From positions 1-48,578 of the IMG/VR virus record IMGVR_UViG_3300049489_000027: a DNA stretch of 48,578 nt; one strand, written 5' to 3'. The notes beneath the pieces were generated by a model. That model ran no database searches and was not told the origin of the DNA. It was given only the letters and a program-made list of their open reading frames with translations. Position numbers and translations under genes: made by a program. Positions 1-48,578 of this stretch are shown here, one piece after another (the stretch's first letter is position 1; each line of letters begins with the position of its first letter). This DNA is from a virus.

Positions 1-563
1 ACCTTTGTCAGATCGTACAACTCGTAGTCCTCTACGTTGATTCCAGAATCGCCCATGCTCGGAATAAGAGCATAAGAGGTGTTGCTCAACTGTGAGCCAG
101 TCCTCTTGATCTTGAAAGCGTTCTTGGTAATCGATCCGTACTCGTTGGACATTTCCAGAAGAGTCGGAGTAATTGACTTTCCACCAAGTCCCTGTGAAAG
201 AACCTGAACCTCAGTCTCGTCACCCTCGAAAACAAGAATGTTCGCGTAGAGACGGGTCTTCTGGTTCCAGCCGGTCTTGGGGAACTTCCTGTTCATTTCA
301 CATGCGAAGCACGCACCCTCATCTGCGGTGCATAGTGCCTTACGCCTGTAATCCTTGGGAGCAGAGTGCTCAACCGCTACGGTGACAGTCCCGTTCTTCG
401 CGCTGTAGTTCGGAGAATTCTCATCGAACTCTTGCAAGAACACAACCTTTTTCGACTGCCCATCTGTCAACTTAAACCACTTGGCCCGAGGGCCTTCCTC
501 ATACGACTCGTTGCTCTTGTCAACAGCCGCCTTAATTGCATCAATACCAGTTAGTAATCCCAT
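1..563 (-). CDS. Single-stranded DNA-binding-like protein (3' end cut by window edge)
   Basis: About 187 residues are visible before the reading frame runs off the left edge with no stop codon. The protein begins MGLLTGIDAI and carries a His66, Cys78, Cys85, Cys88 set (C-x6-C-x2-C after an upstream His). This is reminiscent of the zinc site in T4 gp32-like single-stranded DNA-binding proteins. It is the last gene of the replication set, downstream of helicase and primase, where coating of single-stranded DNA would fit. The ATG at 563 has an AAGGAG about 10 bases upstream, and a sigma70-like promoter lies at 613-641. The family call rests on the N-terminal pattern, the zinc ligands and the neighbourhood. 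The acidic C-terminal tail typical of such proteins cannot be checked. A generic zinc-binding phage protein is the alternative. Confidence 0.6.
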   Translation of the reverse strand, partial: MGLLTGIDAIKAAVDKSNESYEEGPRAKWFKLTDGQSKKVVFLQEFDENSPNYSAKNGTVTVAVEHSAPKDYRRKALCTADEGACFACEMNRKFPKTGWNQKTRLYANILVFEGDETEVQVLSQGLGGKSITPTLLEMSNEYGSITKNAFKIKRTGSQLSNTSYALIPSMGDSGINVEDYELYDLTK

Positions 564-610
564 TGTTTTATATCTCCTTATTTGTTGTTGGACCCTTTAG
601 TGGATCGTAT

Positions 611-1627
611 CTATTGTACCACGAACGAATTATACTCCCAAACAGGTATTGCGTCCATGATCATCGCCTTGATGTCATATTCTTCTCCACGTTCAAGAAT
701 CTCTGACGCATCCTTGCATCCGTAGATGTACCAATCGTCTCCAAGGGTGTTGTGTGCGTACATCACGTCCTTGGAATTTTGGAACCTGTTTGCTATTTTC
801 TGAGCCAACTTGTGCCCAGACTCGTCATCATCCAAGAATAGGACGATCTTGTCGAAGTACCTATTCAATAGGTACAACTTCTGCGGAGACATATGGCCTC
901 CTAGGTTGCCGACCGCATTTGGGTATCCGGCTTGATGTACCGCCATTGTGTCGAAAGAGGACTCGGTGACGATAACTGTTCCACCGACCCGCTTGGCCCG
1001 GTGAAGATTAAAGAATGTCTTAGAGGTGGGTAGGCCAACACTGTTCTTGAATATTTTTCCAGCAATCGACCTACCCACCACGCCTACCGGAATACCGTCA
1101 GGCGAGTGCATGGGGACGGCTACCATATCTTTCTTGGCCGAGTAACCGACCTTGAAATAATCTATAGTGTCATCCGAAAAGCCCCTCCCACGCAAGTATG
1201 CTCTCCCAGGATTGCCGGGCTCCTGCATACCATTCCAGAGATTGCCTAGTACCTCCGAAGAAAACTCTCGGAACTCCGGCTTCTCGTCCATTAGCACCTC
1301 TAGAGCCTGATCGAAAAGATCCTGGTCAGAGGGCTGCTTCTGCATGATGAATCTGGCCGCTTCAAAAGCATTTCTGCCAGTAGTCTTCATTACAATGTCT
1401 GTCAACGTACCGCTAGCCCCACAGTCTGCATTAAAACAGATATAACTGTTCTTGGTCTTTGATACGCTCAGGCTCGGTGTGTGCCTGTTGTTGTGGAACG
1501 GACAGAAGCATAGAAAATCATGGAACGTATCTGTCGAAATCTTTACGTCACAGGCCCCTAGGACTGCTTTGACGTGTGCTTCTGTGTAGGTCGCGGTATC
1601 AGTTTCCCGCTCTGCCAACCTTCCCAT
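611..1627 (-). CDS. DnaG-type DNA primase (CHC2 zinc finger and Toprim domain)
   Basis: A 338-residue primase that would make RNA primers at the phage replication fork. The N-terminal CHC2-type zinc finger is visible as CPFH (residues 42-45) followed by C64 and C69. A Toprim domain follows: a conserved Glu in VTESSFDTM near residue 220, and an acidic LFLDDDESG motif near residue 264, the expected metal-binding pair. It is shorter than bacterial DnaG, which agrees with compact phage primases lacking the C-terminal helicase-interaction domain. The ATG at 1627 has GGAAGG about 7 bases upstream. The gene overlaps the end of the preceding small gene by 70 bases. The DnaB-like helicase gene lies just upstream, so together they form the core of the priming machinery. 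Confidence 0.92.
   Translation of the reverse strand: MGRLAERETDTATYTEAHVKAVLGACDVKISTDTFHDFLCFCPFHNNRHTPSLSVSKTKNSYICFNADCGASGTLTDIVMKTTGRNAFEAARFIMQKQPSDQDLFDQALEVLMDEKPEFREFSSEVLGNLWNGMQEPGNPGRAYLRGRGFSDDTIDYFKVGYSAKKDMVAVPMHSPDGIPVGVVGRSIAGKIFKNSVGLPTSKTFFNLHRAKRVGGTVIVTESSFDTMAVHQAGYPNAVGNLGGHMSPQKLYLLNRYFDKIVLFLDDDESGHKLAQKIANRFQNSKDVMYAHNTLGDDWYIYGCKDASEILERGEEYDIKAMIMDAIPVWEYNSFVVQ
613..641 (-). promoter_or_regulatory. Sigma70-like promoter ahead of the ssDNA-binding-like gene
   Basis: On the minus strand a -35 TTGGGA (636-641) and a -10 TACAAT (613-618) are separated by exactly 17 bases. The -10 is preceded by TGG, an extended -10 feature. The element overlaps the last codons of the primase gene and would give a leader of about 45 bases before the ATG at 563. 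It belongs to a set of similarly spaced elements in this window. Confidence 0.5.
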
Positions 1628-1836
1628 TCCCTTGCCTTCCTTTTTCCAACATAGATACAGTATAGTACGGATGCGTACCTCCAGCCATCACTCTCTAGAT
1701 CATAAGAGGTAGACCACAAAGTGTCAAGGTCTAATACTGGAACGTAGCCCATTGCTCGGGCATCATCTTCCAAGAGCCTCTCTACCTTGGCTCTTAACTC
1801 TGGAATCTCTGCGTCGCTGCCGAAGATCCCACTCAT
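1558..1836 (-). CDS. Hypothetical protein between helicase and primase
   Basis: A 92-residue protein of unknown function, beginning MSGIFGSDAEI. It has an acidic helical first half (about residues 1-30) and a Trp/Tyr-rich, then basic, second half. I chose the ATG at 1836 rather than an in-frame TTG at 1950, because the promoter at 1892-1920 would start transcription near 1886, downstream of 1950. The upstream part of that longer frame would also overlap the end of the helicase gene. No strong ribosome-binding site is visible before 1836; an AAGAAA lies about 8 bases upstream. The 3' end overlaps the primase gene by 70 bases. Its position suggests a replication-linked role, but nothing in the sequence proves one. 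Confidence 0.6.
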   Translation of the reverse strand: MSGIFGSDAEIPELRAKVERLLEDDARAMGYVPVLDLDTLWSTSYDLESDGWRYASVLYCIYVGKRKAREWEGWQSGKLIPRPTQKHTSKQS

Positions 1837-1867
1837 CGCGTATTTCTTAATGCGTCTATGTTTCAAT

Positions 1868-1892
1868 TTGGAAGGTCTTTCAGTCCTTCCAA
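1868..1892 (-). other. Perfect stem-loop at the predicted transcript 5' end
   Basis: Eight-base perfect arms (TTGGAAGG and CCTTCCAA) flank a 9-base loop. The repeat starts at the last base of the -10 box and spans the predicted transcription start. On the minus strand it is followed by ATTGAAAC and not by a T-run, so it is a poor terminator. It could be a stabilising 5' hairpin of the mRNA or an operator covering the start site. Confidence 0.5.
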
Positions 1893-1920
1893 TTATATCA
1901 TTTTTATTACTAAATGTCGA
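1892..1920 (-). promoter_or_regulatory. Strong sigma70-like promoter for the primase/ssDNA-binding unit
   Basis: Minus-strand -35 TCGACA (1915-1920, 5/6 to consensus) and -10 TATAAT (1892-1897, 6/6) are separated by 17 bases. The -35 lies just before the helicase stop codon and the -10 in the short gap after it. The predicted start point is near 1886, inside the stem-loop at 1868-1892. Confidence 0.65.
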
Positions 1921-3130
1921 GGTCACCGTGATGTTCCTTGATAATACCAAGGTTCAGATCGGTCTCTAGGTACACCGCGAATTCTGGACCATGCCTGTTC
2001 TTGGCAGACACTACCTCGATGATATTTGTATTCGCGTGCTTGTGAACGGACATAGCCATGTCTGCGTCATACTCGATGGCCTTTGACCAGGCCACCTGAC
2101 TCAGACGAGGCGGGTCGTCCTGATTGTTATTGTCGTCCATCGTAACAGCACTAATGGCAACAAGCGGAATATTGTTATTCACGGCCAACAACTTCAATTC
2201 CCTAGAAAGGTTCATCATCCTGGGGGTCAGAACCTCAGACTTTCGGTTATCTGTCATCAACTGCATGTAGTCACAAATTACGATATCGGGCTGGTGCTGG
2301 TCGATCTTCGCCTGAATTGTGCTCGGACTTACGTCTCCCTCGGAAGACACAACAATAAAGTCATTCTTTCCGGCCAGAGATTTCTTACCCCATGAGCGGA
2401 AGTTGTCAATGTCGATTGTGCCCTGCTGGAAATCAGATACCTTGAAGAGTCCTGACGCCATAAGTCCATAGATACGGTTACGCATATCCTCCGGGCTCAT
2501 TTCCAGAGACACAACCATTGGGCGGAACCCCTGCTCCCAGGCCTTGACCGCTAGGTAGGCTGTGAACCACGTCTTACCCCTAGATGGATACCCGATGGTC
2601 ACTACATAGTGCCCACCAGCGAGTCCTGTAGGGTAGGATAAATCAATGGACGCGAAGCCAGTCTTGATGCCAGGAGAGCCTCCCATTTTTTCTGAGCGCT
2701 CTCTAACAGCCTCCAGATGCTTCTCGGCATCCTTATAATCCGTCAGGTTCACGTCACGAATAACATGCGACAACTTTGCCAGGTCAGTGATCTCTCCGTG
2801 GAGAGCCTCGATAACCTTCTGAGGAGGCTGGTCCTTGATCATCGCCCCAGCCTTTAGCAACATACTCCTGATTCGAGCAGTCTGATAATCGGCCCGCAAC
2901 TGATCTACATAATACTTTGTAGGCGCATCTGTCGGAACCGGATCGAAGTCGCGGAAGGTGGTCTCAAGAATATCCTCCGAGGGCATCGTCTGATATTGTG
3001 CATAGTAGTCCTTGATGCCCTCCCAAATGTCCTTGTGCGTGGTGAACAACTCATCCACGTCATCCATCAACAGCGTAGAAATGTCTCCATTCTTACATAC
3101 TGCTGAAATGACCGCTGCTTCTCTGTTAAT
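1910..3130 (-). CDS. DnaB-like replicative DNA helicase, probable ATT start
   Basis: A RecA-fold hexameric replicative helicase. Counting from the proposed start, Walker A is GYPSRGKT near residue 180, followed by VVSLEMSPEDM. Walker B is VICDYMQLM near residue 287. The C-terminal part (VAISAVTM ... SAKNRHG) matches DnaB motifs. The N-terminal half is the smaller DnaB-like helical domain. The nearest standard in-frame start upstream (TTG, 3250) would overlap the previous gene by 125 bases and adds a segment with no family resemblance. An AAGGAG lies exactly 7 bases before an ATT codon at 3130-3128, and that ATT overlaps the upstream stop as ATTAA. From there the protein is 406 residues and begins at the helix expected for the family. 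A downstream ATG at 3067 has no well-placed ribosome-binding site. Confidence 0.9.
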   Translation of the reverse strand: MNREAAVISAVCKNGDISTLLMDDVDELFTTHKDIWEGIKDYYAQYQTMPSEDILETTFRDFDPVPTDAPTKYYVDQLRADYQTARIRSMLLKAGAMIKDQPPQKVIEALHGEITDLAKLSHVIRDVNLTDYKDAEKHLEAVRERSEKMGGSPGIKTGFASIDLSYPTGLAGGHYVVTIGYPSRGKTWFTAYLAVKAWEQGFRPMVVSLEMSPEDMRNRIYGLMASGLFKVSDFQQGTIDIDNFRSWGKKSLAGKNDFIVVSSEGDVSPSTIQAKIDQHQPDIVICDYMQLMTDNRKSEVLTPRMMNLSRELKLLAVNNNIPLVAISAVTMDDNNNQDDPPRLSQVAWSKAIEYDADMAMSVHKHANTNIIEVVSAKNRHGPEFAVYLETDLNLGIIKEHHGDLDI

Positions 3131-3473
3131 TTCCGCTCTCCTTAATTCTCTGTTCCGTCTGTCGTCTAAGTTCTGCTCGACGCTCACGATCAGCGCGTTG
3201 CAGGCGCTCGTTGGTATCCATCTTGTCAAAGTTGCGATAGAAGTATTCAATAGACTTGTCCTCGCCCTTTGTGGTGAAGAAATAGTCTAGCAACTCTGCC
3301 GCTCGCTCGACACCAACACTGTCGATGACATCCATCATACCCCACTTGGCGGCATACCTGTTAAAAGTTATTCTGCGAGTCTGATTCTCTCGATACAGGC
3401 GCTCGTATCTGCTCAGTAGAGCGTGGGCCTGCTTCGCCTTCTGGCGATCACTTTCTTTTTGCGGGCTTGACAT
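3126..3473 (-). CDS. Hypothetical protein upstream of the helicase, possible helicase loader
   Basis: A 115-residue, highly charged helical protein. The core (about residues 38-85) contains AAKWGMMDVIDSVG, ELLDYFFTT and IEYFYRNFDKMD. This layout resembles the C-terminal YFF...FL.NFD region of phage replication organiser or loader proteins. The tail (about 88-115) is an Arg/Glu-rich helix. It lies directly before the helicase gene, sharing the ATTAA junction, where helicase loaders often sit. The ATG at 3473 has GGAG 7 bases upstream and overlaps the previous gene by 26 bases. The loader role is an inference from context and weak pattern resemblance. Confidence 0.65.
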   Translation of the reverse strand: MSSPQKESDRQKAKQAHALLSRYERLYRENQTRRITFNRYAAKWGMMDVIDSVGVERAAELLDYFFTTKGEDKSIEYFYRNFDKMDTNERLQRADRERRAELRRQTEQRIKESGN

Positions 3474-3705
3474 AGACCTTCTCCAACTCCGCCTTAGTGC
3501 TGACTGTCTTTTCTACGACATTCTTTTCGACCCATCCGTAGATGCGGTCGAGCGCCTGGTTCACGTCCTCTTCCTCACGAACCTCGTCCGTCAAGCCGAT
3601 GTTGACATTAATCGACTGGAAGTTCCAGGTGCTCTTAAAACCCAACACCACCTCGATCTTCGGTGGGCTCGTCGGAGGGCTCAGCCTCTTTTTCTCCGTC
3701 AACAC
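3448..3705 (-). CDS. Hypothetical small protein of the replication module
   Basis: An 85-residue protein of unknown function with a beta-rich middle (about 18-40, including FKSTWNFQSINVNIGL) and a helical, charged C-terminus ending PAKRK. An AGGAGG lies 2 bases before a GTG (3705) and 5 bases before a TTG (3702). The TTG has the better spacing, so the true start may be one codon later. The gene overlaps the preceding one by 71 bases, but the strong ribosome-binding site inside that gene supports this start. The pattern resembles small proteins that accompany phage recombination or single-strand-binding genes, but I do not recognise the family. Confidence 0.65.
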   Translation of the reverse strand: MLTEKKRLSPPTSPPKIEVVLGFKSTWNFQSINVNIGLTDEVREEEDVNQALDRIYGWVEKNVVEKTVSTKAELEKVYVKPAKRK

Positions 3706-3961
3706 TTCCTCCTGTAAATCCTATAGTTAGTTGTTCTTGCTCTTCCACAAACGACTCTGACTCATCATACACTAGTTCGACGCCAGCCACAAGTAGTTGT
3801 GTTCCCATTTCGATATAGGAGTTTGCTACGTCAATAAGAGCCATATGATCTTTGCGCTCCAGCGCAATCTTATTTGCCACATACAATGCGTTCATTGCTG
3901 ACACAAAAGAGTATGGAGCACTAACAGGAATAGGCTCTTGTTCTTTCTTCTTTTTTCCCAT
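3635..3961 (-). CDS. Hypothetical acidic protein
   Basis: A 108-residue protein: a Lys-rich start (MGKKKKEQ), a helical middle (about 18-65), and a very acidic Pro/Glu/Gly-rich tail (about 68-108) that looks disordered. No catalytic motif is visible. The ATG at 3961 overlaps the stop of the upstream helix-turn-helix gene as TAATG, with GGAGG about 7 bases before it, so translation is probably coupled. It lies in the lead-in to the replication genes. Function unknown. Confidence 0.65.
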   Translation of the reverse strand: MGKKKKEQEPIPVSAPYSFVSAMNALYVANKIALERKDHMALIDVANSYIEMGTQLLVAGVELVYDESESFVEEQEQLTIGFTGGSVDGEKEAEPSDEPTEDRGGVGF

Positions 3962-4476
3962 TACCAGTCCTCCGCCTCGTAAAGCGGAACGAACCTCCCA
4001 TCCTCAGTCTTGATATAAAGTTGCGCGTTATACTTCATCTTGGCATAAACCTCTTCACGACTAGGAACATTCAGCGGCACAATCAACCCGTCATTGCGGG
4101 GACGCCCTCGTGACTGACTAGCAACCACGTCTCTGATCTTAAAAACCTCTTCCTCGGTGAAGATTCTAATACTGAAATTGCTACCTGGGCCAACAGCCAT
4201 TGCTGGCTTCTCTATCTGGCCTGACCAAATGTACCTGTTTATCTGTTGCGGATTTCTATTCATCATATTCGCAACCTGTCTAACTGTGAATCCTCGGGAG
4301 GCACGCCGCCTGATGTCAGACCATTGATAGAGTTTCCTCTTATTCTCTGGATAACACCAGGCAACGCACTCATCCCTGGCATAACTCACGCTCAGAAGTT
4401 TGTGAAGTTGTCCGTTCAAGAAGAACCAGCGCCATGCGCGCTTCTGCTCTGTACGATTCTTTTTACTTCGTTTCAT
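3961..4476 (-). CDS. Helix-turn-helix DNA-binding protein (MerR/excisionase-like)
   Basis: A 171-residue basic protein. A winged helix-turn-helix of MerR/excisionase type is visible in GFTVRQVANMMNRNPQQINR, followed by YIWSGQIEKPA and an RIFTEEEVFKIRD wing/helix, roughly residues 62-115. It probably binds DNA as a regulator or replication accessory factor; its target is not evident. I prefer the ATG at 4476, because it overlaps the stop of the upstream zinc-ribbon gene as ATGA. An alternative in-frame ATG at 4521 would add 15 residues but has GGAG only 1 base away. It is coupled by TAATG to the next gene. It may regulate the replication module, which is an inference from position only. Confidence 0.72.
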   Translation of the reverse strand: MKRSKKNRTEQKRAWRWFFLNGQLHKLLSVSYARDECVAWCYPENKRKLYQWSDIRRRASRGFTVRQVANMMNRNPQQINRYIWSGQIEKPAMAVGPGSNFSIRIFTEEEVFKIRDVVASQSRGRPRNDGLIVPLNVPSREEVYAKMKYNAQLYIKTEDGRFVPLYEAEDW

Positions 4477-4652
4477 GTTGCTGTTGAATTCGCCAATGCT
4501 CTCTCTTTGCGGTCTAGCCATGCTCCGAACGCATTATCGAAGCGGCTGACGAATGCGCGCTTTCCACACAGAAGGCAATAAACGTCGAAACGCTTATTGT
4601 CTGAGTATGTACGGTCCACGCACATTCGCCCACCACACCTCTTACAGTGCAT
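4473..4652 (-). CDS. Small zinc-ribbon protein
   Basis: A 59-residue protein starting MHCKRCGGRM, with two CxxC pairs: CKRC at residues 3-6 and CLLC at residues 26-29. This is the typical four-cysteine zinc ribbon. Its stop overlaps the next start as ATGA, and its ATG lies two bases after the holin stop codon. Only a weak AGAG precedes it, so translation may depend on re-initiation from the holin gene. Such proteins often bind nucleic acid or act as transcription adaptors; which applies here is unknown. Confidence 0.7.
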   Translation of the reverse strand: MHCKRCGGRMCVDRTYSDNKRFDVYCLLCGKRAFVSRFDNAFGAWLDRKERALANSTAT

Positions 4653-4654
4653 TA

Positions 4655-4882
4655 TTACTCTGACTTTACCAGAGATGCTGTGCCCTTGGTTCCGACCGGT
4701 GCCGAAACTAGCGATGTAAGAACAGACAGAATGAATCCGCCTAGGAAGAAACTTCCGGCGCTACCCCAATCTGCACTAACCGCATCGAACAACTGGTCTG
4801 CACCCAAGAACAGAAGAACTGCCTGGACGCCAGTCTTGACTGCACGCTCAAAAGCGTCCTTCCAAAATGTTGCCGTATACAA
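4655..4882 (-). CDS. Holin (r1t-like)
   Basis: A 75-residue small membrane protein. It has an N-terminal amphipathic FWKDAFERAVKTGVQAVLLF segment, then a short loop (about 30-40) and a second hydrophobic segment (SFFLGGFILSVLTSLVSAP, about 44-62) with a charged end. Length and layout match r1t-family phage holins, which open the cell membrane at the end of infection. The start is TTG (4882) with GGAGGAGG about 8 bases upstream. A weak start codon could limit synthesis of a toxic protein. No endolysin gene adjoins it in this window. Confidence 0.82.
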   Translation of the reverse strand: MYTATFWKDAFERAVKTGVQAVLLFLGADQLFDAVSADWGSAGSFFLGGFILSVLTSLVSAPVGTKGTASLVKSE

Positions 4883-4909
4883 TATATTAACCTCCTCCGC
4901 AAAATGTCG

Positions 4910-5656
4910 TCAGGCGGAATATTTCTTTCCGGCCACATAGCAAGTATAGTCCTTGATAGGTACTAATTCAAGGAAGTGCTGGCCTTCGGAAATAAACCCA
5001 TAAAGAAAGCCTTGCTGCCAGTTTCTTTGATTACTGTAGTCAGCCTTCTCTACCTTCATAAGATGACCAATTTCATACCCTTCTAGAGTCTGACCGGTCA
5101 ACTCGTATGTCTTAAAGTAGTCCCCGAGCCTGTGGGAGTGTCCACGAATGATGGACACCCCCCAGGAGTCTATATCTGCCTTCACGGATTCGCCGGAGTG
5201 CTTGGACACCGCTACTCCGTGGTGGACATACATATCGTTAAATCGATTAAACGGCAGATCGCTGTAGTAGTGAAAATCCACGCCTACATCTTCATGGCCG
5301 TACAGGTCATTTGGTGTGATCTTGTCTAGAAACTGTGGAGCATTCTTCATAAGATACTGCTGGTGGCGAGTCCATCCGTGGTTCCCGTCGAACAGGTGCA
5401 TATCGGCCTTAGGAACGATGTTCCTGGCCTCCTGTAAAAACTCACGAGTAGCCTTGGCACCTGCCTCATCCACGCTTACCTGCGTCTCAGGGCCAATAGC
5501 CCAGCGCGAGGTGCTGTCAGAATCGTCCAAGTCACCAACAAAATCCACAAGATGCGGCTTAAACCCTCTCAATACCTTAAGCCACAACTCTACTGCTCTC
5601 GGGTCATGCAGCGGAAACTGTATATCGCTACATGCGAGATATCTTTGATCTGTCAT
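4910..5656 (-). CDS. Calcineurin-like metallophosphoesterase
   Basis: A 248-residue protein with the metallophosphoesterase metal-binding motifs in order: SDIQFPLHD (Asp11), GDLDD (Asp42), GNHG (Asn92, His93), VHHG (about 144-147) and GHSHR (172-176). The first motif has Gln where many family members have His (DxQ rather than DxH), a variant I recall from phage members. The substrate could be nucleic acid or a phosphorylated small molecule and cannot be told from the sequence. The ATG at 5656 has AAAGG about 8 bases upstream. It lies between an HNH nuclease gene and the holin gene. Confidence 0.85.
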   Translation of the reverse strand: MTDQRYLACSDIQFPLHDPRAVELWLKVLRGFKPHLVDFVGDLDDSDSTSRWAIGPETQVSVDEAGAKATREFLQEARNIVPKADMHLFDGNHGWTRHQQYLMKNAPQFLDKITPNDLYGHEDVGVDFHYYSDLPFNRFNDMYVHHGVAVSKHSGESVKADIDSWGVSIIRGHSHRLGDYFKTYELTGQTLEGYEIGHLMKVEKADYSNQRNWQQGFLYGFISEGQHFLELVPIKDYTCYVAGKKYSA

Positions 5657-5686
5657 TCAATACCTTTCGTGTATGCCTAGTCTACA

Positions 5687-5965
5687 CTAGAACGAAAATT
5701 CTGTCCAATCGGAATCGCAGCCCTTGGTAAAGTTGCAAAGGGCGTGAGCGGCCTGAACATTATCTTTTGTGTGCCGACCTCCGATGGCCAGCGGTACCAC
5801 ATGATCTAGTGTAGCAGCCATCAGGTTCGGAAGTCTAATCGTTTTGTCTATGGCCCCGTCACAGATTCCACACACCCAGCCGTCGCGCTCGAAGATTTCT
5901 AGTCTGTTAATTCGTTCGCCGGTCTTGTATACCCGGCGGCGGCGCGGCGAGTATTTAGGTGCCAT
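5687..5965 (-). CDS. HNH endonuclease (short form)
   Basis: A 92-residue HNH nuclease. Cys32 and Cys35 (CGIC) precede the catalytic LDHVVPLAIGG motif (Asp54, His55). Asn69 follows in KDNVQ, then His74 and a second half site, CNFTKG. The N-terminus is Arg/Lys-rich. The ATG at 5965 overlaps the upstream stop as TAATG, which argues for a resident gene in the operon rather than a recent insertion. Small HNH proteins may assist genome packaging when next to a terminase gene, but no terminase is near here. The role is therefore open: host DNA cleavage, processing or homing. Confidence 0.82.
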   Translation of the reverse strand: MAPKYSPRRRRVYKTGERINRLEIFERDGWVCGICDGAIDKTIRLPNLMAATLDHVVPLAIGGRHTKDNVQAAHALCNFTKGCDSDWTEFSF

Positions 5966-6408
5966 TAATTAGATCTGTTCCGAACTCCAATCGCAATATA
6001 GTTAATTGCATTAACCTGGAACTTTCCGTCCAGAGCCCCAACGCTTCTCATGTTTGCTACAAAACTCTTGTTCGATATGTTTGACACGGAAACCATGACC
6101 GGCTTTCCAGCCTGAGCCTGTGCCACCACTACCGGCGGGCGGGAGAAGTCGAAGGGAAAGTCTATTGTTCTCTGCAAATCCTCGGTGCTGGAAGTAATCT
6201 CTACGTTTCCAAGTCCCTTCATAACAGACACAACGACAACATTGTCTCCGTCTGCGGTATCTTTTCGAGTAGAGCCCTCTCCCTCTGGGTTTCTGATCCA
6301 GATAATCCTAGCCGCTTTTTCGGTAAGAGTGTCAATGGCCTCAACAATAGCCTGTAGAGGGTTGTCGTATAACGGCATCCCCTCAAAGAAATCACTAAGT
6401 CTTGCCAC
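5965..6408 (-). CDS. Tail-tip protein with H-type-lectin-like domain
   Basis: A 147-residue protein. The N-terminal helix (about 1-40) looks like a trimerisation or attachment segment. Residues about 70-143 match the H-type lectin pattern: a F.F..PP motif (DFPFDFSRPPVV), then VSVSNISNKSF, then NYIAIGVR at the end. Such domains bind sugars as trimers, so host-surface recognition at the tail tip is likely. The start is GTG at 6408, overlapping the upstream stop as TAGTG. It lies downstream of the giant fibre gene, as small receptor-binding proteins often do. The lectin assignment is by recognised pattern. Confidence 0.6.
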   Translation of the reverse strand: MARLSDFFEGMPLYDNPLQAIVEAIDTLTEKAARIIWIRNPEGEGSTRKDTADGDNVVVVSVMKGLGNVEITSSTEDLQRTIDFPFDFSRPPVVVAQAQAGKPVMVSVSNISNKSFVANMRSVGALDGKFQVNAINYIAIGVRNRSN

Positions 6409-6803
6409 TAAATATCTTCACCTTCCGCGTGGAACTGTATTTCAGCATCAGAGACCTCGACCACTTGCGAGTAATCAAACCCGTAATCGCCCAGGGGGGC
6501 GGTGAGACAACGCCTCTTAGCATTGCTGATTATGTATATTTTACCATCTTTGGCGTTCTGGATCAAAGAGCCGTCTCGAAATCCGAGTGTTCCAACGATC
6601 TTCCTTGGGAAAGAATCGACCTGGTGATTCAAATAGTTCACCGGAAGCCCCCAAGATTCTCTAGCCCTTTCGCTATAGAATTTATACCCATTACCATTCT
6701 TAGCCAAGAATACTATAGAATCCCAAGAATACACTAATCCATCAATTACTTTATCTATAGGATAGTAAGAAATTTCCTCTACCCTTTGATTCTTAAAGAA
6801 CAT
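6408..6803 (-). CDS. Hypothetical tail-associated protein with a small repeat domain
   Basis: A 131-residue protein. It has two halves that each contain a DG...Y.....G...Y-type beta pattern. The second half reads GSLIQNAKDGKIYIISNAKR, then GFDYSQVVEVSDAEI. This resembles a short domain found in tail proteins and secreted actinobacterial proteins that form beta-propeller-like or surface-binding units. The ATG at 6803 has only a distant AGAGG. It sits between the giant fibre gene and the lectin-like gene, so a role in the tail tip is likely but not shown. Confidence 0.55.
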   Translation of the reverse strand: MFFKNQRVEEISYYPIDKVIDGLVYSWDSIVFLAKNGNGYKFYSERARESWGLPVNYLNHQVDSFPRKIVGTLGFRDGSLIQNAKDGKIYIISNAKRRCLTAPLGDYGFDYSQVVEVSDAEIQFHAEGEDI

Positions 6804-6842
6804 ATCTATATGGTAGCCTCTCTGATTTGGGTTGTCAAGTCG

Positions 6843-9800
6843 TTATGCTGAGACTGAATATGTCACTCTCAACTTCGGGTACAGGTTGGTAACGGGCTTT
6901 CCAAATCCTCCAAGGAGCCCGCCGCTCGGCGGCTTTCCAGACTTACCGACAAAGGCCCCGGAATACTTAGCCTGAGAGTCGGTTCCCGGTCCAATGGTTA
7001 TTCCGGTATATCTGTTTACACCAGAGGCAGACCACTTATCTAGTCCGCTAAATCTAGCAGAAAGTGTGGTAATATCTATCCAGTTACCCTCCTTCTTGGA
7101 GAATGGCTTCACAATGTTCACAGTGCTTGCCCCATCGATTCCAGACCATTGATCTGGAGCCTGCCTGCCAGGATCTTTATGGAGTCCAATAACTGCATTT
7201 ACACCATAAGACAGGGCAGAGTTGTAACAGTAGAGGTAAGCCTCTACCTTTTTAATCGTGGCTCCATCAGGAATTGTCGATGTATCGAATGCCACAGCGC
7301 TCTTCTCGTTTCCATAATCTCTTCCGTCGCCCTGGTAGATGTAGTTGTTTTGAAGAATCTGGCCACCCTCTCGGTAAGAACCAACCCACAAAGGCTTGAA
7401 CGTCTTTGTGTATGTTCTTTCTGTGCTGTTCGAGTCACCATCAGCACCTCTATCGATTCCAATATCAGTTACCTGTAGACCCATATCTTCTATGTTCAAC
7501 TGGACGTACTCACCAGTGGTGGAACCGTTAATGTAAATGCTGTCGGCGGCTGTTGTTCCAAATCCCTGGTAGCAGAGTAGGAATCTAAACGTTCCGTCGC
7601 CAAGGGCTACCTCTTCTGGACTTGGAGACCAGTACCTTTCTAGGTGTCCAAATTGATAGTTAAAGTTGTTGTTTCCCTGCACTCTGGTAGAAGCAACTAC
7701 AAAGTTACTGGTAACAGGCTTGTTTGCGGGGTTACTGCTGTCATACCTAATTGTTAGTTCTACCTGAGCAGCAGCACCGTTAGAGTTAAATACCTTCACC
7801 GGGCTAGTCCATATTCTATATGCTCTCCTCCAGTCAATATTGTCTGCCTGTACTTCTAGATATGGCCTGATAACCCCAGCGGTTGTTGTTCCCTGGCTAA
7901 CCCTAGATCCTCTAGCAATGATTCCACGAGGGTATCGGGAAAGAATTTGATCTATAGTTTGTCCATCCAAGGTGAAGTTTGACTCTACAACTAGGCTACT
8001 GGTAGAAATAGTATTCTTTGGACCGTCTAGATAAATTCCAGATCCCAACTGTATAAAGTCTCCTCCGTCAGAAGAGTCACTCATAAGTGATAGGGTTTCA
8101 GATCCATTTGAATCGAACAGTCTTATACCAGCGTCAGTTAGTTCACCACTGGTAGATCCCTTTTTCATGAACCAGCAGTCTTCTATATAAAGACTTCCGG
8201 CCCCGCCATTAGGAGACGTAGTTGCATTTTTTACAACTAGTCTTACATACCCACCGGCCTTTGCAAACCAACTTGATACGTCATGCTCTGCATTAATCGA
8301 TGAAATAGTCTCTGGAAGCCTTCTGTTGTGCATATTCAGGTTGTATGTAGCGCTAGTCGAGAAAGGCAGAGATGCAGAGTATTCCAACTGATGACTTAAT
8401 CCTACTCCCATGTCCCCATAGTAATACATTCCAATAGCGTAATCATTTCCAGCGTCTACCTTTACAGGATCAGACACCAATTGTGTTCCATTTACTCCAG
8501 AAGCACTCTTCTGTAGGATAACCTTAGCGAGACCGCTTCGGGCGGGCTGCGAATAAAAAGCATCGAATTCTTGAAGATCAGAAGCAATTGTTCCATATAT
8601 TAACTGAACTCCATCAACAAACACTGTTCCAGTATTTCCTAGAACTTCTGCTACTGCTCGTATATCAAAGATTACCTGGGTGTCTCCGGCCGCTACTGTA
8701 TATTCTAGATTCACCTTGGTCCAAGAGGTCGCTGTTTGCAGAGAAGAGGTAACGCTGGATGCGAACGAGGTGTTACCAAGAACCGCAGTCATCTTTGCAG
8801 TTCCGGTCACCTTATACCAGAATGACAGGGTAGCCTTGGTTACCGTGTCTGATTTTGGAAGGTCGATTGTCTGTCGAAGTCCGTAGTACGCACCGGCTGT
8901 TGTGGAACCAGAAAGACCCAGAAGCGCTGATTTTCCGTAGGTCATTCTTCCAGGCACGGCTATACCAGCATAAGAAACACTGGTCGCCGTCTTTGGGTAA
9001 GACACTGTGTTGTACTCGTTGATATAAACAAAGGCTCCGGAAGGTGTTGTTACTGTTCCACCGGTCGGCTTTTCATAGGTGAACGAGGAATCCGCCACCG
9101 AGGCAACTCTGTGGATTCCATCCCAGAACGTAGATCCCTGCTGGTCAACACCTTCAATTCTTACAATATCTCCAACCTTTAGATAGTGCCTTGATGTTGT
9201 TGTAACAGTTCCAACGGTCGATGTTCCAGAGTAGGATAGAATTTCTATAGAGTATGGGTCAGAGTTAAACCCAGAGCCAGATACGTTATACGAACCATTA
9301 AACGTAGCGTCAATGTCAGATACATCTATTGTCTCTGAATTAAGAACGTTTGCGTTATCCGCAAAGAATAGGACCGCCGTGTTCCCCTCTAGCAATCTAC
9401 CGGTGACCGGAAAAGTTTCTGCAAACTTATAGTTTAGAGATGCTGCGCTTCCAAATTGATTGTATACATATCCTCCGTGTGTTCCATTGCTAACAATAGA
9501 GTATCCAACCGGAGCACCTGATACATAGGTGCCCGCCGTGTCTCCAGTAAGCGTAATAGCCGCGCCGCCCGGAGTTGCTGCTACTCGGAAAGTGTCAGTT
9601 GCTAGGCTTGTTGCACTGACATAGTAAACCGTTCCAACACTTAATCCGTAAGTAGTGTTATCTAGCGTCTTAAAGATAACAGCAGTTCCGGCGGCGAGCC
9701 CGTGACTCTTTGCGCTGATGGAATCTGAGGTGTTTACAAGAAGACAGGTAATAGCGTCTTGTTGGTCCTGCATGTCGCCGTTTAGAACCTTGTTAGGCTT

Positions 9801-12800
9801 TTCTGACCACTTAGAACCCCATTCGTAGTAAGCAGAAGATGTAGTGTCTCCAGCGACTCTAGAAAGAGTCCAGCCTGGAATAGAAACACTGCTTGCGCCT
9901 GCCGTGTATCTAATTGGAAGTCTTGCCAAAGACCCGTTCTTTTCAAAACTTCCATTTTCTAGTAGGTTAGAGTTAAATAGGCCCAGGTCAACTCTATCGG
10001 TTTTTACAGTTCCGGTTGTGATAGAGTTTCCATCAATAATAGTGCCACCCCAGTTGTCAAAGGTGCTCGGAGTCGTTTGATTCCCTACCTGTTCTTCAAC
10101 CATCACAGAGTCAATTAGATATACTCCGGTAGCCGTAAATGTTGTAAATGACAGATTCGCCTTGGTGTCGTTGGCCCCCATTGTGATTACAGCGGAGTAC
10201 CTGTTCCATGTGGTTCCCGAAGAAAGCGACACAACAACCCCGGCAGGACTAGTAGAGTTACCAGTTAGTTTGAACGTTACGCTCTGCCCAGCCGAAGGAG
10301 CCTTTATCCATGCAGAAACAATATATTTCTTGCTTCCAGAAACAGTAAAATTGTAATCCGTTGCAGACGCTGCTAGATATACGCTCGGAGTAGTAGTGCT
10401 TGTGCAGTTGGCAGATAGAGACTGCGCGCCAGTGTTGAAGTTTCCAGCCCCAGACGCAATTGTCGCAGTAACATTTGTTGTTGTAAACTTACCAGACCAA
10501 AATGTACCAGTGCTATTATTTTCAAAATCCGCGTACTGGTTTGGTATAAGGTTCCTTCCTCGACCTCCTACCTGCACTTTATCCGCTGCTATTCCAGCAG
10601 TATTAACCATTGCAGATGTAATGGTGTCCGTGTTAATTCTTGCAGCGGAAAGAAAGCCGGTGCTAATATTTGCGGCATCTATATTTGTCACAGCAACGTT
10701 TGCAGCATTAATTGTTCCATCTTGAATATCTAGCCCGTTCTGATCTAATTGCCAGCCAGATGCACCTGGAGAATAGTTGTTGCTTTTAATCTTTCCACCG
10801 GCCCCGCTAACGGTAAGAACTCCGTCAGTAGCATCTCCAAGTGTTAGATTTTCTACGATTGCTGTTCCGGCCTTTAGTGCCGCAGCATCAAGGCTGTTAG
10901 TAGTAATTCCCCCACCATCGATGCTCGTAGATGCACCAGGAACCCAAGAACTAGCAACAGCGTTTGCCCCAAGACGCTGTTCAACCATAACTCCATCGAC
11001 ATAAATTGTCTGTGCTCCAACTGTGTTAACATCGGCAAAACTGATAAGCATGGACGCATCAGATGCACCAGTTGTGACTATTGCAGAATATTGTACATAT
11101 CCAGTGGTTAGAGTTACGGTGGCTGGGGTTGGTGTAAGCACACCGGCCACATTACCCTTAGCACGAATCTTGACTGTTGGTGCTCCTGACGCAGCCTTGA
11201 TGTATGCAGAGATAATATAGGTGGTCGATGCCTTTACCGGGATATTGTAGTCTGTTGAAGATGTTCCCAGGAATACCTCGTTTGTAGCACTTGTGGTATC
11301 AATCTTTAGAGAGTTAAGTCCGTTCCATTGGTTTCCGGCCACTACAGTAGCAGTAGCAGTTCCAGTCACCGCCAACTTTCCAGTGTAGTAGTTGTTTGGA
11401 GAAATTGGCCACTCGAAGGCAGCGTATTGTGCAGGAACCATGTTTGCTCCGCTACCGATTGACAATTTTCCTGCCGAAATTGTACCAGCAGTAATAACTC
11501 CACCGTCAATATTTCCAGATGACAACTGTGTTGTGGTAATTGTTCCAGACTCAATCCTGTCTGCATTCAGAGTTCCAGTAACAATCGAGGCACCGTCAAT
11601 AGTGGTCTGCGGCATCATGAAGGATGATGGAGTAAATCCACCAGTTGTGGCGGGAGAAGTGCTTAGCGCTCCCACTCTTTCCTCCATCATAAATCCGTCT
11701 ACATAGAATGTTCCTGCTGCTCCGAATTGGATTGTTGGGAGCACCGCCGATCTTCCAGCAGGGATTGTGAAGGTTCCGTAAACCCTGGTGCTAGTTGATG
11801 CCGTGGTGGTCCAAGAAGTCGCTCCTGAAATCGCAGACGGCGTGATAAACGAACCATCATCAGCCTTAAGTCTAATTGTCGCGGTCGCTCCGGTAGTGCT
11901 GTAGACATATGCCGAAACAATATAGTTCTTTGCAGCAGTAACAGGAACATTGTAGTCTGTAATTGTCTTGCCGAGGTAGAATCCCTGGTTAGCGCCAGAA
12001 GTAGTTACCTGTGCGCTCTGTGTTCCAAACTTCGGAAAGTTTGTTGATACACTTGGGGTGGCTCCATCTGCGGTAAGTTCGAATGCCTTTCCTGATCCAT
12101 AAAGAGCCGGTGTCGCCTGGAAACTTGCGTACTCTGGCTTGATAAGGTTGGTAGAGGCACCACCAACAGCAAGTTTATCTGTTGTTATACCGGCAGCGCT
12201 GATGTCACTTGCGACAATTGTTCCCGCAGCAATATTTCCAGCCGTAACCGCGTTTGCAGCAAGTTCATTTGTTGTAATAGCGTCTGTTGCAATTTCATTT
12301 GCGGTAATGGTATCTGCTGCAACCAGCCCCGCAGTAATTGTTCCAGGGAGAATCTCATTAGTTCTTGGAGCATATGCTGTTGCCACATCACCAATTTCTA
12401 ACTGAACATCATCAATATCAAAAACGTCGTTAGCAATATTATTGTAAAGTGCCAGCGGGCTCGGCGCTGTTCCACCAGTTGTTATAGTTGTAGAATATCT
12501 GGCCCAAGTTCCAGAGACTCCGGAAGTTAATGCTCCAGATGTAAGTCCATCCATCGCAAAGTGCAGTTCTCCTGTTCCAGACTGCCTGCGGACCCATGCA
12601 GAAAGTGTATATTTAGTGTTAATGTCTAGTGGGGTAGGAGATATTGTAAAGGTGGCCCGGTTTGTTCCAACGTTGCCACCAGTTGTTGCTGTATGTCTAA
12701 GAGCCTTGGTTCCGGCAATTCTTCCAGTAATAGATGTAAAGGTGGCGTTGGTGCCGGGGGACCATCCGAGCGGATTACCAGTAGTCCACGGAGTAGTTGC

Positions 12801-15800
12801 CCTGTCTTGACCGGCTTCAAATGAAGAGTTTGTGATCAAGTTTCCGCCACCCACAATAACAGAAAGTTTATTAGCAGTTACCGCCCCGGCGGCAAGTTCA
12901 CTTGCGGTAATTGCGTCAGCATTAATTTCTGCTGACGTAATTGTGTTGGCCGCAATTTGATTGGCCGTAATGGTGTTGGCCGCGATCTTGGCTGCTACAA
13001 TGCTTCCATCAAGAATCTCGTCAGGCTTCGGGGCATATGATGTAACAACGTCTCCAACCTCCAGTTGAACGCCATCTAGATATAAGTCAATAGTGTCTGA
13101 TATAGCGTATGCGCGTGCGCGTAGGTCAATCTTCCACGTAGTGTCGGCGCCGGGAACTGTCCAGGTTATAGAGCCCCTCTGCCATGTGGCTGTAGGCGTG
13201 TACTGCCCCTCAACAAAACTTGTCACACCGCTATTAGAGAGTACGGGGTTAAATTGTCCGGTTCCTGTGCGAGACCCCTTGTACCAGAAAGAAAGAGTAA
13301 GTTTAGTAATTGCACCGGCTGGCATAGTACCAGACTGCTGAATTGTGCGATAACCTGCAGTTGTAGATGCAGCAAGGTTCAGCCTCTGACTGCTTGCCCC
13401 ATAAACCTTTTCTGCTGTAGAAATTGTATTTGTAGCCGTAATTGTTCCAGAGGTTGCCGCAGTCCAATCATTAGCAACACCGTCAGCATTTGCGTCTAAC
13501 TCGAAGGACGAGTTGGCCAACAGATTGCCTCCGCCAATTGCTGCTCCCAACTTAGCAGCAGTTACAGCACCATCAACAAGTTTTGCAGTCTGAATAGTTC
13601 CATCTGTAATATCTGTTGTTCCGCTAACGCGAGATACCTGTGCCGCACCGGACGCCGGTCCATAAGATGCATGAGGACCATCAACGTCAAACGGTCGCAA
13701 CTTGAAGTAATAGTTTGTTGCATATGCTAAATCAGCCCCGGCACCATCGACCTTGGCAAAGAAGTAAGTGCCTGTCACAGTTCCAATTAATGTGGATCCG
13801 CTCGCCGTAAAGCCAGCAGTAGTTCCAACGTGTACCTCATAAGAAAGAACGTCCGCATTTGACATCGCCGTCCATCTAACATGGATTCCGCCAATTCCTG
13901 AAATTGCTGTTGGCGTTGGAATGGTTCCTGTAGGAACGTTTCCGTCAGAGGGGTTTCCAGCCGAGCCGACCGCGATGCTCGCAGGGGAGGTAGCGATCCA
14001 TCCAGAAGTATTTTCATTTCCACTGGCATCTAGGACCCTAACCCTTGCGTAATAAGTTGTTGACGGAGTAAGTCCGGTAAAAGACTCTGCCGATACCGCC
14101 GCCGCAACACCACCCGGCTGCGTCTTTGTCGTTACATCGGACGCAAACGTTCCGGACGTAGAGATTTGAACCTCTGCACGACCGTTACTATTTATATAGT
14201 CTGCGTCTGACGGGTTTGTCCACTTTACCATAAGGCTTGTAGCGCCTGTGCTTAGAGTTACTGAGGTAGGGTTTGCTGGTTTAGTTGTGTCAGCGGCTAC
14301 CGTTTGGTTGGCGAACGAGGTCCATGTTCCGCTGTTTCCAAGCGTACCATTAAAGTCATATGCAATAATGTCAAGGTTGTAAGCAACGCCAGGAACCAAA
14401 TTTCTAATTAGTGTCGAGGTTGTGTTTCCAACATCAATAATCGTCCAGTTGGTCGTTCCGTTAACCCTATAGCGCAGTTTGGTTCCAGCGTAGTTCTGAG
14501 AGGACGGGTTGGTCCACGTAACGTTTAAGATTCCTGTCCTGTTGCTTGTGTCAGCAGTGTCAAGCGCTCCTGTTACAGTCCCTACAGTCGTGGCACCGAG
14601 GGTTGTCACAGCACGGCTAGCATCTGCTGAGTAAGCGCTGTACCTTCCATAAACGTCCTTTACTCTAGAGCGGAAGTAGTAGGTTCCGTTAAAGGTTGGG
14701 GAAATCTGATAGTTAAAGGCAGTTGCTCGTCCAGTATATGCAGTAGTTGTTGGAGACGCAGCCGTTCCTGCGTAAACTTCTACTGCCTCCAGAATTGATG
14801 ACGGGTCACTTGGCGCTGTCCATGTCACATCAATTCCTCGCTGGGCTCCAGTTCCTAGAGCAGTAGTTAGCGTTGGTGCTGTAGGTGTGGCGGGAGCCGT
14901 TGCAAATGCCGAAGACTTGTTTAGAGCGCTAGAAGTTAAACCTGTAGGACCAACAGCATATACGTTAATCAGTGTTGCTGTATACGGCCAGTTGGCCCCG
15001 AAGTCCTTTCCTGCCTGCGGATCAATATCGATAAAATTGTCTGTAGTGTAATAAGTTTTTAGAGTGTTTGCCGTAATTTCCACCCGGTAATGCTTTACGT
15101 CTTGTGCTGGTGAAGATGAAGCGGTCCACGCAACTCGATAGTTTGCCCCAACATAAGATTCTACCAGTGATGTTGGGGCGTTTGGGGTGGCATATGTAAT
15201 ACCACCGGCCCCAGGAGTAGCCGTGGCCTGAGTTGCAAACCAGGCGGTCTGTCCAAATATATCAACCGCACCGACCCTAAAGTAGTATGGGGTTCCGGCT
15301 GTTCCGGAGAATGAGTAGGTGGTTAAAGGTCCCTGGTACGCAACCGTTCCGGTTGCTGCTGGGTCAAACCCATTAGAAGTGCTGTACTTAAGAACATAAG
15401 AAACAATATCTCCGGAGGTTCCTCCGCTCCAAACCACACTCGCTCCGCCAGGAACAGCAGTAGCCGTTAGAGATGTTGGCGCAGACGGAGAAGCATTTAC
15501 CTGTCGCTGCTGTGAGCCAGTAGACTTGTTGTTAGTGGTGTCTCTGGAGTACAGAGTAAAGTATGGCCCCGCATTACCAGAACCTCCAAACAACTCCTTG
15601 TTCATCTTGTATGTAAACTCAAACGTCTTTTCACGATCTACTGTGTCCAGAAGGCTTGGGTTCTGAACTTCTGGCAGGGTGTAAACTGCCGAGGCTGATC
15701 CGGCATAACTAGACGGCCTTACCTCTATTACATATTCCTTCATATCTTTAAGAACAGTTCCGTCAACGTTCTGCGTCGGAGCGGTCCAGGTTAGAATAAA

Positions 15801-16001
15801 AGAATCTACCGTTGGTGTGACTGTAAAGTTTGTTGGGTTGGCAGGCGCCTTATCTCCTGTGCCAGAAGAGGTATCGCTAAACAGATCAATTTCCTCTGTT
15901 GGCGACCACTGCCCGGCGGCTCCATTAAAAATACCACGAACACGAACATTATACTTAAAACCAGGCTGGAGCCCATTAACTCCAAGTTGTACGGTGCTCA
16001 T
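6843..16001 (-). CDS. Giant tail fibre / minor tail protein with FN3 and CBM-like modules
   Basis: A 3052-residue protein. About the first 800 residues are tandem fibronectin type III domains (roughly eight), beginning with what looks like only the C-terminal half of one. The rest alternates two elements. One is short repeats rich in TIT/AAN/ITA (GTITAGLVAADTITANEIAT type) that suggest a beta-helical or trimeric stalk. The other is carbohydrate-binding-like beta-sandwich modules starting near residues 824, 1054, 1284, 1521, 1818 and 2013 (GGGNLLANSSFE, NLIPNQYADFE and similar). An FCCH-like module lies near residue 2100. The C-terminus (about 2850-3052) resembles a DNRLRE-type domain. The ATG at 16001 overlaps the upstream stop as ATGA, and an in-frame TAA lies two codons upstream, which fixes the start. 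It is probably a host-binding fibre. Confidence 0.88.
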   Translation of the reverse strand: MSTVQLGVNGLQPGFKYNVRVRGIFNGAAGQWSPTEEIDLFSDTSSGTGDKAPANPTNFTVTPTVDSFILTWTAPTQNVDGTVLKDMKEYVIEVRPSSYAGSASAVYTLPEVQNPSLLDTVDREKTFEFTYKMNKELFGGSGNAGPYFTLYSRDTTNNKSTGSQQRQVNASPSAPTSLTATAVPGGASVVWSGGTSGDIVSYVLKYSTSNGFDPAATGTVAYQGPLTTYSFSGTAGTPYYFRVGAVDIFGQTAWFATQATATPGAGGITYATPNAPTSLVESYVGANYRVAWTASSSPAQDVKHYRVEITANTLKTYYTTDNFIDIDPQAGKDFGANWPYTATLINVYAVGPTGLTSSALNKSSAFATAPATPTAPTLTTALGTGAQRGIDVTWTAPSDPSSILEAVEVYAGTAASPTTTAYTGRATAFNYQISPTFNGTYYFRSRVKDVYGRYSAYSADASRAVTTLGATTVGTVTGALDTADTSNRTGILNVTWTNPSSQNYAGTKLRYRVNGTTNWTIIDVGNTTSTLIRNLVPGVAYNLDIIAYDFNGTLGNSGTWTSFANQTVAADTTKPANPTSVTLSTGATSLMVKWTNPSDADYINSNGRAEVQISTSGTFASDVTTKTQPGGVAAAVSAESFTGLTPSTTYYARVRVLDASGNENTSGWIATSPASIAVGSAGNPSDGNVPTGTIPTPTAISGIGGIHVRWTAMSNADVLSYEVHVGTTAGFTASGSTLIGTVTGTYFFAKVDGAGADLAYATNYYFKLRPFDVDGPHASYGPASGAAQVSRVSGTTDITDGTIQTAKLVDGAVTAAKLGAAIGGGNLLANSSFELDANADGVANDWTAATSGTITATNTISTAEKVYGASSQRLNLAASTTAGYRTIQQSGTMPAGAITKLTLSFWYKGSRTGTGQFNPVLSNSGVTSFVEGQYTPTATWQRGSITWTVPGADTTWKIDLRARAYAISDTIDLYLDGVQLEVGDVVTSYAPKPDEILDGSIVAAKIAANTITANQIAANTITSAEINADAITASELAAGAVTANKLSVIVGGGNLITNSSFEAGQDRATTPWTTGNPLGWSPGTNATFTSITGRIAGTKALRHTATTGGNVGTNRATFTISPTPLDINTKYTLSAWVRRQSGTGELHFAMDGLTSGALTSGVSGTWARYSTTITTGGTAPSPLALYNNIANDVFDIDDVQLEIGDVATAYAPRTNEILPGTITAGLVAADTITANEIATDAITTNELAANAVTAGNIAAGTIVASDISAAGITTDKLAVGGASTNLIKPEYASFQATPALYGSGKAFELTADGATPSVSTNFPKFGTQSAQVTTSGANQGFYLGKTITDYNVPVTAAKNYIVSAYVYSTTGATATIRLKADDGSFITPSAISGATSWTTTASTSTRVYGTFTIPAGRSAVLPTIQFGAAGTFYVDGFMMEERVGALSTSPATTGGFTPSSFMMPQTTIDGASIVTGTLNADRIESGTITTTQLSSGNIDGGVITAGTISAGKLSIGSGANMVPAQYAAFEWPISPNNYYTGKLAVTGTATATVVAGNQWNGLNSLKIDTTSATNEVFLGTSSTDYNIPVKASTTYIISAYIKAASGAPTVKIRAKGNVAGVLTPTPATVTLTTGYVQYSAIVTTGASDASMLISFADVNTVGAQTIYVDGVMVEQRLGANAVASSWVPGASTSIDGGGITTNSLDAAALKAGTAIVENLTLGDATDGVLTVSGAGGKIKSNNYSPGASGWQLDQNGLDIQDGTINAANVAVTNIDAANISTGFLSAARINTDTITSAMVNTAGIAADKVQVGGRGRNLIPNQYADFENNSTGTFWSGKFTTTNVTATIASGAGNFNTGAQSLSANCTSTTTPSVYLAASATDYNFTVSGSKKYIVSAWIKAPSAGQSVTFKLTGNSTSPAGVVVSLSSGTTWNRYSAVITMGANDTKANLSFTTFTATGVYLIDSVMVEEQVGNQTTPSTFDNWGGTIIDGNSITTGTVKTDRVDLGLFNSNLLENGSFEKNGSLARLPIRYTAGASSVSIPGWTLSRVAGDTTSSAYYEWGSKWSEKPNKVLNGDMQDQQDAITCLLVNTSDSISAKSHGLAAGTAVIFKTLDNTTYGLSVGTVYYVSATSLATDTFRVAATPGGAAITLTGDTAGTYVSGAPVGYSIVSNGTHGGYVYNQFGSAASLNYKFAETFPVTGRLLEGNTAVLFFADNANVLNSETIDVSDIDATFNGSYNVSGSGFNSDPYSIEILSYSGTSTVGTVTTTSRHYLKVGDIVRIEGVDQQGSTFWDGIHRVASVADSSFTYEKPTGGTVTTPSGAFVYINEYNTVSYPKTATSVSYAGIAVPGRMTYGKSALLGLSGSTTAGAYYGLRQTIDLPKSDTVTKATLSFWYKVTGTAKMTAVLGNTSFASSVTSSLQTATSWTKVNLEYTVAAGDTQVIFDIRAVAEVLGNTGTVFVDGVQLIYGTIASDLQEFDAFYSQPARSGLAKVILQKSASGVNGTQLVSDPVKVDAGNDYAIGMYYYGDMGVGLSHQLEYSASLPFSTSATYNLNMHNRRLPETISSINAEHDVSSWFAKAGGYVRLVVKNATTSPNGGAGSLYIEDCWFMKKGSTSGELTDAGIRLFDSNGSETLSLMSDSSDGGDFIQLGSGIYLDGPKNTISTSSLVVESNFTLDGQTIDQILSRYPRGIIARGSRVSQGTTTAGVIRPYLEVQADNIDWRRAYRIWTSPVKVFNSNGAAAQVELTIRYDSSNPANKPVTSNFVVASTRVQGNNNFNYQFGHLERYWSPSPEEVALGDGTFRFLLCYQGFGTTAADSIYINGSTTGEYVQLNIEDMGLQVTDIGIDRGADGDSNSTERTYTKTFKPLWVGSYREGGQILQNNYIYQGDGRDYGNEKSAVAFDTSTIPDGATIKKVEAYLYCYNSALSYGVNAVIGLHKDPGRQAPDQWSGIDGASTVNIVKPFSKKEGNWIDITTLSARFSGLDKWSASGVNRYTGITIGPGTDSQAKYSGAFVGKSGKPPSGGLLGGFGKPVTNLYPKLRVTYSVSA

Positions 16002-17182
16002 AGGTTAAACACCAACTTGTATTCTATATCCATAACTTTGCCCAATGTCTTTGTCGCAAGGGGCGGTGAGTAGTAGACACCGGTTCCGTTTGTGGTAAGG
16101 GCTAGCGCAGCACCGCCTGCGGTGCTGGCCACCTGAAAAGTATTTGTTGTTGGGTTGATGACATAGTAGAAAGTGTTGGTGCTAATACCAGTTGTGGTGG
16201 TAATAGTCTTAAACATGATTGGCGTTCCGGCCATTAGGTTATGGTTGTTGTATGTCACAGTATCTCCTGTATCCTGAAAGGTACAAGAAATTTCTGGAGT
16301 TGTTGATACATGCGACACCAGCAGATAATCTACATTTAGAGAGTCTGTGTCTGTCATTCCAACAAAGTCCCACGCTCCCTTTCCGTTGGGGGCAGTTCCT
16401 GCCGTTGCCGAAGCGTTTGTCCTAACCAGCATCTTGACGATCCTCGACCAGTCAAACAGTGCATTAGAAAGTGTGAACCCGGACTTGTTGACCCTATAAA
16501 TATTGTACTGTGCAATATTGTCTCCGGCACTGTGAGTGGTAACCGTTTGCGTCACTGTCGCGGTGTAGCCCTGATAGTCTGTAAAGGTAAGCACCAATGA
16601 TGTCAGCCTGTTGGTCGCAGAGATATGCCCAAATACAACCTGGTCTGTGGCAGAGTATCCTCCTAGGTTGATATCCTTAATAGTCTCATATGAAATCCAT
16701 CCGGAGTTTGTGTTAATGCTGGATGCCAGAGTTGCTGTTCCTACTCGACTGGCTGCCGCGCTTGTAGCCTCTGTCTGGACCACTGTTCCAGAAGTTGCAA
16801 CCGTCCAAGTTTCATCTGCTCCGAAGGTGGTGATCATTCTGTTTCCATAGGTTCCGGAAATCTGATCCTGGTAAAGTGGCACAAGCCCCATCTCAAAAAT
16901 CTTACCCTGAAACTCCTGAGCCAAGGAGCCCTTAAAGGTTACAGTCTGGTTCGTGTAATCGACTGATCTCATTATTACAGGAACCCTGGCAGTCTCTACT
17001 CCGAGACGGGTATTCGCTGCTGCCGCTGCTGTTGAGTCTAGCCCAACCACCATAGAGCCAGCGTAGTCTCTGGACATTCCGGCCAGGAATCTAAGAACGG
17101 CATTTTTGCCCTGGGTTGTGATAAGATTTTGGCCACGACCAACAACTCGCTCACCTTCTCTAAAAGTTATTAAGCCTCTCAT
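15998..17182 (-). CDS. Minor tail protein with C-terminal FCCH-like module
   Basis: A 394-residue tail protein. The N-terminal part (about 1-45, with GRGQNLITTQGKNAVLRFLAG) matches a conserved opening seen in tail-tip proteins of actinophages. The middle is beta-rich. Near residues 300-370 there is a module (NHNLMAGTPIMFK, TNTFYYVINPTTNTFQVAS, GGAALAL) also found in the giant fibre encoded next. Start and stop overlap the neighbours as ATGA at both ends. It probably sits at the tail tip between the hub protein and the giant fibre. Confidence 0.75.
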   Translation of the reverse strand: MRGLITFREGERVVGRGQNLITTQGKNAVLRFLAGMSRDYAGSMVVGLDSTAAAAANTRLGVETARVPVIMRSVDYTNQTVTFKGSLAQEFQGKIFEMGLVPLYQDQISGTYGNRMITTFGADETWTVATSGTVVQTEATSAAASRVGTATLASSINTNSGWISYETIKDINLGGYSATDQVVFGHISATNRLTSLVLTFTDYQGYTATVTQTVTTHSAGDNIAQYNIYRVNKSGFTLSNALFDWSRIVKMLVRTNASATAGTAPNGKGAWDFVGMTDTDSLNVDYLLVSHVSTTPEISCTFQDTGDTVTYNNHNLMAGTPIMFKTITTTTGISTNTFYYVINPTTNTFQVASTAGGAALALTTNGTGVYYSPPLATKTLGKVMDIEYKLVFNL

Positions 17183-17559
17183 TGCTTGACGTATGCCACC
17201 TCATATGAATTTGCCCCAACATCATCGACATTAAACTTGATGTCGTAGACTACTTCTCCTGTTGCCAGAACCCTTCTAGTCTTTGTGATGCTGGACGTAA
17301 TAATGGAAGGCACAGGCAAAAACTGTGGGTCATTAGAGTCAATACTGACAACAAGGTCGGCGGCGGGGTCAGCGAGGTCTGGGTCAATATACTGTTCGAC
17401 AATCGGAATATTTACAGTTCCAAAGTTGAAAGAGTCTCCTGGGACTAGTTCATCATCGAAGGAATCTACATCGACAGCCTCTATAACCGCGTCGTTTAGA
17501 TCAAGGTTATCTGCCTTGGAATCTTCAACCACCAACTTGGGCGCTAGGTCATCAGCCAT
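17179..17559 (-). CDS. Hypothetical acidic tail-associated protein
   Basis: A 126-residue protein of unknown function. The first 80 residues are very acidic (LVVEDSKADNLDLNDAVIEA and following), and the last 45 look like a beta-rich fold (TKTRRVLATGEVVYDIKF). It lies between two tail-tip genes and is joined to the next gene by ATGA. No ribosome-binding site is evident. A promoter-like element at 17567-17595 would start transcription right at the ATG, so a leaderless message is possible. It may be a connector or chaperone of the tip, which is an inference. Confidence 0.6.
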   Translation of the reverse strand: MADDLAPKLVVEDSKADNLDLNDAVIEAVDVDSFDDELVPGDSFNFGTVNIPIVEQYIDPDLADPAADLVVSIDSNDPQFLPVPSIITSSITKTRRVLATGEVVYDIKFNVDDVGANSYEVAYVKQ

Positions 17560-17566
17560 ATACTAG

Positions 17567-17595
17567 ATATTACCATAGTAATGGGCAAAAATCAA
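17567..17595 (-). promoter_or_regulatory. Possible promoter giving a leaderless transcript
   Basis: Minus-strand TTGATT (17590-17595) and TAATAT (17567-17572) are separated by 17 bases, with TGG just before the -10. The predicted start is about position 17560, next to the ATG at 17559. The -10 matches consensus at only 4 of 6 positions. Confidence 0.3.
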
Positions 17596-17601
17596 ATCCT
17601 G

Positions 17602-20600
17602 TCAGTCTACAGTGCTGGCGCTAATTTGGTAGAATCCTGGCGGTGTAATTTCATTAGTTTCAACGTTAGGCTGCCATACCTTTACCTTCTTCGGAGGGGC
17701 GTCCTGGCGAATAACGAGTCCCACCGTTGTCTCTAGTCCATCGCTCCATGAGTGTGACACCGAACTCACAACATAGGTATTTTCTGCCATAGTCCGGCCA
17801 GACCATACAACTCCGACAATATCTCCTACCTCAATCAGAGGGTTTCCGTAGATTTCCACAGAGTACCTTCTAGACGGAAGAACCATCCTGTCTCTTATGT
17901 ACTTGGCCACATCATTTGCAGAAGACCGAGTTTGAAGCCATTGACCGGTCAGTTCTATGGCATTCTCCCCCATCATGTTGATCTGCTCCTCGTCCTTGTA
18001 GACAATCTTTTGCTCTTCCTGAATGCTGAAAGTTTTTGCATAGATAAAGGTTGACTGGTCCTTGGAGGCGCTTGTGTACTTTGTCTCCTTGCTTCCCTGA
18101 AGCAACTGGTTTCTTTCAGACGTATTTTCAAGTGTGAACCGTGAGCCCATAGGTCCACGCTTGTAACTATTGACATGTGCGTTCTTATTGCTGAGATAAA
18201 GTGTTTGCTTTATTGCTGGCTTTTCAAAGTCCGCCTTGAACTGGGCTACTTCTCTCGCCGTCGCCCAGCCAGCGCTATTAAACTCATAAGACCAGAATCT
18301 AGCGTTGTACTTTTTCTTTAGGTAGTCAGACTTGTATTCGTTAAATTGCTTGTCACTAGGGGAGGCCTTACGATTGTATAGCAAGTCCTTTCTACCGATT
18401 CTGTGAAATGTAAGTTCTCTGTCTGATTTCTTTCCACGGGTATTGGCAACATAGAACCTGTCTATTAGCACCCTACCGGCTCCGGCGACCATGAACTGTG
18501 CCCTGTATCCTCTGGGTAGCGCTCCGGCTGTATTGTCTGTGAACGTAGCAATATAGTTACCATCGATATATACACTGATCTTCCAGTTTCCAGGCTCTCC
18601 AAAGACTACCGCCTCTAGGTACTGCCACTTTTCTTTCTTAGTTCCTATGCCAAGAACGCCGTCAGCATACTCGACATCTCCGGCATCCCAGGGCAGTCTG
18701 ACCTCTTTGCCATCGTCCTTAACCCTGACTACGCGCACCTTGTCGCCGTCTCCTGCCGACTTTTCTGGAAGCGCCATGACATGATAGCCACCAGCGTAAT
18801 TTGAACCGGACTGTGGAAATACTACAACTCCTACGGTTGGGTCTCCACTCACTATCTTAAACTTGATCCCAACTCGATCATACTTGTCGTAAGTGGCTCC
18901 TTCCTTCCACATCTTAAATCTTCCACCACCAGTCATATTGGTGGTAAAACTTAGAGATCCGCCCTTTCCTCCAATTTTGTCATTTTTAACAAACTTGACC
19001 GGACTCCAGTTATTTGTTCCATTTGTCCCTTCGAAGTCAAATTTCATGCAACGCCAGTTCTGACGAAGATCATAAACTACAGCGTTTATGTCTCTGCCCA
19101 ACTCGTTAACAAGTTTTACCCATCCTGTAAAGGTTGGGCGTGGACCATCATTAGCCTCTCTAGCCCTGGACATTTCGGTTTCGTTATGAATCCATCGAGT
19201 AGAACCATCACGCAACTGGTACTTTTTGGCCTCATACTCAATAATTGCATCACGATCCTCTATCGAAAACTTGCCCTTGTATCCAAACAGGGCGTCATCG
19301 TATCTAGGATCAATCTTTATCTGAGTGGACCCCTGCGCTGCTGACTGTACAATATCTGCAGCACCTAGCACTAGCGGGTCTGGGGCCTTCCACACAATAC
19401 TGTTACGACTCTTGTTAGAGTTATATTCGTTGATTGCAGAATACTTTACCGTTACCTTGTTAAATCTTGTTGATTCTGTTTTGTTTACAGAAACAATGTT
19501 GGGTAGAAGGTTTCCCGTAGACTCTCCGCGAAGGTAGTAATCCATCGGTGCTCCGGACGTGTTTGCGTAGTCCCTGTCAAACAAATACTTTCTAGTCATT
19601 ACCTGTAACCTGCCGGTGTTATCGAAAAATACCGCCATCTGGAATGACTTAGCAATTTCCTGAATATACTCCCACACGCTTCTTTCTCCGTCTGTCCAGA
19701 AGTATTCCAGGTTAAGGTCGTCCTCCTCCTGGCTGTCCGCCCGGTAAACATCAACCCTATTAAATCCAACCCCATCACAAAGCAGCCATATTGCTGCATA
19801 CGCTGGAATGTTTTTGACAAGCGTCTCCTGGGCGTCGGCCTCCTGCAGAACTTTTGAGTGGTCCATAAGGCTTGCCGTCACAGTATCTTCTCCCTCGCCA
19901 CTCCAGGTGTCACTAACCATATTAAGCAACTGGGCGGTTCTCTGTGAAGGCGTACCGCCTGCATCTGGATAATCAACCTTTAGAGTAAACTCTACAAATT
20001 CATCCAACTTCCCCTTTAGAACAGTGTTGCTCCCGAACGAGTCTAGGAAGCCGTCATCGTTGGCCAGTGTTATGCTTCCAACGTTTGTAGAGACATTTCC
20101 AATTAACTGTTCTCCCGCATCGTTGTTTCCCAATTCTATAGAAACGTCCCATGATTCCAGCCTGTCTGTCAGGTCGACGGACAGCCTTGGAGTGAATTCC
20201 ACTAGTTCAAAACTAGCATTTCTTGCCTGCTCTGTAGAGCCAGACGGAAGAGTCCTAAGCATAGAGTTAACCTTAATTCTTATACCTTGAATCTTGATAG
20301 AGTTAGGCTGATCTACAGTATAGTGAACTGGATTGGTTGTCCATGCTCCAGGCGTGTCTGAAACAGAGTAGGGTCGGTAAATTTCTACTACTCCGTTGTT
20401 CGGACAGTTTATTCCAGAAGCAACCTGCGTCCAGACTCCATCCTTCTTTACCCAAAACTCTAGCCCCTGCGGATTTCCGATGTGAGTATTCATCTTCGCA
20501 ACAATCTTGTTTGTATCTAGTTCATCCTCAAACTCCATAGAAAACGACAGCGCTCGTGACGAGTCTGCCAGCGTGCATGAAAACTGCCCAGCAGTCCTTC

Positions 20601-21054
20601 CATTTCCATCAGTAGTGGAAAGAGTTTTTGCAGAAGAAATCCAATACTTAAACTTTGTGTTTCTCCCGGCCACATACGCTCTTGGATACAACCTGTTATC
20701 CGTTCGCTTGCTTTCTGGCCACTCCCAATTCATAAGGCGAATAGAGCGAACATTGTTATTTCTGTCATCAGAAATCACATTCGGCGCGGTGTATGACGCA
20801 GAGTAACTATCGTATAGCGTAGAGTACACAATTCCTGGGTCGCGGAACGGCTTGGTAACGGAGTCCTTTGGGAACAAATCTATATATCCAAGGTCCCTGC
20901 CTTCCTTATTCTGTGCAGACGTCTGATTGGTATAGGGAGAGTTATCTTTTAGCGTAGTGTACCTGCTTACAGTCCACTCTCCAATAACGTTCAGTTTGAT
21001 CTCGTTGGAGATCTTTGTGTCAACTGCGGTTTGAATTAGCGGCTTGTTAAGCAT
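17602..21054 (-). CDS. Tail-tip hub / minor tail protein
   Basis: A 1150-residue protein. Its C-terminal region (about 1040-1150, RRYSVEIYGNPLIEVGDIVG and VSSVSHSWSDGLETTVGLVI) has the pattern of tail-hub (Tal or gp27-like) proteins. The N-terminal 300 residues and the middle are beta-rich. A LamG-like jelly-roll region appears near residues 690-870 (RFKMWKEGATYDKYDRVGIK, KWQYLEAVVF, FYVANT). The ATG at 21054 directly follows the upstream stop codon, with AGAGG about 5 bases away. It follows the Dit-like gene, as expected for the hub. It probably forms the tail-tip complex; host-binding surfaces may lie in the LamG-like part. Confidence 0.72.
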   Translation of the reverse strand: MLNKPLIQTAVDTKISNEIKLNVIGEWTVSRYTTLKDNSPYTNQTSAQNKEGRDLGYIDLFPKDSVTKPFRDPGIVYSTLYDSYSASYTAPNVISDDRNNNVRSIRLMNWEWPESKRTDNRLYPRAYVAGRNTKFKYWISSAKTLSTTDGNGRTAGQFSCTLADSSRALSFSMEFEDELDTNKIVAKMNTHIGNPQGLEFWVKKDGVWTQVASGINCPNNGVVEIYRPYSVSDTPGAWTTNPVHYTVDQPNSIKIQGIRIKVNSMLRTLPSGSTEQARNASFELVEFTPRLSVDLTDRLESWDVSIELGNNDAGEQLIGNVSTNVGSITLANDDGFLDSFGSNTVLKGKLDEFVEFTLKVDYPDAGGTPSQRTAQLLNMVSDTWSGEGEDTVTASLMDHSKVLQEADAQETLVKNIPAYAAIWLLCDGVGFNRVDVYRADSQEEDDLNLEYFWTDGERSVWEYIQEIAKSFQMAVFFDNTGRLQVMTRKYLFDRDYANTSGAPMDYYLRGESTGNLLPNIVSVNKTESTRFNKVTVKYSAINEYNSNKSRNSIVWKAPDPLVLGAADIVQSAAQGSTQIKIDPRYDDALFGYKGKFSIEDRDAIIEYEAKKYQLRDGSTRWIHNETEMSRAREANDGPRPTFTGWVKLVNELGRDINAVVYDLRQNWRCMKFDFEGTNGTNNWSPVKFVKNDKIGGKGGSLSFTTNMTGGGRFKMWKEGATYDKYDRVGIKFKIVSGDPTVGVVVFPQSGSNYAGGYHVMALPEKSAGDGDKVRVVRVKDDGKEVRLPWDAGDVEYADGVLGIGTKKEKWQYLEAVVFGEPGNWKISVYIDGNYIATFTDNTAGALPRGYRAQFMVAGAGRVLIDRFYVANTRGKKSDRELTFHRIGRKDLLYNRKASPSDKQFNEYKSDYLKKKYNARFWSYEFNSAGWATAREVAQFKADFEKPAIKQTLYLSNKNAHVNSYKRGPMGSRFTLENTSERNQLLQGSKETKYTSASKDQSTFIYAKTFSIQEEQKIVYKDEEQINMMGENAIELTGQWLQTRSSANDVAKYIRDRMVLPSRRYSVEIYGNPLIEVGDIVGVVWSGRTMAENTYVVSSVSHSWSDGLETTVGLVIRQDAPPKKVKVWQPNVETNEITPPGFYQISASTVD

Positions 21055-21543
21055 TTAGACCTCTTCCAAAGTAAGAGAACACTGCCACAAATCTGTAACC
21101 GTTCCGGTATTCTCCATCTTGACATTACGCTTAGTAATCTCATAGTCAAAAGAGTCTATGACCACAGTGTACCGGTCGGCATTGTTAAGGTCCGTGGTAA
21201 AGTTTGTAGTCTTTTTCACGTTGTTTCCATTGAAGACGTACAGGTAAAATGTGCTATCGTAATAGTTTTCGTAGAAGTCAAATATCGCCTGCCCGCCCTT
21301 ATAGCCGTCAACTGTGTGGCTTGTTCCTGCCGGAAGATTTTCCCATGAAACGTCGAACTTATGCTTGTATGCAATTACATAAGATCTTAGTGTGCCGTTA
21401 ACTGTTCTACGCTTGTTCTGAATTATCTCAGGGGTCACACCGACCGGGCCGCGTCCGTGCTCGCTTAGGAACCCGTCCTTTGATCCTGACCCTGAGATAT
21501 CCTTTACATAGAGAGCGCTATATGCTGGAAGCACTATTGTCAT
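21055..21543 (-). CDS. Distal-tail-like minor tail protein
   Basis: A 162-residue beta-rich protein located between the tape measure and hub genes, the position of the distal tail (Dit) protein in siphoviruses. It is shorter than most Dit proteins and lacks an obvious galectin-like second domain. The pattern VIAYKHKFDVSWENLPA and IFDFYENYYDSTFYLYVFNG fits tail-ring proteins related to the tube fold. Its ATG overlaps the tape-measure stop as ATGA. Assignment is mostly by position. Confidence 0.6.
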   Translation of the reverse strand: MTIVLPAYSALYVKDISGSGSKDGFLSEHGRGPVGVTPEIIQNKRRTVNGTLRSYVIAYKHKFDVSWENLPAGTSHTVDGYKGGQAIFDFYENYYDSTFYLYVFNGNNVKKTTNFTTDLNNADRYTVVIDSFDYEITKRNVKMENTGTVTDLWQCSLTLEEV

Positions 21544-24500
21544 ATTCTACGACCTCTTCCGTTTCTAGCGGCCTGGCGATTCTCATGTCTTACAACAAAC
21601 TTTTCGAAGGCACGCTCAAGATCAACCTCAGAACTTAGATTTTCAATGGTCACATCAAAATTATACTCGTTTCCGCCCGCGTTTGCAATATTGTCCTCAA
21701 AACGCTTGGTTAGCGCAGAGGTCAGAACCGTTTCTCCACGGTGCAGATTAGCCACCGTGTTGTCATAATTTATCTTCCCGCCCTTGCGTAGACCTGGAAT
21801 TCCAAGGGTGTGTGGGTCTGCCTGGTCCAAGAATGAGCCTGCTCTGCGCGCCTCGAAGTGAAGGTGAGGTCCGGTAGAATTTCCTGTATTTCCAGAGTAT
21901 CCAATAATTTCTCCAGCGCTAATTGGTCCGGTGCTGGCCTTGTCCCGACTAAGGTGTGCATAAACAAATCCGTATCCGTTAGCATCTAGCATGTACCAGT
22001 TTCCATACGATCCCGATGCGAATGGATTATTGGTAAGTCTACCATTTGTTACTGCTCTTAGAGGAGTTCCTTCTGGCATTGGAACGTCCAGGCCTGTTCT
22101 TCCGTGCTCCGCGAAAGTTCTGCCTACCGGGTACGCGCCCATGAAGGGCTTTACATATCCTCCACCGCGAGACATTCCGGAAAGAACTGCTCGCGCTTCA
22201 TCCTCCCATTTAGCATAAGCGTCTGGGTATGCGCTGCGCTGCACGGCCTGAGCAGCGTCAGTAAGGCTCATGCTGTCCCTGTTTTCGATTCCGAATAGTG
22301 CCTGAAAGAACTTGCGAGAAGCATACTTCGGGTTAGTCAACTGCTTTGGAGTTCCCCAGCCCATCGAAGGACGCTGTTGGAACAACCCTAGAGAGTCGTG
22401 GTCCACGGCAGACTTGTAGTTGTGAAGTGTTGATTCCTGCATTGCTGTCATAAGAGCAATTATCAAATCTCTGTGAGACGCTCCCATGTTCTTTCCAACA
22501 CTGACAATAATCGCAGCATTCTTTAGTTGCTTCGCGTCAAACGCGGCGGAGCCGTAGGCTCCGGGGGCGCCTGCTTGCATAGAAATGTTACCGCTTGACT
22601 TTCTGGCCGCGCTAGATATCATGCTTGCAATAAGGTCTAGCGGAGGTCCTAGAATACCGCGAAGAATTGGCTCTCCCATTCCGAACTGACCGCCATCTGC
22701 AAACTTAGGAATCACCATTGCTCTTCCGCTATTAATAGCATCCATTGCGCCCTTGCCATATCTCGCAACGGACCTCTGCCTAATAACATATTCACCGTTA
22801 GAGAGTTTTGCATTTACAGAGTCAGAGGTTCCGCTTCCTGGCCCAGATACAAACCCTCCGGACGCCATAGCAGTGTCTCCCCCGGATGGACCAGGAACAC
22901 TCTGACGGTTTCCGTACATTCTTGAAATATCAGCAAGTTGGCTTCTGCTTAGACCCCTGATCTTTCCGCTCATCAACTGACCAATAAGTTGCCAGTCTCC
23001 GGAGCGAATTGCCTTAGAAACAGAGTCCCAGGCATCTCCAGGGAGATCTCCAAACTTTCTCTTAGCAAAGTCCATCATCATATTAACTCTGTCATTATGA
23101 GTCATCTTTAGAGCATCTGCGTGCTTCCTGAACTCTGCAAGATCCCCGTCTCTAAGAGCAGTCATCATTTTTTCAATACGATCATTACTCTGCTTCTGAT
23201 TATTTTCAATCTTAGAATTAGTCTTTTCGGCATTGCGAATTTCCTTCTCGTTGGCCTCTTGCTCCGCTTCAATCCTTGCTTCGCTTGCCTCTCTTGCAGC
23301 CTCAAGCGCCCTTTCGTTCATCCTCTGCTCAATACGCAATTGCTTTTCAAGCATTCTGACTTTCTTGTCGCGCTCTTTTTCAAGAATCTCGATTCGCTTA
23401 TCAGCCTGGTCCTGACTTTTCTCCTGCTTATCCTCTCTGTCTCGCTGCTTTTTGGTGGCAGCAATGTCCATTCTGATTCTTGCTGCTTCGTAAAGTTCTC
23501 CGTTGGCAATGGCTTCCTGATAAGAAATTTCCATGTTCCGCATTTCCATGCGGCGCTGAGCACGCTCCTCTTCCTTCTCAAAGGCTTCCTGACGGGCATC
23601 CTCTGCATCCTGAATCTTTTCAATCTCTCTGTCATACTGATTGTTTGTTTGATCTATTTCGCGCTGAATAAGTCTTTCTCTTTTTTCCGCTGCCTTTTCT
23701 AGAGCCTCTAGTTTTTCATCTTCACTTTCCTGTAGAGCCTCCATTTCCTCTTCTTGAGACTTCTCAAGGCGAGCAATGTTTGTCTTTTCTAGACCCTCTG
23801 GCTCTGGGATATACTTATATGCAGACTTAGAGAATGCAGTGAGCAGCCTTTGTTCTCTAAGGCTTTCATTTAGAAGATCGTTGGCTCTAGCCAGAGCCAT
23901 AACTGTTGCTTCGTCAAGACTTTGAGCCTGTCTTAATTCTAGAATTTCAGCAGCATTTCCAGCAATGGCAGGATCTGCTTCTCTAACTTTAGCGAGGTAG
24001 TCCGAGTAAGCATCTCCAGAGGCGACAAGGGAGTTTGTAAGAATGTTAAGTTCTCTTGCCTGCTCAGTAGAAAGAGTAGAACTTCCCGTAAAGTATGCTT
24101 CTTCTACTGCTTGCTTTTCTGCCTCCGTTAAATTATTGTAACTATCAGCAAGTTCTTCTATTGTATTTCCAACTAGTCCCAACTTTTGAAGTTCAGACCT
24201 TGCAGATCCACCCAGGCTTCCCTGGTAGAAAATCTCTCCCATCTCCTTGCGTAGCGGGCCAAGCATACCATTTACAACTTCTTCCGCACCCCTTGCGGTA
24301 GCACTAAAGTAGTTGTTCGCCTTGATCGCTCCGGTGTCAAGGGCTTCCTTTAGTCCATTGTAATAAGCCTCCGCAGACTTTGCCCCAAGTTCGTCCCACC
24401 ATTCCTGCCGCTGATTGGACATTCCCTCCTGGTTTATAACCCCCTCAAGGTCATAACCCTTAGAGGTCTTAAACTGTTCTACAGCGGTAGATGTAACATC

Positions 24501-27500
24501 TTCAAGCCTCTTCTTTATATTTTTCTCTGCCTGCTTTTCGTCTAGAGTTATATCTAGTTCTAATTCTACGAAGGCCTGCTCATTGTCAGTCTGGTTCATA
24601 AGTTCGTTAACAAGTTTTAGAGCGTCTGCCGCCTCTGCTCCGCTAGCGATTAGATTATCAAACATGTTGCGTCCAAACTCTACGACAGATGCTCTATCAG
24701 TCATCTTCTCTATCATTTCGATTTCTGACTTCATCTGTTCTGCAACAGCAGCGCTATATTCCTCAGAAGCAGTCTTAAGAGGAATTCCTAGTCCAGCAAG
24801 ATCCACCTCTGGCCTAATGAAAATATCAAGTTTTCCAAGTTTAAGTTGCTCTGCGACTTCTGCTGAAATATTTATCTGTCCGAACTCTGCATTCCACGCT
24901 GCCGCCGCCTCTTCCGCTCTACGCTTAGATTCTTCGGCAGAAGCCTCAAATGCCTCCATCAGTCCACCGGTAATTAGTCCTGCCGCACCACCAATAGCAA
25001 GACCCCAAGGCCCAAACATTCCACCGATACCGGCGCCCATCATTGTCATATTTGCAATATCCCCAACTGGACCTTCTGGGCCAAGCATGGTTCCAAGCAT
25101 GGCCCCTCCCATTAACGCCCCGCCCGTGTACATAGAGGCCCTCGGGCTTGAGAAGAAACTTCCCATTCTCCCCCTGATGCCTGTCCCTGGAGGTGCTACG
25201 GGTGGCACAGTGGACCCAGGAGTGCCCGGAACAGTTGCTAGTCCGGCCTGCTTTCCGTCCTCTATTGTTTGCTTCTGCTCAAGTATATACTGTTCAAGAT
25301 TTTCAGCCGTCTGCCTTTCTTCATATGTCAACTCTGACATTTCAAGGGCCAACTTGTCGCTTTCTGTAATTAGCCCTCTTTCTCTAAGGGCCGCGATCTG
25401 CTGCTCCGCAGTTAGTTGCGACGTCATAATGTCCATTGCTTGAGCCATCACAGAACGCATTTGAGTCTGAGTGGCCTCTGCCATTCTGATGGTTGCAAGT
25501 TGTGCGGCCTCTGCAGCATTCTTGGACGCCCCGCCGGATATTAGTCTTCCAGACTGGTTTGATATTGCGTATACTTGACCAGTCATCTTGTTTACTGCTG
25601 CAACATACTTTCCATTTGCATTCTCTACAGCAACAAACGATACATCGGACATGTTAATTTTTTCATCAGTGTCAGACATTGCGGCGTTTGTTTGGTCAAG
25701 TTTTTGAATAACTCTTTGTTCTGCTGCTTCAAGCCCTTCAAGGGAGGTCTGACTAAACTTTGTTCCAGCAATCTCCATAGAGGCTCCGGCTACCTGAGCC
25801 TGCCTCTTTAGCATGTCAAACTGTGCGGAAGAGGCGTCTGCACTTTCTGCCCACGATGTAATTGATCTTTGCATCGCCGCTGTGTCCATCGCATTTATTT
25901 CTACCTGTGCAGCATTAACAGCATTGCTTAGAGCCTCCATATCCATATCTAGAATTGCTGCAGAGCCGCCAGCCGCTAGGAACGCATCCATCACAACCTT
26001 GTCTCTACTTGGAGTTGCCCACTTAGAGTCATCAGCCTTCAACAAGGCCTCTCTCACATTTAGTTTTGCAGAAATTTGGTCGAATGTTGATCCGAGGGTC
26101 GCAAGCCCGTCCGTAAAGATTGTTGTGTGTAGGGTTGCTGCATCCAATTGTGTTCCCTGTGCCTGCTGCATCGCTCTAATCTTAGCCATAGACTCCGCCG
26201 CCCAGGCATCGACGGCTGCCTTCTCAGCGCCAAGAGCCTGCAGAACCGCAGTCTTTTGCGCCAAGAATCTTTGAGGATCTATCATTGCTGCAGACTGCTG
26301 AGTAGAAACCGGACCTGCAAGGGTTCCAGCAAACATTTGCGGAGTGTTTTTAGCAATATCGTTTGCCTCGAATGACTGGATGCTATATCCATATGCACCA
26401 AGGTTCAGTCTCTGGCTAACCTTTGCAAATTCCTGTGAAGTCATCTCCGCAGGAAGATATCCGATTCTTTGAAGGTTTTGCAGCATAATGTCTGAGTGTG
26501 CTACCGGACCTGATGCAGTTGGAATCATTCCTGGGTTTCTTGGTAGATCGTGAGCCCTTACCATTCCTGGCATAGATCGAATTCCAAGCCCTGACTGTGT
26601 TGCTCTTATCGACTGCTGCTGAGCAGATGTTAGTGTTTCAATTGCTGCAACCGTTTCTAGTGTTGCAGCGGTGACTCCCTCCATAGCGGCTGCCCACTCT
26701 CTAGCACCCTGAGCAACAACATCTTGAGCCTTGGCATGATCGTAAATTTCTTTATCGAGCATTTCAAAGCCCTCTGTCACTTGTAGAGTGTCTGCACTTA
26801 GCATCTTGAACGTGGAAGAAATTCCTTGTCCAGACTTTAGAACCTTAAAGCCATTAACAAGCCTTAGAATTCCCTTCAAGAGCATTCCTATCATGTTTCC
26901 AAAGAGACCCATTGCCATAATAATTGGGCCTACTATAGTTAGGGCTAGTCCTCCCCACTTAAGAAGACTCTTTGCGATGTCATTTTCATTGATGAATTTA
27001 AACACCTTGTTTACAACTTCAAGGGCCACGGTTCCCCACTTCAACATTTCTTCTCCAACACCGTTTAGAGACATCTTGAATTCTTCCCAGGCCCTCGTCC
27101 ACTGACCAGAAACAGATTCTGCTTGAGCCCTAGTTTCCTGATCGGCCAACTTAGAAAGATCCTCGATTGAGGTTCCCATCAATCTTATTACGTCCTGAGT
27201 TTGAGATCCTTTAGCGTCAAGGTTGTTAAAAAAGGCATTCATTCTTGCAAACTGGTACTTGCCGAATAGTTTGGTGATTACTTGCTGTCTCGCTAGGTCG
27301 TCTAAGCCCTTGAGTTGATCCTGAAAGGCCATTAGGGTTGGGGTAAGTTTTCCAGCATTGGCCTGAACAATGGCAGGAAGGTTAATACCAAACTCTTTCA
27401 TGAATTCTACGGCTGCCGGAGCCGGAGCAATAATACTAGAAAGACCTGACTTTAGAGCGTTAGCACCTTCTGCTGCGCTAATACCACCCTCTCGCATTGC

Positions 27501-28583
27501 AACCATATATAGGGCAAGGTCTTTTACGCTTCCTCCCAGTCCTTCAACAACAGTACCAGCGCGAGGAATGGCTTCCACCAAATCCTGTAGCGATGCGGAG
27601 GTTTGGTTTTCAACGGCGTTCAAGAATAGAACGGAGTCGGCAACTTCGTCAGTAGACATCTTGAATGCAGACTGCAGAGCGACCGTTGCCTTCATTGCTG
27701 TTTGTCTATCTACTTCTCCAAGAGTCGCAAGTTTTGTGGTTTGCCTGGTCATATCGGCCAGTGCCTCTCCTTCAAACCCTGTCGCCGCCAGGTCAGCCAT
27801 AAGCGCTGCTGTTTCTGTTCCGGCCTGTCCATACACCCTAGCCATTTCACTAGCGACCTTCATGGCATCCTGCCTTACCATTTCAGATTGTTCTCTGAAT
27901 TCTTCTCCGAAGGTGAACCCGGAACCATAAACTTTTTGAAGCCTTACCAATTCCTTGTCCATGTCCATGAAAGTTTTAGCGGCAAGTCCTCCGAGCATCA
28001 TCATTGGAACGGTGAACCCAACCATCAACTGACGACCGGCCCACTGCGTATTTTTTCCAAAGTTCACCATGTGGGTAAGGCCTTGCTGAGCGTGATGGTT
28101 AAAGATCTCCCAGCCCTTGTTTGCTGTTCGCATCTGTGTGGCAAAATCTGCCGGAAGCCCAGTGGGAGTTGCTACAGCAACCTGCATCTGGCCCAACGCG
28201 TTTCTTCCGAGCGGGGTAACTACAGAGTTCTGCAACCTTATTTGCTGGTTTGCCAGGTCTCTAATCGCACCTGACTGACCTCTCAGATACCTCATACTTT
28301 CTGAGAAATATTGACGTCCAGTAAGTCTTGCACGCTCAAGAGATTTTGCATAGTCATCTGTTGAATTTCTAAGCGTTACAGTTTGTGTTGTAAATTGTCC
28401 AGAAGAAGCGAGTAGTTGATTGAATTGTCTTGTGGCATTCTGAAAGTCCATAGAGCCAAGCCCCTTCTGAACCATTGCAGTAAGGGCACCGGTCTGCTGC
28501 AACTCAGCATTAATAGCCTGAATCTGACCACTCAGGCTAGACATATTACCAGTTACAAGAAAATCAATCCGTACTTGTTCCAT
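21540..28583 (-). CDS. Tape measure protein with lytic transglycosylase-like and M23 peptidase domains
   Basis: A 2347-residue tape measure that sets tail length. A TP901-type core is near residues 280-400 (TKLATLGEVDRQTAMKATVA onward). Hydrophobic segments occur near 540-575 and 1150-1208, and a long charged coiled coil near 1600-1795. A lysozyme-like domain near 2030-2150 has MQESTLHN with a candidate catalytic Glu and the motif SLGLFQQRPSMGWG. An M23 LytM domain near 2210-2310 has HGRTGLDVP and PHLHFE, the zinc-binding His/Asp/His set. At about 1.5 angstrom per residue the tail would be up to roughly 350 nm; the hydrolase parts may not count. The ATG overlaps the upstream stop as TGATG. 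Confidence 0.95.
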   Translation of the reverse strand: MEQVRIDFLVTGNMSSLSGQIQAINAELQQTGALTAMVQKGLGSMDFQNATRQFNQLLASSGQFTTQTVTLRNSTDDYAKSLERARLTGRQYFSESMRYLRGQSGAIRDLANQQIRLQNSVVTPLGRNALGQMQVAVATPTGLPADFATQMRTANKGWEIFNHHAQQGLTHMVNFGKNTQWAGRQLMVGFTVPMMMLGGLAAKTFMDMDKELVRLQKVYGSGFTFGEEFREQSEMVRQDAMKVASEMARVYGQAGTETAALMADLAATGFEGEALADMTRQTTKLATLGEVDRQTAMKATVALQSAFKMSTDEVADSVLFLNAVENQTSASLQDLVEAIPRAGTVVEGLGGSVKDLALYMVAMREGGISAAEGANALKSGLSSIIAPAPAAVEFMKEFGINLPAIVQANAGKLTPTLMAFQDQLKGLDDLARQQVITKLFGKYQFARMNAFFNNLDAKGSQTQDVIRLMGTSIEDLSKLADQETRAQAESVSGQWTRAWEEFKMSLNGVGEEMLKWGTVALEVVNKVFKFINENDIAKSLLKWGGLALTIVGPIIMAMGLFGNMIGMLLKGILRLVNGFKVLKSGQGISSTFKMLSADTLQVTEGFEMLDKEIYDHAKAQDVVAQGAREWAAAMEGVTAATLETVAAIETLTSAQQQSIRATQSGLGIRSMPGMVRAHDLPRNPGMIPTASGPVAHSDIMLQNLQRIGYLPAEMTSQEFAKVSQRLNLGAYGYSIQSFEANDIAKNTPQMFAGTLAGPVSTQQSAAMIDPQRFLAQKTAVLQALGAEKAAVDAWAAESMAKIRAMQQAQGTQLDAATLHTTIFTDGLATLGSTFDQISAKLNVREALLKADDSKWATPSRDKVVMDAFLAAGGSAAILDMDMEALSNAVNAAQVEINAMDTAAMQRSITSWAESADASSAQFDMLKRQAQVAGASMEIAGTKFSQTSLEGLEAAEQRVIQKLDQTNAAMSDTDEKINMSDVSFVAVENANGKYVAAVNKMTGQVYAISNQSGRLISGGASKNAAEAAQLATIRMAEATQTQMRSVMAQAMDIMTSQLTAEQQIAALRERGLITESDKLALEMSELTYEERQTAENLEQYILEQKQTIEDGKQAGLATVPGTPGSTVPPVAPPGTGIRGRMGSFFSSPRASMYTGGALMGGAMLGTMLGPEGPVGDIANMTMMGAGIGGMFGPWGLAIGGAAGLITGGLMEAFEASAEESKRRAEEAAAAWNAEFGQINISAEVAEQLKLGKLDIFIRPEVDLAGLGIPLKTASEEYSAAVAEQMKSEIEMIEKMTDRASVVEFGRNMFDNLIASGAEAADALKLVNELMNQTDNEQAFVELELDITLDEKQAEKNIKKRLEDVTSTAVEQFKTSKGYDLEGVINQEGMSNQRQEWWDELGAKSAEAYYNGLKEALDTGAIKANNYFSATARGAEEVVNGMLGPLRKEMGEIFYQGSLGGSARSELQKLGLVGNTIEELADSYNNLTEAEKQAVEEAYFTGSSTLSTEQARELNILTNSLVASGDAYSDYLAKVREADPAIAGNAAEILELRQAQSLDEATVMALARANDLLNESLREQRLLTAFSKSAYKYIPEPEGLEKTNIARLEKSQEEEMEALQESEDEKLEALEKAAEKRERLIQREIDQTNNQYDREIEKIQDAEDARQEAFEKEEERAQRRMEMRNMEISYQEAIANGELYEAARIRMDIAATKKQRDREDKQEKSQDQADKRIEILEKERDKKVRMLEKQLRIEQRMNERALEAAREASEARIEAEQEANEKEIRNAEKTNSKIENNQKQSNDRIEKMMTALRDGDLAEFRKHADALKMTHNDRVNMMMDFAKRKFGDLPGDAWDSVSKAIRSGDWQLIGQLMSGKIRGLSRSQLADISRMYGNRQSVPGPSGGDTAMASGGFVSGPGSGTSDSVNAKLSNGEYVIRQRSVARYGKGAMDAINSGRAMVIPKFADGGQFGMGEPILRGILGPPLDLIASMISSAARKSSGNISMQAGAPGAYGSAAFDAKQLKNAAIIVSVGKNMGASHRDLIIALMTAMQESTLHNYKSAVDHDSLGLFQQRPSMGWGTPKQLTNPKYASRKFFQALFGIENRDSMSLTDAAQAVQRSAYPDAYAKWEDEARAVLSGMSRGGGYVKPFMGAYPVGRTFAEHGRTGLDVPMPEGTPLRAVTNGRLTNNPFASGSYGNWYMLDANGYGFVYAHLSRDKASTGPISAGEIIGYSGNTGNSTGPHLHFEARRAGSFLDQADPHTLGIPGLRKGGKINYDNTVANLHRGETVLTSALTKRFEDNIANAGGNEYNFDVTIENLSSEVDLERAFEKFVVRHENRQAARNGRGRRI

Positions 28584-29017
28584 CAGTATGTGTTATGAAC
28601 TACTCCTTCCTCTATATTTATTCCAAATCCTTCTGATAGTGCCACCTGACCTGTAAGGTTGGCGATGTCATTGTTTGTCGGATCGCCACCCTGAGCGCGA
28701 ATCATTGCATCACGCTTGATTTCTTCAAACGTGCGGGACTCGTTGGACGCGGGGCTATCGGGAAGTGACACTCCTTGCATTGCCGCCTGGAACTTATAGT
28801 CCTTCCACTTGGCCTCTCTCATTGCTTCAAGAGTCGCTAGGAGTTCGGGCATGGATAGAGATTCTTCCAACTCGTCATAATTCTTCCAGATTCCCGTCAG
28901 AAAAACCTCTGCCTCCATTTCCGCTAGGTTTAGATCAGCCCAGGTAGGGCCGTCACTTCCCTTTGTAGATTTGGGTTGCCCATTGAGATACCAGCAGCAA
29001 TCTCTAGGATCTTCCAT
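28583..29017 (-). CDS. Tail assembly chaperone, frameshifted second part (gpT-like)
   Basis: An open frame of 144 residues, in the -1 frame relative to the gene at 28930-29307. It is probably translated only after a -1 slip at 28969-28975. The predicted fusion has 113 residues of the first frame plus 128 of this one, 241 in total, ending just before the tape measure with a TGATG overlap. The independent ATG at 29017 lies inside the first gene without a strong ribosome-binding site. This arrangement matches lambda gpG/gpGT and most siphoviruses. The chaperone pair coats the tape measure during tail assembly. Confidence 0.85.
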   Translation of the reverse strand: MEDPRDCCWYLNGQPKSTKGSDGPTWADLNLAEMEAEVFLTGIWKNYDELEESLSMPELLATLEAMREAKWKDYKFQAAMQGVSLPDSPASNESRTFEEIKRDAMIRAQGGDPTNNDIANLTGQVALSEGFGINIEEGVVHNTY

Positions 29018-29307
29018 ATAGTTGGAAGGTCTAGTGCCTCTTCGAACTTGTCCTCATCGGCCACCAATTCTGGAGCCTGCTTTTCAATGCATATCTTTGT
29101 TGCAGCGATAAGGAATGAAAGCATGGACACATCGTCCTGCTCTGCCATACCCTTTGAGTCTTCTCCTTCGCCTTCCGGCCTGGGAGCGTTCATTTCTTCA
29201 ATAATCGACATGACCCTGCGAAGACGCTTTAGGTCTAGTGGTCGAATCTGAACTTCGGTACCGTCCTGCAGTTCCAAGTCCAAAATTTCATATACAGTAG
29301 TTGCCAA
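28930..29307 (-). CDS. Tail assembly chaperone (gpG-like)
   Basis: A 125-residue helical, acidic protein (MATTVYEILD ... TALPGLI) encoded just before the tape measure, the usual place of gpG-like tail chaperones. The start is TTG at 29307 with a perfect AGGAGG 5 bases upstream. A small part of ribosomes is expected to slip back one base near codon 113 and make the longer gpGT-like product. Transcription probably starts from the promoter at 29332-29360, directly after a terminator behind the major tail gene, which would allow less expression than the tube protein. Confidence 0.88.
   Translation of the reverse strand: MATTVYEILDLELQDGTEVQIRPLDLKRLRRVMSIIEEMNAPRPEGEGEDSKGMAEQDDVSMLSFLIAATKICIEKQAPELVADEDKFEEALDLPTIWKILEIAAGISMGNPNLQREVTALPGLI
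28969..28975 (-). promoter_or_regulatory. -1 programmed ribosomal frameshift site
   Basis: The minus-strand heptamer CCCAAAT fits X_XXY_YYZ: the zero frame reads AAC CCA AAT, and after slipping back one base it reads CCC AAA TCT, exactly the frame of the downstream open reading frame. It is the only good heptamer in the overlap of the two frames. A nearby AAAGGGA is out of phase. Confidence 0.8.
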
Positions 29308-29331
29308 TTTAACCTCCTATTAGTCCCTCTA

Positions 29332-29360
29332 ATTATATAGAAATACAGTGCAAAATGCAA
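29332..29360 (-). promoter_or_regulatory. Sigma70-like promoter for the tail chaperone/tape measure unit
   Basis: Minus-strand TTGCAT (29355-29360) and TATAAT (29332-29337, full match) are separated by 17 bases. The -35 begins right after the terminator stem of the major tail gene. The leader of roughly 20 bases contains the AGGAGG of the chaperone gene. Confidence 0.5.
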
Positions 29361-29403
29361 GGTGGCCGGTTTTTACACCGGCCACCAAGCAACTACTGTA
29401 TTT
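29341..29403 (-). terminator. Rho-independent terminator after the major tail gene, with nested outer stem
   Basis: The inner stem is GGTGGCCGG / CCGGCCACC (29361-29369 and 29378-29386), 9 perfect GC-rich pairs, followed on the minus strand by TTGCATTTTGC. The outer arms AAATACAGT / ACTGTATTT (29341-29349 and 29395-29403) are also a perfect 9-base match. The tail after the stem is only moderately T-rich, so it may be partial. Confidence 0.7.
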
Positions 29404-29408
29404 AATTA

Positions 29409-30119
29409 TCAAACAACGTCTACTACACGACCGTAGGCCGAGTAGGATGCTGCGGTGTCTGGAAGAAGACGGAATGTTACCGGGAACACAGTTGCCTCGC
29501 TACGACGTAGCGAGTGGCTCGAAGCCTCTACGGAAAGAGCACGGTTTGCAAGGTAGACGCGCTGACGGTAGGTGGTCGGAGTGCCTGGAGCGTTTCCGAC
29601 GAATAGAAGAGCCTTCTCAATCGGGGCCTCTCCAAGTTCGCCACCAGAAAGTCTTACGCCTGTGCTTCCTGTAAGAGTTGTGGTTTCTGCAGCCTTTGTG
29701 CCTGGGCTCTGAGCCCAAACGGTAAGCAAGTTGTCGAGAGTTGCCTCTGCGAAAGTCGTAGCAACAGAAACAGTCATCCTCTGCTTGAACAATCTTGCAG
29801 CGTCAAGCAACTGATCAACCTCAACCTCACCGAAGTCTGGCTGGTACTGAACCTCTACACCCTCCTGAGTAAGACCTACGTCTGTAAAGACAGCGCTTCC
29901 GGCTGCTGCAGTAATTCCAGCACCCTGGAACCCACCAGCAACAGAAACCGTAGTGCCAGTTGTAAGTCCACGAACCCATCCACGGAAGTCCTTTCCTGCA
30001 CCCACGGTAGACTTTAGGGCGTTCCAGAGAGTGTCTCCGGTTGCCGAATAGTCTGAACTGTAAGAACCGATTGCGACGTTTGCCGCACCAACAATTACGT
30101 TAGTTGTACTTTGTGCCAT
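29409..30119 (-). CDS. Major tail (tube) protein
   Basis: A 236-residue protein with a beta-rich tube-protein pattern, including GVEVQYQPDFGEVEVDQLLD and a C-terminal VFPVTFRLLPDTAASYSAYG. It lies between the connector genes and the tail chaperones, where the tube subunit is expected, and it is bracketed by its own promoter-like element and a strong terminator, as suits a highly expressed structural gene. The ATG at 30119 follows GGGAGGTGA by about 10 bases. It would assemble into hexameric rings along the tape measure. Confidence 0.87.
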   Translation of the reverse strand: MAQSTTNVIVGAANVAIGSYSSDYSATGDTLWNALKSTVGAGKDFRGWVRGLTTGTTVSVAGGFQGAGITAAAGSAVFTDVGLTQEGVEVQYQPDFGEVEVDQLLDAARLFKQRMTVSVATTFAEATLDNLLTVWAQSPGTKAAETTTLTGSTGVRLSGGELGEAPIEKALLFVGNAPGTPTTYRQRVYLANRALSVEASSHSLRRSEATVFPVTFRLLPDTAASYSAYGRVVDVV

Positions 30120-30161
30120 ATTTTTATTTCACCTCCCTGTTCATGGAACTTTTTCACTTCG

Positions 30162-30199
30162 CCAGTACCTATAATACTGGTTTATTTCTTATTAAGCAA
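30162..30199 (-). promoter_or_regulatory. Promoter-like element with inverted repeat ahead of the major tail gene
   Basis: Minus-strand TTGCTT (30194-30199) and TATTAT (30171-30176) have 17-base spacing. A perfect inverted repeat CCAGTA / TACTGG (30162-30167 and 30175-30180) surrounds the -10. The repeat could be an operator or a 5' hairpin. The -35 matches consensus at only 3 of 6 positions. Confidence 0.4.
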
Positions 30200-30725
30200 A
30201 TCTCCCGTTTGTCTGGATTTCTCTCGAATATTCGTAGGAAATCACCAAATTCACGCCGTATCTGCCAACAATTTGATCGATTTCATCAGTTGGCAGTCCC
30301 ATCATGATGTCAAAATAGTGGAACTGAAATGTGCTGTCACCGTCATCAAAGTTGTTTACGTCATCCGCTGCCAGATCGAACCTGCGGAACAGATCGTATA
30401 GAAATTCCTTTATTTCGAATAGTTTCTCAAGATCATAGTCGTAGGCCCAAAGACTGACCTCTTCTCGGCAGTTCCAGAATTCTGTATCGTAACCACCCGG
30501 AATAACGATATCGTACACAATCACAGGGGCGTCCGCCGGAAGACCAGCGTCCTGCCATGACCTATTATCCTCGGCCTCTGGAATCTGCTGGATTGGTACT
30601 ACGGGGCTTGAGTCTGTGTAGTGACCGGCAATAAGAATTTCGTTGTCGAAAAGTTCCTGAATCATCCACTTACGAACCTTGTAAAACGCACTCTTTTTGT
30701 AATTAGGCACTTGGCACCATCGCAT
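30192..30725 (-). CDS. Tail terminator-like protein
   Basis: A 177-residue protein located directly before the major tail gene, as are tail terminator proteins of siphoviruses. The C-terminal half is acidic (LEKLFEIKEFLYDLFRRFDL) and then beta-rich (FQFHYFDIMMGLPTDEIDQI). It probably caps the tube and joins it to the head connector. The assignment is from gene order and length; no family motif is definite. The ATG at 30725 overlaps the previous gene by 23 bases; a GTG at 30710 is an alternative start. Confidence 0.62.
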   Translation of the reverse strand: MRWCQVPNYKKSAFYKVRKWMIQELFDNEILIAGHYTDSSPVVPIQQIPEAEDNRSWQDAGLPADAPVIVYDIVIPGGYDTEFWNCREEVSLWAYDYDLEKLFEIKEFLYDLFRRFDLAADDVNNFDDGDSTFQFHYFDIMMGLPTDEIDQIVGRYGVNLVISYEYSREIQTNGRFA

Positions 30726-31542
30726 TAGTGATCTTAGATGCTACAGAATGTGCGTATGCGTCAGAAGGAACATTTATTGTAAGCATGTGTGCTGCCTTTT
30801 CTGCTCCGCGCTTAACCTGACGGCCATAACTCTGAACAGAGTTTGCAGCATCACGACCGCCTACGCCCTTAAAGAATGCAGACATAGCATTCTGAATTCC
30901 ATGATATGTTGGTCTATCAGCATATCTAATATTTACAGGCTTGCTTGTAAATGTAAGACCACTTTTTGACCTATAAGGCGCACCAGGAGGTGTATCAAAT
31001 GCCATATATCTTGCCTTAACAGGACGAACAGTTACAGATTGCCCATACTCCATAACCATTGCCTTGTTCCAAAAAACGTGTCTCTGCTCTACAACGGCCC
31101 CGGTAAACTCGTTTGGAGTACGCTGTGCCTCTGTCAGAGGCACTAGAGACATTGACGGACGGAACCCAAGTTTCATAGAGAAGTTTGCCTTGCCCCTAGA
31201 TGCTGATGGAATAGTCAAGTCAAACAGTCTGGCGCTCGTCTGTCCGACCTTGCCCCATTCGTATGCGTGATGTAGAGAAGATTTATTAGCCCTTGCCATA
31301 GCATTCATGTAAGGAATAAACTTACGCTTTACAGAGTTTTCAATACTACGCTGAATGTTAGCCTGTCCTCGCGGAGAAGAAATACCCCAGGCTACGGTTG
31401 CCACCGCGTTCGCTATAGACTGTGAAATAAGAGGAAGTTCGTTGTGAACCTTGGTATTCTTTCCAATTGTGTTAATCTTGGTGCCGCGAACCGTAAGCGG
31501 GTAACTGTTAATTTCTGCAAATACTGCATCCATATCTGTCAT
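30703..31542 (-). CDS. Head-tail connector / neck protein (HK97 gp10-like)
   Basis: A 279-residue protein with a basic helical first part and a C-terminal beta region. The position, after the head-tail stopper gene and before the tail terminator gene, matches HK97 gp10-like neck proteins. Segments such as NSVKRKFIPYMNAMARANKS and GAPYRSKSGLTF are consistent with that fold but not decisive; it is longer than the usual 120-150 residues. The ATG overlaps the upstream stop as TGATG. Confidence 0.6.
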   Translation of the reverse strand: MTDMDAVFAEINSYPLTVRGTKINTIGKNTKVHNELPLISQSIANAVATVAWGISSPRGQANIQRSIENSVKRKFIPYMNAMARANKSSLHHAYEWGKVGQTSARLFDLTIPSASRGKANFSMKLGFRPSMSLVPLTEAQRTPNEFTGAVVEQRHVFWNKAMVMEYGQSVTVRPVKARYMAFDTPPGAPYRSKSGLTFTSKPVNIRYADRPTYHGIQNAMSAFFKGVGGRDAANSVQSYGRQVKRGAEKAAHMLTINVPSDAYAHSVASKITNAMVPSA

Positions 31543-31997
31543 CAGGCATCACTTCCAGCCAGAGAGGTGCTGTCGCCAGATGTTACCAGAGCGTCGGGCA
31601 ACTTAATATGTACCTCAGATTTGTTGCAGATAATGTCATACTCCATAAAAGATCCAAATGGATCAAAGGTCGGGGTGACTCCCAGAACGATAAACTGTTC
31701 GTCACCATATGGCAGACCGTTAGCATCCTTGATTCCGGCCACAACCCACCCCTCTTCGATTGGGTACATGGTCTTAACACGAAGATAGTGGTAATCGTCC
31801 AACTTGTTGCCCCAGTCTTGTAGGGTTCCAGAGTCTTTTCCTCTTAGATTCGCAAGTCCTCTAGCAACCATCTGAACTTCTACACCATTTAGATACTGAG
31901 CCTTTACCTGGCCCGTATTAGAATTTTGGACAGTAGACTTTTCATAGACAACTCCGGTCATATTGTACTTTCCAGAGGTTACACAGCCACCGATCAT
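31542..31997 (-). CDS. Head-tail stopper-like connector protein
   Basis: A 151-residue beta-rich protein located between the adaptor and neck genes, the usual position of the SPP1 gp16-like stopper. Visible strands include KTMYPIEEGWVVAGI and EQFIVLGVTPTFDPFG. It would close the head exit after packaging and receive the tail. The ATG overlaps the upstream stop as ATGA. Assignment by position and fold type. Confidence 0.6.
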   Translation of the reverse strand: MIGGCVTSGKYNMTGVVYEKSTVQNSNTGQVKAQYLNGVEVQMVARGLANLRGKDSGTLQDWGNKLDDYHYLRVKTMYPIEEGWVVAGIKDANGLPYGDEQFIVLGVTPTFDPFGSFMEYDIICNKSEVHIKLPDALVTSGDSTSLAGSDA

Positions 31998-32884
31998 ATA
32001 AGCACCATCCCAATAGACTTGTACTTAGACAAAATCTGATCAGCGAAGAAGTTTCCGGTGCCCTGGAATTGCTTCTGATTAAATACTACCCTCCAGTCAG
32101 AAGCGTTGATCTGCTCGACAAAGCGCTTCTTCCAAGCGGTCTCCTTGCAGAAGTAATCGTCAGCCAGCAATCTTGCACAGTATTCTACTTCGTCTGGAAC
32201 GGCTTCCCAGCCATAAAGCCCATCAATTGTGTACCAGCGATATTTGTTCCATTTAGTCGAACTAGGTTCTGCAACCCATACCGGCACCTCGTCATATTTG
32301 GTGGCCAGAATGCCGTAATTAGTGTCAGTAATTTCAAGGTTCCTCCCGAATTCGTTGTAGGCTGGATCTCTTGTCCATACGGTCTCGTTATCCATAGCAA
32401 TATTATCTAGTCGAATTATTCTATGGGGTAGAACTAGAACGTTTTGGTCGTTGCCATGCATCTTGATGGAGTCCAGGCGCTGCCCGAACTGCTGACCGGT
32501 GTAGTTATTGATCATATATCTAGCAAACAGTTCTGCATTTTCTAGTTCTAGATCACTAGTTCCTGCCGGGGCTAGGTCACGAAGATCAGCAAAGTTGGCG
32601 TATGGAGTGACTACTGAGATATAGTCTACTCTGGAATAGGTGTCTGCAGAAACTAGATATGTCCACTCTACGCGGAGAGTCTGCTCTACCTCTACCTCAG
32701 AGAATTCTGTTAGAAAGTAATAGACTCCGGTGGACTCTCCCGTGGCCGTGCCGGTGCGTGCGGCAACGTCTGACCCAACAATGGTCAGCGAATAGGTCGG
32801 CGGAGCATCTGCATTTACCGGGGCTCCATCCAGAAAGACATTTAGGTAGACTTTTTCAGTCGATCCTACATAAATTTGTTTCAT
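31994..32884 (-). CDS. Head-tail adaptor with N-terminal Ig-like domain
   Basis: A 296-residue protein. The first 95 residues look like an immunoglobulin-type beta sandwich (YVGSTEKVYLNVFLDGAPV ... VEWTYLVSADTYSRVDYISV). The rest is helical and resembles gp6/gp15-type adaptors (FADLRDLAPAGTSDLELENA, then a helical C-terminus). It would bind below the portal. The ATG at 32884 has GAGGTG about 5 bases upstream, and a promoter-like element is at 32911-32939. The extra Ig-like domain could be exposed at the neck. Confidence 0.65.
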   Translation of the reverse strand: MKQIYVGSTEKVYLNVFLDGAPVNADAPPTYSLTIVGSDVAARTGTATGESTGVYYFLTEFSEVEVEQTLRVEWTYLVSADTYSRVDYISVVTPYANFADLRDLAPAGTSDLELENAELFARYMINNYTGQQFGQRLDSIKMHGNDQNVLVLPHRIIRLDNIAMDNETVWTRDPAYNEFGRNLEITDTNYGILATKYDEVPVWVAEPSSTKWNKYRWYTIDGLYGWEAVPDEVEYCARLLADDYFCKETAWKKRFVEQINASDWRVVFNQKQFQGTGNFFADQILSKYKSIGMVLI

Positions 32885-32910
32885 TCACGCACCTCACAGT
32901 TTGATAATTT

Positions 32911-32939
32911 ATTGTATCACGCATCAGATCAAGAAACAA
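32911..32939 (-). promoter_or_regulatory. Promoter-like element ahead of the connector operon
   Basis: Minus-strand TTGTTT (32934-32939) and TACAAT (32911-32916) have 17-base spacing, with an extended TGA before the -10. It lies in the 57-base gap after the giant repeat gene, where no terminator is visible. The -35 match is 3 of 6. Confidence 0.4.
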
Positions 32940-32941
32940 GG

Positions 32942-35900
32942 CTAGGATGATCGGACACCCCCGCCCGTCGATCCGGAAGAAGAGACTCCACCTGAGGCCT
33001 CAGAGGACCCATCAACTCTAGATTTGCTTACAGAATTCTGTACAGAAATACCATTAGAAGCATTTCCTCTAGACCTTACTCCAACTCCAGGCGTCTGTGT
33101 TGTACCTCTAGAACTAACCTCGCCAATATCCATTTCTCCGACGAATCCGGAGTCGCTGGATGAGACTTGGGTCGAATCGTCGGATGTTATCGAGATTAGA
33201 ATAAATAGGTCAGAAGTCTCAGAGGATGTTATTTCTGTAGAGTCATTGCTGATTATTGGCTGGGCATTAAACGAGACTGTCTCTGCGGACCCAATTTGGG
33301 TAGAGTCTGCGCTGGTTACAGTTCCATATACAGACGAAGCCTCTGTGCTTGAAATCTGAGTGGTGTCAGATCGACTTACCAATACACTCAAACTTGGCGT
33401 ATCAGAAGTCGTTATGTTTGTAGAGTCATTAGACGATACAGAGACGTTTCCAATTACCTGAACGTTAGAGGTTTCTGTAGAAGATATTATTGTGTTGTCT
33501 GATCCTGGCAACTGGGCGACTGGGAACCCAGAGTCACTAGAAGTAATCTGGGTGCTATCAGTCGAAGCAACCTGTCCCTGAATACTTACAGACTCTTGGC
33601 CGGTGATCTGAGTGCTATCAGATCTTGTAAACGCTACAGTAGCAAACGAGCCGGAGTCGGCAGATGTTACCTGCGTAGAGTCGGCAGATACTACATATGT
33701 GGTAATAACTAGATTGCTGGTTTCGGACGATCCAATTTGAGTAGAGTCAGACCCACTTACATCTACTCCGCCGGTCGCCTGAACGTCCGATGTTTCGGAA
33801 GACGCGATCTGTGTAGAATCAGTCCTGTTTACAACTACCAGTGGAGAAGAGGAATCCACAGAAGTAATTTGCGTAGCGTCTGTACGACTAAAGTTAACCT
33901 GCCCGAAACTTCTAGTTTCGGAAGAAGAAATCTCTGTCGCGTCCGACCTGTTTACAATTACCAGAACAGAACTTGTTTCGCTAGACGATATGTTGGTAGA
34001 ATCATTAGAGTTAAGGTTAAACCCTCCAGATACCTGAATATCTGAGGTTTCAGAAGATGAAACGATAGTATTGTCTGTTCCTGGGAACTGCGCCTGCGGT
34101 ATTCCAGAGTCAGCCGAGGTGACCTGGGTAGAGTCTGTTGCTGTAAATGCTACTGTTGCGAACGATGTAGATTCACTAGACGATATCTCGGTGGAATCTG
34201 CTCTAGAGACAATAACAAGAATGCTGCTGGTTTCAGAACTTGATATCTGAGTGGTGTCCGAGGCCGGTACCGCAACGGTTGCGAAAGAACTGGCTTCCGA
34301 AGAGGTTATCTGTGTCGAGTCCGGCCTGCTCAGCGTCGAGTATATTCCAGAAGTTTCTGTGCTTGAAATACTTGTTGTATCGGTTCGGGTAAAATTAACC
34401 TGTCCGAAGGAAGATGACTCTGCAGATGCTATTTGTGTCGAATCTGGCCTAGATACAATTACAAGAACCTGGCTAGTTTCAGAAGAACTGATATTCGTGG
34501 AGTCGCTTCCATTAACATCAATTCCACCACTGGCCTGAATGTCAGAAGTTTCAGAGGATCCGATTTGTGTAGAGTCAGATCCTGGGAATTGGGCCTGTGG
34601 AGTGCCCGTTTCCGAAGAGGTTATCTGTGTCGAGTCAGACGCCGAGAAATTACTTTGTCCGAATGTGCCAGAGTCCGTTCCTTGAATTTCTGTAGAATCT
34701 GTGCGTGTAAAGGCCACCGTACCGAAAGAACTACTGTCAGAACCGGCTATTTCCGTAGAATCTGCTGCAGAGCGGATAACCGTTCCGAACTGCGAGGTTT
34801 CACTGGAACTGATCTGAGTGCTATCAGTACGAGTAAATGCCACTGTACCAAATGAAGATACGTCACTAGAAGTAATCAGTGTGGCATCGCTAGATGATAC
34901 AGTTACAAATACTGTTCTAGATTCTGTGCTAGAGATATCTGTTGTGTCAGAGGCGCTTCGCGGCACCGTCGCAAACTGGCTAGTCTCCGTGGAGGTTATC
35001 TCGGTAGAATCTGTACGGCTCAGAGTCGAGTAGATACTAGACGTTTCAGCACTGGTGATTTGAGTGCTGTCTGTTCTTGTGAAATTAACCTGCCCGAACG
35101 ATGATGCGTCAGAAGAGGTAATTAGCGTAGCATCTGAACTGGTTATTGTTACAACGATGCTGCTTGTTTCAGAAGAACTGATTTGGGTCGAGTCTGTTCC
35201 AGATTTGTCGAACGTACCAGAAATTTGAAGGTTAGATGTTTCGCTAGAGGTTACTAGCGTTGTGTCTGTTCCTGGGTTGTTGATAAATACAGACGAGGTT
35301 TCTGCAGATGTGATCTGCGTAGAGTCCGCTCTTGTAAATGCTACTGTTCCAAAACTGCTTGCATCGCTGGAGGTAATCAGTGTGCTATCTGTTCTGCTCA
35401 GTGTAGACTGAATTGCACTGGTCTCAGCAGATGTAATCTGTGTCGAGTCTGCAGAGGAAATTGGAACAATTACTGTTCCTGCATCTGTAGAACTAATCTG
35501 AGTCGTGTCAGAGGTGGCTACATCAATATCTGCGCTTGGTCCGATCCAGGTCAGGTCACCGACCGCAAAGTCTTCTACATATCGGGTATGGTTTACTGCG
35601 TTATAGTTACCGATACCAACTACAGAAATTTCATTTCCGTTATCAGTTAGGGCTACCTGAATTTCCTGGTCTGCCGTTCCGGTCGAGTGTCGGTTGGCTC
35701 CAGACCATACTCTTAGGGTTGACAGGTCTCCGTCTCTATCAACCTTAAGTTCGATACGGTGCCAACCGTTTGCCAGCGACGAAATTGGAGTGCCAGTAAC
35801 CCAAGATGATCCATTGAATAGTGTTAGGTTTCCGTTAGCCTCTTCACGAATACCAGCAATATCGTCTCCTGGCGGGCTGGCACTTGCGGAGGTTTCGAAG

Positions 35901-38161
35901 ATCATGAAGCGGTTTACGCCAGACGGGTTGCCGGTCTTGTAGTAGTAGAATCGTGCGTACCATGTTCTACGGCTTACAAGGTTTTCTATCTTACCGCGCT
36001 TACCCTGGGCGGCTGTGGTGGAAACAAATAGTCCTCCGGTTCCTCCCTGTAGCGGGAAGTCATTGCTGAACTCCATTGTTCCTGTTCCTGGGAACAGGGT
36101 GAATAGAGAGTTGCTAGAGGTTATTGCTACTCCGTCGCCCCCACCGTTAAACCTCTCGTGATGACGAATTAGTTGATTGGCTCCAGTGTCAACATTTGAC
36201 GTTTCAGACGAACTAATCTGCGTAGAGTCCGTTGCACTCTTGCTTAGCGTATCAGCAATGCTACTAGAGTCTGTCGAGGTAATTAGCGTAGAATCTGAGG
36301 TTGTGACTGTTCCAGATACCGAGCCGGTCTCAGTAGAAGTAATTTCTGTGCTATCAGATCTTGTCAGGGAGGCCTGAGTTGCTGAAGTTTCAGCAGAGGT
36401 AATCTGAGTGCTATCTGTTCTAGAAAGCGTAGACTGAATTGCTCTTGTTTCCGTAGATGTAATATCTGTTGTGTCTGTTCTGGTAATATTAGCCTGAACA
36501 GCAGATGTTTCGCTAGAGGTAATTTCGGTAGAATCTGCACGAGTTAGCGTAGACTGAATTGCTCTAGTTTCAGTGCTGCTAATATCTGTGGAGTCTGTTC
36601 GAGTAAAGTTAATTTGTCCGAACGAGCGACCCTCTGTGCTGTTAACGTCTGTTGCGTCTACTCGGTTTAGAATTACAAGAACGCTGCTGGTTTCGCTAGA
36701 ACTTATCTGTGTAGAATCTGTTCCAGATTTGTCAAACGCTCCGGTGGCAATAACCTCAGAGGTTTCAGATGAACTTACTAGTGTGGCGTCTGATCCTGGG
36801 AAGTTTGCGGTTGTGTTGCTGGCGTCTGTTCCTGTGATCAGCGTCGAGTCTGTGCCGCTAAAGTTAACCTGACCGAAACTGCTAGAATCCGTTGAAGTTA
36901 TCAGAGTTGTATCTGGTCGGTTCAGCGTTGATGTTATAGAACTAGTTTCAGTGGAGGTTATAAGGGTGCTATCTGTGCTTGAAATCTGTACGACTACCGA
37001 GGCTGTTTCGACAGGGGTAATATGTGTAGTGTCTGTTCTTGACAGAGTAGACTGAATAGATGCTGTTTCTGTAGAGGTAATGTTTGTTGTGTCTGGGCGG
37101 TTTAGACTAGACAGCAACTGTGAAACAACATCAGAAGATGTTATGTTTGTCGTGTCCGAGGTTGTTGCAGTAGAAGATATTGATGATGTTTCTGTGGATG
37201 TTATTTGTGTCGAATCATTTCCACTGAATGTTGCTGTGGTAGCAGAGGTTTCAGAAGAACTTATTTGTGTAGAATCCGTACCCGTCTTTGCGGTAGATCC
37301 AGTGTCATATGGCCCTATCCACTCCTGGTTACCCCAGGCGACTGTATCAAAATCATAAACAATTGTGGCCCCTCCGGTTTCGTTAGGACCAATTCCAAAT
37401 CTTTCAAATGTTCCGGTGTTTAATGATCCAGAGAGTTCAAATACTCCGGTACCCAGTTCTATTGCATCGGCGGGGTCAGAAGACTCTAAATTTGCGCCCG
37501 TCCAAACCCTCAGGGCCTGCGTGCTATTCGCATAATCTACCTTCCATTCAAACCTGTACCATGTGTTTGTTTGAAAAGCATAAACCGCCTCATTACCCTC
37601 ATCTACGGTTACAAGGCCGTTTCTAATTCTTACAGAACCTCCGGAAGTAATCTGCACACCGGCCCTAATGGTAGTCCCTGTAGTAGTATCGTAAAGAAGA
37701 ATTACTGTGTTGTTTGCCAACTGGTCGGCATCCCATTTCATATACAGCCTTATATATGCCGTTGAAAGTGTAGAGCCAAAGTTTATGGCAGCGCGGGACT
37801 GTGCGCTGACAGAGTTAAACCTAGCGTGTAGACTTCCGTGAAGAGGAGAAGCATTTGAAATAGATGCTGTCGAAGATCCAGAGTTTGCAATAGCGTCAAT
37901 TATTGTATTTGTTGTTACAGCGCTACCGTTAGAACTGTTTTCAAAAGTTTCTTCTTCTGCTATTTTTCTAGTTGCAAGTGCTGTTTCAGTGGAAGTTATT
38001 TCAGTAGAATCAGTTCTGGTAAAATCAACCTGAGCGAAACTGGATGACTCTGTAGATGTTATCTGTGTAGAGTCATTTGATGTTATCGGAGTCGGTCCAC
38101 CGCCACCGCCAGCCTGCTGCTGCGCTATCGCATCGAGCGCGGAATAGAACCAGAACGACAT
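32942..38161 (-). CDS. Giant Ser/Thr/Asp-repeat virion protein with two LamG-like domains
   Basis: A 1739-residue protein. About 58 copies of a roughly 20-residue unit have the core D-[STA]-T-x-[IV]-[TS]-S-x-[ED]-[TS], as in TDSTQISSSETSS. Two copies precede a first LamG-like domain (about residues 62-285). Some 18 copies lead to a second (about 655-880), and about 38 follow. Both LamG-like domains end in a W.GP motif (QEWIGP, LTWIGP) and share LRVW.GAN, so they are paralogous. The C-terminal 70 residues are Gly/Ser-rich. The gene sits between small head genes and the head-tail adaptor, so a head fibre or neck appendage is the likely role. The repeats could form a beta-solenoid or an extended stalk. 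The ATG at 38161 follows the upstream stop by one extra TAA codon. Confidence 0.82.
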   Translation of the reverse strand: MSFWFYSALDAIAQQQAGGGGGPTPITSNDSTQITSTESSSFAQVDFTRTDSTEITSTETALATRKIAEEETFENSSNGSAVTTNTIIDAIANSGSSTASISNASPLHGSLHARFNSVSAQSRAAINFGSTLSTAYIRLYMKWDADQLANNTVILLYDTTTGTTIRAGVQITSGGSVRIRNGLVTVDEGNEAVYAFQTNTWYRFEWKVDYANSTQALRVWTGANLESSDPADAIELGTGVFELSGSLNTGTFERFGIGPNETGGATIVYDFDTVAWGNQEWIGPYDTGSTAKTGTDSTQISSSETSATTATFSGNDSTQITSTETSSISSTATTSDTTNITSSDVVSQLLSSLNRPDTTNITSTETASIQSTLSRTDTTHITPVETASVVVQISSTDSTLITSTETSSITSTLNRPDTTLITSTDSSSFGQVNFSGTDSTLITGTDASNTTANFPGSDATLVSSSETSEVIATGAFDKSGTDSTQISSSETSSVLVILNRVDATDVNSTEGRSFGQINFTRTDSTDISSTETRAIQSTLTRADSTEITSSETSAVQANITRTDTTDITSTETRAIQSTLSRTDSTQITSAETSATQASLTRSDSTEITSTETGSVSGTVTTSDSTLITSTDSSSIADTLSKSATDSTQISSSETSNVDTGANQLIRHHERFNGGGDGVAITSSNSLFTLFPGTGTMEFSNDFPLQGGTGGLFVSTTAAQGKRGKIENLVSRRTWYARFYYYKTGNPSGVNRFMIFETSASASPPGDDIAGIREEANGNLTLFNGSSWVTGTPISSLANGWHRIELKVDRDGDLSTLRVWSGANRHSTGTADQEIQVALTDNGNEISVVGIGNYNAVNHTRYVEDFAVGDLTWIGPSADIDVATSDTTQISSTDAGTVIVPISSADSTQITSAETSAIQSTLSRTDSTLITSSDASSFGTVAFTRADSTQITSAETSSVFINNPGTDTTLVTSSETSNLQISGTFDKSGTDSTQISSSETSSIVVTITSSDATLITSSDASSFGQVNFTRTDSTQITSAETSSIYSTLSRTDSTEITSTETSQFATVPRSASDTTDISSTESRTVFVTVSSSDATLITSSDVSSFGTVAFTRTDSTQISSSETSQFGTVIRSAADSTEIAGSDSSSFGTVAFTRTDSTEIQGTDSGTFGQSNFSASDSTQITSSETGTPQAQFPGSDSTQIGSSETSDIQASGGIDVNGSDSTNISSSETSQVLVIVSRPDSTQIASAESSSFGQVNFTRTDTTSISSTETSGIYSTLSRPDSTQITSSEASSFATVAVPASDTTQISSSETSSILVIVSRADSTEISSSESTSFATVAFTATDSTQVTSADSGIPQAQFPGTDNTIVSSSETSDIQVSGGFNLNSNDSTNISSSETSSVLVIVNRSDATEISSSETRSFGQVNFSRTDATQITSVDSSSPLVVVNRTDSTQIASSETSDVQATGGVDVSGSDSTQIGSSETSNLVITTYVVSADSTQVTSADSGSFATVAFTRSDSTQITGQESVSIQGQVASTDSTQITSSDSGFPVAQLPGSDNTIISSTETSNVQVIGNVSVSSNDSTNITTSDTPSLSVLVSRSDTTQISSTEASSVYGTVTSADSTQIGSAETVSFNAQPIISNDSTEITSSETSDLFILISITSDDSTQVSSSDSGFVGEMDIGEVSSRGTTQTPGVGVRSRGNASNGISVQNSVSKSRVDGSSEASGGVSSSGSTGGGVRSS
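33140..38110. repeat. About 58 coding copies of a 60-bp repeat in the giant virion gene
   Basis: The blocks lie at about 33140-35520, 36185-37285 and 37990-38110, interrupted by the two LamG-like domains. Most copies have diverged, but exact DNA repeats remain. The 19-base string gcgtagactgaattgctct occurs at 36427-36445 and 36547-36565, exactly 120 bases apart (two units). Near 34290 and 34611 a longer identical string begins ttccgaagaggttatctgtg. A higher-order pattern recurs every 8-14 units in the 24-residue copies with a Gly/Asp/Lys insert. Confidence 0.85.
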
Positions 38162-38164
38162 TTA

Positions 38165-38512
38165 TTATGCCACTTTTCGAATAGACCAGTCTATCGAGCG
38201 ATCTGTTCCAGCAATTTTAGTTATACTATACTCCCAGCCGTGTAGAAAGATCATTGTAGGGGTAACATAGTGAGGGGATCCCATTGGTCCCGCCACATTT
38301 TCTTCCATTACAACTCTAGACGTACCGGCAGAGGTAACTCTTTCGTAAACCCTGACACGATAAATATCTCCGGCTGCCAGAGCAGACATATTCAGAAATA
38401 GTTGAAAAACTCCGTCGTCAGTCTGATCAGTCTTTGTGGTAGAGTTAGACGCCAAAAATCTTTCCGTGGTTGTTATAGTTGCTGTGTTAGTGAATGCTTC
38501 TGATAGTGCCAT
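38165..38512 (-). CDS. Hypothetical virion-associated protein
   Basis: A 115-residue beta-rich protein with no recognised family. It runs from an N-terminal Thr-rich strand (FTNTATITTTERFLASNST) to a C-terminal DWSIRKVA strand. The layout resembles a small jelly-roll of the sort used as accessory head or fibre proteins. The ATG at 38512 follows GGAG about 10 bases upstream. It lies between a duplicated beta-sandwich gene and the giant repeat gene, so a structural role is likely. Confidence 0.6.
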   Translation of the reverse strand: MALSEAFTNTATITTTERFLASNSTTKTDQTDDGVFQLFLNMSALAAGDIYRVRVYERVTSAGTSRVVMEENVAGPMGSPHYVTPTMIFLHGWEYSITKIAGTDRSIDWSIRKVA

Positions 38513-38514
38513 TT

Positions 38515-39342
38515 TTAATCAACTCCATAAATTATTGATGAGAATGATACCGCTGTAGAGGCTACGGCAAACTGTAATTGGGTCGCCGCCGGAATGTCCC
38601 ACATTCTAGTCGCTAGAGTTTGATTTACTGACTCGTATCCAATAGACTCTGTACCAGTATCAGTTGCAAGTAGCAGGTCGTCAATTATGACGCTGGTGCC
38701 CAACTGAATTCTTGCCCATCCATATGCGTCAACCACTGTTGTTCTGTTTCCTGGGTCAATGCCCATCTGCATGTACCTAATTGGGTTTGTTGTAGAGGCT
38801 GTCAGTTGTGTGGCCGTTCCGTAGGTGCTTGTCGCACCGGCTGTGTGCAACTGCCCACGACTGTTGGCAGAGTCTACTCCATAGGCAGTTACTCTTGTTC
38901 CAACGAATCCCAACTGCGTTGGTCGCTGCATTAGTGTAATTGCCACGGAACAGGTTTTTGAGGCCACCACCGACTGAGACCTGGCCGAAAGCCTGGTTCC
39001 TGCCGGAATAAAGAGGGGAAAGGTATATGTTCTCCAAGCATTTGTTGATGCTACAGGGTGAATCCATCCAGCCATAAGGTCCGGAATCAGGACAGTCTCG
39101 GAGCCAGCACCGCCACTCATGATATCCAATAGGGTTGCTGTGGTCGCGTTTGAGGAAGCATTGTTGTGAACGTGAATCTGAATTCCATATGAATCATTAG
39201 CAGTTGATGCAATCAACTGCGTTGGGGTGGCACCCTTAGTATTGATTGTAGCGTTTGCCGTTATTGTTGTTCCAATTCCTGGCGCGGTTGGAGTCACTTC
39301 TGTTAAAAGTGATCCATGCCTTACTCCTGAATTCATTAACAT
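38515..39342 (-). CDS. Virion structural protein with duplicated beta-sandwich domains
   Basis: A 275-residue protein starting MLMNSGVRHG. Two similar halves are visible: GATPTQLIASTANDSYGIQI with FPLFIPAGTRL, and then TATQLTASTTNPIRYMQMGI with MWDIPAATQL. This indicates a tandem duplication of one beta-sandwich domain. The ATG at 39342 has AAGGGG 8 bases upstream; an in-frame start at 39360 would lack one. A terminator for the upstream HNH gene ends just before it. It is probably a head-decoration or appendage component. Confidence 0.65.
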   Translation of the reverse strand: MLMNSGVRHGSLLTEVTPTAPGIGTTITANATINTKGATPTQLIASTANDSYGIQIHVHNNASSNATTATLLDIMSGGAGSETVLIPDLMAGWIHPVASTNAWRTYTFPLFIPAGTRLSARSQSVVASKTCSVAITLMQRPTQLGFVGTRVTAYGVDSANSRGQLHTAGATSTYGTATQLTASTTNPIRYMQMGIDPGNRTTVVDAYGWARIQLGTSVIIDDLLLATDTGTESIGYESVNQTLATRMWDIPAATQLQFAVASTAVSFSSIIYGVD

Positions 39343-39367
39343 ATAGTTTTCCCCTTTCATAAAATAA

Positions 39368-39403
39368 GCCGCACCTAGACATAGTGAAATGCCCAGGTAC
39401 GGC
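39368..39403 (-). terminator. Rho-independent terminator after the HNH homing endonuclease gene
   Basis: Minus-strand stem GCCGTACCT / AGGTGCGGC (39395-39403 and 39368-39376) has 9 pairs including one U-G, an 18-base loop, and then CTTATTTTAT. The T-rich tail immediately follows the stem. Confidence 0.55.
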
Positions 39404-39452
39404 GGTTCATCTTTCGATGCCTACTATAACTCTAGTTGATACTATTTTAGCA

Positions 39453-39971
39453 CTAGGCTTGTTCTGCTGCAAGCGTCACGGACTTGATATTGTGCGACCC
39501 GCAATCTCGGCATTCTTGAACAATACCTTTGCCGTGGTAACGCTTTCTGAGTTGGAGATTTTCTATGCGATTATCAGTCTTGTCTCCGTTTATGTGATGG
39601 ACAGATTCGTCCTCAGTTAAAAGTCTACCCAGTTTTTCCTCCATCACCAGGCGGTGTTGCGGAACATACTTCCCGCTATATGCCTTTGGGTGATCAGGAT
39701 TATATGAAAGAATATATCCCTCGCTGTTAAATACCAGCCCGTCATTCCGACAATCTTTACATTCGCCAGTCTTTCTTCTCCCCCTCTTAACGTCTGCAAG
39801 TATTGCTTGGACAGCCCTGTACCCTCTAGACCCGCACCGCGAGCATATAAAAGCGACTAATGTACCCCTGCGGCCTTTTGACACATCACCTTGAACTTGA
39901 TCTGAAAGGTCATACATCTCGTGCATGAATTCTGGAAGATCTTCCTTTTTTAAAAGCCTTGCTTTTGGCAT
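39453..39971 (-). CDS. HNH homing endonuclease, probable mobile gene
   Basis: A 172-residue nuclease with an HNH_3-type core: QHRLVMEEKLGR (His106), SVHHINGDKTDN (His125, His126, Asn134). Three CxxC zinc pairs occur at C43/C46, C71/C74 and C154/C157. It interrupts the run of head genes, does not overlap its neighbours, has its own AGGAG 4 bases from the ATG, and is bracketed by terminators on both sides. This pattern is typical of free-standing homing endonucleases that spread by cutting related phage genomes. A packaging-related HNH role is less likely given this placement. Confidence 0.85.
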   Translation of the reverse strand: MPKARLLKKEDLPEFMHEMYDLSDQVQGDVSKGRRGTLVAFICSRCGSRGYRAVQAILADVKRGRRKTGECKDCRNDGLVFNSEGYILSYNPDHPKAYSGKYVPQHRLVMEEKLGRLLTEDESVHHINGDKTDNRIENLQLRKRYHGKGIVQECRDCGSHNIKSVTLAAEQA

Positions 39972-39986
39972 TTTTCTCCTATAAAA

Positions 39987-40023
39987 ATAATAATGGTAGG
40001 GGAATTTCCCCTACCATTATTAT
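39987..40023 (-). terminator. Strong rho-independent terminator ahead of the HNH gene
   Basis: A perfect palindrome has 18-base arms around a single centre base. The GC core is GGTAGGGG / CCCCTACC, and on the minus strand the stem runs into TTATTTTTAT. It ends the message of the 127-residue structural gene and separates it from the HNH gene. The plus-strand side also has an A/T-rich exit, so it may work in both directions. Confidence 0.85.
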
Positions 40024-40071
40024 ACAGTATAGTTCACACACTGTCAACCCATAACCTGAAATGTTAACATG

Positions 40072-40455
40072 TCAGGTTGCAGGCACGGTCAGTGTAAGAG
40101 TCACTGTAAATTGCCAAGTCTGTGCTGAGGTCTTGGTTCCAAGAGACTCTACCTTACGGTTAAGCATTGTACCGCCTGTGGACTGGTTGTTGAAAATACC
40201 CCATTCCTGCCACGCTACGTTGGCAACACCGGTTCCAAATGTTGAACGGGCGGTGATAACGTTGGCTGCTACCTGCGGATAGGTTGCGTCACATGCTACA
40301 CGAGCAGACTCTGTGGTTAGAGTTGTCTGTGATGCTGCGAATGCTGTAGTACCTGTTCCAATGGCAATAGCGCTGTTGGCGTTGCTAAACGGAGTTGCCG
40401 CCGGGGTGACAATAGCACTTGTTAGGAAGTCTCTTCCTGCGTTAGTTACTGGCAT
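40072..40455 (-). CDS. Virion structural protein (fibre or head-associated)
   Basis: A 127-residue beta-rich protein with the pattern SNANSAIAIGTGTTAFAASQ and VAWQEWGIFNNQ then TGGTMLNRKVESLGTK. I recognise this as a small structural family common in phages near head or tail genes, often joined to fibres. Its function is not established. The ATG at 40455 directly follows the upstream stop codon, with GGAGG about 7 bases away. A strong terminator follows at 39987-40023. Confidence 0.62.
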   Translation of the reverse strand: MPVTNAGRDFLTSAIVTPAATPFSNANSAIAIGTGTTAFAASQTTLTTESARVACDATYPQVAANVITARSTFGTGVANVAWQEWGIFNNQSTGGTMLNRKVESLGTKTSAQTWQFTVTLTLTVPAT

Positions 40456-40647
40456 TTAGTTTCCTCCTTCCGCGCCGTGTATGATATGTTCTACAATCTC
40501 ACCATTCTCAATGATAATGGTTTCGACTGGTTCTCCCGCGAGACCGGCATCGATTTCCTCTGCGGTAAAATCTCCATCGTACTTGTGCAGCACTGCACGA
40601 GTTTCCTCTGCAATTACTTCACTAGGATCAAAGATGGCCTCTGTCAT
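40456..40647 (-). CDS. Hypothetical small acidic protein
   Basis: A 63-residue acidic protein (MTEAIFDPSEVIAEE ... AEGGN) without recognised motifs. The ATG at 40647 overlaps the upstream stop as ATGA, so it is probably translated by coupling with the SAP-like gene. It sits in the short operon between the major capsid terminator and the next structural genes. A head-related role is possible but not shown. Confidence 0.6.
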   Translation of the reverse strand: MTEAIFDPSEVIAEETRAVLHKYDGDFTAEEIDAGLAGEPVETIIIENGEIVEHIIHGAEGGN

Positions 40648-41027
40648 GAGTAATACTCCTGAACTTCCTTCGGCGTAGCCACAGCAAATCCTCGTGGCTC
40701 CAAATCAAAAATGTCCTGGGCGTCGTCTTCACTCATAGCAACGTATGGGTGCTCACTGGTGAATCGGTGCCCACGAATTTCGTAGGTTGGGTTAGCCTTT
40801 AGCATCTTTACTAGAACCTGAGGGCCTGCGGCAACCTTCTTCGGTGCCGGAGCCTCTACCTCAGCCTCTACATGCTCGGCGTCTTCGAACTGTCCGAGTA
40901 CCTCGTCAGTTACGCCCTCTTCTACTAGGCGCGCAAGAATATCAGCCTTCTTTGTTGCTCCGTCCAATTCGACGGCAAAGGCCTCTGCGATCTCTCGCAA
41001 TTCTGCTACCTTCTTCTTTTCAAGCAT
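40644..41027 (-). CDS. Head-associated protein with SAP/HeH-like helix-extension-helix motif
   Basis: A 127-residue protein. The N-terminal 36 residues (KKVAELREIAEAF, DGATKKADILARLVEEG) fit a SAP/HeH-type helix-extension-helix, which often binds nucleic acid. An acidic Pro/Ala linker follows (about 45-65), then a C-terminal part (TYEIRGHRFTSEHPYVAMSE) like those of small phage head proteins. I use the ATG at 41027, because AAGGAGG lies 5 bases before it; an upstream in-frame start would begin before the promoter at 41053-41081. It is the first gene after the major capsid terminator. Confidence 0.68.
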   Translation of the reverse strand: MLEKKKVAELREIAEAFAVELDGATKKADILARLVEEGVTDEVLGQFEDAEHVEAEVEAPAPKKVAAGPQVLVKMLKANPTYEIRGHRFTSEHPYVAMSEDDAQDIFDLEPRGFAVATPKEVQEYYS

Positions 41028-41052
41028 AAAAACCTCCTTGTAGTCTGAAACA

Positions 41053-41081
41053 ATTATAGCACTCAGGGCTTTATGTGGCAA
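41053..41081 (-). promoter_or_regulatory. Sigma70-like promoter downstream of the capsid terminator
   Basis: Minus-strand TTGCCA (41076-41081, 5/6) and TATAAT (41053-41058, 6/6) have 17-base spacing. It starts 6 bases after the terminator stem at 41087-41114. The predicted leader of about 20 bases contains AAGGAGG for the gene at 41027. Confidence 0.65.
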
Positions 41082-41086
41082 AGACC

Positions 41087-41114
41087 GGAGGGGCCGGTTT
41101 TACCCGGCCCCTCC
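41087..41114 (-). terminator. Terminator after the major capsid gene
   Basis: An 11-base perfect GC-rich stem, GGAGGGGCCGG / CCGGCCCCTCC, with a 6-base loop. On the minus strand it is followed by GGTCTTTGCC, a weak T-run, so read-through is likely. A promoter follows immediately. Confidence 0.65.
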
Positions 41115-41133
41115 AATTACTTACTTGAGACTA

Positions 41134-42132
41134 TCAAGAAGCGATCTTAACGTCCTTTACAACAACCCATGCATCTAGGTTTTCGATCTGAACACCAACG
41201 CGGGTGAACATGGTGTACTCCACAGTGTCCTTCTTAGGCTTGAACTCAGAGAATACCTGAATTTCACGCTTAACACCGACGATACGGTTGTTCGGGAATG
41301 TTAGTTCAACATATCCGTGGTCACCGCTTGCGCCGGAGTAAGAACCTGCAAGGTCTTCCTTCTGGAGTGCAACCTCAAGAATCGGAATACCAAATGCATA
41401 TGGGTAGGCTCCACCAGAAGCGCCCTCGGGACCTGCAACAGCACCGGTAAGAATACCAGTGGCAACAGAGTCACCTACGGCACCATTGGCGGTGCTCATG
41501 CTGTAAAGATAGTCCTGAATCGTGTTGCTTCCAGTGTAGAAACGCAACTGGTTACGACGCTGCTTGTACTTACGCGGAAGAGCCTTAAGAGCCTTGTTAA
41601 AGGTCGCACGGCTAATTGCGTGGCCAGCCTCCGGGTTCTCGACAACGTGGGCACCAGCAAGGGCGCGAACGTGCCATCCGTCGAATGACTTGTAAAGAGC
41701 ATCACCAGTTAGCGTGTCATCACCGTTAATGCAAAGATCCTCGATGTCATTTCCGGCCTGAGTAGCCATCAAACGAGCGATGTGGTCCTCAAGAGCGTCA
41801 CCCTCGATGTTGTCCTCTAGAGACTCTGTGGAAAGTTCCCAGTCTAGACGCAACTTCTTCGTGGTAAGCGAAATCTTGGTGAAGGTTGCCTCTGCGTTTA
41901 CACCGTCGTCAACGGCCTCTGTCGCAAGACGAACCAACTTGGTACCAACACCAACCTTGTCGATGTCTACTGTGTCGGAGCGCATACGGATGGTACGGGC
42001 AGTCTGAACCAGCGATGTTGCATCCCACATGTAGTCGATGAAACGGCTAGCCTGCTCTGCATTAAGTAGACCACCGCCTCCTGCACCAACGGTAGAAGTA
42101 GACACTACCTTTTCTAGCAATTCGTTACTCAT
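41134..42132 (-). CDS. Major capsid protein (HK97-like)
   Basis: A 332-residue protein with the HK97-fold pattern: an N-terminal helix, then DTVDIDKVGVGTKLVRLATE, LRLDWELSTESLEDNIEGDA and LEDHIARLMATQAGNDIEDL (spine helix), and C-terminal TVEYTMFTRVGVQIENLDAW. It follows the protease/scaffold gene, as usual. The ATG at 42132 has AAAGGAGGTG upstream, the best ribosome-binding site in the head module, which fits high expression. No obvious extra domain is present. Capsomer assembly would depend on the scaffold encoded just upstream. Confidence 0.9.
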   Translation of the reverse strand: MSNELLEKVVSTSTVGAGGGGLLNAEQASRFIDYMWDATSLVQTARTIRMRSDTVDIDKVGVGTKLVRLATEAVDDGVNAEATFTKISLTTKKLRLDWELSTESLEDNIEGDALEDHIARLMATQAGNDIEDLCINGDDTLTGDALYKSFDGWHVRALAGAHVVENPEAGHAISRATFNKALKALPRKYKQRRNQLRFYTGSNTIQDYLYSMSTANGAVGDSVATGILTGAVAGPEGASGGAYPYAFGIPILEVALQKEDLAGSYSGASGDHGYVELTFPNNRIVGVKREIQVFSEFKPKKDTVEYTMFTRVGVQIENLDAWVVVKDVKIAS

Positions 42133-42157
42133 ATTTTGTATTTCACCTCCTTTATGT

Positions 42158-42652
42158 TTAGTTTACTATGGAACTTGCGCTGGCGAAGTGCCCGCCCCAT
42201 GAAAGTTCTTTCGTTACCGGCTCAAACTCTTCGTCGTTACCGGACTTCTTACCAGCGGTTGCCTTTTCCAAATTCTCAAGACGACCACTTACATTTTCTA
42301 CCGAGTTGTTAACCGACTTTACAGTCTCGGCTACTTCCTCGAAAGTCTGCGCGTTAGCATTAACCTTTTCGGTCAAAGCGACAAGGGTGTCAGCAATGCT
42401 GGCGACTGCCTTAGTAAGTTCCTCTAGATCAACAGACTTTTCTACGGTCTCCTCGACCTCAGCGGTCTCCTCGGCAACCTCTGCAGCCTTCTCGACAACC
42501 TCTTCTTCGACCTCGGCATCCTCGGCCTTCTCTACCACTTCCTCAGTCGTTTCCTCGACCTCTTCGGCCTTCTCTACAACCTCGTCTACGGGAGCAGCCT
42601 CGACAACCTCATCAACTTCGGCTGCCTTCTCTACGGTTTCTACATCAGACAT
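42158..42652 (-). CDS. Nested in-frame scaffolding protein (internal start of the protease gene)
   Basis: Inside the protease gene, at codon 287, an ATG (42652) beginning MSDVETVEKA is preceded by a perfect AAGGAGGTG with GGAGG 7 bases away. Independent initiation here would give a 164-residue acidic coiled-coil protein made of just the scaffold part. The same arrangement is known for lambda C/Nu3, where separate scaffold is made in excess over protease. The sequence signal is clear; expression is an inference. Confidence 0.7.
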   Translation of the reverse strand: MSDVETVEKAAEVDEVVEAAPVDEVVEKAEEVEETTEEVVEKAEDAEVEEEVVEKAAEVAEETAEVEETVEKSVDLEELTKAVASIADTLVALTEKVNANAQTFEEVAETVKSVNNSVENVSGRLENLEKATAGKKSGNDEEFEPVTKELSWGGHFASASSIVN

Positions 42653-43510
42653 CTCTACACCTCCTTCGCTTTTTTCTGCGGTTTCAGTATTATTATCCCC
42701 GAAATTCTCTCTCGTTGCAAATTCGGAGTTCTGTTCGACGGATTCTGATGTCTGTTCCTTAATCTGCTGCGCTGTGATAACCTTTTCCGACCAATTATCC
42801 ATGAACTTTTTCAGTTCCGCAGGGGCAGAAGCGGTGTCTGTCACCTCGATCCATCCAATGTTTTGCATTTCACTAGAACAGAAAATGCAGTCAGCACTTT
42901 CCTCTACGCTTGTTCTAGCATTACGATCTGTTTCACACCAGAATACGTTCTGTGTCTCGATCTCCGTCGCCATTCCCTTAGCAACCAATTCATCGCCAAC
43001 CTTTTGCACAGAGAATACATTTGCAAACTGGTTGGCTGGATTGTCTACCAGGGACAACTCGAAGAGAGTCATCTTTGTGATAAAGCGAATTGTCTTTCCG
43101 AGGTCCGGAATAAACTCTGAGTGGCTGTCCTCGACGTACCCGCCGATGGAGAAACCAGAAAGGGTGCCATCTAGAACCTTTTCCCAAGTGTCCTGAGCAC
43201 CCTTAGATACATATGCTGTTACAAAGATTCCTTCATAAACTCCACCAGACTCTTCATCATAATAGGTCTCGGTGGTAAAAGATAGCATACGGCCAGCCGC
43301 AATCGGCTGGTGCATTTCACGAATATTGCCACGGAATCTAGTAAAAGCATCAATAGAAGCCTCAAGCGTTACAACGTCATCATGCTGATCAACGTTGTTC
43401 AGCGAGGCGAATCCAGAAACAAGGCGGCGCTCCTCATCGACCTTAGAGATCGGTACGAGAACCTTTACGTTATTTCCATCTGCGAGCCAATTAGCCTTTA
43501 GTAGATCCAT
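42158..43510 (-). CDS. Prohead protease fused to scaffold domain
   Basis: A 450-residue protein. Residues about 1-175 match the S78-like prohead protease: NIREMHQP (His catalytic candidate), DGTLSGFSIGGYV (Ser) and TLFELSLVDNPAN (acidic partner). Residues about 190-235 contain a Cys/Cys/Cys pattern (FWCETD ... DCIFCSSEM) that may bind zinc. From about 287 the sequence is an extremely acidic VEKAEEVEE-type coiled coil with a more variable helical C-terminus, typical of scaffold. The protease would cut the scaffold and capsid delta regions during maturation. The start ATG at 43510 lacks a strong ribosome-binding site. Confidence 0.88.
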   Translation of the reverse strand: MDLLKANWLADGNNVKVLVPISKVDEERRLVSGFASLNNVDQHDDVVTLEASIDAFTRFRGNIREMHQPIAAGRMLSFTTETYYDEESGGVYEGIFVTAYVSKGAQDTWEKVLDGTLSGFSIGGYVEDSHSEFIPDLGKTIRFITKMTLFELSLVDNPANQFANVFSVQKVGDELVAKGMATEIETQNVFWCETDRNARTSVEESADCIFCSSEMQNIGWIEVTDTASAPAELKKFMDNWSEKVITAQQIKEQTSESVEQNSEFATRENFGDNNTETAEKSEGGVEMSDVETVEKAAEVDEVVEAAPVDEVVEKAEEVEETTEEVVEKAEDAEVEEEVVEKAAEVAEETAEVEETVEKSVDLEELTKAVASIADTLVALTEKVNANAQTFEEVAETVKSVNNSVENVSGRLENLEKATAGKKSGNDEEFEPVTKELSWGGHFASASSIVN

Positions 43511-43515
43511 AGTGA

Positions 43516-43947
43516 TTAAATAGTACCAACTATTTCTTTATTACGCAAATTTCTCGAAACGTGTCCCATTAGGAAGAGATACCTATATGCATTGAATAGG
43601 GCAAAGAATGCAAATATGACAACGTTGGTAGAAGTCGGAATAGAAAGAACATATCCGACAGTAACGAATGTCCAGAAGCACGCCTCCACCAGACTTAACC
43701 AGGATAGACATCTCCACATAACCCGGCTTGCAAAGTAAATGTCTAGAACACCGAGTATTACCATGAATACTCCAAACATCCACTCTGTTAGGTTTTCAAA
43801 GACAACGGTGTCTGCAAACAGCACCGGCCCGAAAGTCTCGGCAGGCAGAAGCAGCCATAGTCCCAATAATATCTGGAATATGCCTGACAGGATGTTGCCC
43901 GGAATGCTAGGATCTTCTCTGAAGTATTGCTTCAGTTTCTGTAACAC
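43516..43947 (-). CDS. Four-helix integral membrane protein between portal and protease genes
   Basis: A 143-residue protein with four hydrophobic segments: about 18-36 (ILSGIFQILLGLWLLLPA), 56-72 (WMFGVFMVILGVLDIYF), 80-100 (CLSWLSLVEACFWTFVTVGY), and 108-130 (NVVIFAFFALFNAYRYLFLM). Its ends are charged and basic. The start is GTG at 43947; a strong AAGGAGG lies about 25 bases upstream, too far for this start, so initiation is uncertain. A membrane protein in the head operon is unusual; it could be a superinfection or injection-related factor. No family is recognised. Confidence 0.6.
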   Translation of the reverse strand: MLQKLKQYFREDPSIPGNILSGIFQILLGLWLLLPAETFGPVLFADTVVFENLTEWMFGVFMVILGVLDIYFASRVMWRCLSWLSLVEACFWTFVTVGYVLSIPTSTNVVIFAFFALFNAYRYLFLMGHVSRNLRNKEIVGTI

Positions 43948-43977
43948 ATTTAACGTAGTCTATTAAGACCATCCTCC

Positions 43978-45498
43978 TTATTCCTGAGCCCGACCGTCGC
44001 CCTTAGGCTGACGCGCCTCCCCCGAGGTATCAGGCGAGTTGCCCTCGCGCTGCTGGTCACGCTCTCTGTTACCGCTGGCCTGGGCGTTCTGTTCGGCGGC
44101 TGTTTGTGCCTTAAGATCCACAGGTTTGTCTCCACCCTCCAGGGTTGGCAATCCAAGTTCCGCTCGAACTTCGTTCGGAACAATGGTCTGCATCCTTAGG
44201 AGGCGTTCCCAGATCTTACTCTGTGTATCCGCATCGGTTAGGCTGATCTCGTTAAAGTCTATAACGAGCGCATCCGTCACCTCTTTAATTATACGATTAA
44301 TCTTATTCTCAAGCATGTTTTGCTGTGGCTTGACAATCTGCTCGTTGAAGGTTTTGTCTGCGTCTCTAGCAATAGCAAGTGACACGCCCTCTGCGACAGA
44401 AACCTTTGTAATCGGTGTACGGTTGGCTGCAAGAACTTCGTCTCTGTTTGCCTTCCGGTAGTTGTTGAATGAAGAGTCCTGAATTCCATTTTCCACATCG
44501 TGCATCTTGAATTCCGACTTTGAAGACTCTGTGTCCTCGGGAATAGGAATATAGACTGATCGGTGGTTGCCCGGCATTCCCTTCATTCCTTCGAGGAACT
44601 CCAACAACTTTCGCTCTGCGGTCTCGCTTAGGTGTCCACCCTTAATTGTAATGATATAACGGGGAACAGCCTTGTTTTCGAAGTAGTCTAGGTTGTAACG
44701 GCTTGCAAACTCTGCACCGGCCACCGCGTTCTTAGCAGCAACAATATCAGGAATACCATAATAAGTGTTTGTCGGAGAATAATTCTTAATGTGGATAAGT
44801 TCGTTGGGATTCTTGTCTCCTCCGATCGGGTCTGGCGTTGTGCGGTCTCCGAAGTTACGGAAGAATACAACGTCCTTGCCTGCAATCTGCACAAACCCGT
44901 CACGCTTAGCGCGAATACGAACCGTAGTCGCCGGGACGTGTCCAATATATCCAATCTTCCCAGTTACATCTCTTCCAACCTCAATATATCCATTTCCTGT
45001 TGATTCAAAGTCTGTATATACCTTGGTAAGAGTTTCTGTGAAAGAGTCTGACGTATTACACTCATCGATCCATTCGTGAAGTTCTCTCTTGGCCTTCAAA
45101 AACTTCTTGCGGGCGCGTTCCAGCGCGGGCTTGCTCTTGATAGCCTCCATCTTCTCCTTGAGCATATCTGACTCTACAAAGTCATAGCCCTGGCCTACAA
45201 CAGAAATAACCTTGGCGTTGATTGCTCCGTAGTTGTATGGGTTGATTTCATACAACTTGGCTAGATAGTCTAGGTTGTATGGGGGCTGCTTTACCTGGAA
45301 TGCGGAATAACCTGTTACCAGGGCGTCCTCATCTACCGCCTTCGATTGGGCACGAGTAACCTTTTTCTTGAAGGTCGGAGAAAGACCGTTCAGAGTCTTT
45401 AGCATCTTGGCTCCGCCAGTGAATTGGTCGGTCTCTTTCTTGACCTCCACTACCGGCTTCTTGTGATCAGAAATATCACTAATGTCGATTTCAGTCAT
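43978..45498 (-). CDS. Portal protein
   Basis: A 506-residue portal of the HK97/PBSX type. Recognisable features are the early LAKLYEINPYNYGAINAKV, DFESTGNGYIEVGRDVTGKI, the FFRNFGD stretch, ELIHIKNYSPTNTYYGIPDI, and a helical C-terminal part with LENKINRIIKEVTDALVIDF. The last 50 residues are Gln/Gly/Asp-rich. It would form the dodecameric DNA gate of the capsid. The gene overlaps the upstream small gene by 8 bases, and AAGGA lies about 10 bases before the ATG at 45498. No terminase gene is visible directly upstream. Confidence 0.92.
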   Translation of the reverse strand: MTEIDISDISDHKKPVVEVKKETDQFTGGAKMLKTLNGLSPTFKKKVTRAQSKAVDEDALVTGYSAFQVKQPPYNLDYLAKLYEINPYNYGAINAKVISVVGQGYDFVESDMLKEKMEAIKSKPALERARKKFLKAKRELHEWIDECNTSDSFTETLTKVYTDFESTGNGYIEVGRDVTGKIGYIGHVPATTVRIRAKRDGFVQIAGKDVVFFRNFGDRTTPDPIGGDKNPNELIHIKNYSPTNTYYGIPDIVAAKNAVAGAEFASRYNLDYFENKAVPRYIITIKGGHLSETAERKLLEFLEGMKGMPGNHRSVYIPIPEDTESSKSEFKMHDVENGIQDSSFNNYRKANRDEVLAANRTPITKVSVAEGVSLAIARDADKTFNEQIVKPQQNMLENKINRIIKEVTDALVIDFNEISLTDADTQSKIWERLLRMQTIVPNEVRAELGLPTLEGGDKPVDLKAQTAAEQNAQASGNRERDQQREGNSPDTSGEARQPKGDGRAQE

Positions 45499-45835
45499 TA
45501 CGCTTGTTCCTTAGGTCATCTACTAGAGCACCAATGTCCTCGGTGTCTGGAACCAGTCCTGCGCTCGCGCGCGCGAGTTGCTCCTGGTATTCCTCATCAG
45601 AAACTTTACGGTGTCCTGGGAAGAACATGGGCTTGCCTTCGGTGATTCCGAATGAGCGCACAGCATCTTTTAACTTCTGAATGCGAATAGCGTCTCCAAA
45701 TTCGGATGCGATGCTTAGAAAATTCTTGTCCTGGTCGGCAACATAGGAACCGTTTGGCATCTGCCATAGATATACTCCGAAGCGGTCGCCCGGAGAGTCA
45801 TTAATGATGCGTCTACCCGTTGGTGTTAGTTTCAT
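45491..45835 (-). CDS. Hypothetical protein upstream of the portal gene
   Basis: A 114-residue protein of unknown function with a compact N-terminal half (GRRIINDSPGDRFGVYLWQM) and an acidic helical tail (about 75-114). Such small genes are common just before portal genes in actinophages, but I cannot name a function. A TGG-TACAAT element (45842-45847) places a likely transcription start right at the ATG, and only GAGG with a 2-base spacing precedes it, so leaderless translation is possible. Confidence 0.6.
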   Translation of the reverse strand: MKLTPTGRRIINDSPGDRFGVYLWQMPNGSYVADQDKNFLSIASEFGDAIRIQKLKDAVRSFGITEGKPMFFPGHRKVSDEEYQEQLARASAGLVPDTEDIGALVDDLRNKRND

Positions 45836-45841
45836 ATCCTC

Positions 45842-45847
45842 ATTGTA
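45842..45847 (-). promoter_or_regulatory. Possible extended -10 promoter ahead of the portal operon
   Basis: The minus-strand TGG-TACAAT matches the -10 of the element at 613-618. No -35 is seen at 17 bases (CGGCGT). The -10 ends 6 bases before the ATG at 45835. The 58-base gap shows no other structure. Confidence 0.25.
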
Positions 45848-45893
45848 CCAAAAACTTCTTCATAACGCCGAATTTGGAACATCGCTAGGACAT

Positions 45894-48578
45894 TTAGCGT
45901 ACTGTAATGACCTGAGATTCCCAATTGTCTGAGTAGAACTTGGGGGCTGTGTCGCTCAGTGTACGCGAACCGGTGTCAAGACCGGACCCAGAAATCACAT
46001 CTCCCAGGTAAGCCTTGTAGTTCGCCTGCACATCTGCTACTGTAAATGTGTTTGGGTAGTAGGCAATGTTTTGGTATCTGGCTTCTGAGGGCAGAGTCGC
46101 CGCTCCGAACGGACTTCTTCCTAGCCAAAGCCTGGAGTCTGGATAGGTCCAGTTGGTTGAAGTCCCCTCGTTGAGACTAAGCCTGTCTACATGATAAATT
46201 TCTCCCACAACAGCGTTAGAAATATAATAATACACCCTTGCCTTAACTGCTCCGGGGGGACAAATTCCAGTTACAAAGTGCCTATTCCAAGACGTAGACA
46301 TTGTTTGGAGGCTTCCAGTAGACTGCTCTATCGTTGATCCTGCAAGGTTCTGCCAAAGGATCAGCGGATTGGTTCCCCTTGTGGAGTTTGGAGACTTAGT
46401 GTCATATGAGAAGGTATATGTTCTACCTGGAGCCACCGCCGGAATATCCATGAAAGCGTTAATGTGTCCAGTCGCAACCGTCTTTTGAACTTCAAGCGAA
46501 GCGCCTCCGTGCTGATACGCTGTCGTTATTCTAGCAACTTGTGTATTATTTGATGTTCCCCAGAATGTTATACCGGTCTCGATGCTTGCTTGGTCTGGCG
46601 TCAATATATTTGGGTAGTTCGTTGTGCCTGGCATTGTCCATTGCCTAGAAGTTCCCTCCCAAATACCGAGGCAGTCGTAGTAGTGAAGATCTCCAGAAGT
46701 TCCCCCTGTGGTATGAGCCACTAGGTCGGCCTTGGTAGCCGTGCTTGGCGCGACTCCAGTAGCACTTACTTGGACCCATCCTGTAGTATTTGTTGCGGTA
46801 TTTGTTCCTGTCACCACTGAGCCCTGCTGAACTCCCGCATCATTGTAAAAGTACATAAAGATGTTTGCAGTTCTAGAAATCGTTCCGGCCTTTACCATTG
46901 CTGAGGCCGTATATGTTCTTCCACCAACAACGCTTACCTTATCAGAAATAGTGTTTCCAGTCCATACTCCGGCTGGATTTGTATTCAAGGTTGTTATTTG
47001 AACAGACGCTCCTCCGTGAAACGAGTGGGAGGTGACCCTGATTGAAGCACTAGCACCTCCGCCTCCATGAATAAGGCCTGTCATATCAGTTTCTATAGAT
47101 GCCTGATTAGCCGTCAACATGTTTGCTGGTAGAGGACCGTCAGTGTTGATTGTAAGTTGTGTCGATGCATTTGTCAGAATAATATGGTGCCATCTGTTGT
47201 ACCACGTTGTTGAAGTAGTTGTGTTGGCAGTCGCAACCCCATCAACATAAAGAGTTGTAAATCCGTTTGTTACAAACCCTCCCGAGTTATAGTATGACAT
47301 AGAGTATTCCGTTGGCCCATCATAGTAGACATATCCACCCTGTACAACTGGGTATAGCCAAAACTCTATGGTTCTAATCTGTGCCGCTGCCCCAGCAAGC
47401 GAGGCTCCGGAGCCGCCCTGCGGAACAGAAGTGTTTAGCCTGTCGTCTACAGGTAGAAGATACATATTTCCGCTTACATCAGCGTGAGCGCCTCCATAAA
47501 ACGGCTGCCTTGCCATAGGTATAGAAGGCGTATAAAGTCTTGCCCTGCCCGCATACTCTATTTGGTCCCAGCCATTTTCAGCAAAGCAGGCGGAGTCAGT
47601 GAACGCATCCATTTTTAGTTCGTTCAGTTTCGTCACTCGGTAGTAGGAATCGTCTGTTGAAAGCCTGACCGTAGAAAAATACTGTGCCGGAAGTGTAGTT
47701 GGGAATCTGTCCTTAATAATTTCTGACCCATTTGTAGCAACCTGATATGGCTCCCCCCAGGTTGTCGAGGTGCCCTCCCAGATACCGATCTCATCCCAAT
47801 AAGTAATTTCTCCGGCTCCGGTCGGAGTATAAGTGTAGAACTGAAGAGAAGCGGTCACACTTTCAGCAGGCGCCACTGCAGTAATAGGTACTTGGGTCCA
47901 CCCTGTAGTAGTAATAGGAACAGCAGCCGCCACCGATTGACTAATAGTAGTTCCATTACTGCGATACCAACTAATAGTTACTCGGGCAGACCTACTGGCA
48001 ACAGAAGATTTAGCAGAGCCAACAGCCGTATATGTTTTTCCCGCTGCCACTGGAATTCTGGTAACAGTTTCTGTTGTTGCTACGCTGTCCAACGCTCCGG
48101 TAGATGTCACCGCCAAACTAGCAGATCCGCTTAATGCTTGTGATGTAGATCGAGAAATAGTAGAGTTAACAAATACCGAAAAACCGGCAATGTCAGGCTC
48201 TACTGTTGCCTGAGCATATGTAAGTAGATTATTAACACCGTCCGGAGATGTCTTAACAACAACATCGTTGTTCCTTGGCGACCAGGTTATCTGTGTCTGA
48301 TCAATAGTTACTGGGGTGTCAACTCCAGTCATCACCGAAATGGACGCAGAACCTGTCTGAGAAACATTCAAACTGTTGGCAAGTTTTAGAGTGTATCCAT
48401 TGACAGAAGTCTTGTTGTATTCAAAGTCCGCTGTTGGCTGTGGCCTATTGTATAGTTTTACCCATTTGAAGTAATTGTTCCAGGTACGGGTCTTGTCTGC
48501 ACCGCCGCCAATTACAGCATATGAAGCATAGTCAAACTTGGGAGACAACACCCCTGCGTCAAATGCAATTACAGCAGG
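45894..48578 (-). CDS. Virion fibre protein with CBM-like modules and split LamG domain (5' end beyond window)
   Basis: The reading frame stays open to the right edge, so at least 895 residues are encoded here and the start is missing. Three carbohydrate-binding-like modules are visible, each ending in an (I/L)WEGTS or LNEGTS...W..P motif. A LamG-like domain begins near 47390 (TIEFWLYP ... WYNRWHHIILTNASTQLTI). It appears to continue only near 46140 (LWLGRSPFG ... YYPNTFTVADVQANYKAYLG), with two CBM-like modules between the halves. The C-terminus is DSGSRTL-like and short. It lies immediately upstream of the portal operon, an unusual place for a host-binding protein. Host attachment or a head appendage is likely. 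Confidence 0.75.
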   Translation of the reverse strand, partial: PAVIAFDAGVLSPKFDYASYAVIGGGADKTRTWNNYFKWVKLYNRPQPTADFEYNKTSVNGYTLKLANSLNVSQTGSASISVMTGVDTPVTIDQTQITWSPRNNDVVVKTSPDGVNNLLTYAQATVEPDIAGFSVFVNSTISRSTSQALSGSASLAVTSTGALDSVATTETVTRIPVAAGKTYTAVGSAKSSVASRSARVTISWYRSNGTTISQSVAAAVPITTTGWTQVPITAVAPAESVTASLQFYTYTPTGAGEITYWDEIGIWEGTSTTWGEPYQVATNGSEIIKDRFPTTLPAQYFSTVRLSTDDSYYRVTKLNELKMDAFTDSACFAENGWDQIEYAGRARLYTPSIPMARQPFYGGAHADVSGNMYLLPVDDRLNTSVPQGGSGASLAGAAAQIRTIEFWLYPVVQGGYVYYDGPTEYSMSYYNSGGFVTNGFTTLYVDGVATANTTTSTTWYNRWHHIILTNASTQLTINTDGPLPANMLTANQASIETDMTGLIHGGGGASASIRVTSHSFHGGASVQITTLNTNPAGVWTGNTISDKVSVVGGRTYTASAMVKAGTISRTANIFMYFYNDAGVQQGSVVTGTNTATNTTGWVQVSATGVAPSTATKADLVAHTTGGTSGDLHYYDCLGIWEGTSRQWTMPGTTNYPNILTPDQASIETGITFWGTSNNTQVARITTAYQHGGASLEVQKTVATGHINAFMDIPAVAPGRTYTFSYDTKSPNSTRGTNPLILWQNLAGSTIEQSTGSLQTMSTSWNRHFVTGICPPGAVKARVYYYISNAVVGEIYHVDRLSLNEGTSTNWTYPDSRLWLGRSPFGAATLPSEARYQNIAYYPNTFTVADVQANYKAYLGDVISGSGLDTGSRTLSDTAPKFYSDNWESQVITVR

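Follow-up and report, generated by a model that had tools for sequence, protein, structure and literature searches.

A 20-residue repeat protein with lectin-type domains and a linked tail-collar-like protein form a candidate phage fiber module

Introduction

In R pyocins and P2-like phages, the N-terminal collar domain DUF3751 is thought to link the fiber to the baseplate (PMC6363177). Fibers are also found on phage heads, and those of phi29 are a helical repeat, according to a title cited in PMC12796354. Here we report a locus that resembles the first of these systems by its collar-like protein and the second by its gene position. The locus lies in the IMG/VR record IMGVR_UViG_3300049489_000027, which was analyzed over its whole length of 48,578 bases (the window) and is possibly a genome fragment. 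This DNA is related to Streptomyces phages of Stanwilliamsviridae; the major capsid proteins of JimJam and Yaboi share 67-68% identity with the one it encodes.

The locus encodes a long repeat protein together with two small proteins, p63 and p127. We give about an even chance to the proposal that the repeat gene provides the shaft and the adhesin of a portable fiber module, docked via the collar-like protein p127. The trio of p63, p127 and repeat protein appears not to have been described before.

Results and Discussion

The repeat gene and its cassette

The repeat gene runs from 38161 to 32942 on the minus strand, like the neighboring structural genes. The original prediction, made from the sequence alone, had named a reading frame of 1739 residues with exactly these ends (32942..38161), and we add its strand. 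An iterated position matrix identifies 58 units of 20-24 residues in the protein, while 50 residue shuffles of it gave a mean of 0.1 and a maximum of 1; a lag of 20 residues gives an identity of 0.200, whereas no shuffle exceeded 0.122. Units are spaced by 20 (29 times), 21 (17 times), 22 (three times) or 24 residues (six times), and two breaks in the spacing, of 245 and 240 residues, are the sites of two ConA-like domains at residues 66-284 (37310..37966, minus strand) and 664-876 (35534..36172, minus strand). The domains thus split the array into runs of 2, 18 and 38 units (37967..38077, 36173..37279 and 33119..35512, respectively, all on the minus strand and delimited by the position matrix). 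The predicted anatomy of about 58 repeats with two embedded paralogous LamG-like domains is therefore borne out. Units of 24 residues had been expected every 8-14 units. By the matrix these are unit 11, which has a Gly/Asp/Lys insert (36719..36790), and units 25 (35195..35266), 36 (34505..34576), 44 (34004..34075), 48 (33749..33820) and 53 (33428..33499), all on the minus strand. The six recur after 14, 11, 8, 4 and 5 units, so that the expected range covers the first three intervals and is too narrow for the last two.

In JimJam and Yaboi, gp53 is followed about 57 bases on by the head-to-tail adaptor. The homologs of these genes in the window, the gp53 homolog on the capsid side (40644..41081, minus strand) and the homolog of JimJam gp54, annotated as head-to-tail adaptor (31994..32884, minus strand), bound a gap of 7.8 kb, in agreement with the earlier placement of the repeat gene between small head genes and the head-tail adaptor. 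The gap holds p63 (40456..40647), immediately upstream of p127 (40072..40455), an HNH endonuclease-like ORF (39453..39971), two accessory ORFs of 281 aa (38515..39360) and 115 aa (38165..38512) and the repeat gene, all on the minus strand. The repeat gene is separated by 3 bases from the ORF before it and by 57 from the adaptor. Neither accessory ORF has a Pfam or PHROGs family, and the 281-aa ORF had no relatives in viral contigs. The HNH-like ORF, recognized by sequence reading, is probably a passenger; a similar ORF also directly follows p127 in locus L118 (10464-10967). It could be a homing endonuclease marking a mobile cassette.

Neither Pfam nor PHROGs has a family for the window repeat protein, as the original prediction had supposed in finding no established family for the repeat. 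Among 14 relatives scanned, the repeats of 13 have no Pfam family and those of L144 gave weak matches below the cut-off; the divergent repeat of L006 matches two PHROGs of unknown function. The window protein found no match by tblastn against phages, and a patterned scan of viral contigs for it found nothing. Since direct searches with the protein failed, relatives were reached via scans with the capsid protein and p127. The repeats of L006, L180 and L134 also had no tblastn match in isolated phages, a result weakened by the low-complexity filter of BLAST. Against solved structures, the best match of the repeat profile was 9lx4 with an E of only 0.3, and it was set aside.

A linked module in different phages

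Complete intervals between gp53 and the adaptor were available for 69 capsid-family loci. In the nine that contain p127, the interval measures 3.2-7.8 kb and always encodes a protein with a 20-residue period (9/9). In the remaining 60 there is no repeat protein, and the interval is at most 59 bases in 58 of them. The cassette in the capsid clade is inherited with few gains or losses, since its label needs three changes on the capsid tree compared with about 20 when labels are shuffled.

All loci were then searched with a repeat profile, A6, of eight units and 56 rows, in which all eight Asp columns are at least 90% conserved. Of the p127 loci that extend 1.5 kb or more downstream, 53 of 71 have a repeat protein near p127; with the loci that contributed to the profile left out, the count is 39 of 57. 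In 76 loci without p127 the profile found no repeat (0/76), but these are mostly close relatives of one another and do not form an independent control. Whole genomes are a better control: seven of eight p127-bearing genomes or contigs match, and the repeat matches in the bacterial genomes (2.2-7.3 Mb) all fall within the gene adjoining p127, while eight annotated isolate phages gave no match. Homologs of p63 adjoin p127 in 64 of 93 loci and are absent where p127 is absent. That p63, p127 and the repeat protein form a genetically linked module is well supported by these counts. Against the fiber reading, it must be said that the link between p127 and the repeat is a genetic one, that 18 of the 71 p127 loci lack a nearby repeat protein and that the repeat was absent from all isolated phages examined.

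The repeat proteins of the module range from 200 to 1900 residues. The C-termini of those in L097, L103, L106 and L123 carry one to three motifs of the type K-V-Y-x-x-G-x-W and end in ...WS, while in L006 and L011 the ORF preceding the repeat gene closes with SSRW. Repeated FG/YG motifs, e.g. MFGHRYFGARYFGARYWG, were seen at the N-termini in L144 (15418), L178 (~12300) and L107 (10388). In L010, p127 is present as tandem copies (4837-5220 and 5458-5781), each with a p63-like ORF 5' of it.

An alignment of 84 p127 sequences was compared by hhalign with nine N-terminal domains of the P2 gpH type, one of which is annotated as PF12571 in its own record. The two profiles align over 89 columns with a score of 47.3 (probability 93.7%, E 2e-7), and 12 column-shuffled controls scored 8.6-16.5. 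Profiles are needed on both sides: p127 compared with P2 gpH as a single sequence gives no significant match, and Pfam returned no match for p127 at an E of 0.1. By this profile comparison, p127 is a free-standing relative of the tail-collar domain PF12571/DUF3751.

Position on the virion

The place of the repeat gene among head genes had led to the prediction of an extended fiber displaying two lectin-type domains on the head or neck. The extended repeat protein and the lectin-type domains stand, but the argument from gene position does not, given that homologous modules in many unrelated phages follow tape-measure, tail-tip or baseplate genes and that p127 is akin to a tail-fiber collar. Outside the window clade, genes 5' of p127 belong mostly to tape-measure families (up to 12 members per family among 85 proteins scanned), and four members of the same set match a major head protein family. 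The module is preceded by baseplate genes in L163 and by central tail fiber J in L107, and has baseplate genes beside it in SP-15 and LIS04. In the HK97-type prophage L181, the order is terminase, protease, major head protein, p127, repeat protein, head-tail adaptor, tail terminator and major tail protein. With modules found on the head side as well as the tail side of the head-tail boundary, a place on the virion cannot be read from gene order.

A head- or neck-mounted fiber would decorate the capsid or neck and stick the particle to surfaces, leaving host recognition to tail fibers. The position between gp53 and the head-tail adaptor in all nine complete cassettes of the window clade is what such a fiber would predict, as is the similar position, between major head protein and adaptor, in the unrelated prophage L181. 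In the window phage, distinct tail genes also follow the tape measure, and head fibers exist in phage 7-7-1, where their genes are unknown (PMC12796354). We nevertheless regard this explanation as doubtful, in view of the tail-side positions of homologous modules and the tail-fiber relationship of p127; moreover, a capsid-binding element was not identified. A three-gene module, its shaft carrying lectins or enzymes, that plugs into unrelated phages at two or more different sites, both at the head-tail junction and at the tail tip, is an idea we put forward tentatively.

The repeat unit and the predicted shaft

All 58 units in the window have Asp at position 1, Thr at 3, Ile or Val at 5 and Glu or Asp at 9. 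Identity between units at third codon positions is 0.326, while random codon choice for the same residues gives an expectation of 0.321 (sd 0.005), and both TCN and AGY codons occur at serine positions. On this codon evidence the array is old and under strong selection, because the amino acids are fixed while the synonymous sites are randomized; recent slippage or duplication and a low-complexity artefact are ruled out on the same grounds. Tandem repeat finder sees only about three units as DNA repeats. Elsewhere in the window, short tandem DNA repeats with a period of 30 are present at 12255-12983 within the gene of a 3052-aa tail protein.

Across the family (556 units from 20 proteins), hydropathy is high at positions 3, 5, 7, 13, 15 and 17, with polar residues between them. 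Position 1 is Asp in 81% and Glu in 18% of these units, and position 9 is Glu or Asp in 71%. With this alternation and the acids at 1 and 9, the 20-residue unit looks like a pair of amphipathic strands whose corners are acidic. In the homologous arrays of L180 and L181, Ala, Leu and Val largely replace Ser and Thr, so Ser/Thr content is not the conserved feature.

An AlphaFold2 model of eight units, built with alignment A6, has two strands per unit (mean pLDDT 72, pTM 0.64). A regular coil with short amphipathic strands, as in beta-solenoids, is indicated both by hydropathy over the 556 units and by the strands per unit in the model. In VIA, the eight-unit model aligned with the beta-helix of SufB/SufD (Z 15.4, rmsd 2.6, 168 residues), with Foldseek E-values above 1 for these chains. 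AlphaFold2 is, however, reported to build confident but unrealistic beta-solenoids from perfect repeats, the founding example being a permuted 20-residue unit of mucin-22 (PMC11795689), and the composition of the window-family unit is very similar to that of this permuted unit. Because of this bias the confidence of the solenoid model is to be discounted, and we take the model as weak evidence. Independent support for the beta-strands, though not for a solenoid, comes from the hydropathy pattern. If the 58 units were stacked as a solenoid, with an assumed rise of about 0.48 nm each, the shaft would be about 28 nm long, in three pieces.

The same features bear on another explanation, a mucin-like flexible stalk rich in Ser and Thr and possibly glycosylated, which would have no regular fold and would hold the lectins off the virion. 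The protein is 37% Ser plus Thr, contains no cysteine and has a net charge of -123, an earlier AlphaFold job with a shallow alignment left the repeats without structure (pLDDT 25-30), and related Streptomyces phages encode a glycosyltransferase near their head genes. Such a stalk is hard to reconcile with the strict spacing, the four near-absolute positions and the alternating hydropathy, or with the Ala, Leu and Val of the homologous L180 and L181 arrays, and we consider it unlikely.

Lectin-type domains

The two domains of the repeat protein are paralogous (28% identity, E 4e-12 in a single comparison). AlphaFold2 models the second as a beta-sandwich, with pLDDT of about 53-88 per block, and Foldseek against the PDB matches this model to the lectin domain of calreticulin (E 1.6e-7, probability 1.00) as well as to sialidase and legume lectins, several lectins reaching a probability of 1.00. 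Domain 2 thus has a predicted concanavalin-A-like jelly-roll fold, which domain 1 would share by paralogy. The ConA-like domain also matches viral ConA-like proteins. The Pfam models of LamG and ConA do not match either domain; the best weak Pfam match is Polysacc_lyase-like PF21340 (E 0.0013), and the domain profile found no match among solved structures. The two domains are probably sugar-binding.

In a relative of 1845 aa (L011:13466-19003), a PhoD-like phosphatase domain (PF09423) lies beside a ConA-like domain within the repeat array, and a second globular insert is also found inside this array. The PhoD-like domain fits a shaft on which the displayed domains can be exchanged. Samisti12 and relatives encode a stand-alone PhoD protein at ~80 kb. 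In Nostoc phage YongM (L092, 7040-9442), a PhoD gene is directly 5' of a gene annotated 'capsid fiber protein'; the latter was considered as a p127 relative and rejected, having no similarity to p127.

Upstream of the portal gene, the window encodes an 885-aa protein (45894-48551) with carbohydrate-binding domains (CBM_4_9, E 3e-14), whose relative in L011 has a LamG domain. At the corresponding place, upstream of the portal side, L005 has a repeat-plus-lectin protein (L005:2-2158), so such proteins can also occupy a second place close to the head genes.

Proposed function

The proposed module has the order p63, p127, accessory ORFs and repeat protein. Each 20-residue unit would give two short amphipathic beta-strands, and the units would stack into a stiff rod interrupted twice by a ConA-like lectin domain, giving pieces of 2, 18 and 38 units. 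The collar-like p127 may dock this fiber to the virion, at the tail or, in the window clade, at the neck, and the lectins could bind glycans of the host surface to give reversible attachment before DNA injection. Genetic linkage, the collar homology of p127, the conserved amphipathic units, the lectin-fold model and the PhoD-like insert in L011 all support the fiber reading, under which we infer a location on the virion, a contact between p127 and the shaft, the rod structure and sugar binding. A non-virion protein, for instance one secreted or placed on the host surface with a role in superinfection exclusion or lysis, for which the location of the module just 5' of lysis genes in some phages could speak, is highly improbable: no signal peptide or anchor stood out when the sequence was read by eye, the gene sits tightly in a structural block, and p127 is related to a structural domain.

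If the module is what we propose, one docking adaptor would allow phages to shift a long adhesin from neck to tail or back, its reach being set by the number of units. With the fiber on the virion, unit count would be a natural ruler of adhesin reach, and the shaft a scaffold for inserted lectins or enzymes, such as the two lectins in the window and the phosphatase-like domain in L011. A class of long, uncharacterized phage repeat proteins would gain a name and a partner, and a testable rule follows: where p127 is found, a 20-residue repeat fiber is expected adjacent to it. The module also cautions against reading virion location from gene order.

Comparison with known systems

LamG/ConA-like lectins occur in phage structural proteins, and a jelly-roll is predicted for the window domains too; unlike those lectins, the window domains sit as beads inside a repeat shaft and have no Pfam LamG match. 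With beta-solenoid shafts such as pectate lyase and the SufB/SufD beta-helix, the repeat shares two strands per 20-residue unit and alternating hydropathy. It differs from them in carrying acids at two corners of each unit, in Foldseek E-values above 1 and in belonging to a model class prone to bias. With the head fibers of phi29 (gp8.5), 7-7-1 and phiCbK, the window protein may share the form of a long appendage encoded near capsid genes, whereas its repeat is predicted to be all-beta, in contrast to the helical repeat of phi29.

The P2-type tail fiber, represented by P2 gpH and the R pyocin fiber, has the collar domain in common with p127 by profile comparison, and in several phages p127 follows baseplate or tail-tip genes as P2 gpH follows gpI. 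In the module, however, the collar is a separate small protein and the fiber is another gene with a 20-residue repeat, and in the window clade both sit among head-tail junction genes. Fusion of the collar to the fiber was looked for, and p127 was found to be a separate ORF of 127 aa rather than the N-terminal domain of a fiber polypeptide. For this reason we keep the repeat protein out of the P2 fiber family and class it as a new variant of phage fiber proteins.
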